From positions 831,167 to 895,166 of the forward strand of contig AP026144.1 in the NCBI GenBank assembly GCA_030295235.1: a stretch of DNA of 64,000 nt. The letters run 5' to 3'. A program made the position numbers and the translations under genes. The stretch is from Fistulifera solaris (Eukaryota; Bacillariophyta; Bacillariophyceae; Naviculales; Stauroneidaceae). The notes beneath the pieces are model-generated. The model had not been told where the DNA came from. It ran no database searches and was given only the letters and a program-made list of their open reading frames with translations. Below are positions 1-64,000 of the stretch, one piece after another (positions within the stretch are counted from its first letter, which is position 1; every line of letters begins with the position of its first letter).

Positions 1-529
1 TATCCCAAATGAGTACTTTCCAAATGAAACTATTCGACAATCGAAACAATTGCAACAATCGTTGTAACACGACGAATGGTGCCTGTTGGGGATAATACAG
101 TTGGGCGGCTATCGGATCGTACTGTCCTCTTGCGTACGGTTCTTTGTTTTGTCGATAATCGGGTGCCGGAAAGGAGAGTGTATACAACAACGAAAGTGTC
201 GAGAGGATGGTAACAACCGCCCAAACGAAAGGTGATGCAGAGAACAAGGATGGCGGTGTCCACCCGGCAACGGGCAAATGATGGCTGAACCAGGAAACGA
301 AAACTTGTTGTTTCATCGAAAACAACAACTCATTGCTCGTTGACTCTCCCCAAAGAGGTGATACAGTTGTTTCTTGTAAACGATTCGTTAAACGTTCCCA
401 GGCTTCACTCGTTGTAGTTGTAGCGCGTAACTGTGTTGTAGGTCGTCGAATGGCCGATGAGGAAGGAACCAAGGCGTCTCCGTGTCGCTGCAACACAATG
501 AGTATGGTGGTAATCGCCAAGTGTCTCAT
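1..529 (-). CDS. ABC1/ADCK (UbiB-type) atypical kinase, N-terminal part only
   Basis: A reading frame opens with ATG at 529 and runs without a stop off the left edge of the window (176 codons visible). The first about 25 residues could be a targeting peptide, and a hydrophobic stretch lies near residues 100-117 (FVWAVVTILSTLSLLYTLSF). It is followed by YDPIAAQLYY and VVLQRLLQLFRLSNSF, which match the segment just before the kinase-like core in plastid and cyanobacterial ABC1/AarF proteins (YDP-x-A-I-x-x-Y, then a helix ending near the kinase start). Family members are atypical kinases or ATPases linked to quinone and isoprenoid lipid homeostasis. The catalytic core lies outside the window, so the assignment rests on this pre-domain signature alone. 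Divergent from the methyltransferase gene to the right. Confidence 0.6.
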   Translation of the reverse strand, partial: MRHLAITTILIVLQRHGDALVPSSSAIRRPTTQLRATTTTSEAWERLTNRLQETTVSPLWGESTSNELLFSMKQQVFVSWFSHHLPVAGWTPPSLFSASPFVWAVVTILSTLSLLYTLSFPAPDYRQNKEPYARGQYDPIAAQLYYPQQAPFVVLQRLLQLFRLSNSFIWKVLIWD

Positions 530-1519
530 GACGGTTCAATCTTGCTGTTTATAGTAATACTGGCTTAGTAAACCTTTCACAACTCACAACACATAAGATG
601 GTTGGATTGTATTATTTGTACTTGTAGTTGCCTGTGATAGGTGTTTGCTCGTCTGCTTTGTTGGCTTTCTCGTTCGATCGTTCTTTATATTTTTTAAGCA
701 ATCAAAAGCCATTGGCATTCTCAAGAGTGACGTTCCCATACAGCTTAGCTTTATAGTCGAATTCTACGCCACGTCGGAGAGCAACTCATCAGTTCCGCCG
801 TGCGCCTGTGTCAGAGCTTGGTCTGTACGTATTTCCGAAGAGAATGACATGATTTAGACGGGACTGGATCGCCGGTTCCTTTTTATTCCTCTGATGGTCC
901 TATTGATCACACTGCAAGCATTTCCTTGTTGCATAGAAAAGATCACCAACAACTTTGACTACTACAGCTGCTTGAGTAATAGAACGAGAGAGATATACTG
1001 TCAGTGGATCGGGATTATTATGTTGTGGATTGGTGTGATGAATTCAATTGTTTGCAGTCACTAACATGGCCTCAAGACTCAACATTTGGTTAAGAGTTAC
1101 TAACATGAACCTATGAACCTTTAGAGACTTCTGACAATTCGTTTAGGCTACTCGGCTGGCGAATCATTTCCTTGTTATATAGTTTGGGCGATCCTTGATC
1201 CTTGATTGTCCTCTTCGTCTGTCCGTCCTACCACTCGGGAATGGCGGCCGCGACTTAATTTTCCTCCGTTCGATCGTCTCGCGTTTTCTTTTTTTTTTTC
1301 TCTCTCGTTTTTTTTAGCAAAACAACTTTTCGTCCACAATAATAACAATTAACAATAATAATAAGCTGAAAAGGACATTCATATTTCCTACTGCGTCGCA
1401 AGTAAAACACAGCCTAACCAGATTTCAGAAAAGTAACAGCGACCTCAACACAAGGGCTCTTCCGCGAAAATGCTTCACAAAAGGACCGCTTTCTCGTTTC
1501 GTCGACTTTCACTAGCATC
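530..1519. other. Divergent intergenic region
   Basis: About 1 kb between two divergently transcribed genes, so it should hold both promoters. There is a T-rich stretch near 1289-1315 and short ORFs with no coding character. Nothing else seen. Confidence 0.5.
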
Positions 1520-2542
1520 ATGTTGGTCTTATCATCACTTTCTCGAGTTCATTCCTTCATCATTACTCCATCAATGACAACACCTTTTAAGAATCGAGGC
1601 TTGTTTCGATTACTGGCTACATCTTCTCCTTCTTCGTCGACTACAACTATTACAAACAACAATGAATTAGAATGGGAAACCTTTGAATTCAGTCGCAAAC
1701 CGAAATCGGATGCACGCTTTTTCCAACAAAACGCAGACGATGAAGATAAACAACAATCACAAAACAACAGCAATCCTTCGATAAATAAACAACAATTATG
1801 GCAATCACTTTCTTTGACACAAGTCCAAAACTCCATTGCCACTTTGTTGCCGTACGTACGACCCGCCCGCGTTGAACGCATTCAATCCGTCTTGGCAAAA
1901 GGACCCAAAATGTTCGTTTCTTGTTTGAAAATCCCGCCAATCCCTCCAATGTCTTTTGCCTGTTTGCGGACGTTGGATTCCTTCGGCATCCAATACGCCG
2001 ATGTATTCTTACAGCCGTCTCTGTATCAAGGAACCATGGCATTGTCACAAAAGAAGGGTGTCAAAACGGCCATGGGGAGTGCGCAATGGATGACCTTGCA
2101 ACAATACATTATTCAACAAGATGCGACTTTAACTTCGACACTTGAAAAGTACAAACAACAACACAACTGTCGCATCTACGCTTCCTGTTTGTCACCGGAC
2201 GCGAAAGATATTCGTGAGATTGTGTGGCCTTCCGATCAAACGATCTGTATTGTCATGGGCAATGAAGAACGTGGAATTACGACCGAAATGAGGCATGCCG
2301 CCGATGAACTCTTTACGCTGCCGATGGTGGGATTTGCGGAATCCTTCAATTTATCGGTGGCGACCGCGATTGCGTGTGCGCATTTGAGTACCCAACCCAA
2401 TCTGTTGCGTCCCAATTTGAGTGAACACCAACAACAATTGTTGTTACTGCAAGGATTGATTCATTCGATTCCCCAAAAACGCATGAGTAAGGCCTTGTTG
2501 AAACAAGCGGGCATTGAATTGCCGCATGATTTGTTGGGATAA
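1520..2542 (+). CDS. SpoU/TrmH-family RNA 2'-O-methyltransferase
   Basis: Encodes about 340 aa. The C-terminal half carries the SPOUT knot signature: CIVMGNEERGIT (motif 2) and LPMVGFAESFNLSVATAIA (motif 3), the SAM-binding loops of tRNA/rRNA ribose 2'-O-methyltransferases. Motif 1 is garbled in the printed frame but appears in the +1 frame as LFENPANPSNV, followed in the original frame by FACLRTLDSFGI. One A seems missing in the run 1897-1900 and one T extra in the run 1954-1957; the two changes cancel, so the ORF looks intact. The N-terminal about 100 residues are Ser/Asn/Gln-rich with a possible organelle-targeting start (MLVLSSLSRVHSF). The substrate (tRNA Gm18 or an rRNA) cannot be told from sequence. 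Convergent with the next gene, 95 bp away. Confidence 0.85.
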   Translation: MLVLSSLSRVHSFIITPSMTTPFKNRGLFRLLATSSPSSSTTTITNNNELEWETFEFSRKPKSDARFFQQNADDEDKQQSQNNSNPSINKQQLWQSLSLTQVQNSIATLLPYVRPARVERIQSVLAKGPKMFVSCLKIPPIPPMSFACLRTLDSFGIQYADVFLQPSLYQGTMALSQKKGVKTAMGSAQWMTLQQYIIQQDATLTSTLEKYKQQHNCRIYASCLSPDAKDIREIVWPSDQTICIVMGNEERGITTEMRHAADELFTLPMVGFAESFNLSVATAIACAHLSTQPNLLRPNLSEHQQQLLLLQGLIHSIPQKRMSKALLKQAGIELPHDLLG

Positions 2543-2637
2543 CCCATAGTGCAATCATAATTTTAGAAAAATGAGTATAGTATAACAAGCTAACAAGGTT
2601 CAAATTAAAATGACAAGCAAACAATACTCTATTTTTC

Positions 2638-5049
2638 CTAACTTCGTTCCTTCATGGTTTCAAAGTGCGGAATCACGATCCCCAAACGTTGAGCAAGTAC
2701 TGCCATTTCCGGATCCATCGGTGGTGGGCCACAATACGTCGGAAGTATCGGTTGACCCCGAGCGTTTCGAGGAAACAAGGCGTCGCCCCAGGGTAGTTCT
2801 GGAATGCGAGTGTTGGCAGCCGTGTGTGTTTCCTCTTCCATACTCGACGTTCTGTTCACCAAAGTTCCGACCGATGGTAGTTTCTTTCTCCGTCTTTGTC
2901 CCGACGAAGAATGCGGATTCCATATTAAACGACGTGTCGGTGGAGGTGGTGCTAGAGGAATGTCGGAACGCTCCAAATGAACGGGGAGATCAGCGTTTGC
3001 TAATGTCACTTGCTGTGCCTGTTGACGTGCCTTCCACCATTGCTCCAATTCGGTCGCAGCCTCTTGCAATGTTGCGGGATCGTAAACATTCTCCTCATCC
3101 TCATCAGTCATCGGAGAATTGTGCGCCTGCAGCGACTGTGCCAGACCAATCGCTTCGCGCAAGGCAGACTGTGCTATTTCATAATACGATTGCGACACCG
3201 TGGTCGATTCATGTCGGTTGCTGTGTTCCTGATGTAGTGCTTGACGGAACATATCCGCACATACCACGCATGCCATGATGCATTCCTCTACTAATGCACG
3301 ATAGTGTTCATTGTCCTCCTGCTTGGCGCCCTGAAGTTTGAATAAACACGAGGCCGCATCCTTCCAACAAGATTGTGCCTTTTCCCGACGGTGCAAATGC
3401 CAATGGGCTACACCACGCCAACGCATTGTCAACGAATACAATTGCCACGCTTGCAGTTCGTGCTGTAACAATGATTCCTCCTTCGACGGCATTTGTTGTT
3501 GAATCATTTGCAGCAACTGATCCACCGCGGTCGTTGGCAATTGCTGAACGGCGGCACGATATTTCTGTTGTTCCACCAAGACAATTCCCATATTCGTTTG
3601 AGCTTGTCCCAATACCAGGCATAAAACTCGTTGATAAAAAGTCTCGGTCTCCTGCAAACTGCTTTGCGATTGAACGATCATGGTGTGTGCCAACTGAAAC
3701 ATTCGATACGCTTGTTGGAGGTGAAATTCCTGACGCTTATTCGCCGGATACCACAACGACTGATTTCCCACGTCCATGGCGAGTTGACGGACATGTTCTC
3801 GCGCATTCCACAACAAATCATCGTCGTCGGCTTGATGTTGTAATAAATGTTCCAAGACTTGCCGCGATCGTTGCAATCGCACTTTGGTCAGTTCCAAGCG
3901 TTCTTCCGCGTCTTCGTAGTCTTCTTCCAACACACGGCGATCCTGATCAATCCGTTCTCCTTCGCGACGCGTTTGTTGTTCTTCGGCTTGCACAAAATCA
4001 TGCGAGGCTTCCAATTGTGTCACATTGACTCCAAATTGTTGTTTCAATTCCCGAATCGATGTTTCTGGATCGCCGGGTGATGACGAAGTGTCTTGGTGGT
4101 GAATGCGGACTTTCAAGGCATTTGTGGGTTCGTCCTTTTCTTCTTCTTCTTCATCTTCTTCTTCCTCGAGAACGATGCGTCGTCGTTTCGTCTTGGTAGC
4201 GTTGTTGCTTTTGTTGACGGCGATGGACTTACACCACGTCCGGAACGCGGGTTCCCAATCCTGCGGTGTTTGCCACTGCAAGGGCAATACCTCTTCATTG
4301 GACTGCTGCAGACGCTGCCAATGATAGGTTGTGCCGTGCCATTTCACTTTCAATTGTTCCAATTTATCGGTAAATACCATTTTTTGTACGTGAGCTTGAC
4401 AGTGGTGTTGCAACTGATCTGGTAAGAGGCGAGTTTGCCATTCCATAAAACGTTGTTGCAATTGTTGTTGTTCATGTTCCAATTGATTCCAAAATTGCTC
4501 CAGAATCGGAAATCGTTCGAGCGTACATTCCCACCACCATTGGGGGGACGATTTATTGTGTATCGCCTTATTGTAACGCACCACTAAACCATTCGTCGGA
4601 TCATTCCATTCATCCCAACTGGTACCATTATAAATGCCTTGATGATGATACGTATGAGACGATTGTGGTAAATGACTCGGAAAGGGATATGTACTACGTT
4701 GATCTTTTTTACTACGACATTCTCCCGAAATAGTAAAAATCAATCCATCGTGCAATCGGACAAGATAATAAAACAATTGTGGTAACCAGTGATTAAGTTG
4801 TGTTGAATCATCATGTTGCAGCATTTGTGGGAATATGGTATATTGCAAACAATCTAATCCAGCGTATAACGCTTGATGCAATTGAGGTAAAGTGCGACAA
4901 CAGTGCACCATGTGGTGTTGCAGTGCGGCCGGGCCCGGATGTTTTTGGAAGACAAGTTGCAAGGCTGCTACGGCGGAATCGATCATATCACACGACAACA
5001 ATCGTCGTGGATTGTTATTATTATTGTTATTATTATTATGTGATGGCAT
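2638..5049 (-). CDS. Orphan 803-aa protein with central acidic and coiled-coil segments
   Basis: A single uninterrupted ORF of 803 codons, the longest clean frame in the window. It starts with a poly-Asn run (residues 5-13), has a Trp/Gln-rich N-terminal third, an acidic Glu/Asp run near residue 300, a Glu/Gln/Arg-rich coiled-coil-like stretch (about 345-410), then a helical Gln/Leu/Ala-rich region that could be a TPR-like solenoid. The C-terminus contains RLIWNPHSS and a Pro-rich PELPWGDALFPRN segment. No catalytic motif was recognised. The start was chosen as the first ATG; MIDSAVAALQ at residue 22 is an alternative. Low-complexity Gln/Asn/Glu runs like these recur in other genes here. Function unknown. 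Confidence 0.75.
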   Translation of the reverse strand: MPSHNNNNNNNNNPRRLLSCDMIDSAVAALQLVFQKHPGPAALQHHMVHCCRTLPQLHQALYAGLDCLQYTIFPQMLQHDDSTQLNHWLPQLFYYLVRLHDGLIFTISGECRSKKDQRSTYPFPSHLPQSSHTYHHQGIYNGTSWDEWNDPTNGLVVRYNKAIHNKSSPQWWWECTLERFPILEQFWNQLEHEQQQLQQRFMEWQTRLLPDQLQHHCQAHVQKMVFTDKLEQLKVKWHGTTYHWQRLQQSNEEVLPLQWQTPQDWEPAFRTWCKSIAVNKSNNATKTKRRRIVLEEEEDEEEEEKDEPTNALKVRIHHQDTSSSPGDPETSIRELKQQFGVNVTQLEASHDFVQAEEQQTRREGERIDQDRRVLEEDYEDAEERLELTKVRLQRSRQVLEHLLQHQADDDDLLWNAREHVRQLAMDVGNQSLWYPANKRQEFHLQQAYRMFQLAHTMIVQSQSSLQETETFYQRVLCLVLGQAQTNMGIVLVEQQKYRAAVQQLPTTAVDQLLQMIQQQMPSKEESLLQHELQAWQLYSLTMRWRGVAHWHLHRREKAQSCWKDAASCLFKLQGAKQEDNEHYRALVEECIMACVVCADMFRQALHQEHSNRHESTTVSQSYYEIAQSALREAIGLAQSLQAHNSPMTDEDEENVYDPATLQEAATELEQWWKARQQAQQVTLANADLPVHLERSDIPLAPPPPTRRLIWNPHSSSGQRRRKKLPSVGTLVNRTSSMEEETHTAANTRIPELPWGDALFPRNARGQPILPTYCGPPPMDPEMAVLAQRLGIVIPHFETMKERS

Positions 5050-5483
5050 ATTGTTGAGTGGAAGAAGAAGTGTAAGAATCGATTAAAGAATGAAGAATAG
5101 GAGAAAGAATGAAAGAAAGAAAGGAACGGCAATTACAAGTATTTATAATATTACAATGAACAAGAAAATAAAAAAATACCGTAATAATCAATCATCATCG
5201 AATGGCGTGTGGCTTCCTTTTCGAATGCCCTGCTCTGACTTACAACGGAAATGGGGTTTCCGTTGAAAAATCCGTTGTGGACGTGACGCGCGCGAAGCGG
5301 ACGGCGTAGAGACCAACAACTACAATAACAATAACAATACCAGGTAACAATAACAAAAATGCGATGAGCCGTCCTATTACCTGTATTTTCCTTCCTTCCT
5401 TCATTCCTTCATTCGTTTCGTTTTTTTCAAATTCCATCCTTCTGAATACAATCAATCCTCTACTTTCATCGAACCAGCAAAGT
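5050..5483. other. Divergent intergenic region
   Basis: Lies between the divergent genes at 5049 (-) and 5484 (+). Purine-rich on the left (GAAAGAAAG near 5103-5125), CTTCCTTCCTTCATT near 5390. It probably holds both promoters. An in-frame upstream ATG at 5364 could extend the right-hand gene by 40 codons. Confidence 0.4.
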
Positions 5484-6933
5484 ATGCTACAATCATCTTT
5501 ACAACGATGGGCGTACGAAATCAGTCACAATTTCAATGTCGGTACGTTCGAAGAATCACAGATGTCCTTATTTGATTCATTAATAAAAAATAAATCATCC
5601 TCCTCTTCGTTTTACCTTTCTCACTTTCTTCGTCGACAACTCTAGAACAACTACTCCAAGAACAAGAAGATCGTGTGCAACAATTGGAATATAATCTACA
5701 ACAGCAACAGCAACAACTACAACAGCAACAACTACCATTCAAACATCGACTAGCGTCATTTCTCGAAATCGAACAAGAACAGCAACGAAAAATGGAAAGC
5801 ATCATTCTGTTGTTGACACAACAACAACGAGCCGTAATGCAGAAAGAAACTACTACTTCTACGACGACGACGACAACCAGCAATCCTCTAACATTATCAC
5901 GACCCAAACCGTGTCCCGAATCACTCCTCTATGATTCCGTATTGCAAGATCAAAAGTTACAGCAAAAGAATAAGGAAGAGAAGGAAAATCATCGACATCA
6001 ACATCGACATAAACACCGAAAGAGTAGTACTACAAAGTCATTCAAGACGCCATCGAAACAGGAAATAAAGACGACAGTAACAAAAAGGAGACTTCAAAGA
6101 ACACCAATGGCAGGGAAGAAGAAACAAAAGAGAATAGTGGTATAAAAACGACTCGGGAGGAAAGTACACTGCCGACTCGATCATCGACTGTGGACACGAA
6201 ACGAGCTTCATCAATCCAAGTGGCGTTGCAACAATTGGATGAATCCATGGCTTCACTCTTATTAACAAATCGATCGTCCTTGGTGGAACATCAACATTCG
6301 AAACAACAACAACAGCACAGTGCGGCTTCGCGTACATCATCCACGCAATCATCATCATCATCATCGACATCGGAGGAGGCACCATCGACCGTTGTGGCGT
6401 CTCGCTGGAATGTGACCGAAGATGATTCGGCCCTCTATTGTCCTACCCTAGTGCCCGGTCATCAAAGCCAACCAAATGGTTCGGCAGTCCGACGACCTTC
6501 CAACATTCAAGTGGTGGAGGAGGATGAACGTAACCATGGGCTGGACCTCCAATTGACGATCGATGAAGAAGACGATGACGATGATTATGACCACTTGCAA
6601 CTATTGACCACGTGTGATTTGGATCAAAAGTATCATCTCGAACCCGACGTGTCAAAGCCACACGGCTTTCGTGTCGTACCCAACGATAGTACGACGACTC
6701 CCAGGAATCAGACCACAACGGTCGCATGCACAAAAAGTACCGTCAAAACGACTAATTATCATCCGCCGACAACGACACATTCGAATGGATCGGCTCGCCA
6801 GACGACAGAACAACTTTCGTCCAATACACCGATGCGTTTGTTGCAACACGAAATGCAACAACACCATTCGGATGCTACGCTGTTGCTGCATCAAACTATA
6901 TCATCTTCGCAGTTTCATTCTCACAACAGTCAT

Positions 6934-6965
<32 letters not shown>

Positions 6966-7329
6966 CGACGACGACGACGAGAATGCTTCACAAAGTACGC
7001 AGCATTCGTCGAGCACTTCGAACAACAATTGTTCGTTGTTTCAAGATACGTCGCAAGATCACACTCGATTGCCTCTCATTACGGAACAAGAATATAGTGC
7101 CGCACCCCGAATTGTACAAATGCAAATGAGTTGGGATGACATGAATCAAGCCATTGAAAAATGGAATCAAACCAATGTGGTGACGCCCATTCCGTATGAA
7201 GATGCCTTGGAAATATGGAACAGCGACGCGACACCGAATCGCGTCGTTTTAATGAGTTTGTGTCATTTTCGACGACTGTGGTTGAAATCGCAAGAGGATG
7301 GAAAAATGTGGTTTGATGTTTGTTTGTGA
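5484..7329 (+). CDS. Orphan Gln-, Ser/Thr- and Asp-rich protein, one intron, one probable frame error
   Basis: Exon 1 is 5484-5541 (MLQSSLQRWAYEISHNFNV) and ends at a GTACGT donor. The intron 5542-5645 (104 nt) ends in CTCTAG, and exon 2 joins in phase as V-EQLLQEQEDRVQQLEYN. Gln-rich coiled coil follows, then a basic His/Lys/Arg stretch. That frame stops at 6143, but a neighbouring frame is open from 6028 to 7329. A single missing base between about 6028 and 6143 would join them into one protein of about 600 aa. The second part has an Asp/Glu run near 6935-6980 and a better-ordered C-terminus (MNQAIEKWNQ, LMSLCHFRRLWLKSQEDG). No known domain. The halves could be separate genes, but the second has no good ATG. 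Confidence 0.55.
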
Positions 7330-7448
7330 AACTAAACGAATAAAATTTATTTTGGCAATACAAATAATGACTAGATCAACATTCTTATTAAACTTTGGCC
7401 TCACGTCGAGAACTCATTACAAGCAACAGCGTTTCTTTTCTGCCCATC

Positions 7449-8341
7449 TCACACATCCGCCTTGCTGCGTTTCGCGGGAACCGTGGGAAGCGACAAGAAC
7501 AAATCGCGTTTGCGTTGGGCAATTTCTTCGTCTGGAATAACCCCTTCAAACTCTTTGAGTAGTTCCAAATGTTCACGTACTTCTTGTACCGTCAATCGCT
7601 TTTCCTCTTCTTCTTCGACCACTACTTTCTTGGAAGGCGATGGCTTGATCACCGCCGAGTCGGGCACTTCACTGCGTTCCTTTTTGCGCAGTTCTTGCAA
7701 GTTTACCATCAAAACCGGGGCCGGAAAGTTCGTATCGAGTTGATCTCCTTGATAGTACAGACGAAAGGTCAACATGACGTGATTATTGGCGTGTTCCCAC
7801 ATGGGTGGAGTCGGTCTACCACGGTGACTTCCATCCGATCGAGATTCCTGTACGCGGAAAGAGAGACAGGGAGAGGGAAGTGTTTGAGTGCGCTGTAGAA
7901 AATTTGCAATATTCCGAAAGATTAAGTTTATACGTACAAACAAATAATGCGCCAATCGATCTACCGCTTCTTCGTGAGACCGTCCCGTTACCCAGAATGG
8001 TTTGATTTGTTGCGCCAATTGTTCCAATTCTTGTTGCAATCCCCGATGTCGGGTAATGGCGGCCGTCCCATCGAGAGGTGCTTGACTCGACATGGTCCGG
8101 TACATGATTTCCGCACTCTGATGCGGCAACAAGACCCCTCGTCGACCAATTGCTTCAACAGATGAGTACACTGTTCGAGATACGCCGCTTTCCGCTGAAA
8201 CGGACGCAAGGTATTCATGCAGGGTTCTACGCCCCGAAAGGCTTCGTACAAGACGACCGATTGCACACTACGACGCATTTGGTCGACATAGCCTCCGGGA
8301 CCAAGAGCGTGTCGTAAACGAGAAATCCACGTGTCGGGCAT
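7449..8341 (-). CDS. Orphan 267-aa protein with a 90-nt in-frame intron and one frame error
   Basis: Starts at 8341 (MPDTWISRLRHALGPGGYVD). The frame breaks at a C-run on the plus strand, 8135-8138; one more base there joins LLKQLVDEG to VLLPHQSAEIMYRTM. A 90-nt intron (7937-7848, donor GTACGT, acceptor CGTACAG) sits in phase 0 and has no stop, so unspliced mRNA would simply add 30 residues. Splicing joins DRLAHYLF to ESRSDGSHRG. With both corrections the product is 267 aa. It is helical, with a Lys/Glu-rich segment near the C-terminus (VVVEEEEEKRLTVQEVREHL) and ends SKADV. Family not recognised. Convergent with the gene to the left. Confidence 0.6.
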
Positions 8342-10495
8342 GATCGATAAATGGAGTGTGTTGGTGTTGATAAGGCTGCCTCCTTCAGTTAAGAAACTGA
8401 CCGAAGGGAGGATGCAGGGTACGAAAGAGCAGAGAATGCATATCAGTCAATTGTTACAAAGAAGCAAGATGCATTCAGTCAATCACAAATGCAAAACAGG
8501 ATCTTTATCGACAAAAGGCTTCATCACGAAAACGAGCAAAGCATAGCACCGCTTCTGCAGCGTCATCGCTATTATGAAAGATAATGGGATGATTGTCCAC
8601 TGTTTCTTCTGTTAATGTAAGGTAGGATCCCGATGATGATATCATTGTGTCTTGTGTTTCATCATTGGAAGCAAGTTTATGATAAATATCGAAAATGCAC
8701 GTCTCTCATCGTTTTCTTGATTTTCACTTACCTCAATTTGGGAGTTTCGCTTGGCAAAATGAGGCTACGGCTGTTTTTGCGAATTGCAAAGCCAAAAAAA
8801 TAAAAAGGATCGAATGCAACGCACGCGCACGCCGGCAGGGACGCGCCGCCCTGTAGAGTGTGTACGTAAACGCTACGTAGAGAGTGAAAACGGGTGTGAC
8901 GAAAACGAATGTACTTGTACTTCTAACGGTTACGGAGTAATTTGGATACGCAGCATGACGTACGTGAATTCGTCGTTTCCTAAGAAAAAGCGCACCGGTA
9001 CTGGTGTGTACGGTCGGACAGTGGCTTCAAAAATTCCATTTTCTTTCTCTCTTATTTCCGAGGACTCCTCCTGTCATTTTTCTTGTGTTTCCTTTCTTTT
9101 CATTTGCCGCAAAAAATGATGATGTAGAAACAAAAGGTATTCTTCTTCGTTATTCACTTGAACGAATGCTTAACCCTAAAGAAAACAGCGTCTTTTCTGG
9201 ATAAATTACTTCTTTCGGAAGACAATTGACGCAAGAACGTCTCGCCGCGTTTTCGGCCCTTTTGAACGAGCGAGAGGGCTTCGCTGTGGGCTTTGCAAAC
9301 CGAATAACCCGGAACAGCGAGATGCTCATACGTATACCTTGCAATCCAATACGATCCAAAAATTCCGAAACATCACGCTTCTTTCGTACCATCGCACAAT
9401 CCATTAAGCTGTGGGAGAACCGGACGACAAATTCGAGAAGACAGCTTATTCGCTGGATGTTATGGAAGGGTCATGCTTTGATGAGGACATCGCGGCGCCC
9501 GTGATATTGCTCCGATCATGATGTTTTTGAGATGCTTGTTGGAGGCATAGCGTGGTTATTCTTTGCCAGGACACTTTCATCCGAACGAATCCTCTATGCC
9601 TCGCGCCGTAATCATGAGAGGAGCGATTGTTGACGTCCTGGTGTCGTGGAGGGAGAAGAATGGGACCACCATTAACGAGTGTTCTACCCTAACGTGCTGG
9701 ACCCTTATTGCAATCAATCATCGAGAACAATCCTATCACGAATGCTGCGAGATGGGCAAAAGGGAGTTGATACGTTTCCAACATACACTCATACTCAGAA
9801 CGCTCTCCGCAATGTGCGGAACACTAAAAGTTTGGCCCCACAAGGTATCGAGGAGGACCCCGCAGAGTATGCTGGCGTGAGAACAAGTGTATGCAATTGT
9901 TTGGATAGTAACGAAACAGAAAACAACGTAGACAATGGTGTTAACTATACCTTCGGCGTAATTTCTAAAACCGAGAATTATCTTTCTTTTGAGAATACGG
10001 ATCAACACTTTGTGAAGAGAATGCATCTTGTAGATGCTAGCTACCAAGTCTCGTCAGCCTGCGGGACGCAATCGTCATAGTTCTTGACGGCACAACGGGT
10101 TATCGCTGTTTTTGCCTCTTATATTCGTTTGTATTTCGCACTGGTCCACTAGCAAAAGTTTGTGATGGGCGGGAGTACATTTGACTTGCTCTCTGTGTGA
10201 ATTATCTCTGTGTTGTATTTATCGATTCAGCCAGCCGATAGGCGTCGTGATTTGTGGCATGGGTGAGAGGAACCAAAGGAGTATATGAAACAGGGATGAA
10301 CGACCGAATGAATCGCAAATACACCCGCACATATTCCTCACGGATACATGGGAACGAACGAACGAACGACCGAACGCCTAATAATCGTCTTACAAATTCA
10401 GGCTTTATTATTCCTAAAAGGTTAACGCTTCGCCGAACTGCAGTAACTAGCTGAAACATGACAACGAAGACGGTCTTTATTCCTAGTCTTAGTAT
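8342..10495. other. Gene-poor stretch
   Basis: About 2.15 kb without a convincing gene. Several ORFs of 60-133 codons exist (for example 9226-9504 and 9679-10080 on the plus strand), but adjacent frames show interrupted pieces with no recognisable domain. They may be remnants of an old element or gene. A short GAACGAACGAACGAC repeat lies near 10351-10369. Confidence 0.4.
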
Positions 10496-11016
10496 TTACT
10501 TTGTGAATTTACGTTCACCTGCTCGACTCAAACGACGCTGAAGTTGATGATGAGATTCTAAAAATAGAGAAAAGTATTAGAGTCGTCGAACATTTAGTAT
10601 GGTATGATACATCGACAGAAGAAACAATAAACACAGAAATACGTACCACGCCCTTCAGCTTTGGCTCGTTTCGCTTCGACCGCCGCACCTGCTCGCATAC
10701 CCGCAAAGGGATCCGTCGGTCGACTTTTGAGTTTCTTTTGTTCCATGAGTTCCACAATGGCACTGTACGCACGGCAACTGGCGGGCAGATCATCAATGTT
10801 GTTGGTATTTTCCGATAGTTTGCGGCAAGCTTTTTCAAAAATGATTCGTTATGGATGATGATGATAATGATGAAAATGAATAGTGATCAAATTGAGCATT
10901 ATGTGTTGAGAGAGGTATCGTAGCAAGAATACACGCAATAGACGATTCGTATCTCTCTCGTACTTACTTTCGTACGAAACCTTGGTTTCCTTCTTGTTCG
11001 CATTTGGTGCCACCAT
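10496..11016 (-). CDS. Small conserved protein with RPTDPFAGM motif, three exons (family A)
   Basis: Three exons: 11016-10968, 10829-10647 and 10557-10496, giving 97 aa. Intron 1 (10967-10830) has a GTAAGT donor; intron 2 (10646-10558) has GTACGT and ends TTTTTAG. Exon 2 encodes ETCRKLSENTNNIDDLPASC, followed a little later by SRPTDPFAGMRAGAAVEAKR; exon 3 encodes ESHHQLQRRLSRAGERKFTK. The same layout, intron positions and core motif occur in the gene at 39419-39949, so this is a real two-member gene family. Function unknown; the product is small, basic at the C-terminus, and lacks a signal peptide or membrane segment. Confidence 0.75.
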
Positions 11017-11561
11017 GTTTTTTTTTTGTTCGTTTTGTGAACTCAAAAACTTTCAGATAGCAGTGAAGTGAAAGGACAGAGAAGAAAAACTGGAGCAATG
11101 CAACAAAGTTAAATCAAAAGCAGAGAACTTCTCGAAAGAAACTCAACACTCGATGAAGCGAAGACTTGTTTGCCAAACAAATCCAGCAACAAGAAATCTG
11201 CAAAACGAGGACGTTACTGGTATTGCGATCTTTTTTTTTTTTTCCAAAGTGTCAAAACGTCCGAAGAATTTTGTTTTTTGCGCGACGCTTCGGGATTTCG
11301 GGTCGCAAGATGGTGTTTGGAGTCGTCGGACAGACTGCCACGTGTTATTGTACACTTCATCTCTATATGACTATAGTGTGTATAGTTTAAAGTGCAGCGC
11401 ACCGTTTCGTCAAGCCAAAATCATCGGAGCGACATTTTTGTCGATACCTACAAACGACTCGATCCTTCGACACGAGTACCAGGTATAGTCATCGTCAGGA
11501 AATCCACAAAATGTGAGGCCCATCCCAGCGAAAAAGAAAGAAAGAAAGAAAGAAAGTCACC
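11017..11561. other. Divergent intergenic region
   Basis: Separates the small three-exon gene (-) from the protease gene (+). A (GAAA)n microsatellite lies at about 11532-11556, immediately before the protease start codon. ORFs inside are short and lack coding character. Confidence 0.4.
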
Positions 11562-13430
11562 ATGAATAAGCTGCGAATCCGAAAACTATGCTGTGCTCTC
11601 CTTTGTCTTGCCGTACATGCAAAGCAGTCAACAAGGCTGCGGCAACGGACGGGAGATCGAGCTGCATCCTTGCGAACCTCATCACCAAACACACAATCAC
11701 CCTATCGTCGCTATTTGATTCAATACGACGAAACTGCAGGCGGTGAAGCACTTTTATTACAACATGCAACACAATTACATCACTGGTTTGCGAATGAAAA
11801 AATAATGTCAGTGGATTTGGAAGACGAGGCTGTTTTGTTGTTGGAAAACCGTCCTGGAATTGTTGCAATCGAACCCGACCACCGTTGGGTCGCGCAGGGA
11901 TATTTTGAGCGAATGGTGGATCCATCGGAATTACACAAAAAACAAGGTCGATTCTTAACTTCGGAACAAAATCCAGAAGAAATTATCCCTTACGGCATTT
12001 CCATGGTACAAGCCGATCAAGTGACCATGGGGGATACACCGATCACGGTTTGTATTGTCGACACGGGCATTGCATTGGAACATCCCGATTTAGACGCCAG
12101 TTTAGTGACGGGGGCAGATCGGGAAACGGAAGATACTGCGGGGGTATCTACCATGTTGCTATGGAACAATGATGCACGAGGACATGGCACACATGTCGCG
12201 GGGACGATCATGGCGAAAGCCAATAATGGAATCGGTGTACGTGGTATGGGTCAAATACCCATCTTTGTGACGCGTGGGTTGGATGATTCCGGCAATGCTT
12301 TTGAATCCGATATTCGAGAAGCCATCGAGCAGTGTGAGGCAGCGGGTGCGCAAATCATCAGTCTCAGTTTGGGTGGCGATCAAATGAGTAATGCTATGCA
12401 AACACTGATACGGCGTTTGTACAATGAAAAGAATACGCTGATCTTTGCGGCGGCGGGAAATGCGGGAGAGTGGAAACTAGAATATCCGGCCTCAGATCCA
12501 ACGGTCATTTCGGTATCGGCGGTCGATGAGACCGAGTGGTTTTGGGATCAGGCCAATTACGGCCCTACGCTAGAGCTGATGGCACCGGGAGTAGGAATTT
12601 TATCAACCTCGGTCAATAGTTCAGGATCTTTTACTTATGCTGAATACTCGGGGACGTCTATGGCCGTACCGCATGCGTCGGCGGCAGCGGCGCTAGTGTG
12701 GAGTCACCATCCCGAATGCACGAACCATCAAATACGGTTCGTTTTAGCGGCGACTGCCAAAGATATGGGTGAAGCGGGATGCGATACGGATTTTGGATAC
12801 GGTATTGTTCAAGTGAAAGATGCACTGGACTTTCTCGACGCGTATCCTTGTCTCAATGCCACTTGGGGTGCCGCCCCGTTAACTGGCAATTGCACTGTTA
12901 TGGATGTTCCGACGGATCAAACAGTGGATGAGTATCGCGACAATACCAAGTCGCCAGCGGCTGCTCCGACTTTACTCAGCGATGCTCCCGTGATAACCAG
13001 TCGACCATTCGAGACCATATCACCAAGTGTAGTCGATACCAGAACTGAGCTTCCCAGTGCGCCTTCGAAGGAACGGACCGATGAGACTGAACCACCAACA
13101 ACTAATATTCCGGATGACCCCCTGGAGACGGAGCCGCCCGGTTTGGACGATCCAGCTCCTTTTGAGTTTCCTGAGGGAATTATAACTGACGAGACAGAAT
13201 CCGATGGACCAATGAAAGTACCCGAGGTGGACATCCCATCCAAAAATGCTGGTCCAGTTGATTTACCCGTGCAAGTTGGCGTTCCCATCAATCATCCCTT
13301 TGATCCTCCCGGCATTACGGTCCTGGAAATTCCTCCAGTCAACGCTCCCAGTACGAAAGTTTCGGAAACAGATCAAGAAAATACCAATTCGCCTACTGCT
13401 TTACCGATCATCGTACAAGTTTCCACTTAA
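11562..13430 (+). CDS. Secreted subtilisin-like serine protease (S8) with Pro/Thr/Glu-rich tail
   Basis: Encodes 622 aa. A signal peptide (residues 1-20, LCCALLCLAVHA) is followed by an inhibitor-I9-like propeptide (about 45-120). In the S8 catalytic domain (about 140-420) the triad is visible: Asp167 in CIVDTGI, His208 in RGHGTHVAGTI, Ser366 in SGTSMAVPHASAAAALV, with the oxyanion Asn300 in AAAGNAG. The rest (about 440-622) is a low-complexity Pro/Thr/Glu/Asp tail, likely extended and glycosylated. The start ATG directly follows a GAAA repeat and is the first in frame. Expected to be secreted and to cleave proteins outside the cell or in the endomembrane system. An in-frame TAA ends the ORF, but the same frame stays open for another 106 codons of similar composition. 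Confidence 0.92.
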   Translation: MNKLRIRKLCCALLCLAVHAKQSTRLRQRTGDRAASLRTSSPNTQSPYRRYLIQYDETAGGEALLLQHATQLHHWFANEKIMSVDLEDEAVLLLENRPGIVAIEPDHRWVAQGYFERMVDPSELHKKQGRFLTSEQNPEEIIPYGISMVQADQVTMGDTPITVCIVDTGIALEHPDLDASLVTGADRETEDTAGVSTMLLWNNDARGHGTHVAGTIMAKANNGIGVRGMGQIPIFVTRGLDDSGNAFESDIREAIEQCEAAGAQIISLSLGGDQMSNAMQTLIRRLYNEKNTLIFAAAGNAGEWKLEYPASDPTVISVSAVDETEWFWDQANYGPTLELMAPGVGILSTSVNSSGSFTYAEYSGTSMAVPHASAAAALVWSHHPECTNHQIRFVLAATAKDMGEAGCDTDFGYGIVQVKDALDFLDAYPCLNATWGAAPLTGNCTVMDVPTDQTVDEYRDNTKSPAAAPTLLSDAPVITSRPFETISPSVVDTRTELPSAPSKERTDETEPPTTNIPDDPLETEPPGLDDPAPFEFPEGIITDETESDGPMKVPEVDIPSKNAGPVDLPVQVGVPINHPFDPPGITVLEIPPVNAPSTKVSETDQENTNSPTALPIIVQVST

Positions 13431-13751
13431 TGGCCATCCATGATTCCCACCAGTCAATTGGAAGAGACAGATGGCAATGATGAAACATCGGATACCACAG
13501 AAAAGGATGATATCATAGAAGGAGTCGAGACATTAAACGAGGCCACCAACGGATTCGAAACTATCGAGAAAGAAACGTCGCCACGGTCCGAAGCTACATT
13601 TTCGGCCTTTTTGAGTCCGTTTGATGGCACCGGCCCGAGCTCTCCTCTCATCCCCTCCTCCGGACGAGACTTCTTTCCAGACGATCAAACTAGTTCCATC
13701 ACCCTACCGGGTCGTCGAAGTAAACAACCTTTTCGAGGGATATGGAACTAG
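13431..13751 (+). other. In-frame continuation of the protease tail after a TAA codon
   Basis: Directly downstream of the protease stop (13428-13430) the same frame is open to a TAG at 13749-13751. It encodes a Thr/Glu/Asp/Ser-rich stretch (TSQLEETDGNDETSDTTEKD and similar) like the tail before the stop. It may be former tail sequence cut off by a point mutation, a sequence error, or a readthrough extension. There is no evidence that it is translated. Confidence 0.5.
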
Positions 13752-14055
13752 ACGAACAATTTGAAGTCTAGGAATAGGATGGAAATACCAGTACAGGTTG
13801 GTCCATACCTGTAATGAACAAATGTTCAGTTCGTGAATGAAAATGGAGACTTACTTGCGTAGTACTCATGCAACATGCGCACCAATGCTACTTCGTGTAT
13901 ACTCCGCGTTTCTTTCGCAATAAATAAAATAAATAATGCGCATTATTTATTTATTGTTACGAATATTGTATTTTGCATTCCTTCTTGTTTCATTCCTTAT
14001 TATTACAAGCATTCCCTTTCCTTTATTCACTTGCTTTCCTTCTACAAAACACAAG

Positions 14056-14945
14056 ATGACTCTTTTCGCAATCATCAATTGCCGTTCCTCATTTGTCTTT
14101 TGGTAACGCTGATCAGTCTTTTGTTGTTGACGCGACCGCGCAACGATGCGACGGTGATCGTTTCCTCGCAGCAACAACAACCTACCCACGGATTGCCGCG
14201 GCGCATTCTTGAAGTGGGATTACCACGTTCAGGTTCCTTGGCGATTCATCAATTTTTGCGTGTCAATCTCACGAAATGCAAAGTAGTAGTCTTCATTATT
14301 GTTGTGAGGCAACGAAAACAAAATTTCCTTGCCATGAACGAACGATCGGTGAAACGATTCATCAAAATGCTTTAAACGAAAAGCCATTGTTGCAGAACTG
14401 TGGTGCGGACGACGAAACACGTGTTTATACGGCATTACACGTCGAAGCGGCGGAACCGTACGGTTACTTTTTGCCACAACATTTTGCCTTACCCCTTTTT
14501 CTTCAAGACTATCCCGACGCGGTATGGATTTTGCCGCAACGACAAAATGCTGCTACGTGGGCGACTTCGGTGTTGCACTGGCATTCGGAAACGCAACGAT
14601 TCTTATCGTCCTTTGGTCTTCGAAAAAGGAAACACGTATCGCACCGGCCAATGATCAAGAAGCGAGCCGCATCACGAAAGGATTGCAAGTCGCGGTGGAA
14701 CACGCGTACGATCCTCAAACACACGCCCAAAAGAAGCAACAATTGATGGGCATTTACGACCGTCATACGCAAAAGTACGAACCATGGCACAACAACACAA
14801 TATACGTTTGGTGGAAATCAATATCGATGATCCGCACGCGGGTGCACTGTTGCAAACCGAATTCCCTTCTTTGAACAGCAATTGTTGGTCTTTTGATGCT
14901 TCAGCCTTGGATGAAGATTGGAAGAATTTGACATTGCCCTTTTAA
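14056..14945 (+). CDS. Sulfotransferase-like type II membrane protein, frame broken at several A-runs
   Basis: Pieces in three frames form one protein. The N-terminal piece has a membrane anchor (LPFLICLLVTLISLLLL) and the PAPS-binding-type loop ILEVGLPRSGSLAIHQFL. The next piece runs from SSSLHYCCEATKTKFPCHER to FLSSFG, the third from ETRIAPAND to YDRHTQK, and the last is LVEINIDDPHAGALLQTEFP through DWKNLTLPF. Each junction needs one added base in an A-run: 14280-14282, 14623-14627 and 14771-14774. The best start (14056) is itself one base out of frame with the anchor; one added T in 14063-14066 would fix it. The C-terminal LVEINI..DPHAG resembles the end of Golgi sulfotransferase-like proteins. 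Likely a lumenal Golgi enzyme acting on glycans, substrate unknown. Alternatively a recent pseudogene. Confidence 0.65.
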
Positions 14946-14991
14946 ACACAGAATACTTATCATATACTTTTCCAAAAAAAGAACTATTCCT

Positions 14992-17900
14992 TTATTTTTT
15001 CGATTGTAAGCGATTTCGAATATCACAATGCATGTTCGTCAGAAAGGCCACGTAATCCTTTTCTCCCACGTTGGCGTCTTCGACCAACAAACTTAAAATG
15101 CCGGTTTCACGCAATCCTTGATGATCGGGTTGTTGGAATACGGGAATGATGGCCGGATTCGTTGCACGTGGACTGTTTTGGACCACAAGCGACAACCAAT
15201 GCTCCAAAATTTCGTGATGACGACGAGCACACAATTCTTTTGTGTCCTCGGGGATGAGACGACCCAAATACATAAAGATTCGCAAACCATCGTCGATCAG
15301 ATAAATACCATCGTCCTGAAAAGATTCCATAGTAGGACGCACCAGCGGTGGCATATCTTGGGTGTCTTGCGAATTTAAATCGATGGAATAGATATTGGGA
15401 TACAACAGTGACATACAGGTAGAAGGGTTGCTTTGGAGGAGCTGGACATTGAAATAGCCTCGCTCATCTCCCGTTGGTTGGATTCGAGCACTCGCGGAGG
15501 ACGGATCGCGACAGGGAAACCCCGGGGCCAGCAAAGGCATCTTGATGAGACACATGCAAAATAACGGGAGAAGCTGCAAGCGTGATGGAAGCAATAATTG
15601 ACCGGTGGGACTGGATATCGCCGGAGTGTTCAGTCGGTAATTGACCAGCATATTCAAGCATGTGGCGTACAATGCATCGCGAGCTTTTTGGCGGGGTATC
15701 ATTTTGTCGTCCTTCTTTTGCTCGTTGATTGTTTTTACTAAATGCGTGTGCGTCGTGCGCACGATGTACGGAAGGATGGCAGCAAAGTCGGCGCTTTGAA
15801 ATACATCGTTGGCCGATTTCGCGATAGGAATGGCCAAAGTTGATACGCGAACCAATCGTCGACCTGATGAAGAGGTATACAATAATGCTGTTTGAAAGTA
15901 CACCATCGAGCTGGATTTTGGAAGCCCGCCTACGCGGTGATCCAGTTCCACGGATATGCATGTATTGGGTGACAACGACGCCAATTCAAGTTCGGGGGAA
16001 TCACCAAGAGCGCCTTCTCGCGACGTACCAGGAGCGCAAACAAAATTCTTGATTTGAACACCAGCCGAACAACGAACTTTGAAGACTGCGTCCCAACCAG
16101 AAAATGTCCGGATGTTGCTTCGTAAATTATTGTAGAGCGATTCTTCCCATTGCACTGCTTGTACCCAGTAGAGGCGTCCACTCGTAAGTCTACACAATTC
16201 ACCCAATGAAGCAAGACCCAAAAAGCTATTGGCGCTCACGGATCCGGTGTGCATGACAATGTCAAAGGAGACTCGATTTGTGACGCATTCGTCGGCCAAT
16301 TTGGAATAAAATGATGCGGAATTTTCATCTTCATTTCCTTCTGGCTTTTGTTGAACTTGTACTGGTACATAGGTCATCGTATTCTCTGCTCTAGATCGTC
16401 CCAAAAGTAAAGCCTGACTCTCTTCCCTATACGCCAAGCTACCCACCCCGAAATTGGGCCTTCGCCACGTCAAAGAGTTCCTCGTCCTCCGGATGAGGCC
16501 AAGGCGTTGGACAGGAACATCAGAGCAGCTCCACCACAGCTTAATTCTGATCCATCTAATCCATATGCATTTCGTGCAAACGATTCTTTGCGCCATTGCT
16601 TCAAATCTAAATTGTCTAGAAACTGACACCATGCGTCTGCAGACTCATTCATCACAAATGTCCATTCCTCCAATGGTGCGGGTGTAAAAGGATCCTCTGT
16701 TACGTCAGCAACGACCATACAAGATATTTCACCACTGGAAGCATTCCATCGAGGAATCATGATCCCCATGGAAGAGACAAGACACAAGCCAATGCGCGGC
16801 GCCGCCCCTAAAGCTTGCTGCTGAAAATGATCCGTCATATCTTGTCCTAATTTCTGCAACATGGATTTGTATGCTTCCACGTGAGGAGATGTCAAATCCA
16901 AGACGTATAACTGTACCGGCTGTACGGGAGTGGGACGTGTGATGTAAGGACCGGTCACTTCCCATTCCACCGTGGCTTCCGGACGTGCCGTGACGAGAGC
17001 CTGCGTTTGGGCCACCCCGCAAAAAAATGCATTTGTGATCCGTGGCAAATGGATTCGCATATGCTAAACAGTTCGTACACCGGGGAGGTGCATTGGTAAT
17101 TGGGAGCATGGGTACCGATACGGTCGTCTCTCTAGTCTCTTCCGGCAAAGAAGGTACAAAGTCTTGCGACGGCACTGCCAAGGGTACGCACTGCAAAGCC
17201 AATGGTATATCTCCCGTACTATGCCATTGCGCACGGCTGGCGGGGAATTGATACACTGTGCTACGCAATATATGCGGTGCCGCATTCCCATCGTCAATGA
17301 CGGTATCTGGTAGCTGGGACGGTGGTGGCTGTCCCATTTGCGCCCGCGGATAGTATGGCGATACTGATAATGTCGACAAGGGCCGTGGAATCAAAGACAC
17401 GTCAATGCTGTCCTGGTAGGGTGTGGGTGTCGGTGGTGGTGGTTGTGGACCTCGAGCATGAGATGGAGGATATGCGCGGCTCTGTGAGGAAGGATACATA
17501 GTCTGGGTATGCGTCGAAGGCGGGTACATTTGACTTGGTGGTGCTGGAGGCGGCGCGTAAGATGGAGGATGCATCGGCATTTGATCTTGAGTGGACGGCG
17601 GATACACTTTTCCGTGCGGCGGGGGATCTGGGTGCAGTTGACTCGATTGCGAAAAAGGGATATTGCTCTGGGCACCAAGAGGAGGAGGAGGTGGTGGTGG
17701 AGGAGGCACCTGACTCTGTGAAGGGGGCGGTTGCATCTGACTCGGTTGAGAAAGAGGAGGAGGAGGAGGCGGTTGCATCTGACTTGGTTGCGAAAAAAGA
17801 GGAGGCGCATAATTCTGTGAGGAATATCGAGGTCCCTGAGTCGGTTGAGCAGAATGGCTGTTTACACCAAAAGGAGCCACATAACTTTGTGACGGAGGAG

Positions 17901-18324
17901 GAGGCATCTGGCTTTGTGACGGTGAAGGACTTGGCGGATTGTACGATAATGTCGGAAATGTTTGACCTGGCACTGGGGCCGGAGGGGCAGGCTGCGGCAT
18001 CGTGGATGTCTCAGTAGACGCAAGCGACGGCGGAGCAGAAAAAGTCGTCGGAGGATGCATAGGAGGCGGTATTCTTTTGTGTGCTCCGGTGCTACCTCCA
18101 GACATGGGAGGAGGCGGAGGAGGAAAACGAGCATTATGTGCTGAAGAAGTGACTCCGTTGACCGGTTGCGGCTGTTGTGATTGAAAAGTCATCGACTGCT
18201 GCTGCAGAGGAGGCAGAGGAGCCGCAAAACGAGGAGCGCTGGAAACTGTAGATTGTGGAAACTGTTGCGCCTTGTCCCCATTTTTTCCAGGCGGCGGAGG
18301 CGGAGGCAGAGGAAAAGAAGGCAT
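14992..18324 (-). CDS. SEC24: COPII vesicle coat subunit SEC24, three frame errors
   Basis: About 1,100 aa. The first about 330 residues are Pro/Gln/Ser-rich, as usual for SEC24. The zinc finger has CTNC, then KCIFCGVAQ once an extra base in the A7 run 17021-17027 is removed. Trunk domain follows (VQLYVLDLTSPHVEAYKSML, IGLCLVSSMGIMIPRWN, GGAALMFLSNALASSGGR). Two further one-base excesses, in GG at 16480-16481 and CCCC at 16446-16449 (plus-strand positions), are needed to connect GGR-ELFDVAKAQFR to VGSLAYREESQALLLG. Beta-sandwich, helical (KARDALYATCLNMLVNYRL) and gelsolin-like domains (DDGIYLIDDGLRIFMYLGR) complete the protein. SEC24 selects cargo on ER exit sites with SEC23 and the GTPase SAR1. 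An essential gene, so the breaks are probably sequence errors. It ends 47 bp from the convergent sulfotransferase. Confidence 0.92.
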
Positions 18325-19186
18325 ATTTTATTTTCTCCTCTTTTCGCAAATTGTATTTACCGTGCGTTTGCGAATCCTTTACTATTGAGTGTTCCTTCCT
18401 TGATAAATGATCCAAGGGGGTATTGCATATCAAGAGTAAATGATTAGTTCAGCAATCGGCTGGTTGAAAAGCGTGTTTTTGCTTTGGGAGGATCATCATG
18501 GTTGACCAAAAGTCGAATCCGCGCGTGCCGCGGATCATTGCGTCGCGTCGCCAGAAGTCGCTGTCGCACTAAACGTGACACAATCTCAACAAGACTCCCT
18601 AATTGCTTAATGCTATACACATTCAGTCCCAGGTCGCTACAGTTAGTTCTCTACATCGATCAAAGGGAATTAATTTTTCAATGTTTTTCCATGCGAGCAA
18701 CGTTTCGCGATCTCGCTCGCAAAAGTACGACATTCAATAGTCGTCAGTCGTCAGTCAGTCTTGTGTCTGGGTCTTGGATACTCTCGACATTTAAGAGTGT
18801 GGGTGTACTACTACGTACAAAGTGGTTGGAGAAAATGTGCATGAATTTGTTACGAAGCATTATCACAACAGAAATTGAGGTGGCATTTACTTATTTAGTT
18901 CATTCACGGTCAGAAACCCTCATCTTAAGAATGTAAAGAGATGTGTTGATGTTCATTCCATAATTCCGTTCGTTGACCAAAAACAACATCCGTCCAAATT
19001 TCAAACGAACGTTTCATGACGAACCGCAACAAGGCTCCCGGATTTCTTGCACTTTTCCGGGAAGCTTTCATACTTCTCCTTATTTTTCAATTCCTACAAA
19101 GACCTCGCACACAGAGAAAGAAACACAGCAATGCCATTGTTCCTTGAACGCAAAAGGCGAGTCGAGCACGGTCGTTGATTGATATC
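18325..19186. other. Divergent intergenic region
   Basis: Between SEC24 (-) and the next plus-strand gene. A 150-codon ORF at 18484-18936 has no recognisable domain and was not called. Nothing else seen. Confidence 0.4.
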
Positions 19187-20017
19187 ATGCATCCCTCCCA
19201 ACGACGCTCGCCGTCACCGAAACGTCGTGCGCAGCGACCGCAACAACAGGACGTCTCGACAGACTCGACGGTGTCGAGCTGTATCAGTTACAGCGAAGAA
19301 GGCACGGGAAGTTTCCACAGTGATCGAAGGAAGTGTGTGCGCTTTAGCACCGTTTCGACGCACTGGATTCAATGTGATAAGACCACAACCGTCGAATCGG
19401 TCGATCATCACGAGATTCGCAAATCCGCCATGGCTCTGGAACGTATCATCGGAGCTCTCAAAATCGAAGAATATCAACGAATGGCATCCTCGACACGGAA
19501 ACCGAAAGTAAAAGTTGAATCCAAAGAGACGACGACACAGCAACCCCGACGGATTCGCGTGGCGACGCGATCTCCTCCCGAACACAGCAATCGCCGCCGC
19601 ATTCTCGTCCGGGCATCATCTCTTTCGATATTGCCTACCGAAAAACGCACGCGCAGTCCGTCTCCGCTACGTCGCGCTGTATCTCCCCTTCGCCGTGCGG
19701 CATCCCCGCTCCGCCGGTTCCGAAACGCGGACGAAAAGGAAAATACGAAGACGACCAGCAGCATTCATAAAAGCAACAGTCACACAGAATGCCGCAACAG
19801 CAAAAACAGCAGCAACGTAGGTAGCCGCAAGAGCAAAAAGAGCAGCAGTAGTAACACTGATAGCCGCAATACCAAAAGCACAAAACACAGCATCAGCAGC
19901 AGTATCGATAACAACGACAAGGATACAGGTCCCGGTTTCCGATTTTTACGAACGGATTCCTTTTCTCGATTAGGGCGTTCGATGAGATCGCCGCGAAAGA
20001 AACGAGTAGATCCTTAG
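19187..20017 (+). CDS. Orphan Ser/Arg-rich basic protein with VRFSTV motif
   Basis: 276 aa from the ATG at 19187 (MHPSQRRSPSPKRRAQRP). The N-terminal third contains RKCVRFSTVSTHWIQCDK and a helical stretch HHEIRKSAMALERIIGALKI. The rest is Ser/Arg/Lys/Asn-rich, with three repeats of the type SPLRRAxSPLRR near residues 160-180 and a C-terminal RFLRTDSFSRLGRSMRSP. The many SP and RxxS sites suggest a phosphorylated, possibly nuclear protein. The V-x-F-x-x-V core resembles motifs in the genes at 21364 and 30980. Family not recognised. Confidence 0.65.
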   Translation: MHPSQRRSPSPKRRAQRPQQQDVSTDSTVSSCISYSEEGTGSFHSDRRKCVRFSTVSTHWIQCDKTTTVESVDHHEIRKSAMALERIIGALKIEEYQRMASSTRKPKVKVESKETTTQQPRRIRVATRSPPEHSNRRRILVRASSLSILPTEKRTRSPSPLRRAVSPLRRAASPLRRFRNADEKENTKTTSSIHKSNSHTECRNSKNSSNVGSRKSKKSSSSNTDSRNTKSTKHSISSSIDNNDKDTGPGFRFLRTDSFSRLGRSMRSPRKKRVDP

Positions 20018-20439
20018 TATTTCCGGACAAGTGATGGATGAGCTCAATTGAGCAGACATGTAGGGTGCCAATAGAATAGAATTTTTCCCTTTTAATAGAG
20101 GAGGAGTCTTCTCTCAACCAATGAGATCGTAAACAAAAAATAGACTAGGCACAACCAAAAGCAAAGCACACATTTAAAAGTCCGGTCGATGGATTGCAAC
20201 GTAGTCGGAAGAGTAAAGACCTCAAACGTGAGAGTAGTTCGCGCATGTTTACCGTTGCAGTCAGAACGAAAACAAGAGCTCTTTGGTCTTTACGATTCGT
20301 TTCCTGAACTTAGCTTTTTAAATCATTCGTTGAAAGGCAGATGAGTGCGTGTCTACTTGATATGCTTTGAGTCGGGAGTGTGCGTTAGATATTGCACCTC
20401 AGCTTGACGTTTTCGCTTCCGTCGCCGAAACCCAATGAA
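20018..20439. other. Intergenic
   Basis: About 420 bp between a plus-strand gene end and a pseudogene. No ORF of note and no repeat seen. Confidence 0.4.
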
Positions 20440-20785
20440 ATGCGTTTGTGACATTTATTTGTACGCCTCGATGATACTAGATTCGAGCATTTTCCAGCGT
20501 AAATGCGTCTCGAAAGTTCCTTCGTTCTCGGGCATAATGCATGCGATTCAATTCATAATCGTCCACCGAACACGTCAAAAGCCATTCGACTTAATCGGCT
20601 TCGTGGACATGTTTGACTGAAACTCGACCAAATGAGACTGATAAACGACCGTCATCATCCGAAACAGAGCCCTCGTCGCTTGAGGCGTCGCGCACGGCGG
20701 CAGAAATCATGACAATATGCTGTCGGAGAGAATAAGAAGAGAGTGGCACTTTGTAAAAAAAATTAGATGCCCATGAGATTGTCAC
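20440..20785 (-). pseudogene. Decayed paralog of the gene at 21364-21816
   Basis: Reading 20785 to about 20440 on the minus strand gives SVSFGRVSVKHVHEAD, then a TAA, then VEWLLTCSVDDYELNRMHYA followed by RERR in the same frame. The intact neighbour has VTFGRVYVKHVHETDQVDWL and LLSCSVDDYELNKMHHARER, so a CAA Gln codon has become TAA (20591-20593). After RERR the copy loses frame and similarity; a SSIIEAYK piece matching SSVEAYKF of the neighbour survives with another stop behind it. The sequence is therefore a relic, not an assembly slip. Its N-terminus (LSSYSLRQHIVMIS, DASSDEGSVSDDDGR) also parallels the neighbour's. Confidence 0.8.
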
Positions 20786-21363
20786 TCAAAATATCGTTCA
20801 TCTATTTACTAATTCATCGTTTCTCAAAGAGGCCTGGAAACGATTCCATGTTGTATGAATGAGTTTGCCCCGACATGCATCTCACTGGTCAACAACATTT
20901 ATCAAAAAGTGATCTGCCACCCGCCTTTTCTATCACTATCACTGGAAACTGGAAAGTTCGTAGGCCTCACTTCATGATGCACACAGTAGAGTAGCATGAC
21001 AGGGTGTCTGTCATAGTACACAAAACACGAATGAATGAACGATACCTGGAAAGGTTCACTTGAACGCAGTCACGGCTTAGAACACCAATCACGAGTTCCC
21101 GCTTTATCCTCAAAATAAAGGGGAGCTTGTTGACTTTGATGCTAGCAACTCATTCGTTTAGCGTAAAATAGAGGTTACTTTTAACATTTCGTTGTCTCGT
21201 ATTGTCTTTTGCTGATCGGCACGTACCGAAGTATATTGTGGGCGCGAGGTGCTTTCTGTCGAAAATGATGATCGGTGAAGCGGTATTGTTTGCTTGGATC
21301 GGTACCACAGAAGCTATAGGGCTGTTTGGCTGAAATTCAGAAGCAGCAGAAGCGATTCGGTAA
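20786..21363. other. Intergenic
   Basis: Spacer between the relic copy and the intact paralog; presumably holds the relic's former promoter. No ORF or repeat of note. Confidence 0.35.
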
Positions 21364-21816
21364 TCACGAAGCGCTGAAAAACCAAAAGAACGACTCCTTT
21401 TTAGCGTTCTCTTGCATCCTCTCTTGTTCTAGCCGCCGGCGTTGCTTTTTTTCAAAGGCTAGTGAGTTTGTTTGAGCCATGAATTTGTATGCCTCAACAG
21501 AGCTTAATTCGGGAAATTGTTCCATCGTCAGAGTCCCACGATTCACCTCAATAGCGGCCTTCCTTCTCTCTCGTGCGTGGTGCATCTTATTTAACTCGTA
21601 ATCATCCACCGAGCATGACAGCAACCAGTCGACTTGATCGGTTTCGTGTACATGCTTCACGTAAACGCGACCAAAGGTGACTACGGTAGAATTGCTATTA
21701 GAAAACGAACTGTCCTCGCTTGTCGACGACGACTCCGTCTCATCGTGGCTGTCGTCCAATATAGCCGGATAGAAGATGATATCTCGTAAGGAGGACGACC
21801 TGAGCAAACGAAACAT
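21364..21816 (-). CDS. Orphan 150-aa protein with VTFGRVYVKHVHE motif
   Basis: A single-exon gene of 150 aa starting MFRLLRSSSLRDIIFYPAIL. An acidic Ser-rich stretch (residues 24-45) is followed by VTFGRVYVKHVHETDQVDWL, then SVDDYELNKMHHARERRKAA, a helical region (MEQFPELSSVEAYKFMAQTN) and a charged C-terminal helix (KKQRRRLEQERMQENAKKES). No membrane segment. Looks like a small cytosolic or nuclear regulatory or scaffold protein. A decayed copy lies about 600 bp downstream on the same strand, which implies tandem duplication followed by loss of one copy. Function unknown. Confidence 0.65.
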   Translation of the reverse strand: MFRLLRSSSLRDIIFYPAILDDSHDETESSSTSEDSSFSNSNSTVVTFGRVYVKHVHETDQVDWLLSCSVDDYELNKMHHARERRKAAIEVNRGTLTMEQFPELSSVEAYKFMAQTNSLAFEKKQRRRLEQERMQENAKKESFFWFFSAS

Positions 21817-22339
21817 GAGTTCTGAGTTTAAGACAAACGATAGATGATGAATTTAAATCATGCAAAAGTGGCAATCAGCGCAATGAGAAGGAGAATTATC
21901 GTCAGTCGTCTCATTTATTCAAGGACGGGAGTGTTTTTTGAAAAGATCGCTTGTGCGTGCCGCGGGCTCGGTGTGCAGCTTGTACTAATTTGTTCAATCA
22001 CTTTCTCACTGGAAATTTCGCTTTTTTCAATAGAACGAAATTGTAGAGACAGGTAGCAGTAAAAAGTAGCAATACGAACTCAGCACTCATTACTCACGAC
22101 TCATTGTACTGAGCACTATCCGAAGTGGAATTCAAAACGACTAGCTATCAGATTTTAAGTACTGTTACCATCGGAGAGGTTCATTGCCCTTTGCCCTGTA
22201 AACGTTAACGATAATGTAGTGGGGGAACTAGGGGTTCGACTTTCGTCACTTATAGAAACCGATTAGTAATTACAGCTTCGATATAAATCTTAATGAGGTC
22301 TAATTAAACCCACAAATAACAAGCTTACACTTCGCACCA
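21817..22339. other. Intergenic
   Basis: About 520 bp upstream of the 21816 start codon, so it should include that gene's promoter. A 70-codon plus-strand ORF at 21844-22056 has no coding support. Confidence 0.35.
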
Positions 22340-23725
22340 TCAAACAAATATTCGCGCTTTTTTGAAATAGAGAGAAAGCAATGAGATTTCAATGGCGTAT
22401 AATACTCCGGACCTGGTACGTGTCAATGGCGCATCATACCCGTACGTGTCGAACAACATTTCAGAAAAATTTACACTGCTTTCGTCACCGGACTTCGTTT
22501 TATCTTCAAAAGCTTCTTCAGCATTGCTTTTCGCTTCTCGGGTGCTTTGAGTCGAGGCGAAGCTTGGCTCACCCCTGTCCTTCCCGACTTTTGAATGATC
22601 GGGGTGCAATTGTGGATTGTCTGTCTTGGTGATTGGAGGATCTTTTCTGTACCTTTCAAGCATTCTCTCTGTGGAGTTGTTGGACTGCGACCGTCCGATA
22701 AGATCGTACTTTCAATATCCCGCCTCACTGATGTTCTTCGTAACGCTAAATTCATGGATGCGTTGTGGCTTTCCGAATCCGCTTCCGCCTTTACGTTGCT
22801 TCTAAGTTGTCGAATTTCCGAGTTTGGATGACTTTCCAAAGCTTCACTCAAAGCTTTTGACCCCGCAGCCACTTTTTTCTTTCTTTGGTGTTCGCTGCGG
22901 ACGTTGCACGATACTGTTATCCGCGTTCGTAATGACATTTCTCAATTTGTGCCCAAAATCACATACGCTTTGCTGGAAGTCATCTTTTTTATCGAGTGTG
23001 CGCCAAGTTTCTTGCTCGCATTTTTCTGTCTTTTCGGAAGTCTCAACAGAATTTTTTTCTGCAAAACTTGCGGAGAAGAAGTCTCTCCTTTCTGATATTC
23101 TTACTGACGCAACGCCGTGTTGAATTTGCTGAACACATTTCGGTGATGATGGATCTTGTGATTTACTTTGCGAGAAAATGAAGCCGGGAGGTGGAGAGAT
23201 GCATCCTTCAAATAAAGAAGCACGATAAGCAATGAGATCGGATCGCCGTTTGGATGGCAATGTATTAAGTTTGTCTCTGGCCGAAGCTTCAGTCAAGGGT
23301 TGATGTTTAAATTCCAACGAATTCTGAAACATGTTGGAGCTCGAAACTTGAGGAGAAAACGGTTCGAAAGTAACGTCCGAAACATTCATTCCGGTCAAGA
23401 ACAAAGTGCGCTTCTGTGTAATATGAATGGGTGGACCAAGATGCTCGTACATGTTGTCGCTTATTGAATCTTCCCCAATGGCATCCATTGTCTCAATTGG
23501 AGAGCTTCGTTGTGCTGGTGCTGAAAGATTCCCAGAGCCGACTGTTGTTGATGAAGTTTCGCTGATATCCATTGTCGCTTGCGTTGAATGGTCCTTGAAA
23601 GCATCTTTCGTTCTTCGGCTTGCAAAATTGGTAAGAAACGATCCGCTCTCGTCGCTATTTGCATTTGCTTCGAAGATGGCACACCGATCCGCCAGTAAAT
23701 TGTGTTTACGTCGTAAATTAGACAT
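22340..23725 (-). CDS. Orphan Ser/Lys-rich protein, two frame changes
   Basis: Starts at the ATG 23725 (MSNLRRKHNLLADRCAIFEA); an upstream in-frame ATG at 23833 would add 36 residues. The first frame ends at 22844 shortly after RPQRTPKKE. Removing one A of the six-A run there (coding strand, near 22875) joins it to KVAAGSKALSEALESHPNSE. A second shift near 22490-22530 joins KRKAMLKKLLK to GDESSVNFSEMLFDTYGYDA and the end at 22340. The corrected protein is about 460 aa, polar, with many SP/TP sites and RRSDLIAYRASLFEGCISPP near the middle. The N-terminal ADRCAIFEA and the central AYRASLFEG could be two copies of one short motif. No known family. Confidence 0.55.
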
Positions 23726-23833
23726 AATGATTAATTTGGATGAAAATGATGTGATTCGCACTCCAAGGGAAAGGGGTGAGAGTTGTTGATGAAGCTGAAA
23801 TGTGTTTGCTTCAACGCTCAAATGATGAATCAC

Positions 23834-25747
23834 AGTTGCTGCGATTTTTCGTCACTTGTCACTTGTTACGTTGTGATTTGTCCGGTGTGACAAGGAGATA
23901 AGAATATCAGAAAATGAAACCTCGCCGCCCGCCGCTGCACGAGTTTTACACATGACAGAGAATTCACGAAATAATAACCAGCAACAATAACTGCCGTACT
24001 TAATGAGAGTCAGAGAGCTTAGTGCTGACAAAAAGAACGACAATGGACAAGACCAATTCGCAGTAGTAAAGTCGCGCTCTGTTCGGAGAAAGACTACCAG
24101 GGAATGAGTTTTGCATTTAATTGTACTTGATTGGCAACCTCTTTCTCCACAATGATGCATAGAAAAAAGTACAACAATTCGTTGGACATTGAACCACGAG
24201 TCGTAACATGTGACATGGTCGAGCTGTTAATCAGTCTCTTCCGGAGTGTGGGCGAGAAACGAGCAAAAGAACTTTGTACAGAGACGGTTTAGCTTTGTGC
24301 TTTCCTCGTTCTTCTCAGAAAATAAAGCTTAAACTCCAGTATCTTTTATCTTCATTCTTCCATCTCCGCTGTTCATTTTCACTCACTCTTCACTCTTCAC
24401 TGACCACCGTCCTCGATAAGGATCAATGCTGCGAAAGGCTAAGGTCTACCTCAGAGGACGGATTTTTGTGCGAAGGGAAAGCTCGTGCTAATTATATCTT
24501 TGGTGTGCAACTCGGCTCTCTAGAGCAATAGGTTTCGCAACACTTTTGTCATTATATCTATCAAGCCAACGAATCCAGCAAATGAGAAATAAGTAACAAC
24601 CTTGCATTGACACAGAAAACACCACGGAGCCGATTAAACATGGTGGAGGGACGTCCATATCATAACAAACGAATACGCCCAGACTTATGCGATTGACATT
24701 AATGAATGGTTGATCGCAGATATCTCGAATGCTTTCGTGATGCCTCATATATTTTTACGGTTGCAAGGTTCCTCTAGCCAAGATATACGTTAGGGGCCGT
24801 CGCAAAGACAAATATTCCTTTGAAAAGCGTTGACTGATCACAGGCCGGCTGGCTCAGCGCTTCCCCTGATAGCGAGGGATCCTTTTTGCTACTAGAAAGG
24901 TCTAAAATTTGCCAGTTAGCCCCTTTAAAATAACAATTGCTTAAGTCTACCAATTAATCAGAAAGCATTGCTCTCGCACCACGCACCGGTCGGTCCACGT
25001 ACCACGTACCGTCCGAGACGGGCAATAATAAAGCAGCGTTCTAAATATCCTATTCTTCACTTCAACGTGTTCCCACTGTTTCGAAAAGTGCCGAGAAACG
25101 CACAAGCCCTCTGATAACTTTCGAATTCTTCCAAACCAGAAGTCAGAAGCCATAAAAAAATCCTTCTCATTATTCTAATCAAAAACTGTGCTTATTGCTC
25201 AGCCACTGCCAGGTAATCTATCCTAATTAATTTCCCTAATTTCCTAAAGTCAGAATGCAATTTTGACATTCGGACTGATTTTTTCGTTGTCCGTTTTCAT
25301 TTTCTCACAAATCGTTCAAGTTGGCCCCAAGCTGAGTAGCAGGCATTCCCCCATGAATAAACAATAAGTTGCTATTTTCCAAGATTTCACTGCTCATTTC
25401 CATGCATAGTTCCTTGCTTTTTCCTTTGGAACTTTGATGCGCAATGTTGCTGTTTCGGTACTTTTTCTATAGCGATTTATGTACTCTCTCTGGTTTGATG
25501 TTGAAAGTACGTGGATGGTATACGACTAGACCGTCACTCGTCATTCGTCACTCGTCACCATCACCTTTTAAGATTGCCGTCTACGGAAGAACCTTCTAAG
25601 GAACGCGATTGTCACAGGGCTTAACTAAATCTACCAGTTTGGCGAATGTAGATCTGCGCCATCAAGAAAGTATTTCAAAAGCCCCTTTCTCTTTTGTATG
25701 AAATCCCAATTGCACGAGCGATGGCCTTGGATGGCGAGGAGAGCTGA
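23834..25747. other. Gene-poor stretch
   Basis: Nearly 2 kb with only short ORFs on both strands (60-100 codons) without recognisable domains. No repeat or transposon signature seen. Confidence 0.4.
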
Positions 25748-26673
25748 ATGTGTATGGATGCATTGCGAATGAACTCAGACGATGATTTATTTATCAATCG
25801 TGAAAATGCACATTACCCTGAAAGACTCACAACATTGCCAACAACGCAACAAAGCTATACAACTTCTCGATTAACAATCAGTGTAGCGGAGACTAAAACA
25901 ATGATATCGACGTCTCCATTTTCCTGGGAGAGGTTACGAACGAATGCAAATACGAATCATCAGCAAAGCAATAGGGCTCGCGAACCCCTCAACGACACTC
26001 CAATGCGCAACAGCGCTGATGCAGGATTCTGCACCGGCAAGATCCAATCCTTACGTACCCGATCGTATCCCGAATCTCCTCGTCACAAAGCGTCGTTGAT
26101 GAAACTTTCATCGCAGAATTCATCGTCCTTGACCAGAGTACTGCAAGAAAAAGCGAAGGCGCGAGTCGGATTGCGCAATCCGCCCCATATCATTTATCGA
26201 GCACTGCAAGAACACAAGTTAAAAATGGTGAATACTTTAAACGATACACAGAATAACAATCAAGCGGAATACTTGCAACAGCTTCGGCAACAGCTCCATT
26301 CGATCGAGGAGGAGTTGAAAAAATATTGGTTGAAGATCAACAACAATCTCAATCGGATACAGCCACAATAGCAGGAGAAGATTCACAAAGAGCTGCCCCG
26401 AGACGACGGAACAGTATAGGTCGCTGTACCAATATTGCGCACGAAATTGAATCCATTCGTCACGCATTATTGTACGATTTTACGTCTCAACAGCAGCAGC
26501 AAGAACAGCAACAACGGCAACGAAGGAATCGGCGCAACCGCCAGCATACGTTTCCGGTTCCCTTATCAATTCCGGAAGGAGAAGAGGAGCATTGTTTGTG
26601 GTCCTCGTGTCCTTCTCTTGTGTATGAACCAGAACCCCGTGATTTGCCGCCCAAATTACCGACGCGTCGATAA
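25748..26673 (+). CDS. Orphan Gln/Asn/Ser-rich protein, one frame error
   Basis: The first frame (25748-26371) gives MCMDALRMNSDDDLFINREN and onward, with a basic conserved-looking middle (LTRVLQEKAKARVGLRNPPH, IIYRALQEHKLKMVN) and a coiled-coil-like stretch LQQLRQQLHSIEEELKK. At the A6 run 26318-26323 one more A restores the frame to ILVEDQQQSQSDTATIAGED and a C-terminus ending RDLPPKLPTRR at 26673. The joined product is about 308 aa and contains RRRNSIGRCTNIAHEIESIR and a Gln/Arg-rich stretch. No enzyme motif; it could be a regulatory or cytoskeleton-associated protein. Function unknown. Confidence 0.6.
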
Positions 26674-27326
26674 TGGCGAATGGTTGATGATTGTATGCAG
26701 ACATATGATTGTCAAATTTGTAAAGACTTGAGCACAGTCGCTTTCTATTTTTGGAGAAGAATGATTTTTGGCGGACTAAACTGTAGCAGTAACTATCTTT
26801 TCAATCTCTGTATACTTATCATATCCATTTATATGTAGTTGTCACCGCTAAAAAGATGAAACTCGTCTACTGTTAGGTTTTGAAGGCATAGGTGAATTGA
26901 GAATGGCTGCTGTTCAATGACTTCGTCTACTGTTAGGTTTTGAAGGCATAGATGAATTGAGAATGGCTGCTGTTCAATGACTTACCGAAAGAAGGGACAA
27001 GGACAGCCTGCTCATGCGATTGATCACAGTTGGTCTAAAATACTGGAGCGAGAGTGAACAAGGCACATCACTGTCTTTTTTGAATCCAAATTAAAGTGGT
27101 CGTATCATTCAGCGTTCTAGTTCGACTTAGGCTTATGGCTGTGTCGCACGACTCCTCCTTGAATTGAGATCGCAGATGGGGGTGCGGACGACAGACGGGC
27201 CGCCTTATCATCCTGCAAATAAAGCAAAGCAAAGCATGAAATAAGTGCTCACTTTTGTTTGTTGATTGATAAAATTATTCATTTCCTTCAATTCTTTTGT
27301 TTTTCAGTTTACCTATAAGCAGTAAA
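26674..27326. other. Intergenic with a two-copy 60-bp repeat
   Basis: Separates two plus-strand genes. Holds the 60-bp tandem repeat listed separately, and the 5' region of the ubiquitin-like gene at its right end. Confidence 0.5.
26863..26982. repeat. 60-bp tandem repeat, two copies
   Basis: The stretch beginning TCGTCTACTGTTAGGTTTTG occurs twice, exactly 60 bp apart, and the copies differ at one base (GGTGAATT versus GATGAATT). It is intergenic. The near identity suggests a recent duplication or slippage event. Confidence 0.9.
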
Positions 27327-27710
27327 ATGCAGGTAAGGAAGAAGTCATTGCGAAAAGTGCCGAAAAAAGGCAAACAAGCATGCACAAAAGTCTTTTTCTT
27401 TACAACCTCATCCCGCTCGTTTCTCTGCGCCCTCAATATTATCTTTTATTCGTTTTACTTGTTTCTATTTTCTTACACACAGATTTTCATCAAAACATTA
27501 ACTGGCCGCAAACAAGCTTTGAATTTCGAACCCGATCAACACGTTTTGGCGATCAAACAAGCTTTGCAAGAAAAGGAAGGCATTCAAGTCGATCAAATCA
27601 AATTAATTTACAGCGGAAAGCAACTGGCGGACGACAAGTCTTTAGAATCGTACAGTATCAGTGCGGGCGCGACCATTCATATGGTGTTGCAATTGCGGGG
27701 TGGTATTTGA
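27327..27710 (+). CDS. Ubiquitin-like modifier (NEDD8/Rub1-like), two exons
   Basis: Exon 1 is only ATGCAG (27327-27332). The intron 27333-27482 (150 nt, GTAAGG..CACAG) is followed by exon 2, 27483-27710. The product is 77 aa: MQIFIKTLTGRKQALNFEPD, then LQEKEGIQVDQIKLIYSGKQ, ending in VLQLRGGI. The fold and C-terminal diglycine are those of ubiquitin, with one extra residue (Ile) that a processing protease would remove. Residue 72 is Gln, where ubiquitin has Arg and NEDD8 has Ala; Arg72 is a main discriminator for the ubiquitin E1, so a NEDD8/Rub1-like or separate modifier is more likely than ubiquitin. Lys48 is kept (SGKQ), while Lys11 is Arg and Lys63 is replaced. Confidence 0.85.
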   Translation: MQVRKKSLRKVPKKGKQACTKVFFFTTSSRSFLCALNIIFYSFYLFLFSYTQIFIKTLTGRKQALNFEPDQHVLAIKQALQEKEGIQVDQIKLIYSGKQLADDKSLESYSISAGATIHMVLQLRGGI

Positions 27711-27823
27711 GTTGTTGTAACGAGGCTTATGCAAATACGACTGCTTCTTCAGCGCAAGTACTAAGCCTACAAAGAGTCTAGTACCCCAAGCTGAGAGTTC
27801 TATTGTATTCACTTGACGATCGT

Positions 27824-29510
27824 CTACTCGTTCTTGTCGTTATTTTCGTTGCTCGATTTTCCATAGTGCTGTGGAGATACTTGTCGTCGAAGGGCGGGTA
27901 TTTGTTCGTGTAAGATCGATTGCAAAAACTGAATGTCTTTCGCACTCGGTTTGGATGGTGATTGAGACAAGGCCGTCGGCAACGTATGTCGTAATCGTTG
28001 CCACACGGCGGCCGTATATTCATCCCCATTTTGTATTTCGCGGGCGTGGGTCCGTGAAAAGGCGGCACTCAATTCGGTGGCGGTTTGGGATTGTTCCGTC
28101 CAGGCCTGGAGCGCGGTTGAATGATACCACATCAACCCACTCGTCGACAAAAGTACGGTAGCCGCCATACCACTGGTAACTGCCGCTGCCGACGAAACGG
28201 TGGCGGCGGTCGTCGTATGCCACAAGACCGTTGCGGCACTCCCCATTGTTAAAACTCCCGTGACTTGCTGTACCGCCTTCCAAAACAATTTGCTTTTTCG
28301 AGCATGCCAATCTTGCAATAACTTGGCCTGCATTTCCAACAAGCAGCAACTATCGTACAGTAGCGTAATAACATTGTCCACGCGTCGGGCGGGTGCTTGA
28401 CGAATTTGTTCTACTACTTCGTGTCGCGCGGTTTCTAAATCTTGTTGTAAGACCGAAACAGATGGCGGTGTTGCGTCAATCTTGTCATTGGATGTCGTCG
28501 AAGGCAAACACATGGTGTAAATGCGCGGCAAATCTTTGCGCGGAATCACTTTACTCAAATTCCAACACAAACTTCCGTACGCGCGGGCAAAATCGTGCAT
28601 CTTTTCGAACTGATCGGCTTTATTTAAAACAATCAGCAATTTGTGATCCATCCCACTCAAACTGTGCAACAAAACACTGAGCGTTTCACCGGTCGTCCCC
28701 GGTTTGTCTGGATCAAAAAACAAACAAACGACATCGGCCCGTTCGGCCATCCAACGCAAAACTCCTTGAAAATCGTATCCCCGATCCATGGGTGTTTTTC
28801 CTAAAAAGCCCGTAGCATTTCCGGGACTATCAATCATCCCGGGTGTATCAATCATGATGAAATTGGCATTTAAATCGCGACGAATTTTCAATAAGGAATG
28901 ATGAATGAGGGTGGGACCGAATTGTCGCAACGGACTGAATCCCCAATCGGGGTCACCGATTCTGTAGTCGAAACGAGGGATAGAAAACAGCAGAAATCAG
29001 AGACGGAAAAATGAGTGATGATGTTTGGAAAACAATACTGCACAAAAAAAAGGAATGCGCATTTTACTCTGGATACGTACAAGGCCGGCCCATCTTGATC
29101 ACGATCTTCGGGTCCAGGAGCAATAATGGTAAAGGCATCATCCGTAGGCGCGACACCTGCTTTTTGAATTTGTCGTCCCAACACATGATTAATGAAGGAA
29201 CTTTTTCCGGACGAATGATTGCCCACTAAGAGTACGGCGGGCAACGCCATACTCGGATAGATGGCATCAAGAGGGCCGTGTAGCTGAAAAGACAGAAAGT
29301 AAGAGATAGTGCTGCGTTATTACAAGAGGGGAGTAGCTCATTTGTACTTACTTTTTCATTGAGAGGCAATAACGATTGATACAAAGCTTGACATTGATCC
29401 ATCACTTGTTGTTGGTGTGTTGAGTAATAATTTGTGTTATTAGCGGACGATAAACATCGAACCAGTCGGTCAATTTGTGGGAAACGAATGCATCTTCGAG
29501 TAGCAAACAT
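27824..29510 (-). CDS. EHD/dynamin-like GTPase, three exons
   Basis: Exons 29510-29352, 29283-29081 and 28961-27824 (introns with GTAAGT and GTACGT donors; acceptors TTTTCAG and CTACAG) give 499 aa. Residues near 69-82 form the P-loop (LLVGNHSSGKSSFINHVL), switch 2 is IMIDTPGMIDSP, and the G4 motif is VLNKADQFEKMHDFARAYGS. The pattern DRGYDFQGVLRWMAERADVV and CLFFDPDKPGTTGET is typical of the EHD family of membrane-remodelling GTPases. A hydrophobic Ala/Thr/Val-rich stretch at about residues 340-390 may insert in a membrane. No C-terminal EH domain is seen. Likely acts in membrane tubulation or organelle membrane dynamics. An N-terminal presequence-like start (MFATRRCIRFPQIDRLVRCL) could direct it to an organelle. 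Confidence 0.85.
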
Positions 29511-30979
29511 GTTTGATACAAAAAGATAAAGGAGAGAAGAAGGAATGAAAGACGAATGCTTATGGCTTTTTGTAGAGGATCAACTGGAGCGACAATCAAA
29601 GACGAAAAAGGTGGGCGGCGTTCTCGTTATTATTTGGCCTGGCCTTTGCACGGGAGTCATGAATCAGGAATCATCAGGATGAGTCAGGAGTCTGTATTCT
29701 GTACTCGCTTCGTCGTTCCTCGGAAGCGCGCTGAAAGAACTGAAGCGATTCATTGTGCATGCATCTCTTCATTTTTTCTCAAAATAAATAAGATACTAAT
29801 TCTAGTTTCTTTTCGAAAAACATCTTTTATCTAACACAGTAATGTTTTCTTTTCGCTTCGTTAGCCAGCACCGTAGCGTGGCTACAACGGCATGTGTGCA
29901 AAGGCTTAATGAGGATGAAGCAATGAATTGGTTATTTTCTTCACAAGTTTCAACTTGGGCATCTCTCAGTTATCAACTAGAGTGAAAGGAAATACTCAGT
30001 ACATGCTTTATCTGCAGTCCATTCCCCCTCAACTGCTGTCTTTTACTCCACTTTATCAAAGTTGCTCAAACTAGACTTATTTGATGGAACAGGTATCATC
30101 AAACCATCCTGGTTGAACAAAGAAGATTCCGAGAACGACAAAAATGTGATGTTGATTAATTCATTTCACCAAGGATGCAACAACCGCAACAACATAGCGT
30201 GGAAAGGCCTGTTGAGGCTATTTTGCGCTGACGTTTTACTCGCGGCTGAAAGTTCAAAGTGAACGCGCGACCCGCGACCGGCAAAGGGCAACTCGAATAA
30301 ATTACCAGTACTTGAATAGTAGAATGTGCAAGGGCAGCAAGTTCACGAGCATCTCCAATTTACTAAATATCCAGTCAGTTAAGACAAAAATCTTTACCAG
30401 CCAAAACGAATGTTACGAAGAAATCCCGAATCCCGACTGGTGGCTGGTGGTGGATTATGGATTATCGTACTTTTCTACTGTATATTTCATTCCCGATATC
30501 GTTGGAGGGAAATAGAAAATAAATCGCACTATACTAATGGGTGTTCATCTTTGCTTTTCCATTCTTGCACGTTTCGGAGGTATTACTCCCCACAATCCAA
30601 TACCGATTCGGAGCATCGGAAAAAGTTCCACACATTCACGGGACGACGCTCCGAAACGGAAACGTCGACCATCCGATCACAAAAAAAAAAGACGGTGATC
30701 CAACGATTCCAACACATCCCTCGTCATTCTTGTTTGCATATAGCAAAGCAGATCCCCAAGACCTCAGTCAGCGAGTAGAAGGGCTATTATACAACTATTG
30801 TGTTGCTTTCTTGCGTTCCTCTCTTTCCTCTCTCTCTCGAGCAAGACATTGATTCATTATTAGCAAACGCACGTTCCTTGAATAGAGTCGCGTGGAAGGG
30901 ACGGAACGGAAATAGATTCATTCATTGCGGAGGTGAAAGTGTTTTTTTCAACGTCATTGATCGTGCAAAGAAGAAAACA
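29511..30979. other. Divergent, gene-poor stretch
   Basis: About 1.5 kb between divergent genes. Short ORFs only (largest 122 codons at 30410-30778), none with a domain. It holds the promoters of both flanking genes. Confidence 0.4.
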
Positions 30980-32522
30980 ATGCTCGTTACAACGCAAGAG
31001 ATCCAATGGGACGGGCACTTGTCAACGACGAACAGCATAGAATCACAAAAACGGCAAATGGAGGATTGGAAAAACGATTTGACGATAAATTCGTACGATA
31101 CCATTGAACTGTTGAAACAGTCGTTGAAGCAATTGAATTACTTGACACAACAACAATCGCAACAGGAACAAGCGACTTGTTTGCAAGGCGACGACGAAGA
31201 AGCCAAGGAGACGTTGGAAAGTAACACTCGTTCGTCCTTATTGAAACTCATTGAAGAATATGACCAACCGCGATCAGTGCTTCTAAACGGCCGCAGCAAA
31301 ACACTCTCACGTCGCAACTCACTCAGTTCGCAAGTATCGACCAGTTCTCACGCATCGAACAAATCGGTACGATTCGGGAATGTTAGTATCGTGACCGCAC
31401 AAGAGTTGGCGCAATTGAGTGTGACGACTGTCGATGCTTATGAACGGGAAAGTAGTGCACGGAAACGACAACAAAAGAAACCCGATAAGACGGATGTCCT
31501 GGAAGAATACGTGAAAATGGCACAATCGACGCGGCGACGACCGGAACGGACGCATTCGATGTCGAACCTTTCGAATAGTTCGGATTCGAAAGCCCGAAGG
31601 CGTTCGTTGTTTCGCAAGAAAGACGATTCGAGCAGTGTGCGTTCAAAACAAAGTGCAGTGTCGCTAAACGACAGCGTCGCTTCCTCCAGCCGTTCGCATC
31701 GAAATGCGAAACAGCAAAACCGGCCTTCGTCGCATAACGGCAATGACAACCACAGTGTCGGATCGTCGAAAGCCAGCCGTGCTTCCCTCTCCTCGAGGCT
31801 CGAAACAACAGAACAACGAACCTCTCAACATCAACAAAAGTATCTTTGTTACCAAAATGTTCTCGAAACCCTTCCAACGACGGAAAGGGAAGCATACTAC
31901 TACTTGTACTCAGCCATCTTCGAATCCGACAGAAACGAGCAATAACCAGGACCATGTGGATATTTCCGAAGTCACCATGGACGATAATATCACCGAGACA
32001 TCGTCGAATGATGATTCCGCGGCGATTGTGATGAAAGATAGTCGGTATCAGCGGCAACGACAACAGCGTCGTCGCACACCACAAAAGGCTTCCGTTCCGG
32101 AACAGCCTCCGCGGCGCGGCGTGCGACGATCCAATTCTTCGGGTGCCTCTTCGGTCGCATCGTCACGATCTTTGGTACAACGGGCGGCTCGTCTCTTGTT
32201 GCGTCGTCCGTCGGCCAACCATTCCGACGTTTGTTCCGTGGCCTCGTCGATTTCGTCCAGTGCCGCCTGTGTGGTTCGAGACGATGATACAACTCCTTTA
32301 CATCCATCCATTGTCATTATGAACGAGGTCACGGAGGAAACACTGGACGACGATGATTCAGATGATCCTCCCAGCAACGAAGATACTGCAAAATTGCAAT
32401 ACGATATTGACAATTTGAAAAAACGGATTATGGGTTTGGTCGTGGAGCACATGGAAGAAAGTGAGAAACAAAAACAATTGAAACTGCAATCCAAACGCGC
32501 TGTGGCAACGACGGCTTCTTGA
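30980..32522 (+). CDS. Orphan Ser-rich protein with VRFGNV motif and C-terminal coiled coil, one frame error
   Basis: Start chosen at 30980 (MLVTTQEIQWDGHLSTTNS). The first frame (to 31945) contains DDEEAKETLESN, SKTLSRRNSLSSQVSTSS and NKSVRFGNVSIVTAQELAQL, then Ser/Arg-rich sequence. A shift between about 31790 and 31945 leads into the frame of NKSIFVTKMFSKPFQRRKGK, which continues to 32522 with many SSxASS repeats, an acidic stretch (TLDDDDSDDPPSNED) and a coiled coil (AKLQYDIDNLKKRIMGLVVE, then EHMEESEKQKQLKLQ). The joined protein is about 513 aa. VRFGNV resembles VRFSTV of the 19187 gene. Looks like a phosphorylated scaffold protein; function unknown. Confidence 0.6.
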
Positions 32523-33098
32523 ATGAATAGAGTGATGGGTGATGGCAGGCACCCATGTAGAATGTAGAGGCGCAATAATTCCAAAAGATATCATTAATTG
32601 GACATTCGTTGAATTTCTCCTGAAGAATAGTACCCTATTTATAGAAACAGTTTTATTTGCGTCGGACAGGACATGTAGCTTTCGAGCGACTCATATTTTA
32701 GCGGTTTTTTTTTTAAAATGGCTCTTGGAGTGGGCAATCGCTTCTTTCAGCTTTCAGCGACCATGTGCGTCCATCCAAAATCAAACCTACCTTGATTTCC
32801 GTTCGTTTCTACTATATTATCTTGATTACCCTTTATTGGATTTGTGATCGTTTTGGGTCGAGAATTCTGGCAATAACGAAAAGGCTGGAAGTGGAAGTAA
32901 ACTTTCAGCACGACAGGCACGTGAATGGCCATCATCCCCGACTCATTGTTTCGCAGCGCAACACGCAAACGAAAAAATAAAAACGTCCACTTTACAAAAC
33001 GAGCTTCGTTGTTTGTGTATCTATTATTTGAACCTTATTATTATTACTCCGTATTAATCTTTATTTCCTGTTTTTCATTTGAAAACAGCTTGTCGAAT
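32523..33098. other. Intergenic
   Basis: Spacer of about 575 bp between plus-strand genes. A T9 run near 32705-32713. The frame of the next gene stays open upstream to 32925, so a longer N-terminus is possible. Confidence 0.35.
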
Positions 33099-34220
33099 AT
33101 GACATCGCTTCTTAATAATGCTTTCTCTCTCATCAAACAATCGTCTTCTTTCGTAATACTAATAAGAATACGAAGACAATCGTGTCATCGCTCGAGGAGG
33201 ATGATGATTAGTACGCAAGCGCAATTGTATCGCGTTCTGATACGACAATGTCGTGCTTGGGAGTCCAAGGAGATGGTGTGGTTGCAACCACCGATTGATC
33301 CACATACTGCCGGAAGTGCTCGTTTGTGGTTTTCGAAAAAGAAGAAGGATGACGACAACGACAACGACGATGTACCAGCCGTGTATCAGTGGTTTGTGCA
33401 ACAACAGCCATCATCATCATCATCATCATCATCTTCGTCCGACGAATGGCAAGCATGGTATTCCGAGGTAATCAAACATCATTATAAGTTGTTGCAAAAG
33501 AGAAAAGTACCAAACAAACATGATTTCGCAGCATCGTTGAATGACTCATCCTCTGATTCTGATGATTCCGACGACTCGGACGCTGAAGAAGAAGAAGAAG
33601 AAGAAGAAGAAGAGTTTGATCGTTCCTTGTGGACAAAGGTGGAGACACTCCAACACGCCATTCGTACCGCATTTCGGCATTCTTCACCACAGTATGCACC
33701 ACTCGCGTTGATAGCCTTTCGACAATTACGACAGCAGTGGTATCAACAACAATTATTCACCAGTATTCATATGGCGTACGGTCTGCGGATCAGTGTTTTG
33801 TCACAGTACATTGGTCGTTCCTTGGAACACAAGTACCGCTTTGCGTATCGTGTCCGCATCGAACGTTTGGATCCAGACACGGCGGTGCAATTGTTGGGTC
33901 GCACGTGGCATATCACCGAAGCAAACAACAACAACAACAATGACAAACGCACGGTCGTCGTTGATGCCCCCACGACGGGTGCCGTCGGACAATTGCCCGT
34001 GTTGGAACCGCACAGTTGCTTTGAATACGTCAGTGGTGCCGAACTGTTCTCAACAAAAGGTCAAATGAGTGGATGGTTTCATTTTGCTCCCGTTCCCCGA
34101 GGGACACCCAGTGCCATTGTGGGAATGTCCGTCTTGGCCTTGAGTTCCATGGACAAATTTGCAGTCGAAATCAAACCATTTACTTTGCGTGTCGATGATG
34201 ATGATGATCGTACTTGGTAG
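33099..34220 (+). CDS. LYR-motif plus ApaG-domain protein, probably mitochondrial
   Basis: 373 aa from ATG 33099. The Arg-rich start (MTSLLNNAFSLIKQSSSFVI, LIRIRRQSCHRSRR) looks like a mitochondrial presequence. It is followed by AQLYRVLIRQCRAWESKEMV, an LYR motif, and after a low-complexity insert (poly-Ser near residue 105, poly-Glu/Asp near 150-180) by LQHAIRTAFRHSSPQYAPLA, the I-R-x-x-F part of an LYR fold. The C-terminal about 140 residues are an ApaG (DUF525) domain: HKYRFAYRVRIERLDPD, LLGRTWHITEA, FEYVSGAELFSTKGQMSGWF. LYR proteins are adaptors for Fe-S delivery and complex assembly; ApaG is a beta-sandwich binding module also in FBXO3 and POLDIP2. The combination suggests a mitochondrial assembly factor. 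Codon-repeat microsatellites (TCA, GAA) encode the insert. Confidence 0.75.
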   Translation: MTSLLNNAFSLIKQSSSFVILIRIRRQSCHRSRRMMISTQAQLYRVLIRQCRAWESKEMVWLQPPIDPHTAGSARLWFSKKKKDDDNDNDDVPAVYQWFVQQQPSSSSSSSSSSDEWQAWYSEVIKHHYKLLQKRKVPNKHDFAASLNDSSSDSDDSDDSDAEEEEEEEEEEFDRSLWTKVETLQHAIRTAFRHSSPQYAPLALIAFRQLRQQWYQQQLFTSIHMAYGLRISVLSQYIGRSLEHKYRFAYRVRIERLDPDTAVQLLGRTWHITEANNNNNNDKRTVVVDAPTTGAVGQLPVLEPHSCFEYVSGAELFSTKGQMSGWFHFAPVPRGTPSAIVGMSVLALSSMDKFAVEIKPFTLRVDDDDDRTW

Positions 34221-34753
34221 TGATGTACGGTGAATAGAGAAGAGAAATCGTTTATGCTATACTATGTAAAAGCTATAGGAAAAGGAGATGAGGATAATTG
34301 TAATGATGGACGAAATTAAACGGATCAGTACTAGGTAAGGTTACACACAAAAAAAATAATGTGAACGGAATCCGGTCATTCCTCTACTAGAGTACTAGTT
34401 ACCGTACCGGTAAGGTCCAAGCAGTATGTATTGTCATGTTTTTTTGGACGGGCAGCTGATAGACAGACAGACAGACAGACAGACAGGCAGGCAGGCAGAC
34501 AGACAGTCTTTTCTTGTCTTCGCGGTCGTTCGAACTTTATTCGTGTAATTCTGGATTGGGTCTATCGACTATACCATTTCAGTGTAGATAGAATGACCTT
34601 TGAAATGCCCCAAACAGTCATTATTCATTATCCGTTCCACCCTTGACCCTTTGCCACAAAACACCAAAAAAGTGCAAATCGAAAAAGACTCTTCTTTCTT
34701 TCTTTCTTTCCCTTGATATTCGTCTTCTCTTCATTCGTTTTGCCTATTTACAA
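34221..34753. other. Intergenic
   Basis: Separates two plus-strand genes. Contains the GACA microsatellite listed separately and a short TTTC run near 34694-34710, just upstream of the FAS1 gene. Confidence 0.4.
34460..34507. repeat. (GACA)n / (GGCA)n microsatellite
   Basis: Tandem ACAG units with an internal stretch of GGCAGGCAGGCA. Intergenic simple-sequence repeat, likely length-variable between strains. Confidence 0.9.
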
Positions 34754-37269
34754 ATGAAATGGCTTATTGTATGGTGTAGTAGTTGTTGTTTCCTCTTAGG
34801 GACGCAACACACTGTGCTAGCGCAAACTTCGGGTGGTGCTACTTTGGATTTTGCGCCTCCTACGGCCAACACTTCCCAGACAGGAGGAGAAGTCCTAGAT
34901 TTAGAAGATGATGTCTTCAACAACATAACAAATATGACGACTCCTTCGACCGCTCCTTTGAGTTCTCCGAATGCGACAGAAACACCGCCGGCTACATCGC
35001 CGACAACAACACCTTCTACAGAAGCAGAAGCCGACGAAACAGAACCAACGAATGCACCTTCAACGGCGTTTGTGAATGTTTCGCATCCCAACGCCGGGGG
35101 CATGACCAATACAGATGGAGAAACCTTTGAAGGCATGACATTACGTGAATTGATCATTTCAAGGGAAGAATTGACCCTGTTTCGAGACTTTTTAGATCAA
35201 GCTGGATTGCTTGAAACAATCTTGGATGATACGACACAACAATTGACTATCTTTGCACCCGACAATCACGCCATGGAGAACAATCGCAACATTCAACTCT
35301 ACAGTACAGGGCTCGACGAATCACCGCCACGATGGTATCACACCATCTTGTCGACTTGCCAAAATCACATGGCCGAAAGTCAAATACTCAATTTCGATCA
35401 AATCTTTGATCAAGTGCGGACCGAAATCACATCCATGCATGATACGTGGCCTGTCAGTCAATTCACACTCCAAGTGGGTGGCGTCGAAATGGAAACGGCC
35501 AATTTGGTAGCATCGAACGGGATATTGCACGTCACACGTGGAGTCATTGCTCCTCAATTCTATTCCCAAACCTTTGCGCAACTCGAATTGCAAGAAGAAT
35601 TCGGTCCCGATCATTTGAATCGTATCAGTATGGTGGATGTTGTCGATAACATTCCCGGAGCCCGACAATTGTTGGCGACGTCCCGTGATACGGGTTTGAC
35701 CTACGCCGGTTGTCGCATCCGTGCGTTCAATCGAATGGGTCTCGATTATTTGCCCCAAACCATCAATGGTGGACAATTCGTCAAGGAAAATGAACTCATG
35801 AATGCCTCCTTTGCCGAACAATCCCTTCACAACTTTGTCGAATATCAACTCATTCCACACAATTACTATCTGCCAGACATTGAGGAAAATTTTGAACAGT
35901 TGGTGATGCCAATCAACAAATGCAGTCATATTTGGATCACCAACCGGGTCGGCAAATTGTGTTTCAATGATGCCTGCATTGTCCGTACGCCTGATCCGCG
36001 CTGGTTCCTCGCCAGCAACGGTGTTGGATACGTCTTGGACAAGTGCATTATTTGTTCCGGCATTGCCATGTTGACCGATTATGCCGCCGAATATTCCAGT
36101 CTCAATACCAAAGACGCGGCGCAATTGTTTTGGGGTACCGAATGGAATTTGCGCAATTTGAGTTTATCGGTGGGAGATGGTGGTCCTTTGACCATGTTTG
36201 CGTCCATCAATACCGGCTTTAACTTTTTCACCTTGGAAGATACGACGCGGTTAAGTACCGACAAGTGGCGTCGGCATTTGTGGGATTTGGCATCGCATTT
36301 CTTGACGCAAGGCAAATATACCCGCGATCATTTGATCAATATCACCAAATCCAATGGCGGGGCATGGAATTTGACCATGTTGACGGGTGAGAATGTAACG
36401 ATTGATTTTGATGAAAGCAGGAATATGGTGCTAGTCGATGGTGGTGATTTGTTTATGCATGACATGCAAGGACAAGATGGGTACGTTTTTTTTTCTTTTA
36501 TGTCGTGCTCGTATTGGTTTTTCTTTGAAATGGTGCAATACAACATTCACTAACACATCCATAAACCTCGTATTTCGTATTCAGATTATTGCATTTTACC
36601 ACTGAAGTACCAAAGCCACGATCCGTGACAAAGAACTGCTTCACAATTGTCGAAGACGATCCAGATGAAAGGTTCAGATTGCATTTAGGATATTTGACGT
36701 CTCTCTTTTTAGAAGAAGACGTCAAACGGTTGCTACCTCTCACGGTCTTTTATGCCCCGAACGAAGCCTGGGAAGGAAAGATGGTTGATTTGATGGAGTT
36801 GTCGGAAACGGTTCTGGAAAACATGATCTTCAAAGAACTTTTGTGGTGTGAACTTTTGGTCGAAATGGCCAACAGCGGTCAACCCATTGAAAGCCACAAT
36901 GGTCAACTCTGGAATGTAGTGGTGAACGAAGAGGGTTTCCCTTGCATCAAAACAATACAACAATTGAATGAAACCCATTCCATGGATGCTTGCATCACAA
37001 AATGTGACATTCTGGCACGCAATGGTATTGTTCACGAAATTGATTCGCTTATTGTGTATCAAAGCTTGGATACACTCGCTCCATTCCCACCGGTGGCGCC
37101 CTTTGCCCCGTCAGCTCCATCGCCGCTTTTCGAACAACCCATCCAGCGTGACAACATAACAGCTCCTACTTTGGCACCCAGTTCGGCAGCGTGGCGAACA
37201 ACAACGTCGTCGTCGTCGTGGGGATTGGTATCGTCTCTACTTGCCGCTATGTTGTGCTATTTCCTCTAG
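34754..37269 (+). CDS. Secreted, probably GPI-anchored fasciclin (FAS1) repeat protein
   Basis: Exon 1 34754-36480, intron 36481-36584 (GTACGT..TTCAG), exon 2 36585-37269; 803 aa. Signal peptide MKWLIVWCSSCCFLLGTQHT, then a Thr/Pro/Glu-rich linker. FAS1-like units follow: LFRDFLDQAGLLETILDD with LTIFAPDNHAM and LHVTRGVIAPQ; a second around MVDVVDNIPGARQLLATSRD; a third with GPLTMFASINTGF; and a fourth with SLFLEEDVKRLLPLTVFYAP and ARNGIVHEIDSLIVYQ. The protein ends in a Pro-rich stalk, a Ser/Thr patch and a hydrophobic tail (WGLVSSLLAAMLCYFL), the pattern of a GPI-attachment signal. FAS1 proteins act in cell adhesion and extracellular matrix. The start was moved from an upstream ATG (34643) because the signal peptide begins here. 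Confidence 0.85.
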
Positions 37270-37385
37270 GCGAGCGGCGAACAAACACTCTCCCCCTTTT
37301 TAGGATTGCATATTTATTTCTAGTTTATTTTGTATGAGAATCAAACAAACGTACCAAGCCACTGTACTATGACTGTAGTCGCTTT

Positions 37386-38789
37386 TCAGGATCCTGATAG
37401 TTGACAGGAAAATGGTGCTCCATGCTTTGACCAGTCTTGTTGAATAGAATAGACAGACCCAGCAGTAGCTGTGATCATAAAGACGAGAGAAAAGTATGTC
37501 AACGCACAGCTCCAATCGAGTGACAGTCTAAATAATGCTAATCCGTGTCGCTTTCGCCAAAAGACAGCGGGCAAGAGCAGCGTCAAGGGAACGGATGTAA
37601 TCGCTCCAATGAAAGACACGAGATCCGAAAAGAAGGGAATCGCGTTTGATAAAGAGAGCGCCAGACTCTGAGGTGCTCGTTGACGATCGACCAGCTCGTG
37701 TCGAATGTTCAAAAATAATTTTTGACTGCCCACGGCAAAGCCAATACTACCCAAAGCACTGAATTTCCGTAACCAGCTGGTGACGGTCGAGGTTGCTGGT
37801 AAACTCATGTCCGTATGTATTTTTGAAGATGCTGAAAAATGAATGGCATGGATACATTGCACTACCACCACCAACAAGGCCAATAAACTCAATAGACTGG
37901 CTGTTCGCCCCAAGCGCGCCATGGTCCGCAGTTGACTGACACCCAACATACAGAGACAGGCACACAAACCCGCCATCGGCAAACACAGACGTACAAAAAC
38001 CGCTTGCAAGGCATGACTCATGACCAAGACATAATTCCCCAAAACGAGAAATATGTTGGAGTAGTAAATGATACGAACCATTCTTGTCGCCCTTTTGTGA
38101 TCAAACAGCGCTTGTGTGAAACCAATAAAGTCATGAGTGGCCGTGTCGTGGTGCAATTTTTCTCCCGTACAAGCTGTTAGGGGAAGTAGATCGACCCACT
38201 CGGGGTCACTCTGCTGCTGTTGTTGCGATAATAAACTCAGGATAGAATTCGCTGTATTCTGATTGATTTCTCGATAGTCAGTGTCATCGGCTATCTTGGA
38301 TTGAATAACTTCCGACTGGGTGTTCTTTTCCAAGCAAGCTGTCTTGGCAATTTTACCCTGTTGCAACGATTCCTGATACCATCGATTCTCTAATTCATGT
38401 TGCTGTTCGACATCTAATGCGGTCCAATGTAAGATCGTTCCCGCATATAGATTGATCGGCAACTGCATTACTAAGAAGAAGAACCCCCAGAAATTCCCCA
38501 GTGTGGCAATGTTGCCCGGCAACGCTAACAAACCCGTCCCCAAACATTCCGCCGTCAACAAAAGAGCACCTTGACCGACATTTAAAAGACGGGATGCATC
38601 ATTGTTACCTGGTGAATAATTCGAATCGATACTGAATTCAGAATCATGACGAATCAACACGTTGCTGGTAAGATTCGTGGGCAATAATTGTGTTTGCTCG
38701 TTGGTTGTTACATTCGAAGGATGATTTGAGGCGTTCTTTGTCGGATGATGATCCTTCGGCGGTTCGAATATATCCAGAAGTGATGTCAT
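37386..38789 (-). CDS. Amino acid/auxin permease family (AAAP) transporter
   Basis: 467 aa from ATG 38789 (MTSLLDIFEPPKDHHPTKN); an in-frame ATG at 38921 would add 44 residues. After a polar cytosolic N-terminus the first membrane segment has the AAAP signature (LLLTAECLGTGLLALPGNIA, then LGNFWGFFFLVMQLPINLYA). A polar loop of about 100 residues follows, then further membrane segments (IYYSNIFLVLGNYVLVMSHA, LPMAGLCACLCMLGVSQLR, LLSLLALLVVVVQCIHAIHF, DLVSFIGAITSVPLTLLLPA, WSCALTYFSLVFMITATAGS). Members are proton- or sodium-coupled amino acid carriers in plasma membrane or vacuole. The substrate is not predictable. No frame break. It ends about 115 bp from the convergent FAS1 gene. Confidence 0.85.
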   Translation of the reverse strand: MTSLLDIFEPPKDHHPTKNASNHPSNVTTNEQTQLLPTNLTSNVLIRHDSEFSIDSNYSPGNNDASRLLNVGQGALLLTAECLGTGLLALPGNIATLGNFWGFFFLVMQLPINLYAGTILHWTALDVEQQHELENRWYQESLQQGKIAKTACLEKNTQSEVIQSKIADDTDYREINQNTANSILSLLSQQQQQSDPEWVDLLPLTACTGEKLHHDTATHDFIGFTQALFDHKRATRMVRIIYYSNIFLVLGNYVLVMSHALQAVFVRLCLPMAGLCACLCMLGVSQLRTMARLGRTASLLSLLALLVVVVQCIHAIHFSASSKIHTDMSLPATSTVTSWLRKFSALGSIGFAVGSQKLFLNIRHELVDRQRAPQSLALSLSNAIPFFSDLVSFIGAITSVPLTLLLPAVFWRKRHGLALFRLSLDWSCALTYFSLVFMITATAGSVYSIQQDWSKHGAPFSCQLSGS

Positions 38790-39418
38790 ATGCTTTTGAT
38801 GCAGCAGGAAGAGATAGAAGGGAAAGATATACGGTTGTGTAATAGGAAGAAGCATATTATAATGACGAGAATCAGGACGAAAACGAAACTTATTTTTTTG
38901 CGAAAAAATGTCGCTCATCATTCGTGATTTACATCGTCCTACGCGGTAAGTTAGACTTCATTAGAGAGTACAAGGAGTAACGTGCGACGTGCGACGCATT
39001 GGGGAAAAAACCCAGTCACGGACTATGTAAAGAATGATAAACGACTACGAATATTGGACTGCAATAACTAAATGATACTCCGTACAGAACAGTGATATTC
39101 ATGAATGGAAGTCGAAAACCTTGTGCATGCTGAGCTACTCCAAACTACTAGCTCAATGCGCTTTCTCAACGTCGCCACGACTGCATTTTAAGTCAATGAT
39201 CAATGATCAAAAAAAGTTGTGTCTTAGCTGGCGATGGCTCTTTTGCCTTTGTTTAGGTTGTATATCATATTTTTGTAACGCAATGATTAAAATAAATGTG
39301 GTAAGGCTATCATTACCAATCGATTTGCTGCATAAAATCGATCAATGTAGCTAATTTTTTTCATACACAAAATAAAGGGAGCATTCTACTCTTGTCAGCG
39401 TTTTTCTCCTTCCCCAGT
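38790..39418. other. Intergenic
   Basis: Upstream region of the transporter gene and downstream region of the small three-exon gene. No ORF or repeat of note. Confidence 0.35.
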
Positions 39419-39949
39419 TTAGCGACGGCCCAAGGAGGTCATGCGGCGCTGAATCTGTGCGTGGGACTCTGTGATAAGAGAGAGAGTGGTTAGTCAATGC
39501 ATCATTGCATCATTAACGAGATACAGAAACGACGCAAAAGCTACAGGTCTCGTTCGCCCAACTCGTCCTATATTCATACGAAATTACTCACCACGCTTTT
39601 CTGACAAAGCCCGACGGGCCTCGACGGCTGCACCGGCAGTCATTCCGGCAAACGGATCGGTAGGTCGTCGCGACGACAGGCGATAGCTGTGACATGCGTC
39701 AGGAAGATCTTCGTAGCGCAGCTGGGACGCCAGTCGCTCACAGTAGGCTTGATCGGAAGACGATGAAGTAGTAGTAGAACCTGCAATTATTTGAATGAAA
39801 TAAAAAGGAAGTGAGATGACTGAAACAAAAAGACGGTGGGGCAACACGACCCCAATAGAACGTAAAAGTCCTCGAAATACACAACACAACAACTTACCCG
39901 TCTTGGATGATACGGGGCTGTTCTTGGGAATTGAAGTTGCGAGAACCAT
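39419..39949 (-). CDS. Small conserved protein with RPTDPFAGM motif, three exons (family B)
   Basis: Exons 39949-39898, 39780-39592 and 39468-39419 give 96 aa. Donors are GTAAGT and GTGAGT; acceptors end TTGCAG and TCACAG. Exon 1 encodes MVLATSIPKNSPVSSKT; exon 2 contains YCERLASQLRYEDLPDACHS and SSRRPTDPFAGMTAGAAVEA; exon 3 encodes ESHAQIQRRMTSLGRR. It matches the 10496-11016 gene in exon number, both intron positions (the second in the same phase before ESH) and the motif DLPxxCxxY..RPTDPFAGMxAGAAVEAxRA. So two paralogs about 28 kb apart are kept in this window. No membrane segment or known domain; function unknown. Confidence 0.8.
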
Positions 39950-40450
39950 GATATCGTTTAGTTTTATTGAACAGGAAAGGATCTTTGGAGAGCAATGACC
40001 GGAAGAGGAAGAAAATGAATGATCTCTCTGGCGCAGAAAATCAACAGAAGGAAGCAGAAAAAAAACGATCGATGGATCCGTGTCAAGGATACCATGTCAG
40101 ACGCGGAGTGGTACCAGTACCAGAAGTACCCTGTAGTATTCAACAAAGAGTGCAATCCAAATGGAGCTCTACATCAAAACACGCAGAACACGGAAGAACA
40201 GCGTGGGCTGTAGGTCACTGGGATCTTTGTGTTCTATAAAGAACCGTACCAGGGTACGTGGTGTTCTTCTACCAATCAAAACCGACGGAATTAACGATTG
40301 CTCGAAGATACGCCAACTTCACCGAAAAAAGTCTAGTAAGAACGGCAACGAGAGTTTAGCTCTACTATTTGCAAGCACTAGACTCATATTGTCGCAATCA
40401 ATCATTATACATTTGATTTTGTTGAACGTGGATACTACTGATTTGCCGAT
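39950..40450. other. Intergenic
   Basis: About 500 bp between two minus-strand genes. Overlapping plus-strand ORFs of 60-97 codons show no coding character. Confidence 0.4.
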
Positions 40451-41757
40451 CTAGCCCTCATAATCTGGAATAATCTCAACACCCGGCAGTTTATCACCCG
40501 CCAGGAGTTCAAGGGTGGCGCCACCTCCGGTGGAAACGTACGTAACCGAGGACGTCTTGTCAAAGGCAGCTAAGGCCGCCACACTATCACCACCTCCAAC
40601 GACGGTAATAGTACCGTTGCGGGTCACTTTCTCGAGTTCATCTACCAGCATGCGAGTCCCTTGATCGAAAGGGGCAATTTCGAAGACTCCCATGGGTCCG
40701 TTGAAGCAAATCTTGCTAGATTCAGCCAACGCCGATTTAAAGGAATCAATAGTCGCCGCACCACAGTCAAGACCCATCCAGCCTTCTTCAATGCCAGCAC
40801 CAACTTTCATTTCAAACGTCTTCGTGCCTTTGGGATTCATGGGGGCCTTGGGGAATCCTTGCGCACAAACGGCATCGATAGGCAGAAAGACCTTTTACCA
40901 GCAGCTTCGGCTTGCTCTAGCAAGGTCTTGGCAGTATCAATCATACCTTCTTCGACCAAACTGGTACCAATGTTGATACCTTTGGCTTTCAAAAAAGTAA
41001 AGGCCAGGCCACCTCCCAAGATCAAATTATCTACGTTACTAAGAAGGCCCTGGATGACGGGCAGCTTTGTGCTGACTTTGGATCCTCCAATAATGGCCGT
41101 GATCTTATCGTCGGACGTGTGGCGGAAATCGAGAAAGGCAAGCTCAGAAGCGACCAAAATTCCGATACCAACTTTACTCTTGTCCGTCATGCACGCTGGA
41201 ACACCGTGTGTCGACGCATGAGCACGATGGGCTGTTCCAAAAGCATCGTTGATATAAGCATCGGCGTAACTGGCGAGAACTTGCGCCATTTCCGGATCAT
41301 TCTTCTCTTCCTTCTTGTAAAAGCGTAGATTCTCCAAGACACAGATTTGGCCTCCAGACAACTGAGACACGATATCTTTCGCGTCGAGACAATCGGGAGC
41401 AAAAACAACTTCCTTGTTAAGCAAGTTTCCCAAATACTCGGCAATGGGCTTGAGAGACAAGGAGTGGCGTTCGTGACGCGTCGCCTCATCGTCGGCGCCG
41501 GCCTGCACCAACTTTGGACGTCCCATGTGACTGCACAAGACGGCATTGCATCCAGCCTCGATGACACATTGAATCGTCGGCAAAGCACCGCGGATACGAC
41601 TGTCGTCGGTAATGTTGCCATTCGAATCCATGGGAACGTTGAAATCAACTCGAATCAATAGAGTTTTATTGGGTTCTCCGAGGGTTTCGAGAACATCGTA
41701 GACGTTGCGTTTGCGAGTAGCGCCGGCGGGCATGGGAGGAATTCCGGGTTGCGACAT
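40451..41757 (-). CDS. PGK: Phosphoglycerate kinase, one-base frame error
   Basis: Catalyses ATP-forming transfer of phosphate from 1,3-bisphosphoglycerate to ADP. The frame from 41757 gives LLIRVDFNVPMD, SHMGRPKL, ENLRFYKKEEKND, NDAFGTAHRAHAST, IIGGSKVSTKLPVIQGLL and LILGGGLAFTFL, all PGK signatures. It then derails after EQAEAAGKR and stops near 40837. One additional base in the T-run 40893-40896 (plus strand) restores VFLPIDAVCAQGFPKAPMNP, joining the second piece with FNGPMGVFEIAPFDQGT, TVVGGGDSVAAL and STGGGATLELLAG. The restored length (about 435 aa) is normal for a PGK with a short N-terminal extension. The N-terminus (MSQPGIPPMPAGATRKRNVY) lacks a plastid presequence, so the cytosolic isoform is likely. 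Confidence 0.95.
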
Positions 41758-42317
41758 GATAGTTAATGAAGTATTTAACTATAAAGAAGGAATAGAAAGC
41801 ATGTGAGACAGAGAACGAAATCTTTGAAGCTTTTCTACGACCGAATGCTAGCAGACAAAACGAACAGAAGTTCCTCGCAAGCAACGTGCACTGTATTCGC
41901 CTTCACTTCTGGATTGAAAACTATCGGTTGAGTAGATTGTAGCACTATCATCGTACCTTGGGTTGTTATTATCGATTCAGTCGATCGTTTTGTATTTACT
42001 TGGAACTTTTATGAAGGAGAAGATGATGCGATCGCATCTGCCGTCGACATGAAAAAAGATTTGGGATTCGCATCGATCACACTGCACTCAAAAAGTACAC
42101 AGGCACGCGGAGAAGCCTTCGGTCGAAGCTATTCATTCATTCGAGAGAAAGTACGACGCGTCACAAAGAGGGTCGTCGTCGGGTGTCAGCTGGTCCAATC
42201 AGTCCCATTTCGACGACTCAGTCACGTGTAATCTGTCACGAACGATTGACAAATGGGGTTTTCTTCTAGCAATAACTTCTATACTCTCAGGTTAGTCTAT
42301 TCATTACAACGCTTCTT
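41758..42317. other. Intergenic
   Basis: About 560 bp between PGK and the TLC gene, both minus strand; holds the PGK promoter. No ORF or repeat of note. Confidence 0.4.
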
Positions 42318-43031
42318 TTACTTTGCCTTTTTAGAATCACCATGTTTTGTTTGCTTCCCCTTCTTGGCCGACATAAACAACCCTTCGACGAGGATTTTCC
42401 CCATCTTGAAATACCAGAACCAATTCAATGCATAAAATCCTATCACAGCCAATACGATCGGGTGCTGCCAGTCCATACCTTCGTTCCGACATTCCTGGAT
42501 CATGATCGGAATCCAGACAATCCGACACAATGTAAACACTGTAACAAATAACAAAAATTGCAATGGTTGTCGCGTGCGTTTCGCCCAGTGCATGAACGGA
42601 TTGCTGAGTTCACACAGGGCCGCCTTACTGTTGGTGCGCAAATGCCGACACACGGGGTGTGTATAATTGGCGAGACCGAGTCCAAGGCACAAGATGCCGT
42701 GCAGTAAATAGGGTCCATCGCCTCGAAGACTGCAGTCGATAATATCAATTACAAAATAACCGACGGACCATAAGATACCGATTCTTTCATTGAAACGAGT
42801 ATCGTCTTGATAATACAGACTGATGATTCCCAATACAATGGCTCCTAAATTGTGTAAATTGTGTAAGGTTTCCCATTTGTGAAAGGAGAATTGGGAATGC
42901 CGTGCGTACGCGTACGCAGTCGTCCACAGAATCAGGGGAATTATGAAAGGTGCGATGGCATCGGGAGCATTATAGGATGACCAAGCGCTAGTCAATGATT
43001 CTTGGAGCATTGTTGCTGTATCTTGATTCAT
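42318..43031 (-). CDS. TLC-domain multi-pass membrane protein
   Basis: 237 aa with about six hydrophobic segments: IAPFIIPLILWTTAYAYARH, LHNLGAIVLGIISLYYQDD, IGILWSVGYFVIDIIDCSL, YLLHGILCLGLGLANYTHPV, FLLFVTVFTLCRIVWIPIMI and VLAVIGFYALNWFWYFKMGK. The pattern W-E-T-x-x-N-L-x-N near the start, GYFVIDIID, LLHG and a late aromatic ALNWFWYFKMGK are typical of TLC (TRAM-LAG1-CLN8) proteins such as TLCD/TMEM56 types. The C-terminus is Lys-rich (SAKKGKQTKHGDSKKAK), as in ER-retained members. A role in ER lipid handling is likely; ceramide synthase is not, since the catalytic double-His motif is not clear. Divergent promoter shared with the next gene. Confidence 0.75.
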   Translation of the reverse strand: MNQDTATMLQESLTSAWSSYNAPDAIAPFIIPLILWTTAYAYARHSQFSFHKWETLHNLHNLGAIVLGIISLYYQDDTRFNERIGILWSVGYFVIDIIDCSLRGDGPYLLHGILCLGLGLANYTHPVCRHLRTNSKAALCELSNPFMHWAKRTRQPLQFLLFVTVFTLCRIVWIPIMIQECRNEGMDWQHPIVLAVIGFYALNWFWYFKMGKILVEGLFMSAKKGKQTKHGDSKKAK

Positions 43032-43376
43032 CTTTTATTGACTTGTGTCTGTGGTTTGTGATCGAATGTTGCAATTTGTTCTGTGCATGCGTTGTGCGTT
43101 TTGAAAACGAATTTTCCCCCCAGCGCGACAGTCTGTCTGTCGGACATCGGCATTCGGACGAAATAATATGGGCGACGATTACGAAAACCATGCGCTTCGG
43201 TACCCAGTCCCTAAGTAAAATTCATCGTTACGTATCAGGTACTTTTTACTTTGTAGTCACACCCGTTTTCACACGATGATGATGATGATGATGATGCTGT
43301 GATTGTTGTTCTGTTTGTTTATAGTCAACGAATCGTATCCTCTCACTTTTTGACTTACTTCCGAGAAAGAACCACC
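43032..43376. other. Bidirectional promoter region
   Basis: 345 bp between the divergent TLC gene (-) and small membrane-protein gene (+). Contains a (GAT)n run near 43277-43293. The short spacing suggests a shared promoter. Confidence 0.45.
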
Positions 43377-43839
43377 ATGAAGGAATGCAGTAATACGGCC
43401 GAAACAGCCGCAATCGATCAGATCGCTTGCATTCTGAGTTACAACGGAACTGTTCTGGATACGGTTTTGAATTACACAATCTTGGCCGCACATGTGTACG
43501 CGGACCGTATCGCAACCACACGTCGTTCTACCGCAACCACTCTTTCCTGCTTCCTATTCGTTTTTGGGTTTCCAAATTGTCTTGTGCTTGGTGGTTGGAT
43601 GTTCCGGCATCTCCATCATTTGGTGTGCTTGTTTGGGATGGCAGTATCGACAATTGCCTCTTTGGCTGGGTATTCTTGACGGCCTTCTGCTCTTGTATTA
43701 TGCCGTTACAGCGGAATGGATCACAACCATCGCACATGCTTGTGCGATTGTCTTGGGTCAAGGACTCTACGCGATGTCGATGTGTTTGGAAGATTCGTTG
43801 CATCAACGACCTATGTATCGCCCCATTGACACGAAATGA
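43377..43839 (+). CDS. Small multi-pass membrane protein, one frame change
   Basis: Start at 43377 in good context (ACCACCATGA). The first frame gives MKECSNTAETAAIDQIACIL and VLNYTILAAHVYADRIATTR. The other frame, from about 43515, gives the more convincing hydrophobic helices FQIVLCLVVGCSGISIIWCA, LWLGILDGLLLLYYAVTAEW and IAHACAIVLGQGLYAMSM, ending HQRPMYRPIDTK. A one-base change near 43500-43560 would join them into about 153 aa with four membrane helices. Neither frame alone accounts for both ends. No family recognised. Confidence 0.5.
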
Positions 43840-43947
43840 AGGAAAGAAAAATAAGAAGGAATGATTCGCGGTTACGATGAAAATATGCGGAATCTAAGAT
43901 CAATCTACATACATCAAGAAATGACTGTCGTGGGAACTACTTTTCAG

Positions 43948-44878
43948 TCACTTCCCAGTCAAAGTCTTGCAGCATTCGTTTTCACAATCAGGTGTAGGCG
44001 GGGATATCGCTTTCGCGTTTTTGACACAACACGTCGTTGCGCAACAGTAGCAACTACCACAAGAATGCAAACATTCCGAATGTTTCAACAACAGGATTTC
44101 AATCTCTTCCAGATCACTCGATCGAAAGATCCAGTACATCACATACCACACCAAAAGGAGCATTCCCCAAAAAGCCCCATAGAAAGCTTTGAACCATCGT
44201 GCTGTACACTTTTGATGCTGAAGCATGGTTGCAATGTCTTGCCAGTGGTGCAAGGCTCGACTACAAGAAGGATGGACGTTTTGTTCGATCCATGCGGTTT
44301 GCAAACAATCACTGGGAAAGGTTGTAGATACTAACGGATAGGACTGACTCTCAATGAAATCTTCCGTCAAGTGACGGCGACTGGTTGCTGTGCGAAGATA
44401 TTGTGGTTCAGCAGACGAAGTGGTACTAGGAACTGAACTTGTTGGTGATATCGCTGAGTCGGGTATATTGCGTTTTTCAATGCTGGAATCCATCAATTGA
44501 ATCATGTGAGGTGCACTGTCTCGTTCTAAAGACAAAGTTAAAGTCCAGGCATCCATTTGCGGCGTTGATACCGTGTGTGACGGCTCGGATGAGGAGACTG
44601 ATTCGCATAGTTCCCGCTCATCTCGAAGACACAGATCGTGCGCCGCTACGTACGCCGCCTCCACATCTTCTAAAGCTCTATTCCAGTAGTCGTTCAGCAC
44701 TTGATCTGTGAAAATGATTCCATAGACATTGTGGATTATTCAAGTTATTGAGAATCGAGTGGAAAGCATTGCAAACAGGTATATATTTTTTTTGTTTCTT
44801 ACATTTTCGAATGACCGAGACACAGCACGCAATCGTCAAAAGAAAAGTGAGAAATGACTGAAGCTTTGTCATTCTCAT
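43948..44878 (-). CDS. Signal peptide, single TM, short Cys-rich tail protein (smaller paralog)
   Basis: Exon 1 44878-44803 encodes a signal peptide (MRMTKLQSFLTFLLTIACCV). The intron 44802-44706 has a GTAAGA donor and TCACAG acceptor; exon 2 is 44705-43948; 277 aa in total. The ectodomain has VEAAYVAAHDLCLRDERELC and a Ser/Thr-rich middle, then RRHLTEDF, CLQTAWIEQNVHPSCSRALH, a TM helix (FYGAFWGMLLLVWYVMYWIF) and a tail with about 11 Cys (SECLHSCGSCYCCATTCC, CENECCKTL). The same order, the same intron phase and the motifs LTE, C-x-x-A-W-x-E-Q and P-x-C-S-R-A-L are shared with the larger gene at 46646-47937. The two are paralogs; function unknown. Confidence 0.8.
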
Positions 44879-45344
44879 TATCTTTCAGAGATACACAACG
44901 TATTTGTTTTATCAACTACAATGCATCGATCGTTTTCTACTGTAGTTATTGCATGGTCTCGCCATGACAAATGAGAATCCATAAAGCTCTTTTTTCATCA
45001 TCTCTCCCCGTGATCCTTTTTCTTCAAAAACTCGTGCAAATGAATGTCAAAATATCAATGCCGCTGTTCGACGGTGTTCTTTGTCGTACTCAAAAGTTTA
45101 CAGTCTTTTTCACATGCGTCGCTGTCTGTGTTCCAACGAACAATCTTACCGGTTCCAAATATTTTATCTGGCGAATATCCACTCATGACTGGAAAGCAGT
45201 CATGAAGAAAGGTCGCCGACATTATTTATTTGGGTTTACCAGTAGAGCAAATTTAAAAGATAACAATTTTTACAAGACTTTTCGACCGTGAAGAGTCGAT
45301 GCGTGAAGTTCAAATGCTATTGTTAATACTTGGGTCGGATATAA
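44879..45344. other. Intergenic
   Basis: Upstream of the smaller cysteine-tail gene. A 106-codon plus-strand ORF (44971-45291) has no domain and was not called. Confidence 0.35.
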
Positions 45345-45611
45345 AAATACTTATCATTAGTTGACAAGCTTGCAGAACGAGCAGAGTTCAACTACCGTAT
45401 CAGTCGAGCTCTGGGAGAATGCGCTTGGCGAGACTTGAAGCGCACCGCTTTCCTGCTGACCAGCTACACTGACTCCTTGAACGAGTTGGTTCAGTCAGCA
45501 GTCCTTGGTGTCACAGAACTCACTGATGAACATGATAACAAGTTGTCGGTTGATTCTTGTGAGCGATCCTCTCGGTTGAAACGTATTAGAACGAATTATG
45601 ACAGAGAATAG
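45345..45611 (+). pseudogene. ATG-less coding-like fragment
   Basis: An 88-codon open frame without a start codon. It reads DKLAERAEFNYRISRALGEC, AWRDLKRTAFLLTSYTDSLN, ELVQSAVLGVTELTDEHDNK and so on to a TAG. The residue mix (balanced, Leu/Ala/Glu-rich) looks like real protein rather than noise. It could be an exon of an unseen gene (an AG lies just inside, at 45359-45360) or the remnant of a lost gene. No family recognised. Confidence 0.35.
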
Positions 45612-45984
45612 GATCTCTAATTCAGTCGCGAATTCGGTCAGAGTCCTTCGTGGCTCTGGTAAACGCTTGGCTTGGAATCACCAGTAAAACCAAACAGCCA
45701 GATAACGAAGCATGACTCTTCTATGCGTTGTTGTTGACGATGTTGTTGAATGAATCTAGGCTACATATTCTCCGTTTTTAAATTTCACCAGTTTGATTGG
45801 TAGTGGACTTTTCTCCTACTAAATCGAGTTCAATCCCGAGTTAAACTGCTAAACTTGTCGAAAAAAATTGTCAAAGAGAAAACATTGTAGACTACTACTG
45901 GATAAAATGAATTTTGGATATACATATATTCACTTATAGAAATAAACTTGAGATCCTCGTCTGTCTCTCTGATTGATTACCACT

Positions 45985-46144
45985 TTACGAGCTACTAATG
46001 TGCGTTTTGCAACAAGGACACTCGGAGCAGCAGTTGCAATCACCCGAGCGACTGTTATCGTTTTTACAGCAGTGACAGTTGTCACCGCACTTGCAATCAG
46101 GGGGAGCCACATGGGCAACGAGTTGTAGGCGCGGAGGAAGTCAT
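45985..46144 (-). CDS. Metallothionein, frame broken by one base in a G-run
   Basis: ATG at 46144 reads MTSSAPTTRCPCGSP and then hits TGA. Dropping one base of the G5 run at 46100-46104 gives a 52-aa protein that continues DCKCGDNCHCCKNDNSRSGD and CNCCSECPCCKTHISSS, ending at TAA 45985. It has 13 Cys, arranged CPC, CKC, CHCC, CNCC and CPCC: the CxC/CC clusters that define metallothioneins, with no aromatic residues. Metallothioneins bind Cu(I), Zn(II) and Cd(II) in the cytosol and buffer or detoxify them. It lies between two membrane proteins with Cys-rich tails. Because the Cys pattern survives perfectly past the break, a sequence error is more likely than decay. Confidence 0.85.
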
Positions 46145-46645
46145 GATCGCGGATCGATCTGTCTTGATTCTTTAAGAAAACGGGACATGAAAAAATGAGA
46201 AAAGCAGTGTAACGATCAAACGGCAAAGACAAACACAACAAGAAGAAACTTTTGACGCTTAATTCACAGAACAACCTCTTCCTATGAGATTCGTACCTCC
46301 TCGTTTGTGAGAGGAGAATGAAAGTAGGATGCAAAGTTTTGAACGTAAGGTCGTGTTCTCATGGTTCACGCTTCGGAAAAGAGATTACGGCGAAATCCAT
46401 AGAAGAAACCATTTACGATAGAGCTAAATGGTCTTCCTTAAAAGGTGAACTCGTCCGATGAGTGATCCTGCATAACCGATGGTAAAGAAATACTTGTTAA
46501 AGAGTGACTTTTTAAGTGTACGTGACCCAAAAGAGGATTCACAGTCAGAACCACAAGGTAAATCAATTTTTTGACACACGGGCATAATGTAGAATATTGA
46601 GTAATAGGCGATGATTCCTCAATCGTCATCTTCCCGAACAGACAA
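46145..46645. other. Intergenic, likely metallothionein promoter
   Basis: 500 bp between the metallothionein start and the end of the larger cysteine-tail gene, both minus strand. Should contain the metallothionein promoter. No metal-response element was identified by eye. Confidence 0.4.
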
Positions 46646-47937
46646 TTATACGACAAGTATGCGAATCGGCATTTCGTCACTATTCGCAATGGGCAGATTG
46701 GAAGTGGAGGAACATCCACCACCACAGCAAGAAGCACAAGCTGCACTACAAAGGCCCGTGCCCTTGCAACAATTGCAGCAACTTTCTTCCAGCGTTGGAT
46801 TGTTGGAAGAAGTCTTGCAGCAGCAGCAAACACAAATATCGGTACCCTGCGCATCGCGGTTGCTCGCATGTTTACGCTCCGAGCAGCAGCAGCAGCATGT
46901 GCCGGAGCAGCAACCATCACTGCAGCAGCAGCAATCTTGAAAGAAGCACTTGTTTTCGTGGCAGCAACCATTTCCACCGCAGCATCCACCTGCGCTGCAG
47001 CAACATTTTCCGGAGCAACATCCACCTGAATTGCAACAACCATCTCCACTGCAGCAACATTTGTTACCGGAGCAGCAGCCGTTACTCGAGCAGCATTTAT
47101 CGCAGCACGAGCAGCAAGAACAAGCGTCTCTTGTCGGAACCAATCGTTTCATGATTCGATAGAGCATCCATACGGCGTAGGCAAACCACATGGCACAAAC
47201 AAATACCAGCACTGTTTGACACATCCATTTATGCAAATTTTGCATTTCCCGTGCGTTCTGCAAATGAGTTAAGGCTCTGCTACACTCGGGACGCACACCT
47301 TGTTCCATCCAAGCCAAGTACAAGCAGATATCCGGGAAGGGGGATGACGACTTGTGCGTGCAGGGAGACAACTCTTCTGTCAAACGACGGTGGCGCATAG
47401 TCTCGCTGCGCAGTTGAGGATCTTGTATCTTTGAGACAACATCCGAAGGCGATGCTTGGGTAGGCAATGGGTGATCTTGGGCTTGTTCGTCTTGGTTATG
47501 ATTCTCCTGAAGTCGATTGTCATGAATCCAAATCCAAGTGGTCGTAGAACCCACAAAGTGCGGAATACTTTCGGCTTCCTGAGATACCCACAAAAAGGTC
47601 ATCAAAAGATTCGCTTCTTTCATAAGGAACGAAAGTTCGGGGGTATTGTAGTAACGCGGAGATTCACAGAATCGCCATTGATCCAGCTGACACTGTTCCT
47701 GGGCCATCTGATACGCCACGGCGACGTTTTTCTGCGTCATGTTCCACGACTTTTTCATTTCATGTACTAATTGCGTTTATGAGGGAGAATATAGGGTGAA
47801 AGATTGAACAAAACGTAGACCAGACAGAGTGTCAGTCTACCACATCTTGTGACACGCTAGATCTTCAACATTTTATTTTGCTTACATTGATAAATGTTCG
47901 CCAAGAGAACGATCGCCAAGCCGTACATTTGCTTCAT
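46646..47937 (-). CDS. Signal peptide, single TM, extremely Cys-rich tail protein (larger paralog)
   Basis: Exon 1 47937-47886 (MKQMYGLAIVLLANIYQ, signal peptide), intron 47885-47767 (GTAAGC donor, ATTAG acceptor), exon 2 47766-46646; 390 aa. The ectodomain includes VAVAYQMAQEQCQLDQWRFC, HRRLTEELSPC and LAWMEQGVRPECSRALTHLQ. One TM helix (CQTVLVFVCAMWFAYAVWML) is followed by a basic stop-transfer RIMKRLVPTR. The last about 145 residues have roughly 49 Cys, nearly all in CC to CCCCC runs spaced by Gly/Ser/Asn (SCCDKCCSSNGCC, CCSDGCCSGTCCCCC). By topology the tail is cytosolic. It looks like a membrane-tethered metallothionein-like sink; palmitoylation of many Cys is the alternative. A paralog lies at 43948-44878 with a metallothionein between them. 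Confidence 0.85.
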
Positions 47938-48478
47938 GTTATTTGTGCTTCTTATTTTGTATAGAGAATAATCGATAACAGAAACCGCAACACTTCGTAA
48001 TGAACAAAGAAGGTTGCCGATGAGAAATGAGGCAGCAGCGGCGGTGTTAATTTTACACAAAAGTCGTGTAGAAAAATGTACTGTTCCAAGCATCAAGTTC
48101 CGCGACGATGCCATTACTTTGTATTATTACAAAGTATTTTATGTGTTCCGAATGTTCAGTCATGGGTCAAGGCTTTCAGTCACGAATATGAACGTTCTAC
48201 AGAATTTTTGTCGCACCAGGAACAAAACAAGCGATTTTCTTTCGACCTTTGCGATGGTCAGCGATGCCGAATCGGCACTGCTTTTGTACTCTCGCAATAG
48301 CCCACGTCACCAGCGAACCGGTTGGCGCTGTTGAATTTTTTCGAAAAAAGGGCCCGGAAAAGACAAAGCACAAAAACCATTGGCAGTTTGTGTTTTCATG
48401 TTATTCGTTCTTTCTTTTGTGTTTGTTTGTAGAAACGTCTTTCTATTCAGTCATAATATAAACTCATAAAGAAACAGC
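47938..48478. other. Divergent intergenic region
   Basis: Between the larger cysteine-tail gene (-) and the plastid-protein gene (+). Short ORFs only; holds both promoters. Confidence 0.4.
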
Positions 48479-49579
48479 ATGACAAGATATCTGATAGTTT
48501 GGGCAGCTTTCGTGGCAACGACGTCGTATGCCTTTGTTACGAGAATCGACTCGACTTTCTCATCGATGCGTTTGCATTCGTCGCCACAATCGCAACCCGA
48601 TGGCCGTTCAGCCGTCAGTTACAATGCTCTGAATAATATGCCTCCTCCTCTTCCTCCTGGGTTTGCGCCGCCCGGTGGAGAACTAGCTCGTCCTCCTCAG
48701 CAGCAGCCGTGGCAACCTCCTCAAGAACAACAAGTGTGGCAACAACAAGCTCCTCCACAACGAGCCGGTCCTCTCAATCCAGATGACAACTGGAGACGTC
48801 CTCTTCAGGTCGACAATTATCAATACCGTACCGTTCAAGGAAATAGTCGAAAAACTTTCAATACGATGGGAGGTCGCAATGAGGTCGAATTTTCAACGGA
48901 TGGACGTGAGCTTTATACCGACATGGAAGTGTGGCAGGGCCCTGACAACACACCGCAAACAATGAAGTGGTATGCTCAGGATGGAAATCATCGCATTCGT
49001 GCGACGGTGACGTCCACTCAATACCATTCCATCGAAACTAGAAACAGGGGAACGCTCGAATTCCCCATGAATGTACAGATGCAACCACAGGCACCCGGTT
49101 CTCCAACGAAACAACAACACCAACCCTTCCACGGCACTAATTCCGTTCCTGCTGTCGAATTTCGTCCCATCCCAAGTCACGAAGATCGCATGGCGAAACG
49201 CGATCCCAGTCGCGGCACGACCATTCAAGGAGATGGCAGTGTCAAAACGTACCCGATTGACCCCTACACTTCCAGTGTCCAAGTATTGCTCGACGGGCAG
49301 GGATTTCCAGTATATGCCCGTATTGAGTTGTTGCAAGGTCCAGATTGTGTCAAAATATTGGGTGAATTGTACAACGATGGCTTGCAAAATGGCGGTGAAC
49401 CGGTCCGGACGGTTTTGGAAACACCCGGATACGGCAGTACACTTCGTGTGGTCAACACGGGACCGATGGAATATCCCATCATTTGCACCGTCGCCCCAGC
49501 TTCGTATGGTGAACCAGTGAACAATTATCAGCAACAGCAGAGTGTTTTCGATTCGAATGGACGGTATATTGGGTACTGA
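48479..49579 (+). CDS. Plastid-targeted protein of unknown function
   Basis: 366 aa, single exon. The N-terminus MTRYLIVWAAFVATTSYAFV is a signal peptide with a predicted cleavage SYA|F, matching the diatom plastid rule of Phe at +1, then a Ser/Arg-containing transit region (TRIDSTFSSMRLHSS). A Pro/Gln-rich stretch (residues 55-100) precedes a conserved-looking core: YRTVQGNSRKTFNTMGGRNE, VWQGPDNTPQTMKWYAQDGN, TLEFPMNVQMQ, then SSVQVLLDGQGFPVYARIEL, LLQGPDCVKILGELYNDG and RVVNTGPMEYPIICTVAP. Two parallel WQGPDN / LQGPDC units suggest an internal duplication of a beta-rich domain. Function unknown; location in the plastid is an inference from the presequence. Confidence 0.75.
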   Translation: MTRYLIVWAAFVATTSYAFVTRIDSTFSSMRLHSSPQSQPDGRSAVSYNALNNMPPPLPPGFAPPGGELARPPQQQPWQPPQEQQVWQQQAPPQRAGPLNPDDNWRRPLQVDNYQYRTVQGNSRKTFNTMGGRNEVEFSTDGRELYTDMEVWQGPDNTPQTMKWYAQDGNHRIRATVTSTQYHSIETRNRGTLEFPMNVQMQPQAPGSPTKQQHQPFHGTNSVPAVEFRPIPSHEDRMAKRDPSRGTTIQGDGSVKTYPIDPYTSSVQVLLDGQGFPVYARIELLQGPDCVKILGELYNDGLQNGGEPVRTVLETPGYGSTLRVVNTGPMEYPIICTVAPASYGEPVNNYQQQQSVFDSNGRYIGY

Positions 49580-49979
49580 GAGACAGACATGCAAGCTAGA
49601 GTGAAACGATGACCTTCTGCTATGAAAATACTTTAAGCCTCAGTAGAATTAAATAAAGAGAGCGATTTAACAAGAATGCTTTGTATTTGTTTGTTAAAAT
49701 AAAACTTTATTCTTCGTATCCGTAGTTCGATGGAGAGTTAAAAGCAATTCGCTCGCAACAGTACTCAACGGACACCCAATGTACATTGTTTGCCGTAGTC
49801 GTTACAAAGTACTCTGTATTGGTCGCCTGGGAACTGAAGTAGCCTTCTGATATTTCCGATGACTGTTTCCTGCCACAAAACGAAAACAAAAAGAACCTGT
49901 TTGCCCTTCATAAACACATTCATCAAGCAACAAGCGTTTCTTTCCCATACATTGACCGTACTAAAGATACAGGAAAGAA
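49580..49979. other. Intergenic
   Basis: About 400 bp between two plus-strand genes. A minus-strand 60-codon ORF (49707-49889) lacks support. Confidence 0.35.
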
Positions 49980-51398
49980 ATGCGACATTACAGGTGCTTT
50001 TTAGGTTGTCTGCTGCTTCTTTTGCAGCAAAAAGCACAAGGGGAGGTCATTCGACAATCGGCACATCGGAAAATACAAGCAACAATCGACGCCACAACAG
50101 GCGATCTTACTGTTCTTGCTGGAACGGACTTTTGCTGTTCGAATGGTCTTCGTACAGCAACTTCGTCGACCAGCGCGGCCGCGAAGAATCGTCGGAAGTT
50201 GAATACTCAACCGCATATTGGATGGACCGATCCGGGTGATTGGGTGGCTTACCCAGTAGAAATAACTTCGGCCGGTACGTATCATGTTCACTTTCATGTA
50301 TCCAGTCCATTTGGTGATGGAGGATTTGAGTTGATGGATTTACAAACGCAACAGTTATACGGCACCGTGGATACCATGCCCGTGACTACGACCTGGGACA
50401 CGTTTGAAACTATTTCTCTGCCCGTCACATTGCCGGCCGGTCTCGTTTCGTTGCAAGTACGACTTTTATCAGCAGGTTGGAATCTGTTGTGGCTGGCGGT
50501 AAGCAACGAGGATAGTGTCGGAAGCATTCCGGGTGTAATTGTACCCCCACCGTCGCCGGCTATAATTGTATCTCCTGATGCCACTGTCACACCCTCATTA
50601 CCCGCTGTGAGTAACCCAGCTACATTGTCCGTAGCTCCAAGTGTGACAGTGGCACTCGATGAGATTACGTCTTTTCCGTCCCTGAGCAGTTCCTCTTCAG
50701 GAACAATCATCCCAACCCCAAATAATGCAACGTCTCCGGTTGTTCCAATGCCGACACCGAATACAAGTGTCACATCTTTGATTCCTTCCACGCCGGTTAA
50801 CGCCCCTGTTCCTACAGGTTCGGCAACAGTTCCGTCACCTCTAGCCAATGCTCCAATTTTATCGCCCTTGGCTACCCCGACTTCCACACTGCCCAGCGTT
50901 CCAGCCTCTAAACCAACACACAACAAACGCCCGTTCTTACACGAGTTTATAACGTTTGAAGATTTTACGCGCACATCTCCCAATATTGTATGGCAAACGA
51001 GTGAAACGGAACAACGCACGCAAGCTGTTGAGTTAAAGACAGGCGATTGGTTGGAATTTCAGTTGGCAATCCCTGTGGCCGGGCCGTATCAAGTACACGT
51101 TCGCACGTCGAGTCCTAGTGGAGAAGGCTCGTTTGAGCTGGTACACGTCGAGATAGACGAATTAAATAAACGCGAAACGGAAGTTCCTTTGGGCATATTT
51201 TCGGGATTCCCCACAACTGGTTCGTGGGAAGTGTACCTTCGAATGGAACAAGAAATAAATTTACCAGCCTCACCTTTAAACATTGGCCTGTTGATGCGCA
51301 TCAATGTATTGGAGCCAGGATTCAGTCTATCGTGGCTCTACGTGGAACCTAGTGATTTATGGGACGCAATTGATGCTAGAGACGATGGAAATGTTTGA
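49980..51398 (+). CDS. Secreted protein with two CBM6-like carbohydrate-binding modules
   Basis: 472 aa. Signal peptide MRHYRCFLGCLLLLLQQKAQ. Module 1 (about residues 65-180) has GWTDPGDWVAYPVEITSAG, YHVHFHVSSPFGDGGFELMD and SLQVRLLSAGWNLLWLAVSN, the pattern of CBM family 6. A Pro/Thr/Ser-rich linker with PTPN/PVNAPVPT repeats follows (180-315). Module 2 (about 320-460) has KTGDWLEFQLAIPVAGPYQV, RTSSPSGEGSFELVHVE and RINVLEPGFSLSWLYVEPSD. No catalytic domain is seen, so it is likely a cell-wall, frustule or mucilage polysaccharide-binding protein. The last part of the gene is included in a 385-bp tandem duplication, leaving a promoterless copy of the 3' end just downstream. Confidence 0.85.
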   Translation: MRHYRCFLGCLLLLLQQKAQGEVIRQSAHRKIQATIDATTGDLTVLAGTDFCCSNGLRTATSSTSAAAKNRRKLNTQPHIGWTDPGDWVAYPVEITSAGTYHVHFHVSSPFGDGGFELMDLQTQQLYGTVDTMPVTTTWDTFETISLPVTLPAGLVSLQVRLLSAGWNLLWLAVSNEDSVGSIPGVIVPPPSPAIIVSPDATVTPSLPAVSNPATLSVAPSVTVALDEITSFPSLSSSSSGTIIPTPNNATSPVVPMPTPNTSVTSLIPSTPVNAPVPTGSATVPSPLANAPILSPLATPTSTLPSVPASKPTHNKRPFLHEFITFEDFTRTSPNIVWQTSETEQRTQAVELKTGDWLEFQLAIPVAGPYQVHVRTSSPSGEGSFELVHVEIDELNKRETEVPLGIFSGFPTTGSWEVYLRMEQEINLPASPLNIGLLMRINVLEPGFSLSWLYVEPSDLWDAIDARDDGNV

Positions 51399-51988
51399 GC
51401 TGTTTGCTGACTTGCAATCCTACATGGTAAACAATCTACGACACTGGAGCCTTGTAACGACGGCTGATTTCGATTCGTCTCTGACTGGATGATGGAAGGA
51501 TATCTATCATTTACAACAGAGAGGCACTTTCTTCTCTTTGTATTCACGATCAAATTATTGGTATACGTTTTGGACAAAATCAAGGCTCGGCGACCCTTCA
51601 TGAGGTTCGTGGGAAGTGTACCTTCGAATGGAACAAGAAATAAATTTACCAGCCTCACCTTTAAACATTGGCCTGTTGATGCGCATCAATGTATTGGAGC
51701 CAGGATTCAGTCTATCGTGGCTCTACGTGGAACCTAGTGATTTATGGGACGCAATTGATGCTAGAGACGATGGAAATGTTTGAGCTGTTTGCTGACTTGC
51801 AATCCTACATGGTAAACAATCTACGACACTGGAGCCTTGTAACGACGGCTGATTTCGATTCGTCTCTGACTGGATGATGGAAGGATATCTATCATTTACA
51901 ACAGAGAGGCACTTTCTTCTCTTTGTATTCACGATCAAATTATTGGTATACGTTTTGGACAAAATCAAGGCTCGGCGACCCTTCATGA
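51219..51988 (+). repeat. 385-bp direct tandem duplication
   Basis: The segment 51219-51603 is repeated as 51604-51988 with no difference seen by eye. Each unit starts at GGTTCGTGGGAAGTGTACC, inside the second CBM6 module, covers the gene's stop codon and about 200 bp of downstream DNA, and ends at CTTCATGA. The second copy carries a pseudo-exon of the last about 60 codons. Perfect identity indicates a very recent duplication or an assembly artefact. Confidence 0.92.
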
Positions 51989-52847
51989 AGCCATCAATCT
52001 CCTTAGAAGCATTGCGCCGTCGTTTTTCATAGCTTGTAGTTGGAACTAAAGTGTTAGACTTGAAACTTGAGATAGACCACGATAGTTTTTCGAACCACTG
52101 GCGATCTGTCGTACCAGGTAACGTACATTAACGTACATGCTTGTCGCTTCTCTATAAGCCCTGACCAAACTCTAGGAGCGTTGTGATCCCTAGTCCCTCT
52201 AGTGACCCGATTCTTTTCTTCCCATTTAAATTAAAGAAAATAGCCCCTTCTGAATAGCTGTAAACGAAGACAAGAAATAGTCACAGAGCAATGGAATTGT
52301 TAAAACACGTGCCGAACTATAAATTGTTATGTTTGATGTTTGTTCCTGGTAGTCTGGGGTAGTTGTTCTCATTTATTTCGTCTTCAAGATGCAAACGATA
52401 AAGATACGTACAAGGGATTCCAGATTTAAGCAACTTTTTTTACAAAAATCTCGATATAATCCCAACTTATTTAAAACTTTAGTCTTAGAGCTTCGGACTC
52501 GGTCCTAAATTTCTGATACAAGAAAAGTCATTACGTAGCTGTTTAGACGGACGCTTGGGGTGGGTATAAATCCTGAAGTGTTAAACATCTTAGGTGATTA
52601 CGCCGTATTTATCTACCGGTCAAAATTAAGCTCCACAAGGGCAAATATCCTGCCGACACCGAACCAATTAGAATAGATGGTAAAGTGTAGTCGGTCTTCG
52701 TTAGGCTTCGTCTTTAAGAATAGCTGATCGTAAAAGCCCTTCCCGAACCGAGAAGCGACAAGACGTCTCACACAAATTCACGTTTGTTGCCTCTCTTTAT
52801 TTTGTTTCGTTTCTTCATTTCCTTGCAAACGAAGACAACAACAAATC
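51989..52847. other. Intergenic
   Basis: About 860 bp between the duplication and the next secreted-protein gene. No ORF or repeat of note. Confidence 0.4.
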
Positions 52848-54440
52848 ATGTACCGATCACTTCTGATTGGTTTATTCTTGACGTTAGCCTCTCAAGCATC
52901 TGCGGAATGCGACGGCACTTGTACGCCCGACGGCGAAGCCTGTCAAGTCGACGGAAAGCCGTGCTGCGAAACGGGAAGCTCCTGTTACGGATTCAACTTT
53001 TACAAGAAATGTCAAACCCCACCTTTGTGCTTACGCGAATGGTATGACTGCACGAGTGGAATGGCGGGTAACGTGCCGTGCTGTGAAGGCATGGAATGCG
53101 TTTTGGGTGACGGCGAGCAATACGAGTGTCAACACATTTACGAGCCTATTGCTGTAGAAGGCTTTGCGACTACTCCCGTTGCTCCTGTGGCCCCTGTTAC
53201 TGCTCCCGTGACACCTGTCTCTGCTCCGGTTGCTCCTGTTGCTCCGTTAACCGAAGCGGCCGTGATTAAGCCATGGTCGCCTGCCGATGAAGGCTATTTG
53301 TTCTTTGCCAACATGACCAACGCGGGTGTACAAGATCCTACTGCCCCCAATTATCAAGTTGCTGCCAAAGCGTACATCAAAGCGGATTGTGCGGGTCCTC
53401 ACTTGTGCATTTACGTCATGGCAGAGCCCGGTGTGGCTCTTTCGTCGACAGAAGGGTGGTTCAAAGACTATACCTATTCTACTGCTTCTATTCCCTTTGT
53501 CGCACCCGGATTGACCTACCGCGAAGAGAATGGAGTGATTGTAGGATGGTCCGGTTGCGTGACTGTTCCTTTCGATAAAGGTGCAACCGGATTGGGTGTC
53601 GAAATCCACGCCAATTGGGGACTAAAAGGTTCCAATTCACTCGGCAACACGGCTTCCACCGGCAAATCGGGAACCACTTTGGTCACAATGGACTATCCTG
53701 TGTGCTTGAAACCGGCCTTTGTGGAAGGTGAAACCGCACCCGTGGCAACCGCTCCTCAAGCGACACCGGTGGCCGCTCCCAGCGCCCCAACACCCACGGC
53801 GGCGGGTGCCCTCGGAACCGCACCTACTCCTGTGACTTCGCCTGTCACAGCGCCCATTCCGTCACCGGTTGCCGCACCGGTCCCTGTTACAGCAGCCAGT
53901 CTCACAGATAAAGGCTGGACTCCACTCTTCAGCATGTACAACGCCGGAAACCCTGACACAAAAAGTTCCAACTACCAGTTGGCGGGCAAAGCGTGGTACA
54001 AGTACGACTGTGCGGCGCGATTGATTTGCTGGTTGGTAATGGCCGAGCCTGGCTTGGAAATTTCCGGAACGGAAGCATGGTTCAAGGATTATGGTCGTGG
54101 TAACAGTGCGATAGAAGCGGTCGCTCCCGGTATCACCTTCAAGATGACCAACAATGTCCGCACGGGCTGGACTGGATGCTTCTATGAGCCCCTCGGCGCA
54201 ACGGGGTCCATTGAAGTTCACGCTAATTACGGAGTCGCCGGCAGCGGAAAACTCGGCAACACCATGTCGACCGGTAAATCGAATACTTTGGGCGGATACG
54301 CCACGATCGACTACGATCACCATTGCGTTGGATTAGCTCCCACTTGTGCGGCAGCCGGTGCTAAATGCAACGGAAGTATGCCCTACTGCAACGGACGAAC
54401 CTGCCCGACCTCCGGAAACAAAGTGTGTCCGAGCAAATAA
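52848..54440 (+). CDS. Secreted two-repeat protein with PVAP linkers and Cys-rich ends
   Basis: 530 aa. Signal peptide MYRSLLIGLFLTLASQASA. An N-terminal Cys module (residues 20-95; CCETGSSCYGFNFYKKCQTP, LREWYDCTSG, CCEGMECVLG) is shared with the gene at 59054-62012. A Pro/Val/Ala linker (PVAPVAPVTAPVTPVSAPVA) leads to repeat 1 (about 135-285: YLFFANMTNAGVQDPTAPNY, STEGWFKDYTY, VEIHANWGLKGSNSLGN), a second linker, and repeat 2 (about 345-480: SMYNAGNPDTKSSNYQLAGK, GTEAWFKDYGRGNS, IEVHANYGVAGSGKLGN). The C-terminus is a short Cys cluster (CAAAGAKCNGSMPYCNGRTC). The two repeats clearly arose by internal duplication; their fold was not recognised. Likely extracellular matrix, cell wall or adhesive mucilage. 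Confidence 0.8.
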   Translation: MYRSLLIGLFLTLASQASAECDGTCTPDGEACQVDGKPCCETGSSCYGFNFYKKCQTPPLCLREWYDCTSGMAGNVPCCEGMECVLGDGEQYECQHIYEPIAVEGFATTPVAPVAPVTAPVTPVSAPVAPVAPLTEAAVIKPWSPADEGYLFFANMTNAGVQDPTAPNYQVAAKAYIKADCAGPHLCIYVMAEPGVALSSTEGWFKDYTYSTASIPFVAPGLTYREENGVIVGWSGCVTVPFDKGATGLGVEIHANWGLKGSNSLGNTASTGKSGTTLVTMDYPVCLKPAFVEGETAPVATAPQATPVAAPSAPTPTAAGALGTAPTPVTSPVTAPIPSPVAAPVPVTAASLTDKGWTPLFSMYNAGNPDTKSSNYQLAGKAWYKYDCAARLICWLVMAEPGLEISGTEAWFKDYGRGNSAIEAVAPGITFKMTNNVRTGWTGCFYEPLGATGSIEVHANYGVAGSGKLGNTMSTGKSNTLGGYATIDYDHHCVGLAPTCAAAGAKCNGSMPYCNGRTCPTSGNKVCPSK

Positions 54441-55354
54441 AATACGAGACTCCTTCGTTTCGCTATCTTCTTTGTATCCTGGTAACAACGCACCACTTCT
54501 TTTGCATTATATATTCGTAAACATGAACTTTCCTTTATCAGACAAGTAGAACCAATCTTACATGCATCTTTTTTCGAGCAGCGAAATACTGTGTACGGAG
54601 TACAAAATTGTGGCGAAGTTTGCAATTCTAGAGATCAAAGTGTGGACAAAAAATCGTCAAGACTGCATTTAAGTCAAGAGTAAAGTTGTTCTGTAAGATT
54701 CACATTCGTCTTTCATCATCCATTTTCCTTTCCTCGCCACCTTCATTACTAAACCAAGTCGTTTGATAACATACTAGTCATTATTGGAAAGGGTTGTCTG
54801 AAGCACAGAGCGTTAAAATTTGGATTGTCGTTGCACTGCAAATCACACACTCATGACTGAAAGGGCAGTCTTGGCAAACATGGATTCCTATTCTGGACTC
54901 TACTGGTACGGTAGTAAAAATCAAAGAAAGGATCCGAGACGAGTTTCGACAAAGTCATAGAATTGCGTGTCACAAATGTAGTAAAATATGCTTTGGCAGT
55001 GAAATAGTTCAAGGACAAGTTTAGGAGAGCGTTCTACAAGGTACCATGGCGTGCATACGAAAGCAACAAGAAACGGATCCACTATTCTTCTGATTCATGA
55101 CTGAGAATCCAGTCTTGGAGAAAGATCGCTCACGCTTGCATCCATAATAACTTTTCATGTGACTAAATTGATCTTTCAATCACGAGGAAGACGTGGCATG
55201 CCACGCGATGCACAAAAGATACTTTTTCAATGGCACTCTTCGTCTTTGACCGCAAAAGCCAGACGCTCATTATTCTCTCCTTTTTGATTTTAATATTAGA
55301 GAAACGAACAACGTAGTTAGCTATTCAAGACAAATAAAATTCTGTTTTAAGCTT
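54441..55354. other. Intergenic
   Basis: About 910 bp between plus-strand genes. No ORF above background and no repeat seen. Confidence 0.4.
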
Positions 55355-56584
55355 ATGTTTCAACTGCGGCTCGGAATAATGGCTTGTTGTGTGATGTTGG
55401 GCGAATCATGGACGACTCCGTCCAAGTTGATGTATCATCCTCGTGGTCGTCAGCACACCAAAATTCATCAAACGCCTCTCTCGGAAACCGTATCTTTGAG
55501 AACTCCCTTGAATACAACTGTCGGAATGATGAGTTCGCTCGATATCAGTAGCAAGGATGAGATCGACTCGGTGTTTTCTTCCATATCGATACGATCAAAG
55601 TCGACATATCAGTCTGGTTTGATCACCATTGGCTTTGCACATTGGCTTTTGCAAGTCTGTCTCCCATTTCGAAATGGGTACTGAGTGGTGAGCAGAAAAT
55701 GAGCGTTTTGGTTTTGAATGCCATGACAAGTATTTTAGCGCTTTTCTTTGTTTGGGTCGGAGGTCCTCTTTTGGAAACGATCTTTTATCATCTTCGTCGA
55801 ATGGTATGAATGATCGCGGTGAATTGTCGAAACAGAAAACCGTGGATGCGTGGAAGGGCGGTCTCGAACTCGGAGTATGGAAATCGTTGGGGACTACAGC
55901 TAATTTGTATGGCTTGAGTATGACAACTGCCGACCACGGTGCTTTTCTCATTCAATTGACGACACTCATCGTTCCTACCGTTCAAGCACTCTGTGGTGTC
56001 CCCATTCCGCGTCGTATACAAGGAAGTGTTTTCTTGGCACTCATGGGAGTCTTTTGTTTACACAAGATAGTACCGCAAAGGTCGGCGAAGCCACAAAAAT
56101 CGCCTATTCCACTCAACAATTGGGCGACTTGTTATGCATCGTGGCGGCTGGTTTCTATGCAACATATGATTTACGACTGTTTCAATGGGGACAGCGCGTT
56201 GCTCCACGGCCGCTGATGATACGAAAGATATTATTTCAAGCCGTCTTGGCAATCACGTTTCTTTGTGTCAGTCAGGAGCCGATTGGTGAACTATGGCAAG
56301 AGGCTTCTCGTTGGTGCACACCGACGACCTTGGCGCTGGTAGTATGGAGTGGATTTATCGTCAACGCGTTAGTACCCTTCTTGCAAGTTACGGGTCAACA
56401 AATCATTGGACCAACTCGATCACAAACGATTTACGCATCACAGCCCTTATGGGCTTCTTTGATGAGTTTTGTACTTTTGGGAGAGACTGTGGGCTTCCAA
56501 GGATTCATAGGCGGTTCAGCGTTCTTGATAGCACTGATGTTGGCAGCCACTGCTGAGCCACCAGAAAGCAAAGATGCGGCCTAG
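55355..56584 (+). CDS. EamA/DMT-family transporter, about three frame errors
   Basis: Four overlapping frames form one protein of about 409 aa. The start MFQLRLGIMACCVMLGESWT suggests a signal or plastid presequence. Then come TLAFASLSPISKWVLSGEQK and SVLVLNAMTSILALFFVWVG (frame change near 55630-55680), WKSLGTTANLYGLSMTTADH and AFLIQLTTLIVPTVQALCGV (change near 55760-55800), and FTQDSTAKVGEATKIAYSTQ, LLCIVAAGFYATYDLRLFQW, TLALVVWSGFIVNALVPFLQ and QTIYASQPLWASLMSFVLLG (one T missing in 56052-56055). The LxTTADHGAFLIQLTTLIVP and late ASQPLWASL-x8-GE patterns are typical of EamA transporters, which carry nucleotide sugars, amino acids or other metabolites. Ends GGSAFLIALMLAA. Substrate unknown. 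Confidence 0.75.
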
Positions 56585-56623
56585 TCTTAAGCTCAAGGGC
56601 TCTGGCAAAGTTTACTATCAATT

Positions 56624-58527
56624 TTATTTCTTTTGAAGCGTATCTCCAACACACTGAGCAAGTCGTTGTTGGTCCACATTCGAGAGTGGCCCATCGCCCG
56701 AGAACGAGCCTTCTTCTTGAACAATGCGAATCACGATTTCATTGTTGGACAATGTACGCGCTGAAGGTTGCATGCTTGAGAATCGAGTTGGCTGTATCAG
56801 AAGGACGTAAAATCCGTAGCACCCCAAAACGAACCATAAGCAAATCATGGCTCCGAGACACAGAAAAATCCATTTCCGTTGACGTGCACCAAATCTCAAA
56901 GGAGTAGGAGAGCTTTGTACTTTCGGTAAAGATTGTGCCAACAAGCGCTGCTTCAAAGTTTCCGCGGAAAAAGCTGACTGACGTACACGACCTTTTGGTT
57001 GAGCGGCAAAAGTTGTCTTTGAGCGCTTTTCTTCAAGAATTGAATCAAGTACGCGATAAAAATGTTGAACGGCCGTTTCGCCTTCCTTTAATTTGGTGGA
57101 TGCTGGGTGCCACGGATCAATAGCGAGTGGAGTGCCATTCCTTGAGTCCAAAGAGGCCCGTGTACGGCGTGCTGCAGATACATTTTTGGATTCTAGCGGT
57201 ACATCTTCTACATCACATTTCACGGCGGATTCATCGTCGTCGTTTATTGTTGTTGTCATGTCAATTTCGCTGTCTTCTGTATTACCATTTCTAGGCTGAT
57301 GCATTCCGCGTTCATCAGCCGCTTCGACATGTCGAAGTATACCGTTTTGAGAAAGTCGACGTCGACCTCTTTACGCACTTTTTCTGGCATTCCATCCATA
57401 GACTCATCAAGTTGTTGCCGTATGGATGACTCCTGATCCCAGTCAATGCACGCATGTCGTAAATGATGAGTGCCTTCCTCCGATGGATCATCGTTCTCGT
57501 GATCGAAATGATCATCATTGCAAACAATTTGTGTGGGCAAATCATCTGGTAACTTGCCCATACTACTCAATATAGCTTCTTCAACTGTTATCGGTGTACC
57601 ATCGGGCTTGGTTCGATGGAGCAACGAGAGTCGCGCATGGTGCAGATTCTGTTGATAGACATCTCGATCATGTCGTTGTTGTGGATTATTGTTCAATTTA
57701 ACTTTGGCTTGTTCCATTTCAAGCGCATAACACAAATACGCCGTCACCTCCGCCCAGGCCGTCGTTGTTTGTGGATCATTCAACACTTGGGCTAACGACT
57801 GTACTACCGTCTTGCAATCCAAAATCAATTGTTGTGTTTTCCCCGAACTGAGTATTTGCAACACTCGAATCCAGTACACACACAACTGATCCAGATAATC
57901 GTGGCACTCCGTCGAATCACACCACGCGGCGAACTTGACCCAACAAGCTGTAAACTCCATCAAAGCTTGTCGACTCGCATCAGTCGCCAAGACTTGCACC
58001 AAATCTACCCATACAATCAAGAGTCGTTCACGCAAGGCTTGACCGGAAACAGTTTCGCGCAATACCGAAATAAAATGATACACACTACTCGACACAATCC
58101 GAAACCAATCTTGCAGTCGTTCCGGTGTTTCGTTTTGCAATAAATCCAGAAACGCATGCCACAATTGCGGCAAGACATATTTTTGTGTCACGTGCAAAGG
58201 CGGTTGCATGAGCGTCCCCGTCGTCGAAAGAGTGACACCACCAGCAATGCGCAGGAATTCTAAAGATGCGGCTACCGCGGAACTGGCAATGCGGTCGTGC
58301 AAAGGAATGTCTTCTTTTTCTTCTTGCACGGTCGTCACCCTTGGTGTATTTTGTTGAGTACTGCTTCGATTGTTACTGCGATTATCGACACGTTGTGTAT
58401 TTTGTCGATCAATAGAAGGATATCCATTGCGTAGGGATGCAGAAGGAAAGTAATTGTGTACGCTGGCTTGAGACGAGGAGCCCGAACGGCGTCGCCGTGA
58501 AGCGGAAGACGAATGACTTGATGACAT
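56624..58527 (-). CDS. Orphan protein with C-terminal membrane segment, one frame error
   Basis: The frame from 58527 (MSSSHSSSASRRRRSGSSSQ) runs to 57256; the adjacent frame from about 57304 runs to 56624. A one-base change around 57280-57304 joins FDMSKRLMNAECI to PRNGNTEDSEIDMTTTINDD, giving about 635 aa. The N-terminus is Ser/Arg/Asn-rich and disordered. The middle (about 85-290) is helical and Leu/Val/Trp-rich (LPQLWHAFLDLLQNETPERL, LLIVWVDLVQVLATDASRQA, LDQLCVYWIRVLQILSSGKT). A later acidic region precedes HFYRVLDSILEEKRS, a single TM helix (WIFLCLGAMICLWFVLGCYG) and a short C-terminus (VQEEGSFSGDGPL, RLAQCVGDTL). Domain not recognised; probably an endomembrane protein. Confidence 0.6.
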
Positions 58528-59053
58528 TGTCCAGCAGACTCGGGATGCGCTTTACAATACGAGTTATTCGCGAATACTTTTTTGCTTTAAGCCTACACGA
58601 GTGACTCCAACACTTCTACACGTAAAAATTCAAGAGAATGAAAGGATAATGATTGCAACAATGACAACAATGACGTTAACAAATAAATAATGAATATGAT
58701 CATAATGTTTTCTTCCTCGTCGTTCCATCTCGTCGCGTGTTTGCTTCGATGTCGATCGGCGATCGGCGATTGACGGTCTAGTTTTGGCTATTGACTTTAG
58801 TGTAGGTTTGAAGCCTTTTCTATGTCCATCCGTTACTGCTAATTTAGTGCTTCAGTCTTGCTCTCGCAGCTGGCAGCTCTCTCATCACTCATCTTTCATC
58901 ATCATCTCACATCAAGACTTTTTTTTCATCAAATAAGTCGTTTCTTGAAAACATGCATCTTATGATTCTTTTCTTATCTTTTCTTATTAATATCTTTCCT
59001 ATAAAATACTCTGTCACACAACGACAGAGAAGATAACATGAATCAATCTTCTT
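58528..59053. other. Intergenic
   Basis: Spacer between two minus-strand genes. Holds the promoter of the orphan membrane protein. Nothing else seen. Confidence 0.4.
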
Positions 59054-62012
59054 TTACTTAGGACGGCACTGACCGTTGGTGCACACATCCTTTGTCGTGT
59101 CACAGCAGGGCATCGTACTACTGCAAGCATTCCACTGAGGAGCACACGATGGTTGGCACTGTCCGTTCTTGCAAGCAAAGCGACTGCTGTTGCAGCAACC
59201 GGCACCCGCCGAGCAAGGCTGCCAGTCGTTGGCGCAAGAAGTCACTGTAGGCTTGCACTGACCACCTTGGCAACTGTAATTCTTTGAGCAGCAACCCTTT
59301 GTGCTACTGCACGAGTTCCAATCAAAGGCACAGTTCGGCTGACAGGTTCCATTCGTGCACGCGTAACCACTGTTGCAGCAACCAAGTGTCGAAGTACAGG
59401 GCTGCCAATCATTTCCGCACGTGGGTTTCGGTTTGCAAGTTCCACTTTGGCACGTGTACGAAGTATCACAGCAACCGAGTTCCGAAGTGCACTGCTGCCA
59501 GTTGCCACCACACGTCGGCTTGGGCTTGCAAATGCCTCCTTGGCACGTGTGAGTGCTGTCGCAGCACGGTTGATCGGCACTGCATTGACCCCAGTTGCTT
59601 GCGCAAGCGGCCTGGCACTGAGAAGTGGTGTATCCCCTGACTGTCGGTGAACGAAAGCGCATTTCAACGGCTTGGGACCATCTTGGCAACACCCAACATA
59701 CGCACAGCTTTGCCATTCGTTGACACACTTGGGAAGTTTGCGACCACGAACTGCGTCCGTGCACTTTCGGTGACGCCGCGTCAAACCATCACAGCATTTG
59801 AAGTCGGCACTGCAAACTTGCCATTCATGGGCTTGGCACGTAGGGACGTTACGGCCGCGTCTTGCGCTGCGAGTGAACATCGGTGGCGCATTTGAGGCCA
59901 TTGCAACAATCTACTCCGAGACTGCAGTCTTGCCATTCGGGCATGCACGTGGGAAGATTCACGGCATTGCGGCGATCCATCGGGAAGCTCGACACACTTC
60001 AAGCCATTGCAGCAGCCGACATCTTTGCACGAACGCCATTCGGGGCATGCAAGTAGGAAGATCCATGCAAGTTTTGGGCCCCCAAGGTTGTTGGACGCAT
60101 TTTAATTTTCCACAGCAGGGAGTAAGAGTACCACAGTTGGCCCATTCACCGACACATTGTTGTTCATTGATTACACATTCCTTGGCGAAACCGTTGACTT
60201 GAGCACATTTGAGACCACTGCAGCAACTCGAAACGTCGCATTCACCGCCCTTTCCATTGCATGTCGTCGCCACGGCTTTGCGACTCTCGATCGTACTCGC
60301 TGCAGCTTCCACTCCCATTAAACGAGCATCAATGATGCACAAGAGTTCGTTCTTGCAAAGTTCTTTAATCTTCGGATCGACATCGAGGAGATATTGGTCC
60401 ACAGTGCTACCGTGCGGCAAGTTGCAATGCATGATATCTTCAAACCAGTCCAAACCGAGTTCCTTGTGCGCAAAGAGGGAGTCGGCTTGTTCGCGAATAC
60501 ACCAATGGGTGGTACAGTACTCGTAGCCAGCCCAACGCAATCGGTCCGTTAACGACGTCGGAACCGGCAACAATTCACCATCTCGTGTCTTCCAATCGTT
60601 TGAGGTGTCGCCATCTGCCGAACCGAACATACCAGTAGTCTTGTCGACATCCGGAACATGCGTGCAAACTTCAAAATAGCAACCATTGGCGTAAGCGACG
60701 TTGGCGGTGACTTTGAATTGCGACGCCGTGTAAAGAATTTCGACAGTTTTACGTGTCCAAGTGACCTTGACCTTGGGAGAACCGGAACCATCGTTCAAAT
60801 CGCGCTGAACGCCATCGACATAGAACAAAACTTTGCAGCTCTCTTGTCCAATGGTGTTGGGCGCGAAAGAATCGGGAAAGATGGGAAAGGAAAGCTCAAC
60901 CTTGGGCGTATCACCTTCATCTTGAGTGACAAAACCCTTAACGACCGCCCATGCCCTGTAGAGATAAGAATTAGCAAGGAATGTTAGACGACTATAGTTT
61001 CAATGACAAGCAGTTGACTCCAAAACTCCACCGCCCTTTCGACCTACCATCCTGGACTGAAAATATCGGCAAAGAATGCAAAACGACCTTGGACTTCACG
61101 CTGCGTGATGGTCGATTTCATCAAAGTGAACTCTCCTTCGGCTCTGATGGATAACAAGTCGGAGTGAGGTCAGATTCAAGTCAAATTTCGCCAAATTTTC
61201 GCCCACAAAGAGATCCACTTACTGGCAATCATAAGCTAACGGTGGGTTGAAAGTAAAAAGTTTGGTGTGAGGAAAGTTGGTGGAATAAGATAATGAGAGA
61301 TATCACGAAAAAACTGCAAGGCAAACCCAAAGCAAAACAGCACATTCAGCAACCAAACCCAAACCCCGCGATTTTTTCTCACCAAGACCATCGAAACTGG
61401 AAAGGAGGTGGTGTGAGATAATGAGAAATAGAGATATCCGAACGGAAAAACGAAGCAAAAAATCACCTGTATATATGCGGATCACCGACCGCACACGCGG
61501 TCTTCGTTTTGACTGCTGCTCCAGGAATAGCCGTCGTCTTCAAGTTTGGTCCGGTGGGTGGCAAGGTCGGAGCCGCCGTAGGAATTTTGACCGGAGCGAC
61601 AGGAGCCGCAACGGGAGCGGCCACAGGAGTCGGCACAGGAGCTGGTACAGGAACCGGAACAGGAACCGCAACTGGAGCACTCGTTGAAATGAGATCGGCC
61701 CCCGTCAGATTGGTTTGGAGGGTGCGAACTTGGCATTCGCTCACACCACCTTCTGTAACGGCACAGACGAGATCTCCACAGCAGGGCATTGAATTGCTGC
61801 AATCGTACCATTCAGCGAGACACGCCGGAGGAGTGCGGCAACGCTTGAAAAAGTTGTATCCGAAGCAACCAAGACCATCGCAGCAACCGTCTAGGTTGTG
61901 CGTGCATCCTATCATTCTCGGCGATGCAAGTGCTTTCCGCGCATTCTTCCGCAGCTGTAAAGGAAACAACAACAGCTAAGAACAGAAAATACAAAGATCT
62001 TTCGATCTGCAT
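59054..62012 (-). CDS. Large secreted GDPH-motif (vWD-like) protein with Cys-rich repeats; micro-exons and several frame errors
   Basis: Exon 1 62012-61467: signal peptide (MQIERSLYFLFLAVVVSFTA), a Cys module (CFGYNFFKRCRTPP, LAEWYDCSNSMPCC) and a Pro/Val/Ala linker; an extra A at 61915-61916 breaks the frame. It ends in AVGDPHIY. Exon 2 is 61396-61383 (14 nt) and exon 3 is 61235-61223 (13 nt); with exon 4 (61143-61048) they read SFDGLAYDCQAEGEFTLMKS. Exon 5, 60955-59054, holds the rest of the vWD-like domain (FYVDGVQRDLNDGSG, TTGMFGSADGDTSNDWKTRD), about five repeats of C-x-x-EW-x-x-C..CC-x-G-LKC, then six repeats of C-x3-W-x-x-C..CC..C-x-x-G-x-C. At least five more one-base shifts lie in exon 5 (for example G4 at 60042-60045). 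GDPH proteins occur in diatom adhesive trails, so mucilage or adhesion is the likely role. Confidence 0.75.
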
Positions 62013-63119
62013 GATGAGAGAATGTTTCTTTTGTGTAGTTCTTCTCTCTTTCGTCGAGGAAAACAATGTAAAACAAAAAAAGAGATGAAAAGTCTTGGCG
62101 TTTTTGTTTGCCGCAAAGTCTTGGTCTGCGGTCTGCGGTTTCCCCACTGTTCCAGCTAGTGTACTCATGACTTTAGACTGTGATTGTGGGTGTGGATTTC
62201 GATTAGTGAAAACGGTGAAACGTTGACCTTTGGGCCTTTTTATATCAGTGAGGTACAAAGAAAAACTCAGTAAGAACCACCGGAGTCCCCACCCATGTCC
62301 ATTCATCATTTCCAAAATAGAAAAAAAAATGAGGTAAAAAAATTGATTAGTGATTCATTTTAGCAGAGTCGTACGGAAACACAATAGAAGCTTCACAATT
62401 TGCCAACAACTTGTGAAGCCGACATTTCTCAGTTACCAGGTATCAATATCAGAAAGGATGGTATGCGTCACCAACAAATCATTATGCCTGTGTAGGCATG
62501 CTACTTTTGATGCATGTGGCCACATTACAGAAGCAAAGGAGAGGAAGTCGGTTTGGGAAACAAACCATAAGCAGGACTTCGACGCTCAGTTGAGGATGTT
62601 TATCATCAGCTCGGTGATTACTATTTTAGCGGCGCTTATAGAATGACATTTGTGTCATTTGTTAAGCTTACAATCAATTGAAGCCTCACATTGAATTTTC
62701 TATCAACCCGGGAAGAGGGGAAAGGTTGGGTCCAGTATCACAAGTACATTAGGTACCAAAAAAGCAAACGTCCTCAGTCTTGGTGACTGGGTTTCCTCTA
62801 ACCACTTAGTAAGCCTTCGTTTTTGACCAGTGATTGGGCTTTTCAGGCTTTCCGAGGGATCTTGGCGGCGGCCTGCGACTTCATTCGCGCCCAACATTGC
62901 TGTGTTAGGTGTAATGTTGCGTTTACCAAGTTCGAAGACAAAGAGTTTTAAGAGGATCTGTATCGAGGGACAATAATGGCTGCCCTTCAACACAAATACC
63001 AATCGAAAAAACCCACAGGAATTCCAATGAATGTTGAGGAACTGGGGTGGAAGCAAATGGGGCGACTGGAAGCGGAATCTACGGCGCACTACCACTGCTG
63101 AGATTTCATGGTGCGTGCT
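62013..63119. other. Subtelomeric gene-poor region
   Basis: About 1.1 kb with only short ORFs (for example 62350-62646 plus and part of 62703-63233 minus) and no recognised domain. The left end includes the promoter of the GDPH gene. Confidence 0.4.
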
Positions 63120-63345
63120 CTTGAACGGACAGCTGGGTAGATGCGCCTTCATCAGAAGAATCGTCGGAATCAATACTCCCATGGTCTGCCAAGCGGCGAC
63201 TGCCTCGTCCATATCAGAGCTCTCGGCTCTCATTCTTGTGATGCGCTCGTCACCAACTGAGCCGGAATCATGCGGCTCTCGTGCTAGCGGATCAACAGGC
63301 AGGTTCCCTTCAGCAACCGCGTTGCAACAAGGGGGTATTATAGTT
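63120..63345 (-). pseudogene. Coding-like fragment near the telomere
   Basis: Read on the minus strand, one frame gives CCNAVAEGNLPVDPLAREPH and RITRMRAESSDMDEAVAAW. A neighbouring frame continues ADHGSIDSDDSSDEGASTQL and ends SVQEHAP before a stop near 63112. The acidic Ser-rich tail looks like a protein C-terminus. There is no start codon before the telomere, so the gene would be truncated by the chromosome end. Family not recognised; support is weak. Confidence 0.25.
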
Positions 63346-63531
63346 ACTCATGAGATTTTCTGATGGGAAAGACAGTGGAATAAAGAAAGTAATTATAGAA
63401 ATGGCAGATTTTGATATGCCGACGTTCAATAATTTGGGGAGAAAGGCGGAAAACGGTGCTACGGACGAACTCTGTTTTTTCAACTCGATTTTTTCCGAGT
63501 TTGCAACTCCATTTTTTTCTTGGCAAACTCG

Positions 63532-64000
63532 TTAGGGTTAGGGTTAGGGTTAGGGTTAGGGTTAGGGTAAGGGTTAGGGTTGGGGTAAGGGTTAGGGTTA
63601 GGGTTAGGGTTAGGGTTAGGGTTAGGGTTAGGGTTAGGGTTAGGGTTAGGGTTAGGGTTAGGGTTAGGGTTAGGGTTGGGGTTAGGGTTAGGGTTAGGGT
63701 TAGGGTTAGGGTTAGGGTTAGGGTTAGGGTTGGGGTTAGGGTTGGGGTTAGGGTTAGGGTTAGGGTTAGGGTTAGGGTTAGGGTTAGGGTTAGGGTTAGG
63801 GTTAGGGTTAGGGTTAGGGTTAGGGTTAGGGTTAGGGTTGGGGTTGGGGTTAGGGTTAGGGTTAGGGTTAGGGTTAGGGTTAGGGGTTAGGGTTAGGGTT
63901 GGGGTTAGGGTTAGAGGTTAGGGTTAGGGTTAGGGTTAGGGTTAGGGTTAGGGTTAGGGTTAGGGTTAGGGTTAGGGTTAGGTTAGGGTTAGAGGTTAGG
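63532..64000 (+). repeat. Telomere, (TTAGGG)n with variant units
   Basis: From 63532 to the window end the sequence is almost wholly TTAGGG units (about 78), G-rich strand 5' to 3' toward the right, as expected for a right chromosome end. Interspersed variants are TTGGGG (several, for example near 63578, 63677, 63730, 63741, 63838, 63844 and 63899), TAAGGG near the inner edge, one TTAGGGG, TTAGAGG (two) and one TTAGG. No subtelomeric repeat precedes the array. Confidence 0.98.

Follow-up and report, generated by a model that had tools for sequence, protein, structure and literature searches.

The window analysed here is a stretch of 64,000 nucleotides from the diatom Fistulifera solaris, and at 43948..47937 it carries three adjacent minus-strand genes, referred to below as B, MT (metallothionein-like) and A (Table 1). 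The first-pass annotation had given the coordinates of this locus exactly and had described all three genes as ending in Cys clusters. This holds for the tails of A and B, whereas the frame of MT is broken.

Table 1. Features of the Cys-rich locus, with positions in the window
Feature	Position	Strand	Description
Gene B	43948..44878	-	277 aa, 17 Cys; spliced model
Gene B exons and intron	exon 1 44878-44803; intron 44802-44706; exon 2 44705-43948	-	intron 97 nt, phase 1
B R-x-L-T-E motif	44362..44376	-	RHLTE
B transmembrane segment	44125..44181	-	residues 201-219; hydropathy 1.48 (Kyte-Doolittle)
B Cys-rich tail	43951..44076	-	residues 236-277; 10 Cys in 42
MT-like gene, frame-broken	45985..46144	-	15 codons, then TGA 46099-46097
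Gene A	46646..47937	-	390 aa, 56 Cys; spliced model
Gene A exons and intron	exon 1 47937-47886; intron 47885-47767; exon 2 47766-46646	-	intron 119 nt, phase 1
A R-x-L-T-E motif	47375..47389	-	RRLTE; possible diatom RXL processing site (processing putative)
A transmembrane segment	47159..47215	-	residues 202-220; hydropathy 1.93 (Kyte-Doolittle)
A Cys-rich tail	46706..47125	-	residues 232-371; 49 Cys in 140
A distal tail module	46724..46834	-	homologous to tail of C13 member

A and B are diverged paralogues. Their introns lie in the same place and in the same phase (1), their ectodomains have the motifs C-x2-D-x4-C, R-x-L-T-E, A-W-x-E-Q and C-S-R-A-L in common, and each protein has a hydrophobic N-terminus and a single hydrophobic span that is followed by the Cys-rich tail. 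The spliced models and the motifs confirm what had been claimed earlier for the pair, namely a common intron place, ectodomain motifs, one span and a Cys tail; of the signal peptides claimed for both, hydrophobic N-termini were found, as assessed by hydropathy alone, and that of A is short. The splice sites of gene A are also usable in its copy on C21, the homoeologous contig, and an earlier start for A was rejected because the in-frame upstream ATG of the C22 copy is absent from C21.

Family members were located at seven places in the genome (A and B on both C22 and C21, one on C13 and two on C14), and R-x-L-T-E is retained in five of the seven aligned sequences. Two motifs are looser in the C21 copy of A (AWMKQ, RRECSRAL), and in B on C21 the hydrophobic span is under our membrane-span cut-off of 1.3 on the Kyte-Doolittle scale. 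The C13 member forms a third branch, in which a different membrane part is combined with a homologous tail module, and its positional homoeologue, C14b, has lost most of the tail Cys. A weak match at C13:881341 (E 6.77) turned out on inspection to sit in a long frame that lacks the family motifs. We regard these proteins as a probable type I membrane protein family of a diatom that has few members and evolves fast.

In Pfam searches, no G-gamma match was obtained with A, B, the C13 member and the seven ectodomains, and no CYSTM or PLAC8 match with A, B, the C13 member and MT. The ectodomain pattern C-x2-D-x4-C ... CL ... CS-x-AL presumably resembles the GLG1-type Cys-rich repeat (PF00839); an origin from this repeat found no support, since A, B, the C13 member and the seven ectodomains gave no match to it in Pfam at E up to 10. 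A PF00839 search of the organism's own genome found no match and proves nothing, because its controls matched nowhere either. Pfam matches to CCSMST1 (E 0.11 and 0.067) and to Auxin_canalis (two of seven members, best E 0.012) were put down to chance, being far below the cut-off or unrelated in kind. AlphaFold2 models of the ectodomain plus transmembrane segment of A and B (two sequences) had a mean pLDDT of 47.6 and a pTM of 0.27.

The tail of A is metallothionein-like in composition, with 35% Cys, 26 CC and 4 CxC pairs, only 2 aromatic residues and spacers made mainly of S, G and N. It is like soluble metallothioneins in its Cys content and its few aromatics, and unlike them in that it is membrane-tethered and dominated by CC. 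Cys density exceeds the expectation from composition for A and for the MT frame: a stretch of 30 residues contains up to 14 Cys in the former and 11 in the latter, whereas first-order resampling of the window, done 20 times, never gave more than 8. However, B has fewer than 9 Cys per 30 residues in the window, and of the seven real stretches of the window that have at least 9, five lie in other frames, so that density alone is weak support. Judged from the sequence comparisons, the real support for the Cys tails is their conservation between homoeologues rather than their density.

Comparison of tail A with C21 gave a dN of 0.128 and a dS of 0.350 (dN/dS about 0.37), and purifying selection acts on this tail; for tail B, dN was 0.151 and dS 0.524. 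Between the homoeologues of tail A, only 3 of 48 Cys columns were replaced as compared with 30 of 114 other columns (Fisher p 0.0028). These results bear on the view that the bulk of tail A is an expansion of TGC repeats, in which the ectodomain would be the working part, only the short distal module would matter and the long run would drift. Consistent with such an expansion, 38 of the 49 Cys codons of the tail are TGC, tail length is unequal between homoeologues through gain and loss of repeats (22 gap columns), other frames in the window are equally Cys-rich and the tail Cys of C14b have mostly gone. We nevertheless consider it rather unlikely, given that Cys are replaced less than their neighbours and given the low dN/dS. 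The distal module itself has 48-49% identity with the tail of the C13 member (E 5.5e-6 for C22 and 3.9e-6 for C21) and is absent from the B tail.

From the type I layout, with a hydrophobic N-terminus, one span and, in A, RIMKR after it, the tails probably face the cytosol. Cytosolic Cys clusters could be S-acylated and serve to anchor or sort the proteins, with metal playing no part. That they come after a transmembrane helix, that the first ones in A lie at 13-23 residues past it and that the B tail is short with only 10 Cys all fit this explanation. In A, however, the 49 Cys range from 13 to 149 residues past the helix with polar S/G/N spacers, far in excess of what membrane-near acylation needs, and the shared module is 109 residues from the membrane in A and 34 residues past the last hydrophobic segment in the C13 member. 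Cys at such distances are ill-suited to acylation at the bilayer, and we judge this explanation unlikely.

Instead, we tentatively propose, as the best reading though at slightly less than even odds, that A and B are cytosol-facing, membrane-tethered sinks for soft metals which resemble the Cys tail of rice DEP1 and lie outside the DEP1 family. The N-terminus would enter the secretory pathway, and the lumenal part with its conserved Cys pairs may be cleaved at R-x-L-T-E, a processing step that has been suggested for further R-x-L proteins of diatoms. The single transmembrane helix would then place the long Cys-rich tail in the cytosol, where its membrane-tethered thiols could trap or buffer soft metals, e.g. 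Cu(I), Cd or Zn, in parallel with the Cys-rich half of rice DEP1, a proposed Cd trap. By this analogy, a metal sink appears to be the most likely role of the tails. The model is supported by the purifying selection on tail A together with the better retention of its Cys than of its other residues, by the metallothionein-like composition of that tail, by the distance of many tail Cys from the membrane, by the recurrence of the module in a branch whose membrane part is of another kind, and by the OsDEP1 precedent. It is weakened by the few Cys of the B tail and its lack of the module, by the loss of Cys in C14b, by the variation in tail length between homoeologues and by the CC-rich make-up of tail A as against the CxC-rich MT.

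The layout is not without parallel, and the statement in the first-pass annotation that no described family has it went too far. In plants, the type C G-gamma subunits (rice DEP1 and GS3, Arabidopsis AGG3) have a putative transmembrane region and, after it, an extended C-terminal half that is rich in Cys. The rice fragment OsDEP1(170-426) contains 88 Cys; it makes yeast tolerant to both Cd and Cu, and Arabidopsis to Cd. Like DEP1 and AGG3, A and B have a transmembrane segment and then a Cys-rich tail; unlike them, they have no G-gamma domain recognised by Pfam and instead combine a hydrophobic N-terminus with an ectodomain of paired Cys. Because similar tailed plant proteins trap cadmium, the idea of a metal-binding tail has a precedent and is testable, and the parallel with DEP1 would be a case of convergence on one device. 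Should metal binding by the tails hold, the proteins would constitute a membrane-tethered metallothionein family, through which a secretory membrane would carry its own metal buffer. Copper, zinc and cadmium buffering in diatoms is poorly known, since according to a 2020 review Thalassiosira pseudonana was the only diatom for which metallothioneins had been predicted. The genes of the family are few and could be knocked out, and genome editing is reported for F. solaris (PMC13276009).

Among the literature matches listed, which lie mostly outside subscription journals, no diatom family of this layout was found. The available description of pTF.CatCh1 and ISIP2b of Phaeodactylum tricornutum presents a heterokont-restricted pair of adjacent, Cys-rich paralogues with a proposed role in iron handling. 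In CatCh1, it places a signal peptide, a C-terminal transmembrane segment (296-315) and, before the latter, Cys (aa 34-226) that include CXC and CXXC. Compared by this description only, A and B are alike in being paralogous and Cys-rich with a hydrophobic N-terminus and a transmembrane segment. They differ from CatCh1 in that most Cys of A follow the transmembrane segment; six precede it, and residues 1-201 of A contain no CxC or CxxC.

The available excerpts on SAPs and silicanin-1 describe diatom type I proteins with a signal peptide, R-x-L, one transmembrane segment and a cytosolic C-terminus, with a 28-residue conserved cytoplasmic domain after the transmembrane segment in SAPs and an NQ-rich lumenal domain with 18 conserved Cys in silicanin-1. 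A and B carry R-x-L-T-E, in which R-x-L is a short motif, and a putative layout of this type as judged by hydropathy. A and B could be proteins of the silica vesicle (silicalemma), of type I and R-x-L processed, whose Cys tail would be a disulfide- or protein-binding adaptor in wall formation, not a metal sink. Both the type I layout with R-x-L, common to SAPs and silicanin-1 in those excerpts, and the frequency of R-x-L-T-E in the family speak for such a role. We regard it as distinctly improbable, as the R-x-L triplet is short and common and A and B have no serine-rich or NQ-rich region, which sets them apart from SAPs and silicanin-1; for A, the lack of an NQ-rich region was judged on inspection, and A has six Cys before the transmembrane segment as compared with the 18 of the silicanin-1 domain. 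The cytosolic part is Cys-rich in A and B and is not so described for SAPs and silicanin-1 in the excerpts.

The middle gene had been read as a metallothionein of 52 residues with 13 Cys; the window has no open frame for such a protein, and two frames had been silently merged. Frame 0 runs from the ATG at 46144 to the TGA at 46099-46097, the rest of the Cys codons belong to the +1 frame at 46098-45985, and the 13-Cys protein requires a one-base shift at the C-run 46104-46100, which sits at the break. An intact 52-aa gene is ruled out for the given assembly by the early TGA, and a frame-restoring intron was rejected, as no GT-AG pair sparing the Cys codons was seen by eye in the printed sequence. 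In the C21 homoeologue the shift is the same, and the codon at the site is CGA in place of a stop. The only intact one among the three copies found lies at C40:75378-75533 and encodes 52 aa with 13 Cys, 5 CxC, 3 CC and few aromatics; the window gene has the same Cys, split across two frames. Family models are often missing for short Cys-rich proteins. The C40 protein matched no Pfam and no NCBIfam family at E up to 10, no PDB entry matched the MT protein significantly (best E 0.19, a snake neurotoxin, by Cys pattern only), and a scan of viral contigs for MT gave 28 pattern matches, none of which was confirmed as a relative.

As the assembly is probably nanopore-based, assembly error, decay and real frameshifting are all possible at the MT break. 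That the extra base is real and +1 ribosomal shifting yields the full 13-Cys protein would agree with its presence at the same C-run in both homoeologues, with the retention of all 13 Cys codons in the three copies and with CCC-UGA, a shift-prone context. An extra base would also be an unusual type of error, because where the genes are conserved best, with at least 90% identity to either side of a single-base break, the break is a deletion in three of three cases and never an insertion. However, insertions occur among some less-conserved single-base breaks, the extra base is absent from the C40 copy, the C21 site offers no stop, and programmed shifting is far rarer than assembly errors and recent decay. 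For MT alone we hold shifting to be very improbable. Just as doubtful is a wider scheme of a diatom-specific, R-x-L-processed family of a secretory membrane, perhaps that of the silica deposition vesicle or the plastid-surrounding membrane, whose cytosolic tails would be built-in metallothioneins partnering a soluble MT, the production of which from the linked locus would require a +1 shift (CCC-UGA / CCC-CGA) conserved in both subgenomes.

No RNA genes were detected in the window with ARAGORN or at Rfam gathering thresholds. The 350-bp regions upstream of A, MT and B had no 7- or 8-mer in common in both subgenomes; common 6-mers amounted to two distinct ones (4 counting both strands), whereas random expectation averaged 3.4 and reached at most 20. 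Independent linkage of MT and the tailed proteins was sought and none was found in the genome: whole-genome searches placed no family member on C40, the contig of the intact MT, and the 9.9-kb surroundings of each remaining family member (one on C13, two on C14) contained no MT-like frame. The order B, MT, A is retained on the homoeologous contig C21. The metal-sink model is further weakened by this single linkage to an MT that is frame-broken there, and the linkage of MT with the tailed proteins is a single ancestral arrangement.

Genes A and B, the outer pair on the minus strand, had been taken for paralogues, and our comparison bears this out: they share the place and phase of an intron and have invariant columns in common in their ectodomains, the parts ahead of the transmembrane segment (TM). 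From the N-terminus to the end of the membrane segment the two proteins are about 30% identical (29% and 32% in two comparisons). Columns invariant across seven aligned family sequences include the two cysteines and the aspartate of C-x2-D-x4-C, a proline, C-L, a valine and C-S-x-A-L, and the R-x-L-T-E motif is present in five of the seven, being absent from two copies on contig C14. Signal peptides were assigned to A and B with hydropathy as the sole criterion, and the hydrophobic core of A is short. An earlier start for A, at an in-frame upstream ATG, was rejected because it has no counterpart in the homoeologous contig C21. A Pfam search with the A, B and C13 proteins and seven ectodomains gave no significant match, and no description of the family was found among the literature matches listed.

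The genome itself (51.7 Mb, 61 contigs) was searched with the ectodomains of A, B and the member on contig C13. Seven family places were found: A and B on C22, the contig of the window, A and B on C21, and C13:597k, C14:575k and C14:469k. The C13 member has its intron at the family place and phase, carries R-S-L-T-E and has at least two hydrophobic segments ahead of its tail, in which a module is 49% identical to the distal part of tail A on C21 (E 3.9e-6) and 48% on C22 (E 5.5e-6). Since the flanks of C13:597k and C14:575k share 87-90% DNA identity, these places are positional homoeologues; despite this similarity their proteins (local extracts L032, 4500-5632, and L038, 3900-4909) are just 31% identical, and divergence at this gene is unusually fast. 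The C14:575k copy has lost most tail cysteines, and its exon 1 appears frame-broken as judged by eye. At C14:469k (L033, 4447-5508) a single in-frame TGA lies in the membrane region, with open frame on either side. The members that look sound are A and B of both subgenomes and the C13 gene, and the family is fast-evolving. A weak family-like match with two internal stops was also seen at C3:543726-544100 (L056, E 0.0044).

Tail A (residues 232-371) contains 49 cysteines in 140 residues, with 26 CC pairs, two aromatic residues and two histidines; the C21 homoeologue of A (399 aa) has 60 cysteines overall. All 20 first-order resamples of the window stayed at or below eight cysteines per 30 residues, and the real window has seven stretches with at least nine. 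Cysteine density by itself is nevertheless little proof, since five of these seven lie in other frames and tail B in the window stays under nine. Between C22 and C21, dN and dS were 0.128 and 0.350 for tail A (162 aligned codons) and 0.151 and 0.524 for tail B (59 codons). Replacements in tail A affect 3 of 48 columns with cysteine in either copy versus 30 of the remaining 114 (Fisher p 0.0028), and repeat units were gained and lost between the homoeologues (22 gap columns). Judged from these alignments, tail A is conserved.

Features of the window discussed in the text
Feature	Position	Strand	Details
Gene A	47937-46646	-	390 residues, one phase-1 intron
Gene B	44878-43948	-	277 residues, one phase-1 intron
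Diatom pyrenoid shell protein gene	48479-49576	+	PF25192, E 3.8e-49
Protein with carbohydrate-binding modules	49980-51395	+	CBM_6, E 4.7e-22, two stretches
Conserved frame	61466-61975	-	94% identity to C21 across 148 aa
Cys-dense, other frame	19758-19847	-	at least 9 Cys per 30 residues
Cys-dense, other frame	5641-5730	-	at least 9 Cys per 30 residues
Cys-dense, other frame	53153-53242	+	at least 9 Cys per 30 residues
Cys-dense, other frame	34967-35056	-	at least 9 Cys per 30 residues
Cys-dense, other frame	26490-26579	-	at least 9 Cys per 30 residues

Tail A is best read, tentatively and at slightly under an even chance, as a cytosolic metal sink. Acylation of the tail cysteines is a less probable main role: in A they occur as far as 149 residues beyond the helix, and the distance to the start of the shared module is 109 residues in A, counted from the helix, and 34 in C13, counted from its last hydrophobic segment. 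For the metal sink, the functionally closest device would be rice DEP1, whose Cys-rich C-terminal half follows a G-gamma domain and a short hydrophobic region (PMC6274817) and which provides a plant precedent for a layout that the first-pass annotation knew from no described family. According to PMC3808331, DEP1 residues 170-426 alone (88 Cys) confer Cd and Cu tolerance in yeast and Cd tolerance in Arabidopsis, and the authors propose a direct Cd trap. Tail A resembles this half in layout and cysteine content, whereas the Pfam search (A, B, C13, seven ectodomains) gave no G-gamma match, so that the family is DEP1-like in working at most and not a DEP1 member. CatCh1 and ISIP2b of Phaeodactylum, Cys-rich and heterokont-only (PMC7972479), are comparable to A and B as an adjacent pair; however, their cysteines lie ahead of the TM and include CXC and CXXC motifs, which A lacks there. 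The SAPs (PMC5647440) and silicanin-1 (PMC5525289) resemble A and B in the short R-x-L motif, a proposed diatom processing site, and in the type I layout that hydropathy predicts for A and B, a likeness that weakly raises the possibility of a silica-vesicle location.

The metallothionein-like middle gene (MT), previously described as having 13 cysteines in 52 residues, is not intact in the window as assembled: the frame from the ATG at 46144 meets a TGA (46099-46097) after 15 codons, and the rest of the Cys codons are found in the +1 frame, as far as 45985. In the C21 copy, too, the run of C at the break is one base too long (six C there); a copy on contig C40, without the extra base, has an intact 52-aa frame with 13 cysteines, and none of the three copies has lost any of the 13 Cys codons. 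Site patterns pair C21 with C40 in the 5' flank (83 sites versus 11 and 12), the 3' flank (49 versus 16 and 25) and the gene (10 versus 4 and 4), so the extra base either arose twice or is old and was lost in C40. We favour assembly error or recent decay. PMC12159174 cites two F. solaris assemblies, Fsolaris_ONT_v03 and the older Fsol_1.0; the window presumably comes from the former, a nanopore assembly going by its name, and residual indels would then be expected. Single-base frame breaks between homoeologues also occur in other conserved frames (window versus C21:873000-962882) and are possibly such indels. Three with at least 90% protein identity on both sides are all deletions, in C21, and some of lower identity are insertions. 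The extra base, an insertion found in both homoeologues, is somewhat at odds with simple error; a bold alternative is that it is genuine and that +1 ribosomal shifting is real.

On C22 as on C21, MT sits between A and B, which makes the B-MT-A order older than the subgenome split; an insertion of 1.7 kb, absent from the window, separates the B and MT counterparts on C21 (L007, about 5265 to 6997). The linkage is one single arrangement, and no MT-like stretch was found at the C13 and C14 places: within 9.9 kb around C13:597k its own tail is the only stretch with at least nine cysteines per 30 residues, the 9.9 kb around C14:469k and around C14:575k contain none, and around the C40 MT the sole such stretch is that MT itself. 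No 7- or 8-mers are common to the upstream regions of A, MT and B in both subgenomes, and the suggested metal hand-over between MT and the tails found no backing beyond adjacency.

The window is the terminal 64 kb of C22 and has 65 TTAGGG copies in its final 2 kb (62000-64000); some 16-20 kb separate the A/MT/B locus from this contig end, which resembles a chromosome end. The homoeologous locus on C21, with 80-87% nucleotide identity in blocks, fits the allopolyploidy described for F. solaris (PMC5935921). Silicon-transporter genes and the pyrenoid shell protein gene are consistent with a diatom; the latter and gene A are divergently oriented, their start codons about 540 bp apart. The conserved frame at 61466-61975 matched a knottin-type model at 19.1 bits, below the cut-off of 26.8, probably by chance. 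Between MT and gene B (45182-45499), two short stretches resemble places on contigs C8 (70%) and C37 (84%) and would be a dispersed repeat or a gene fragment.
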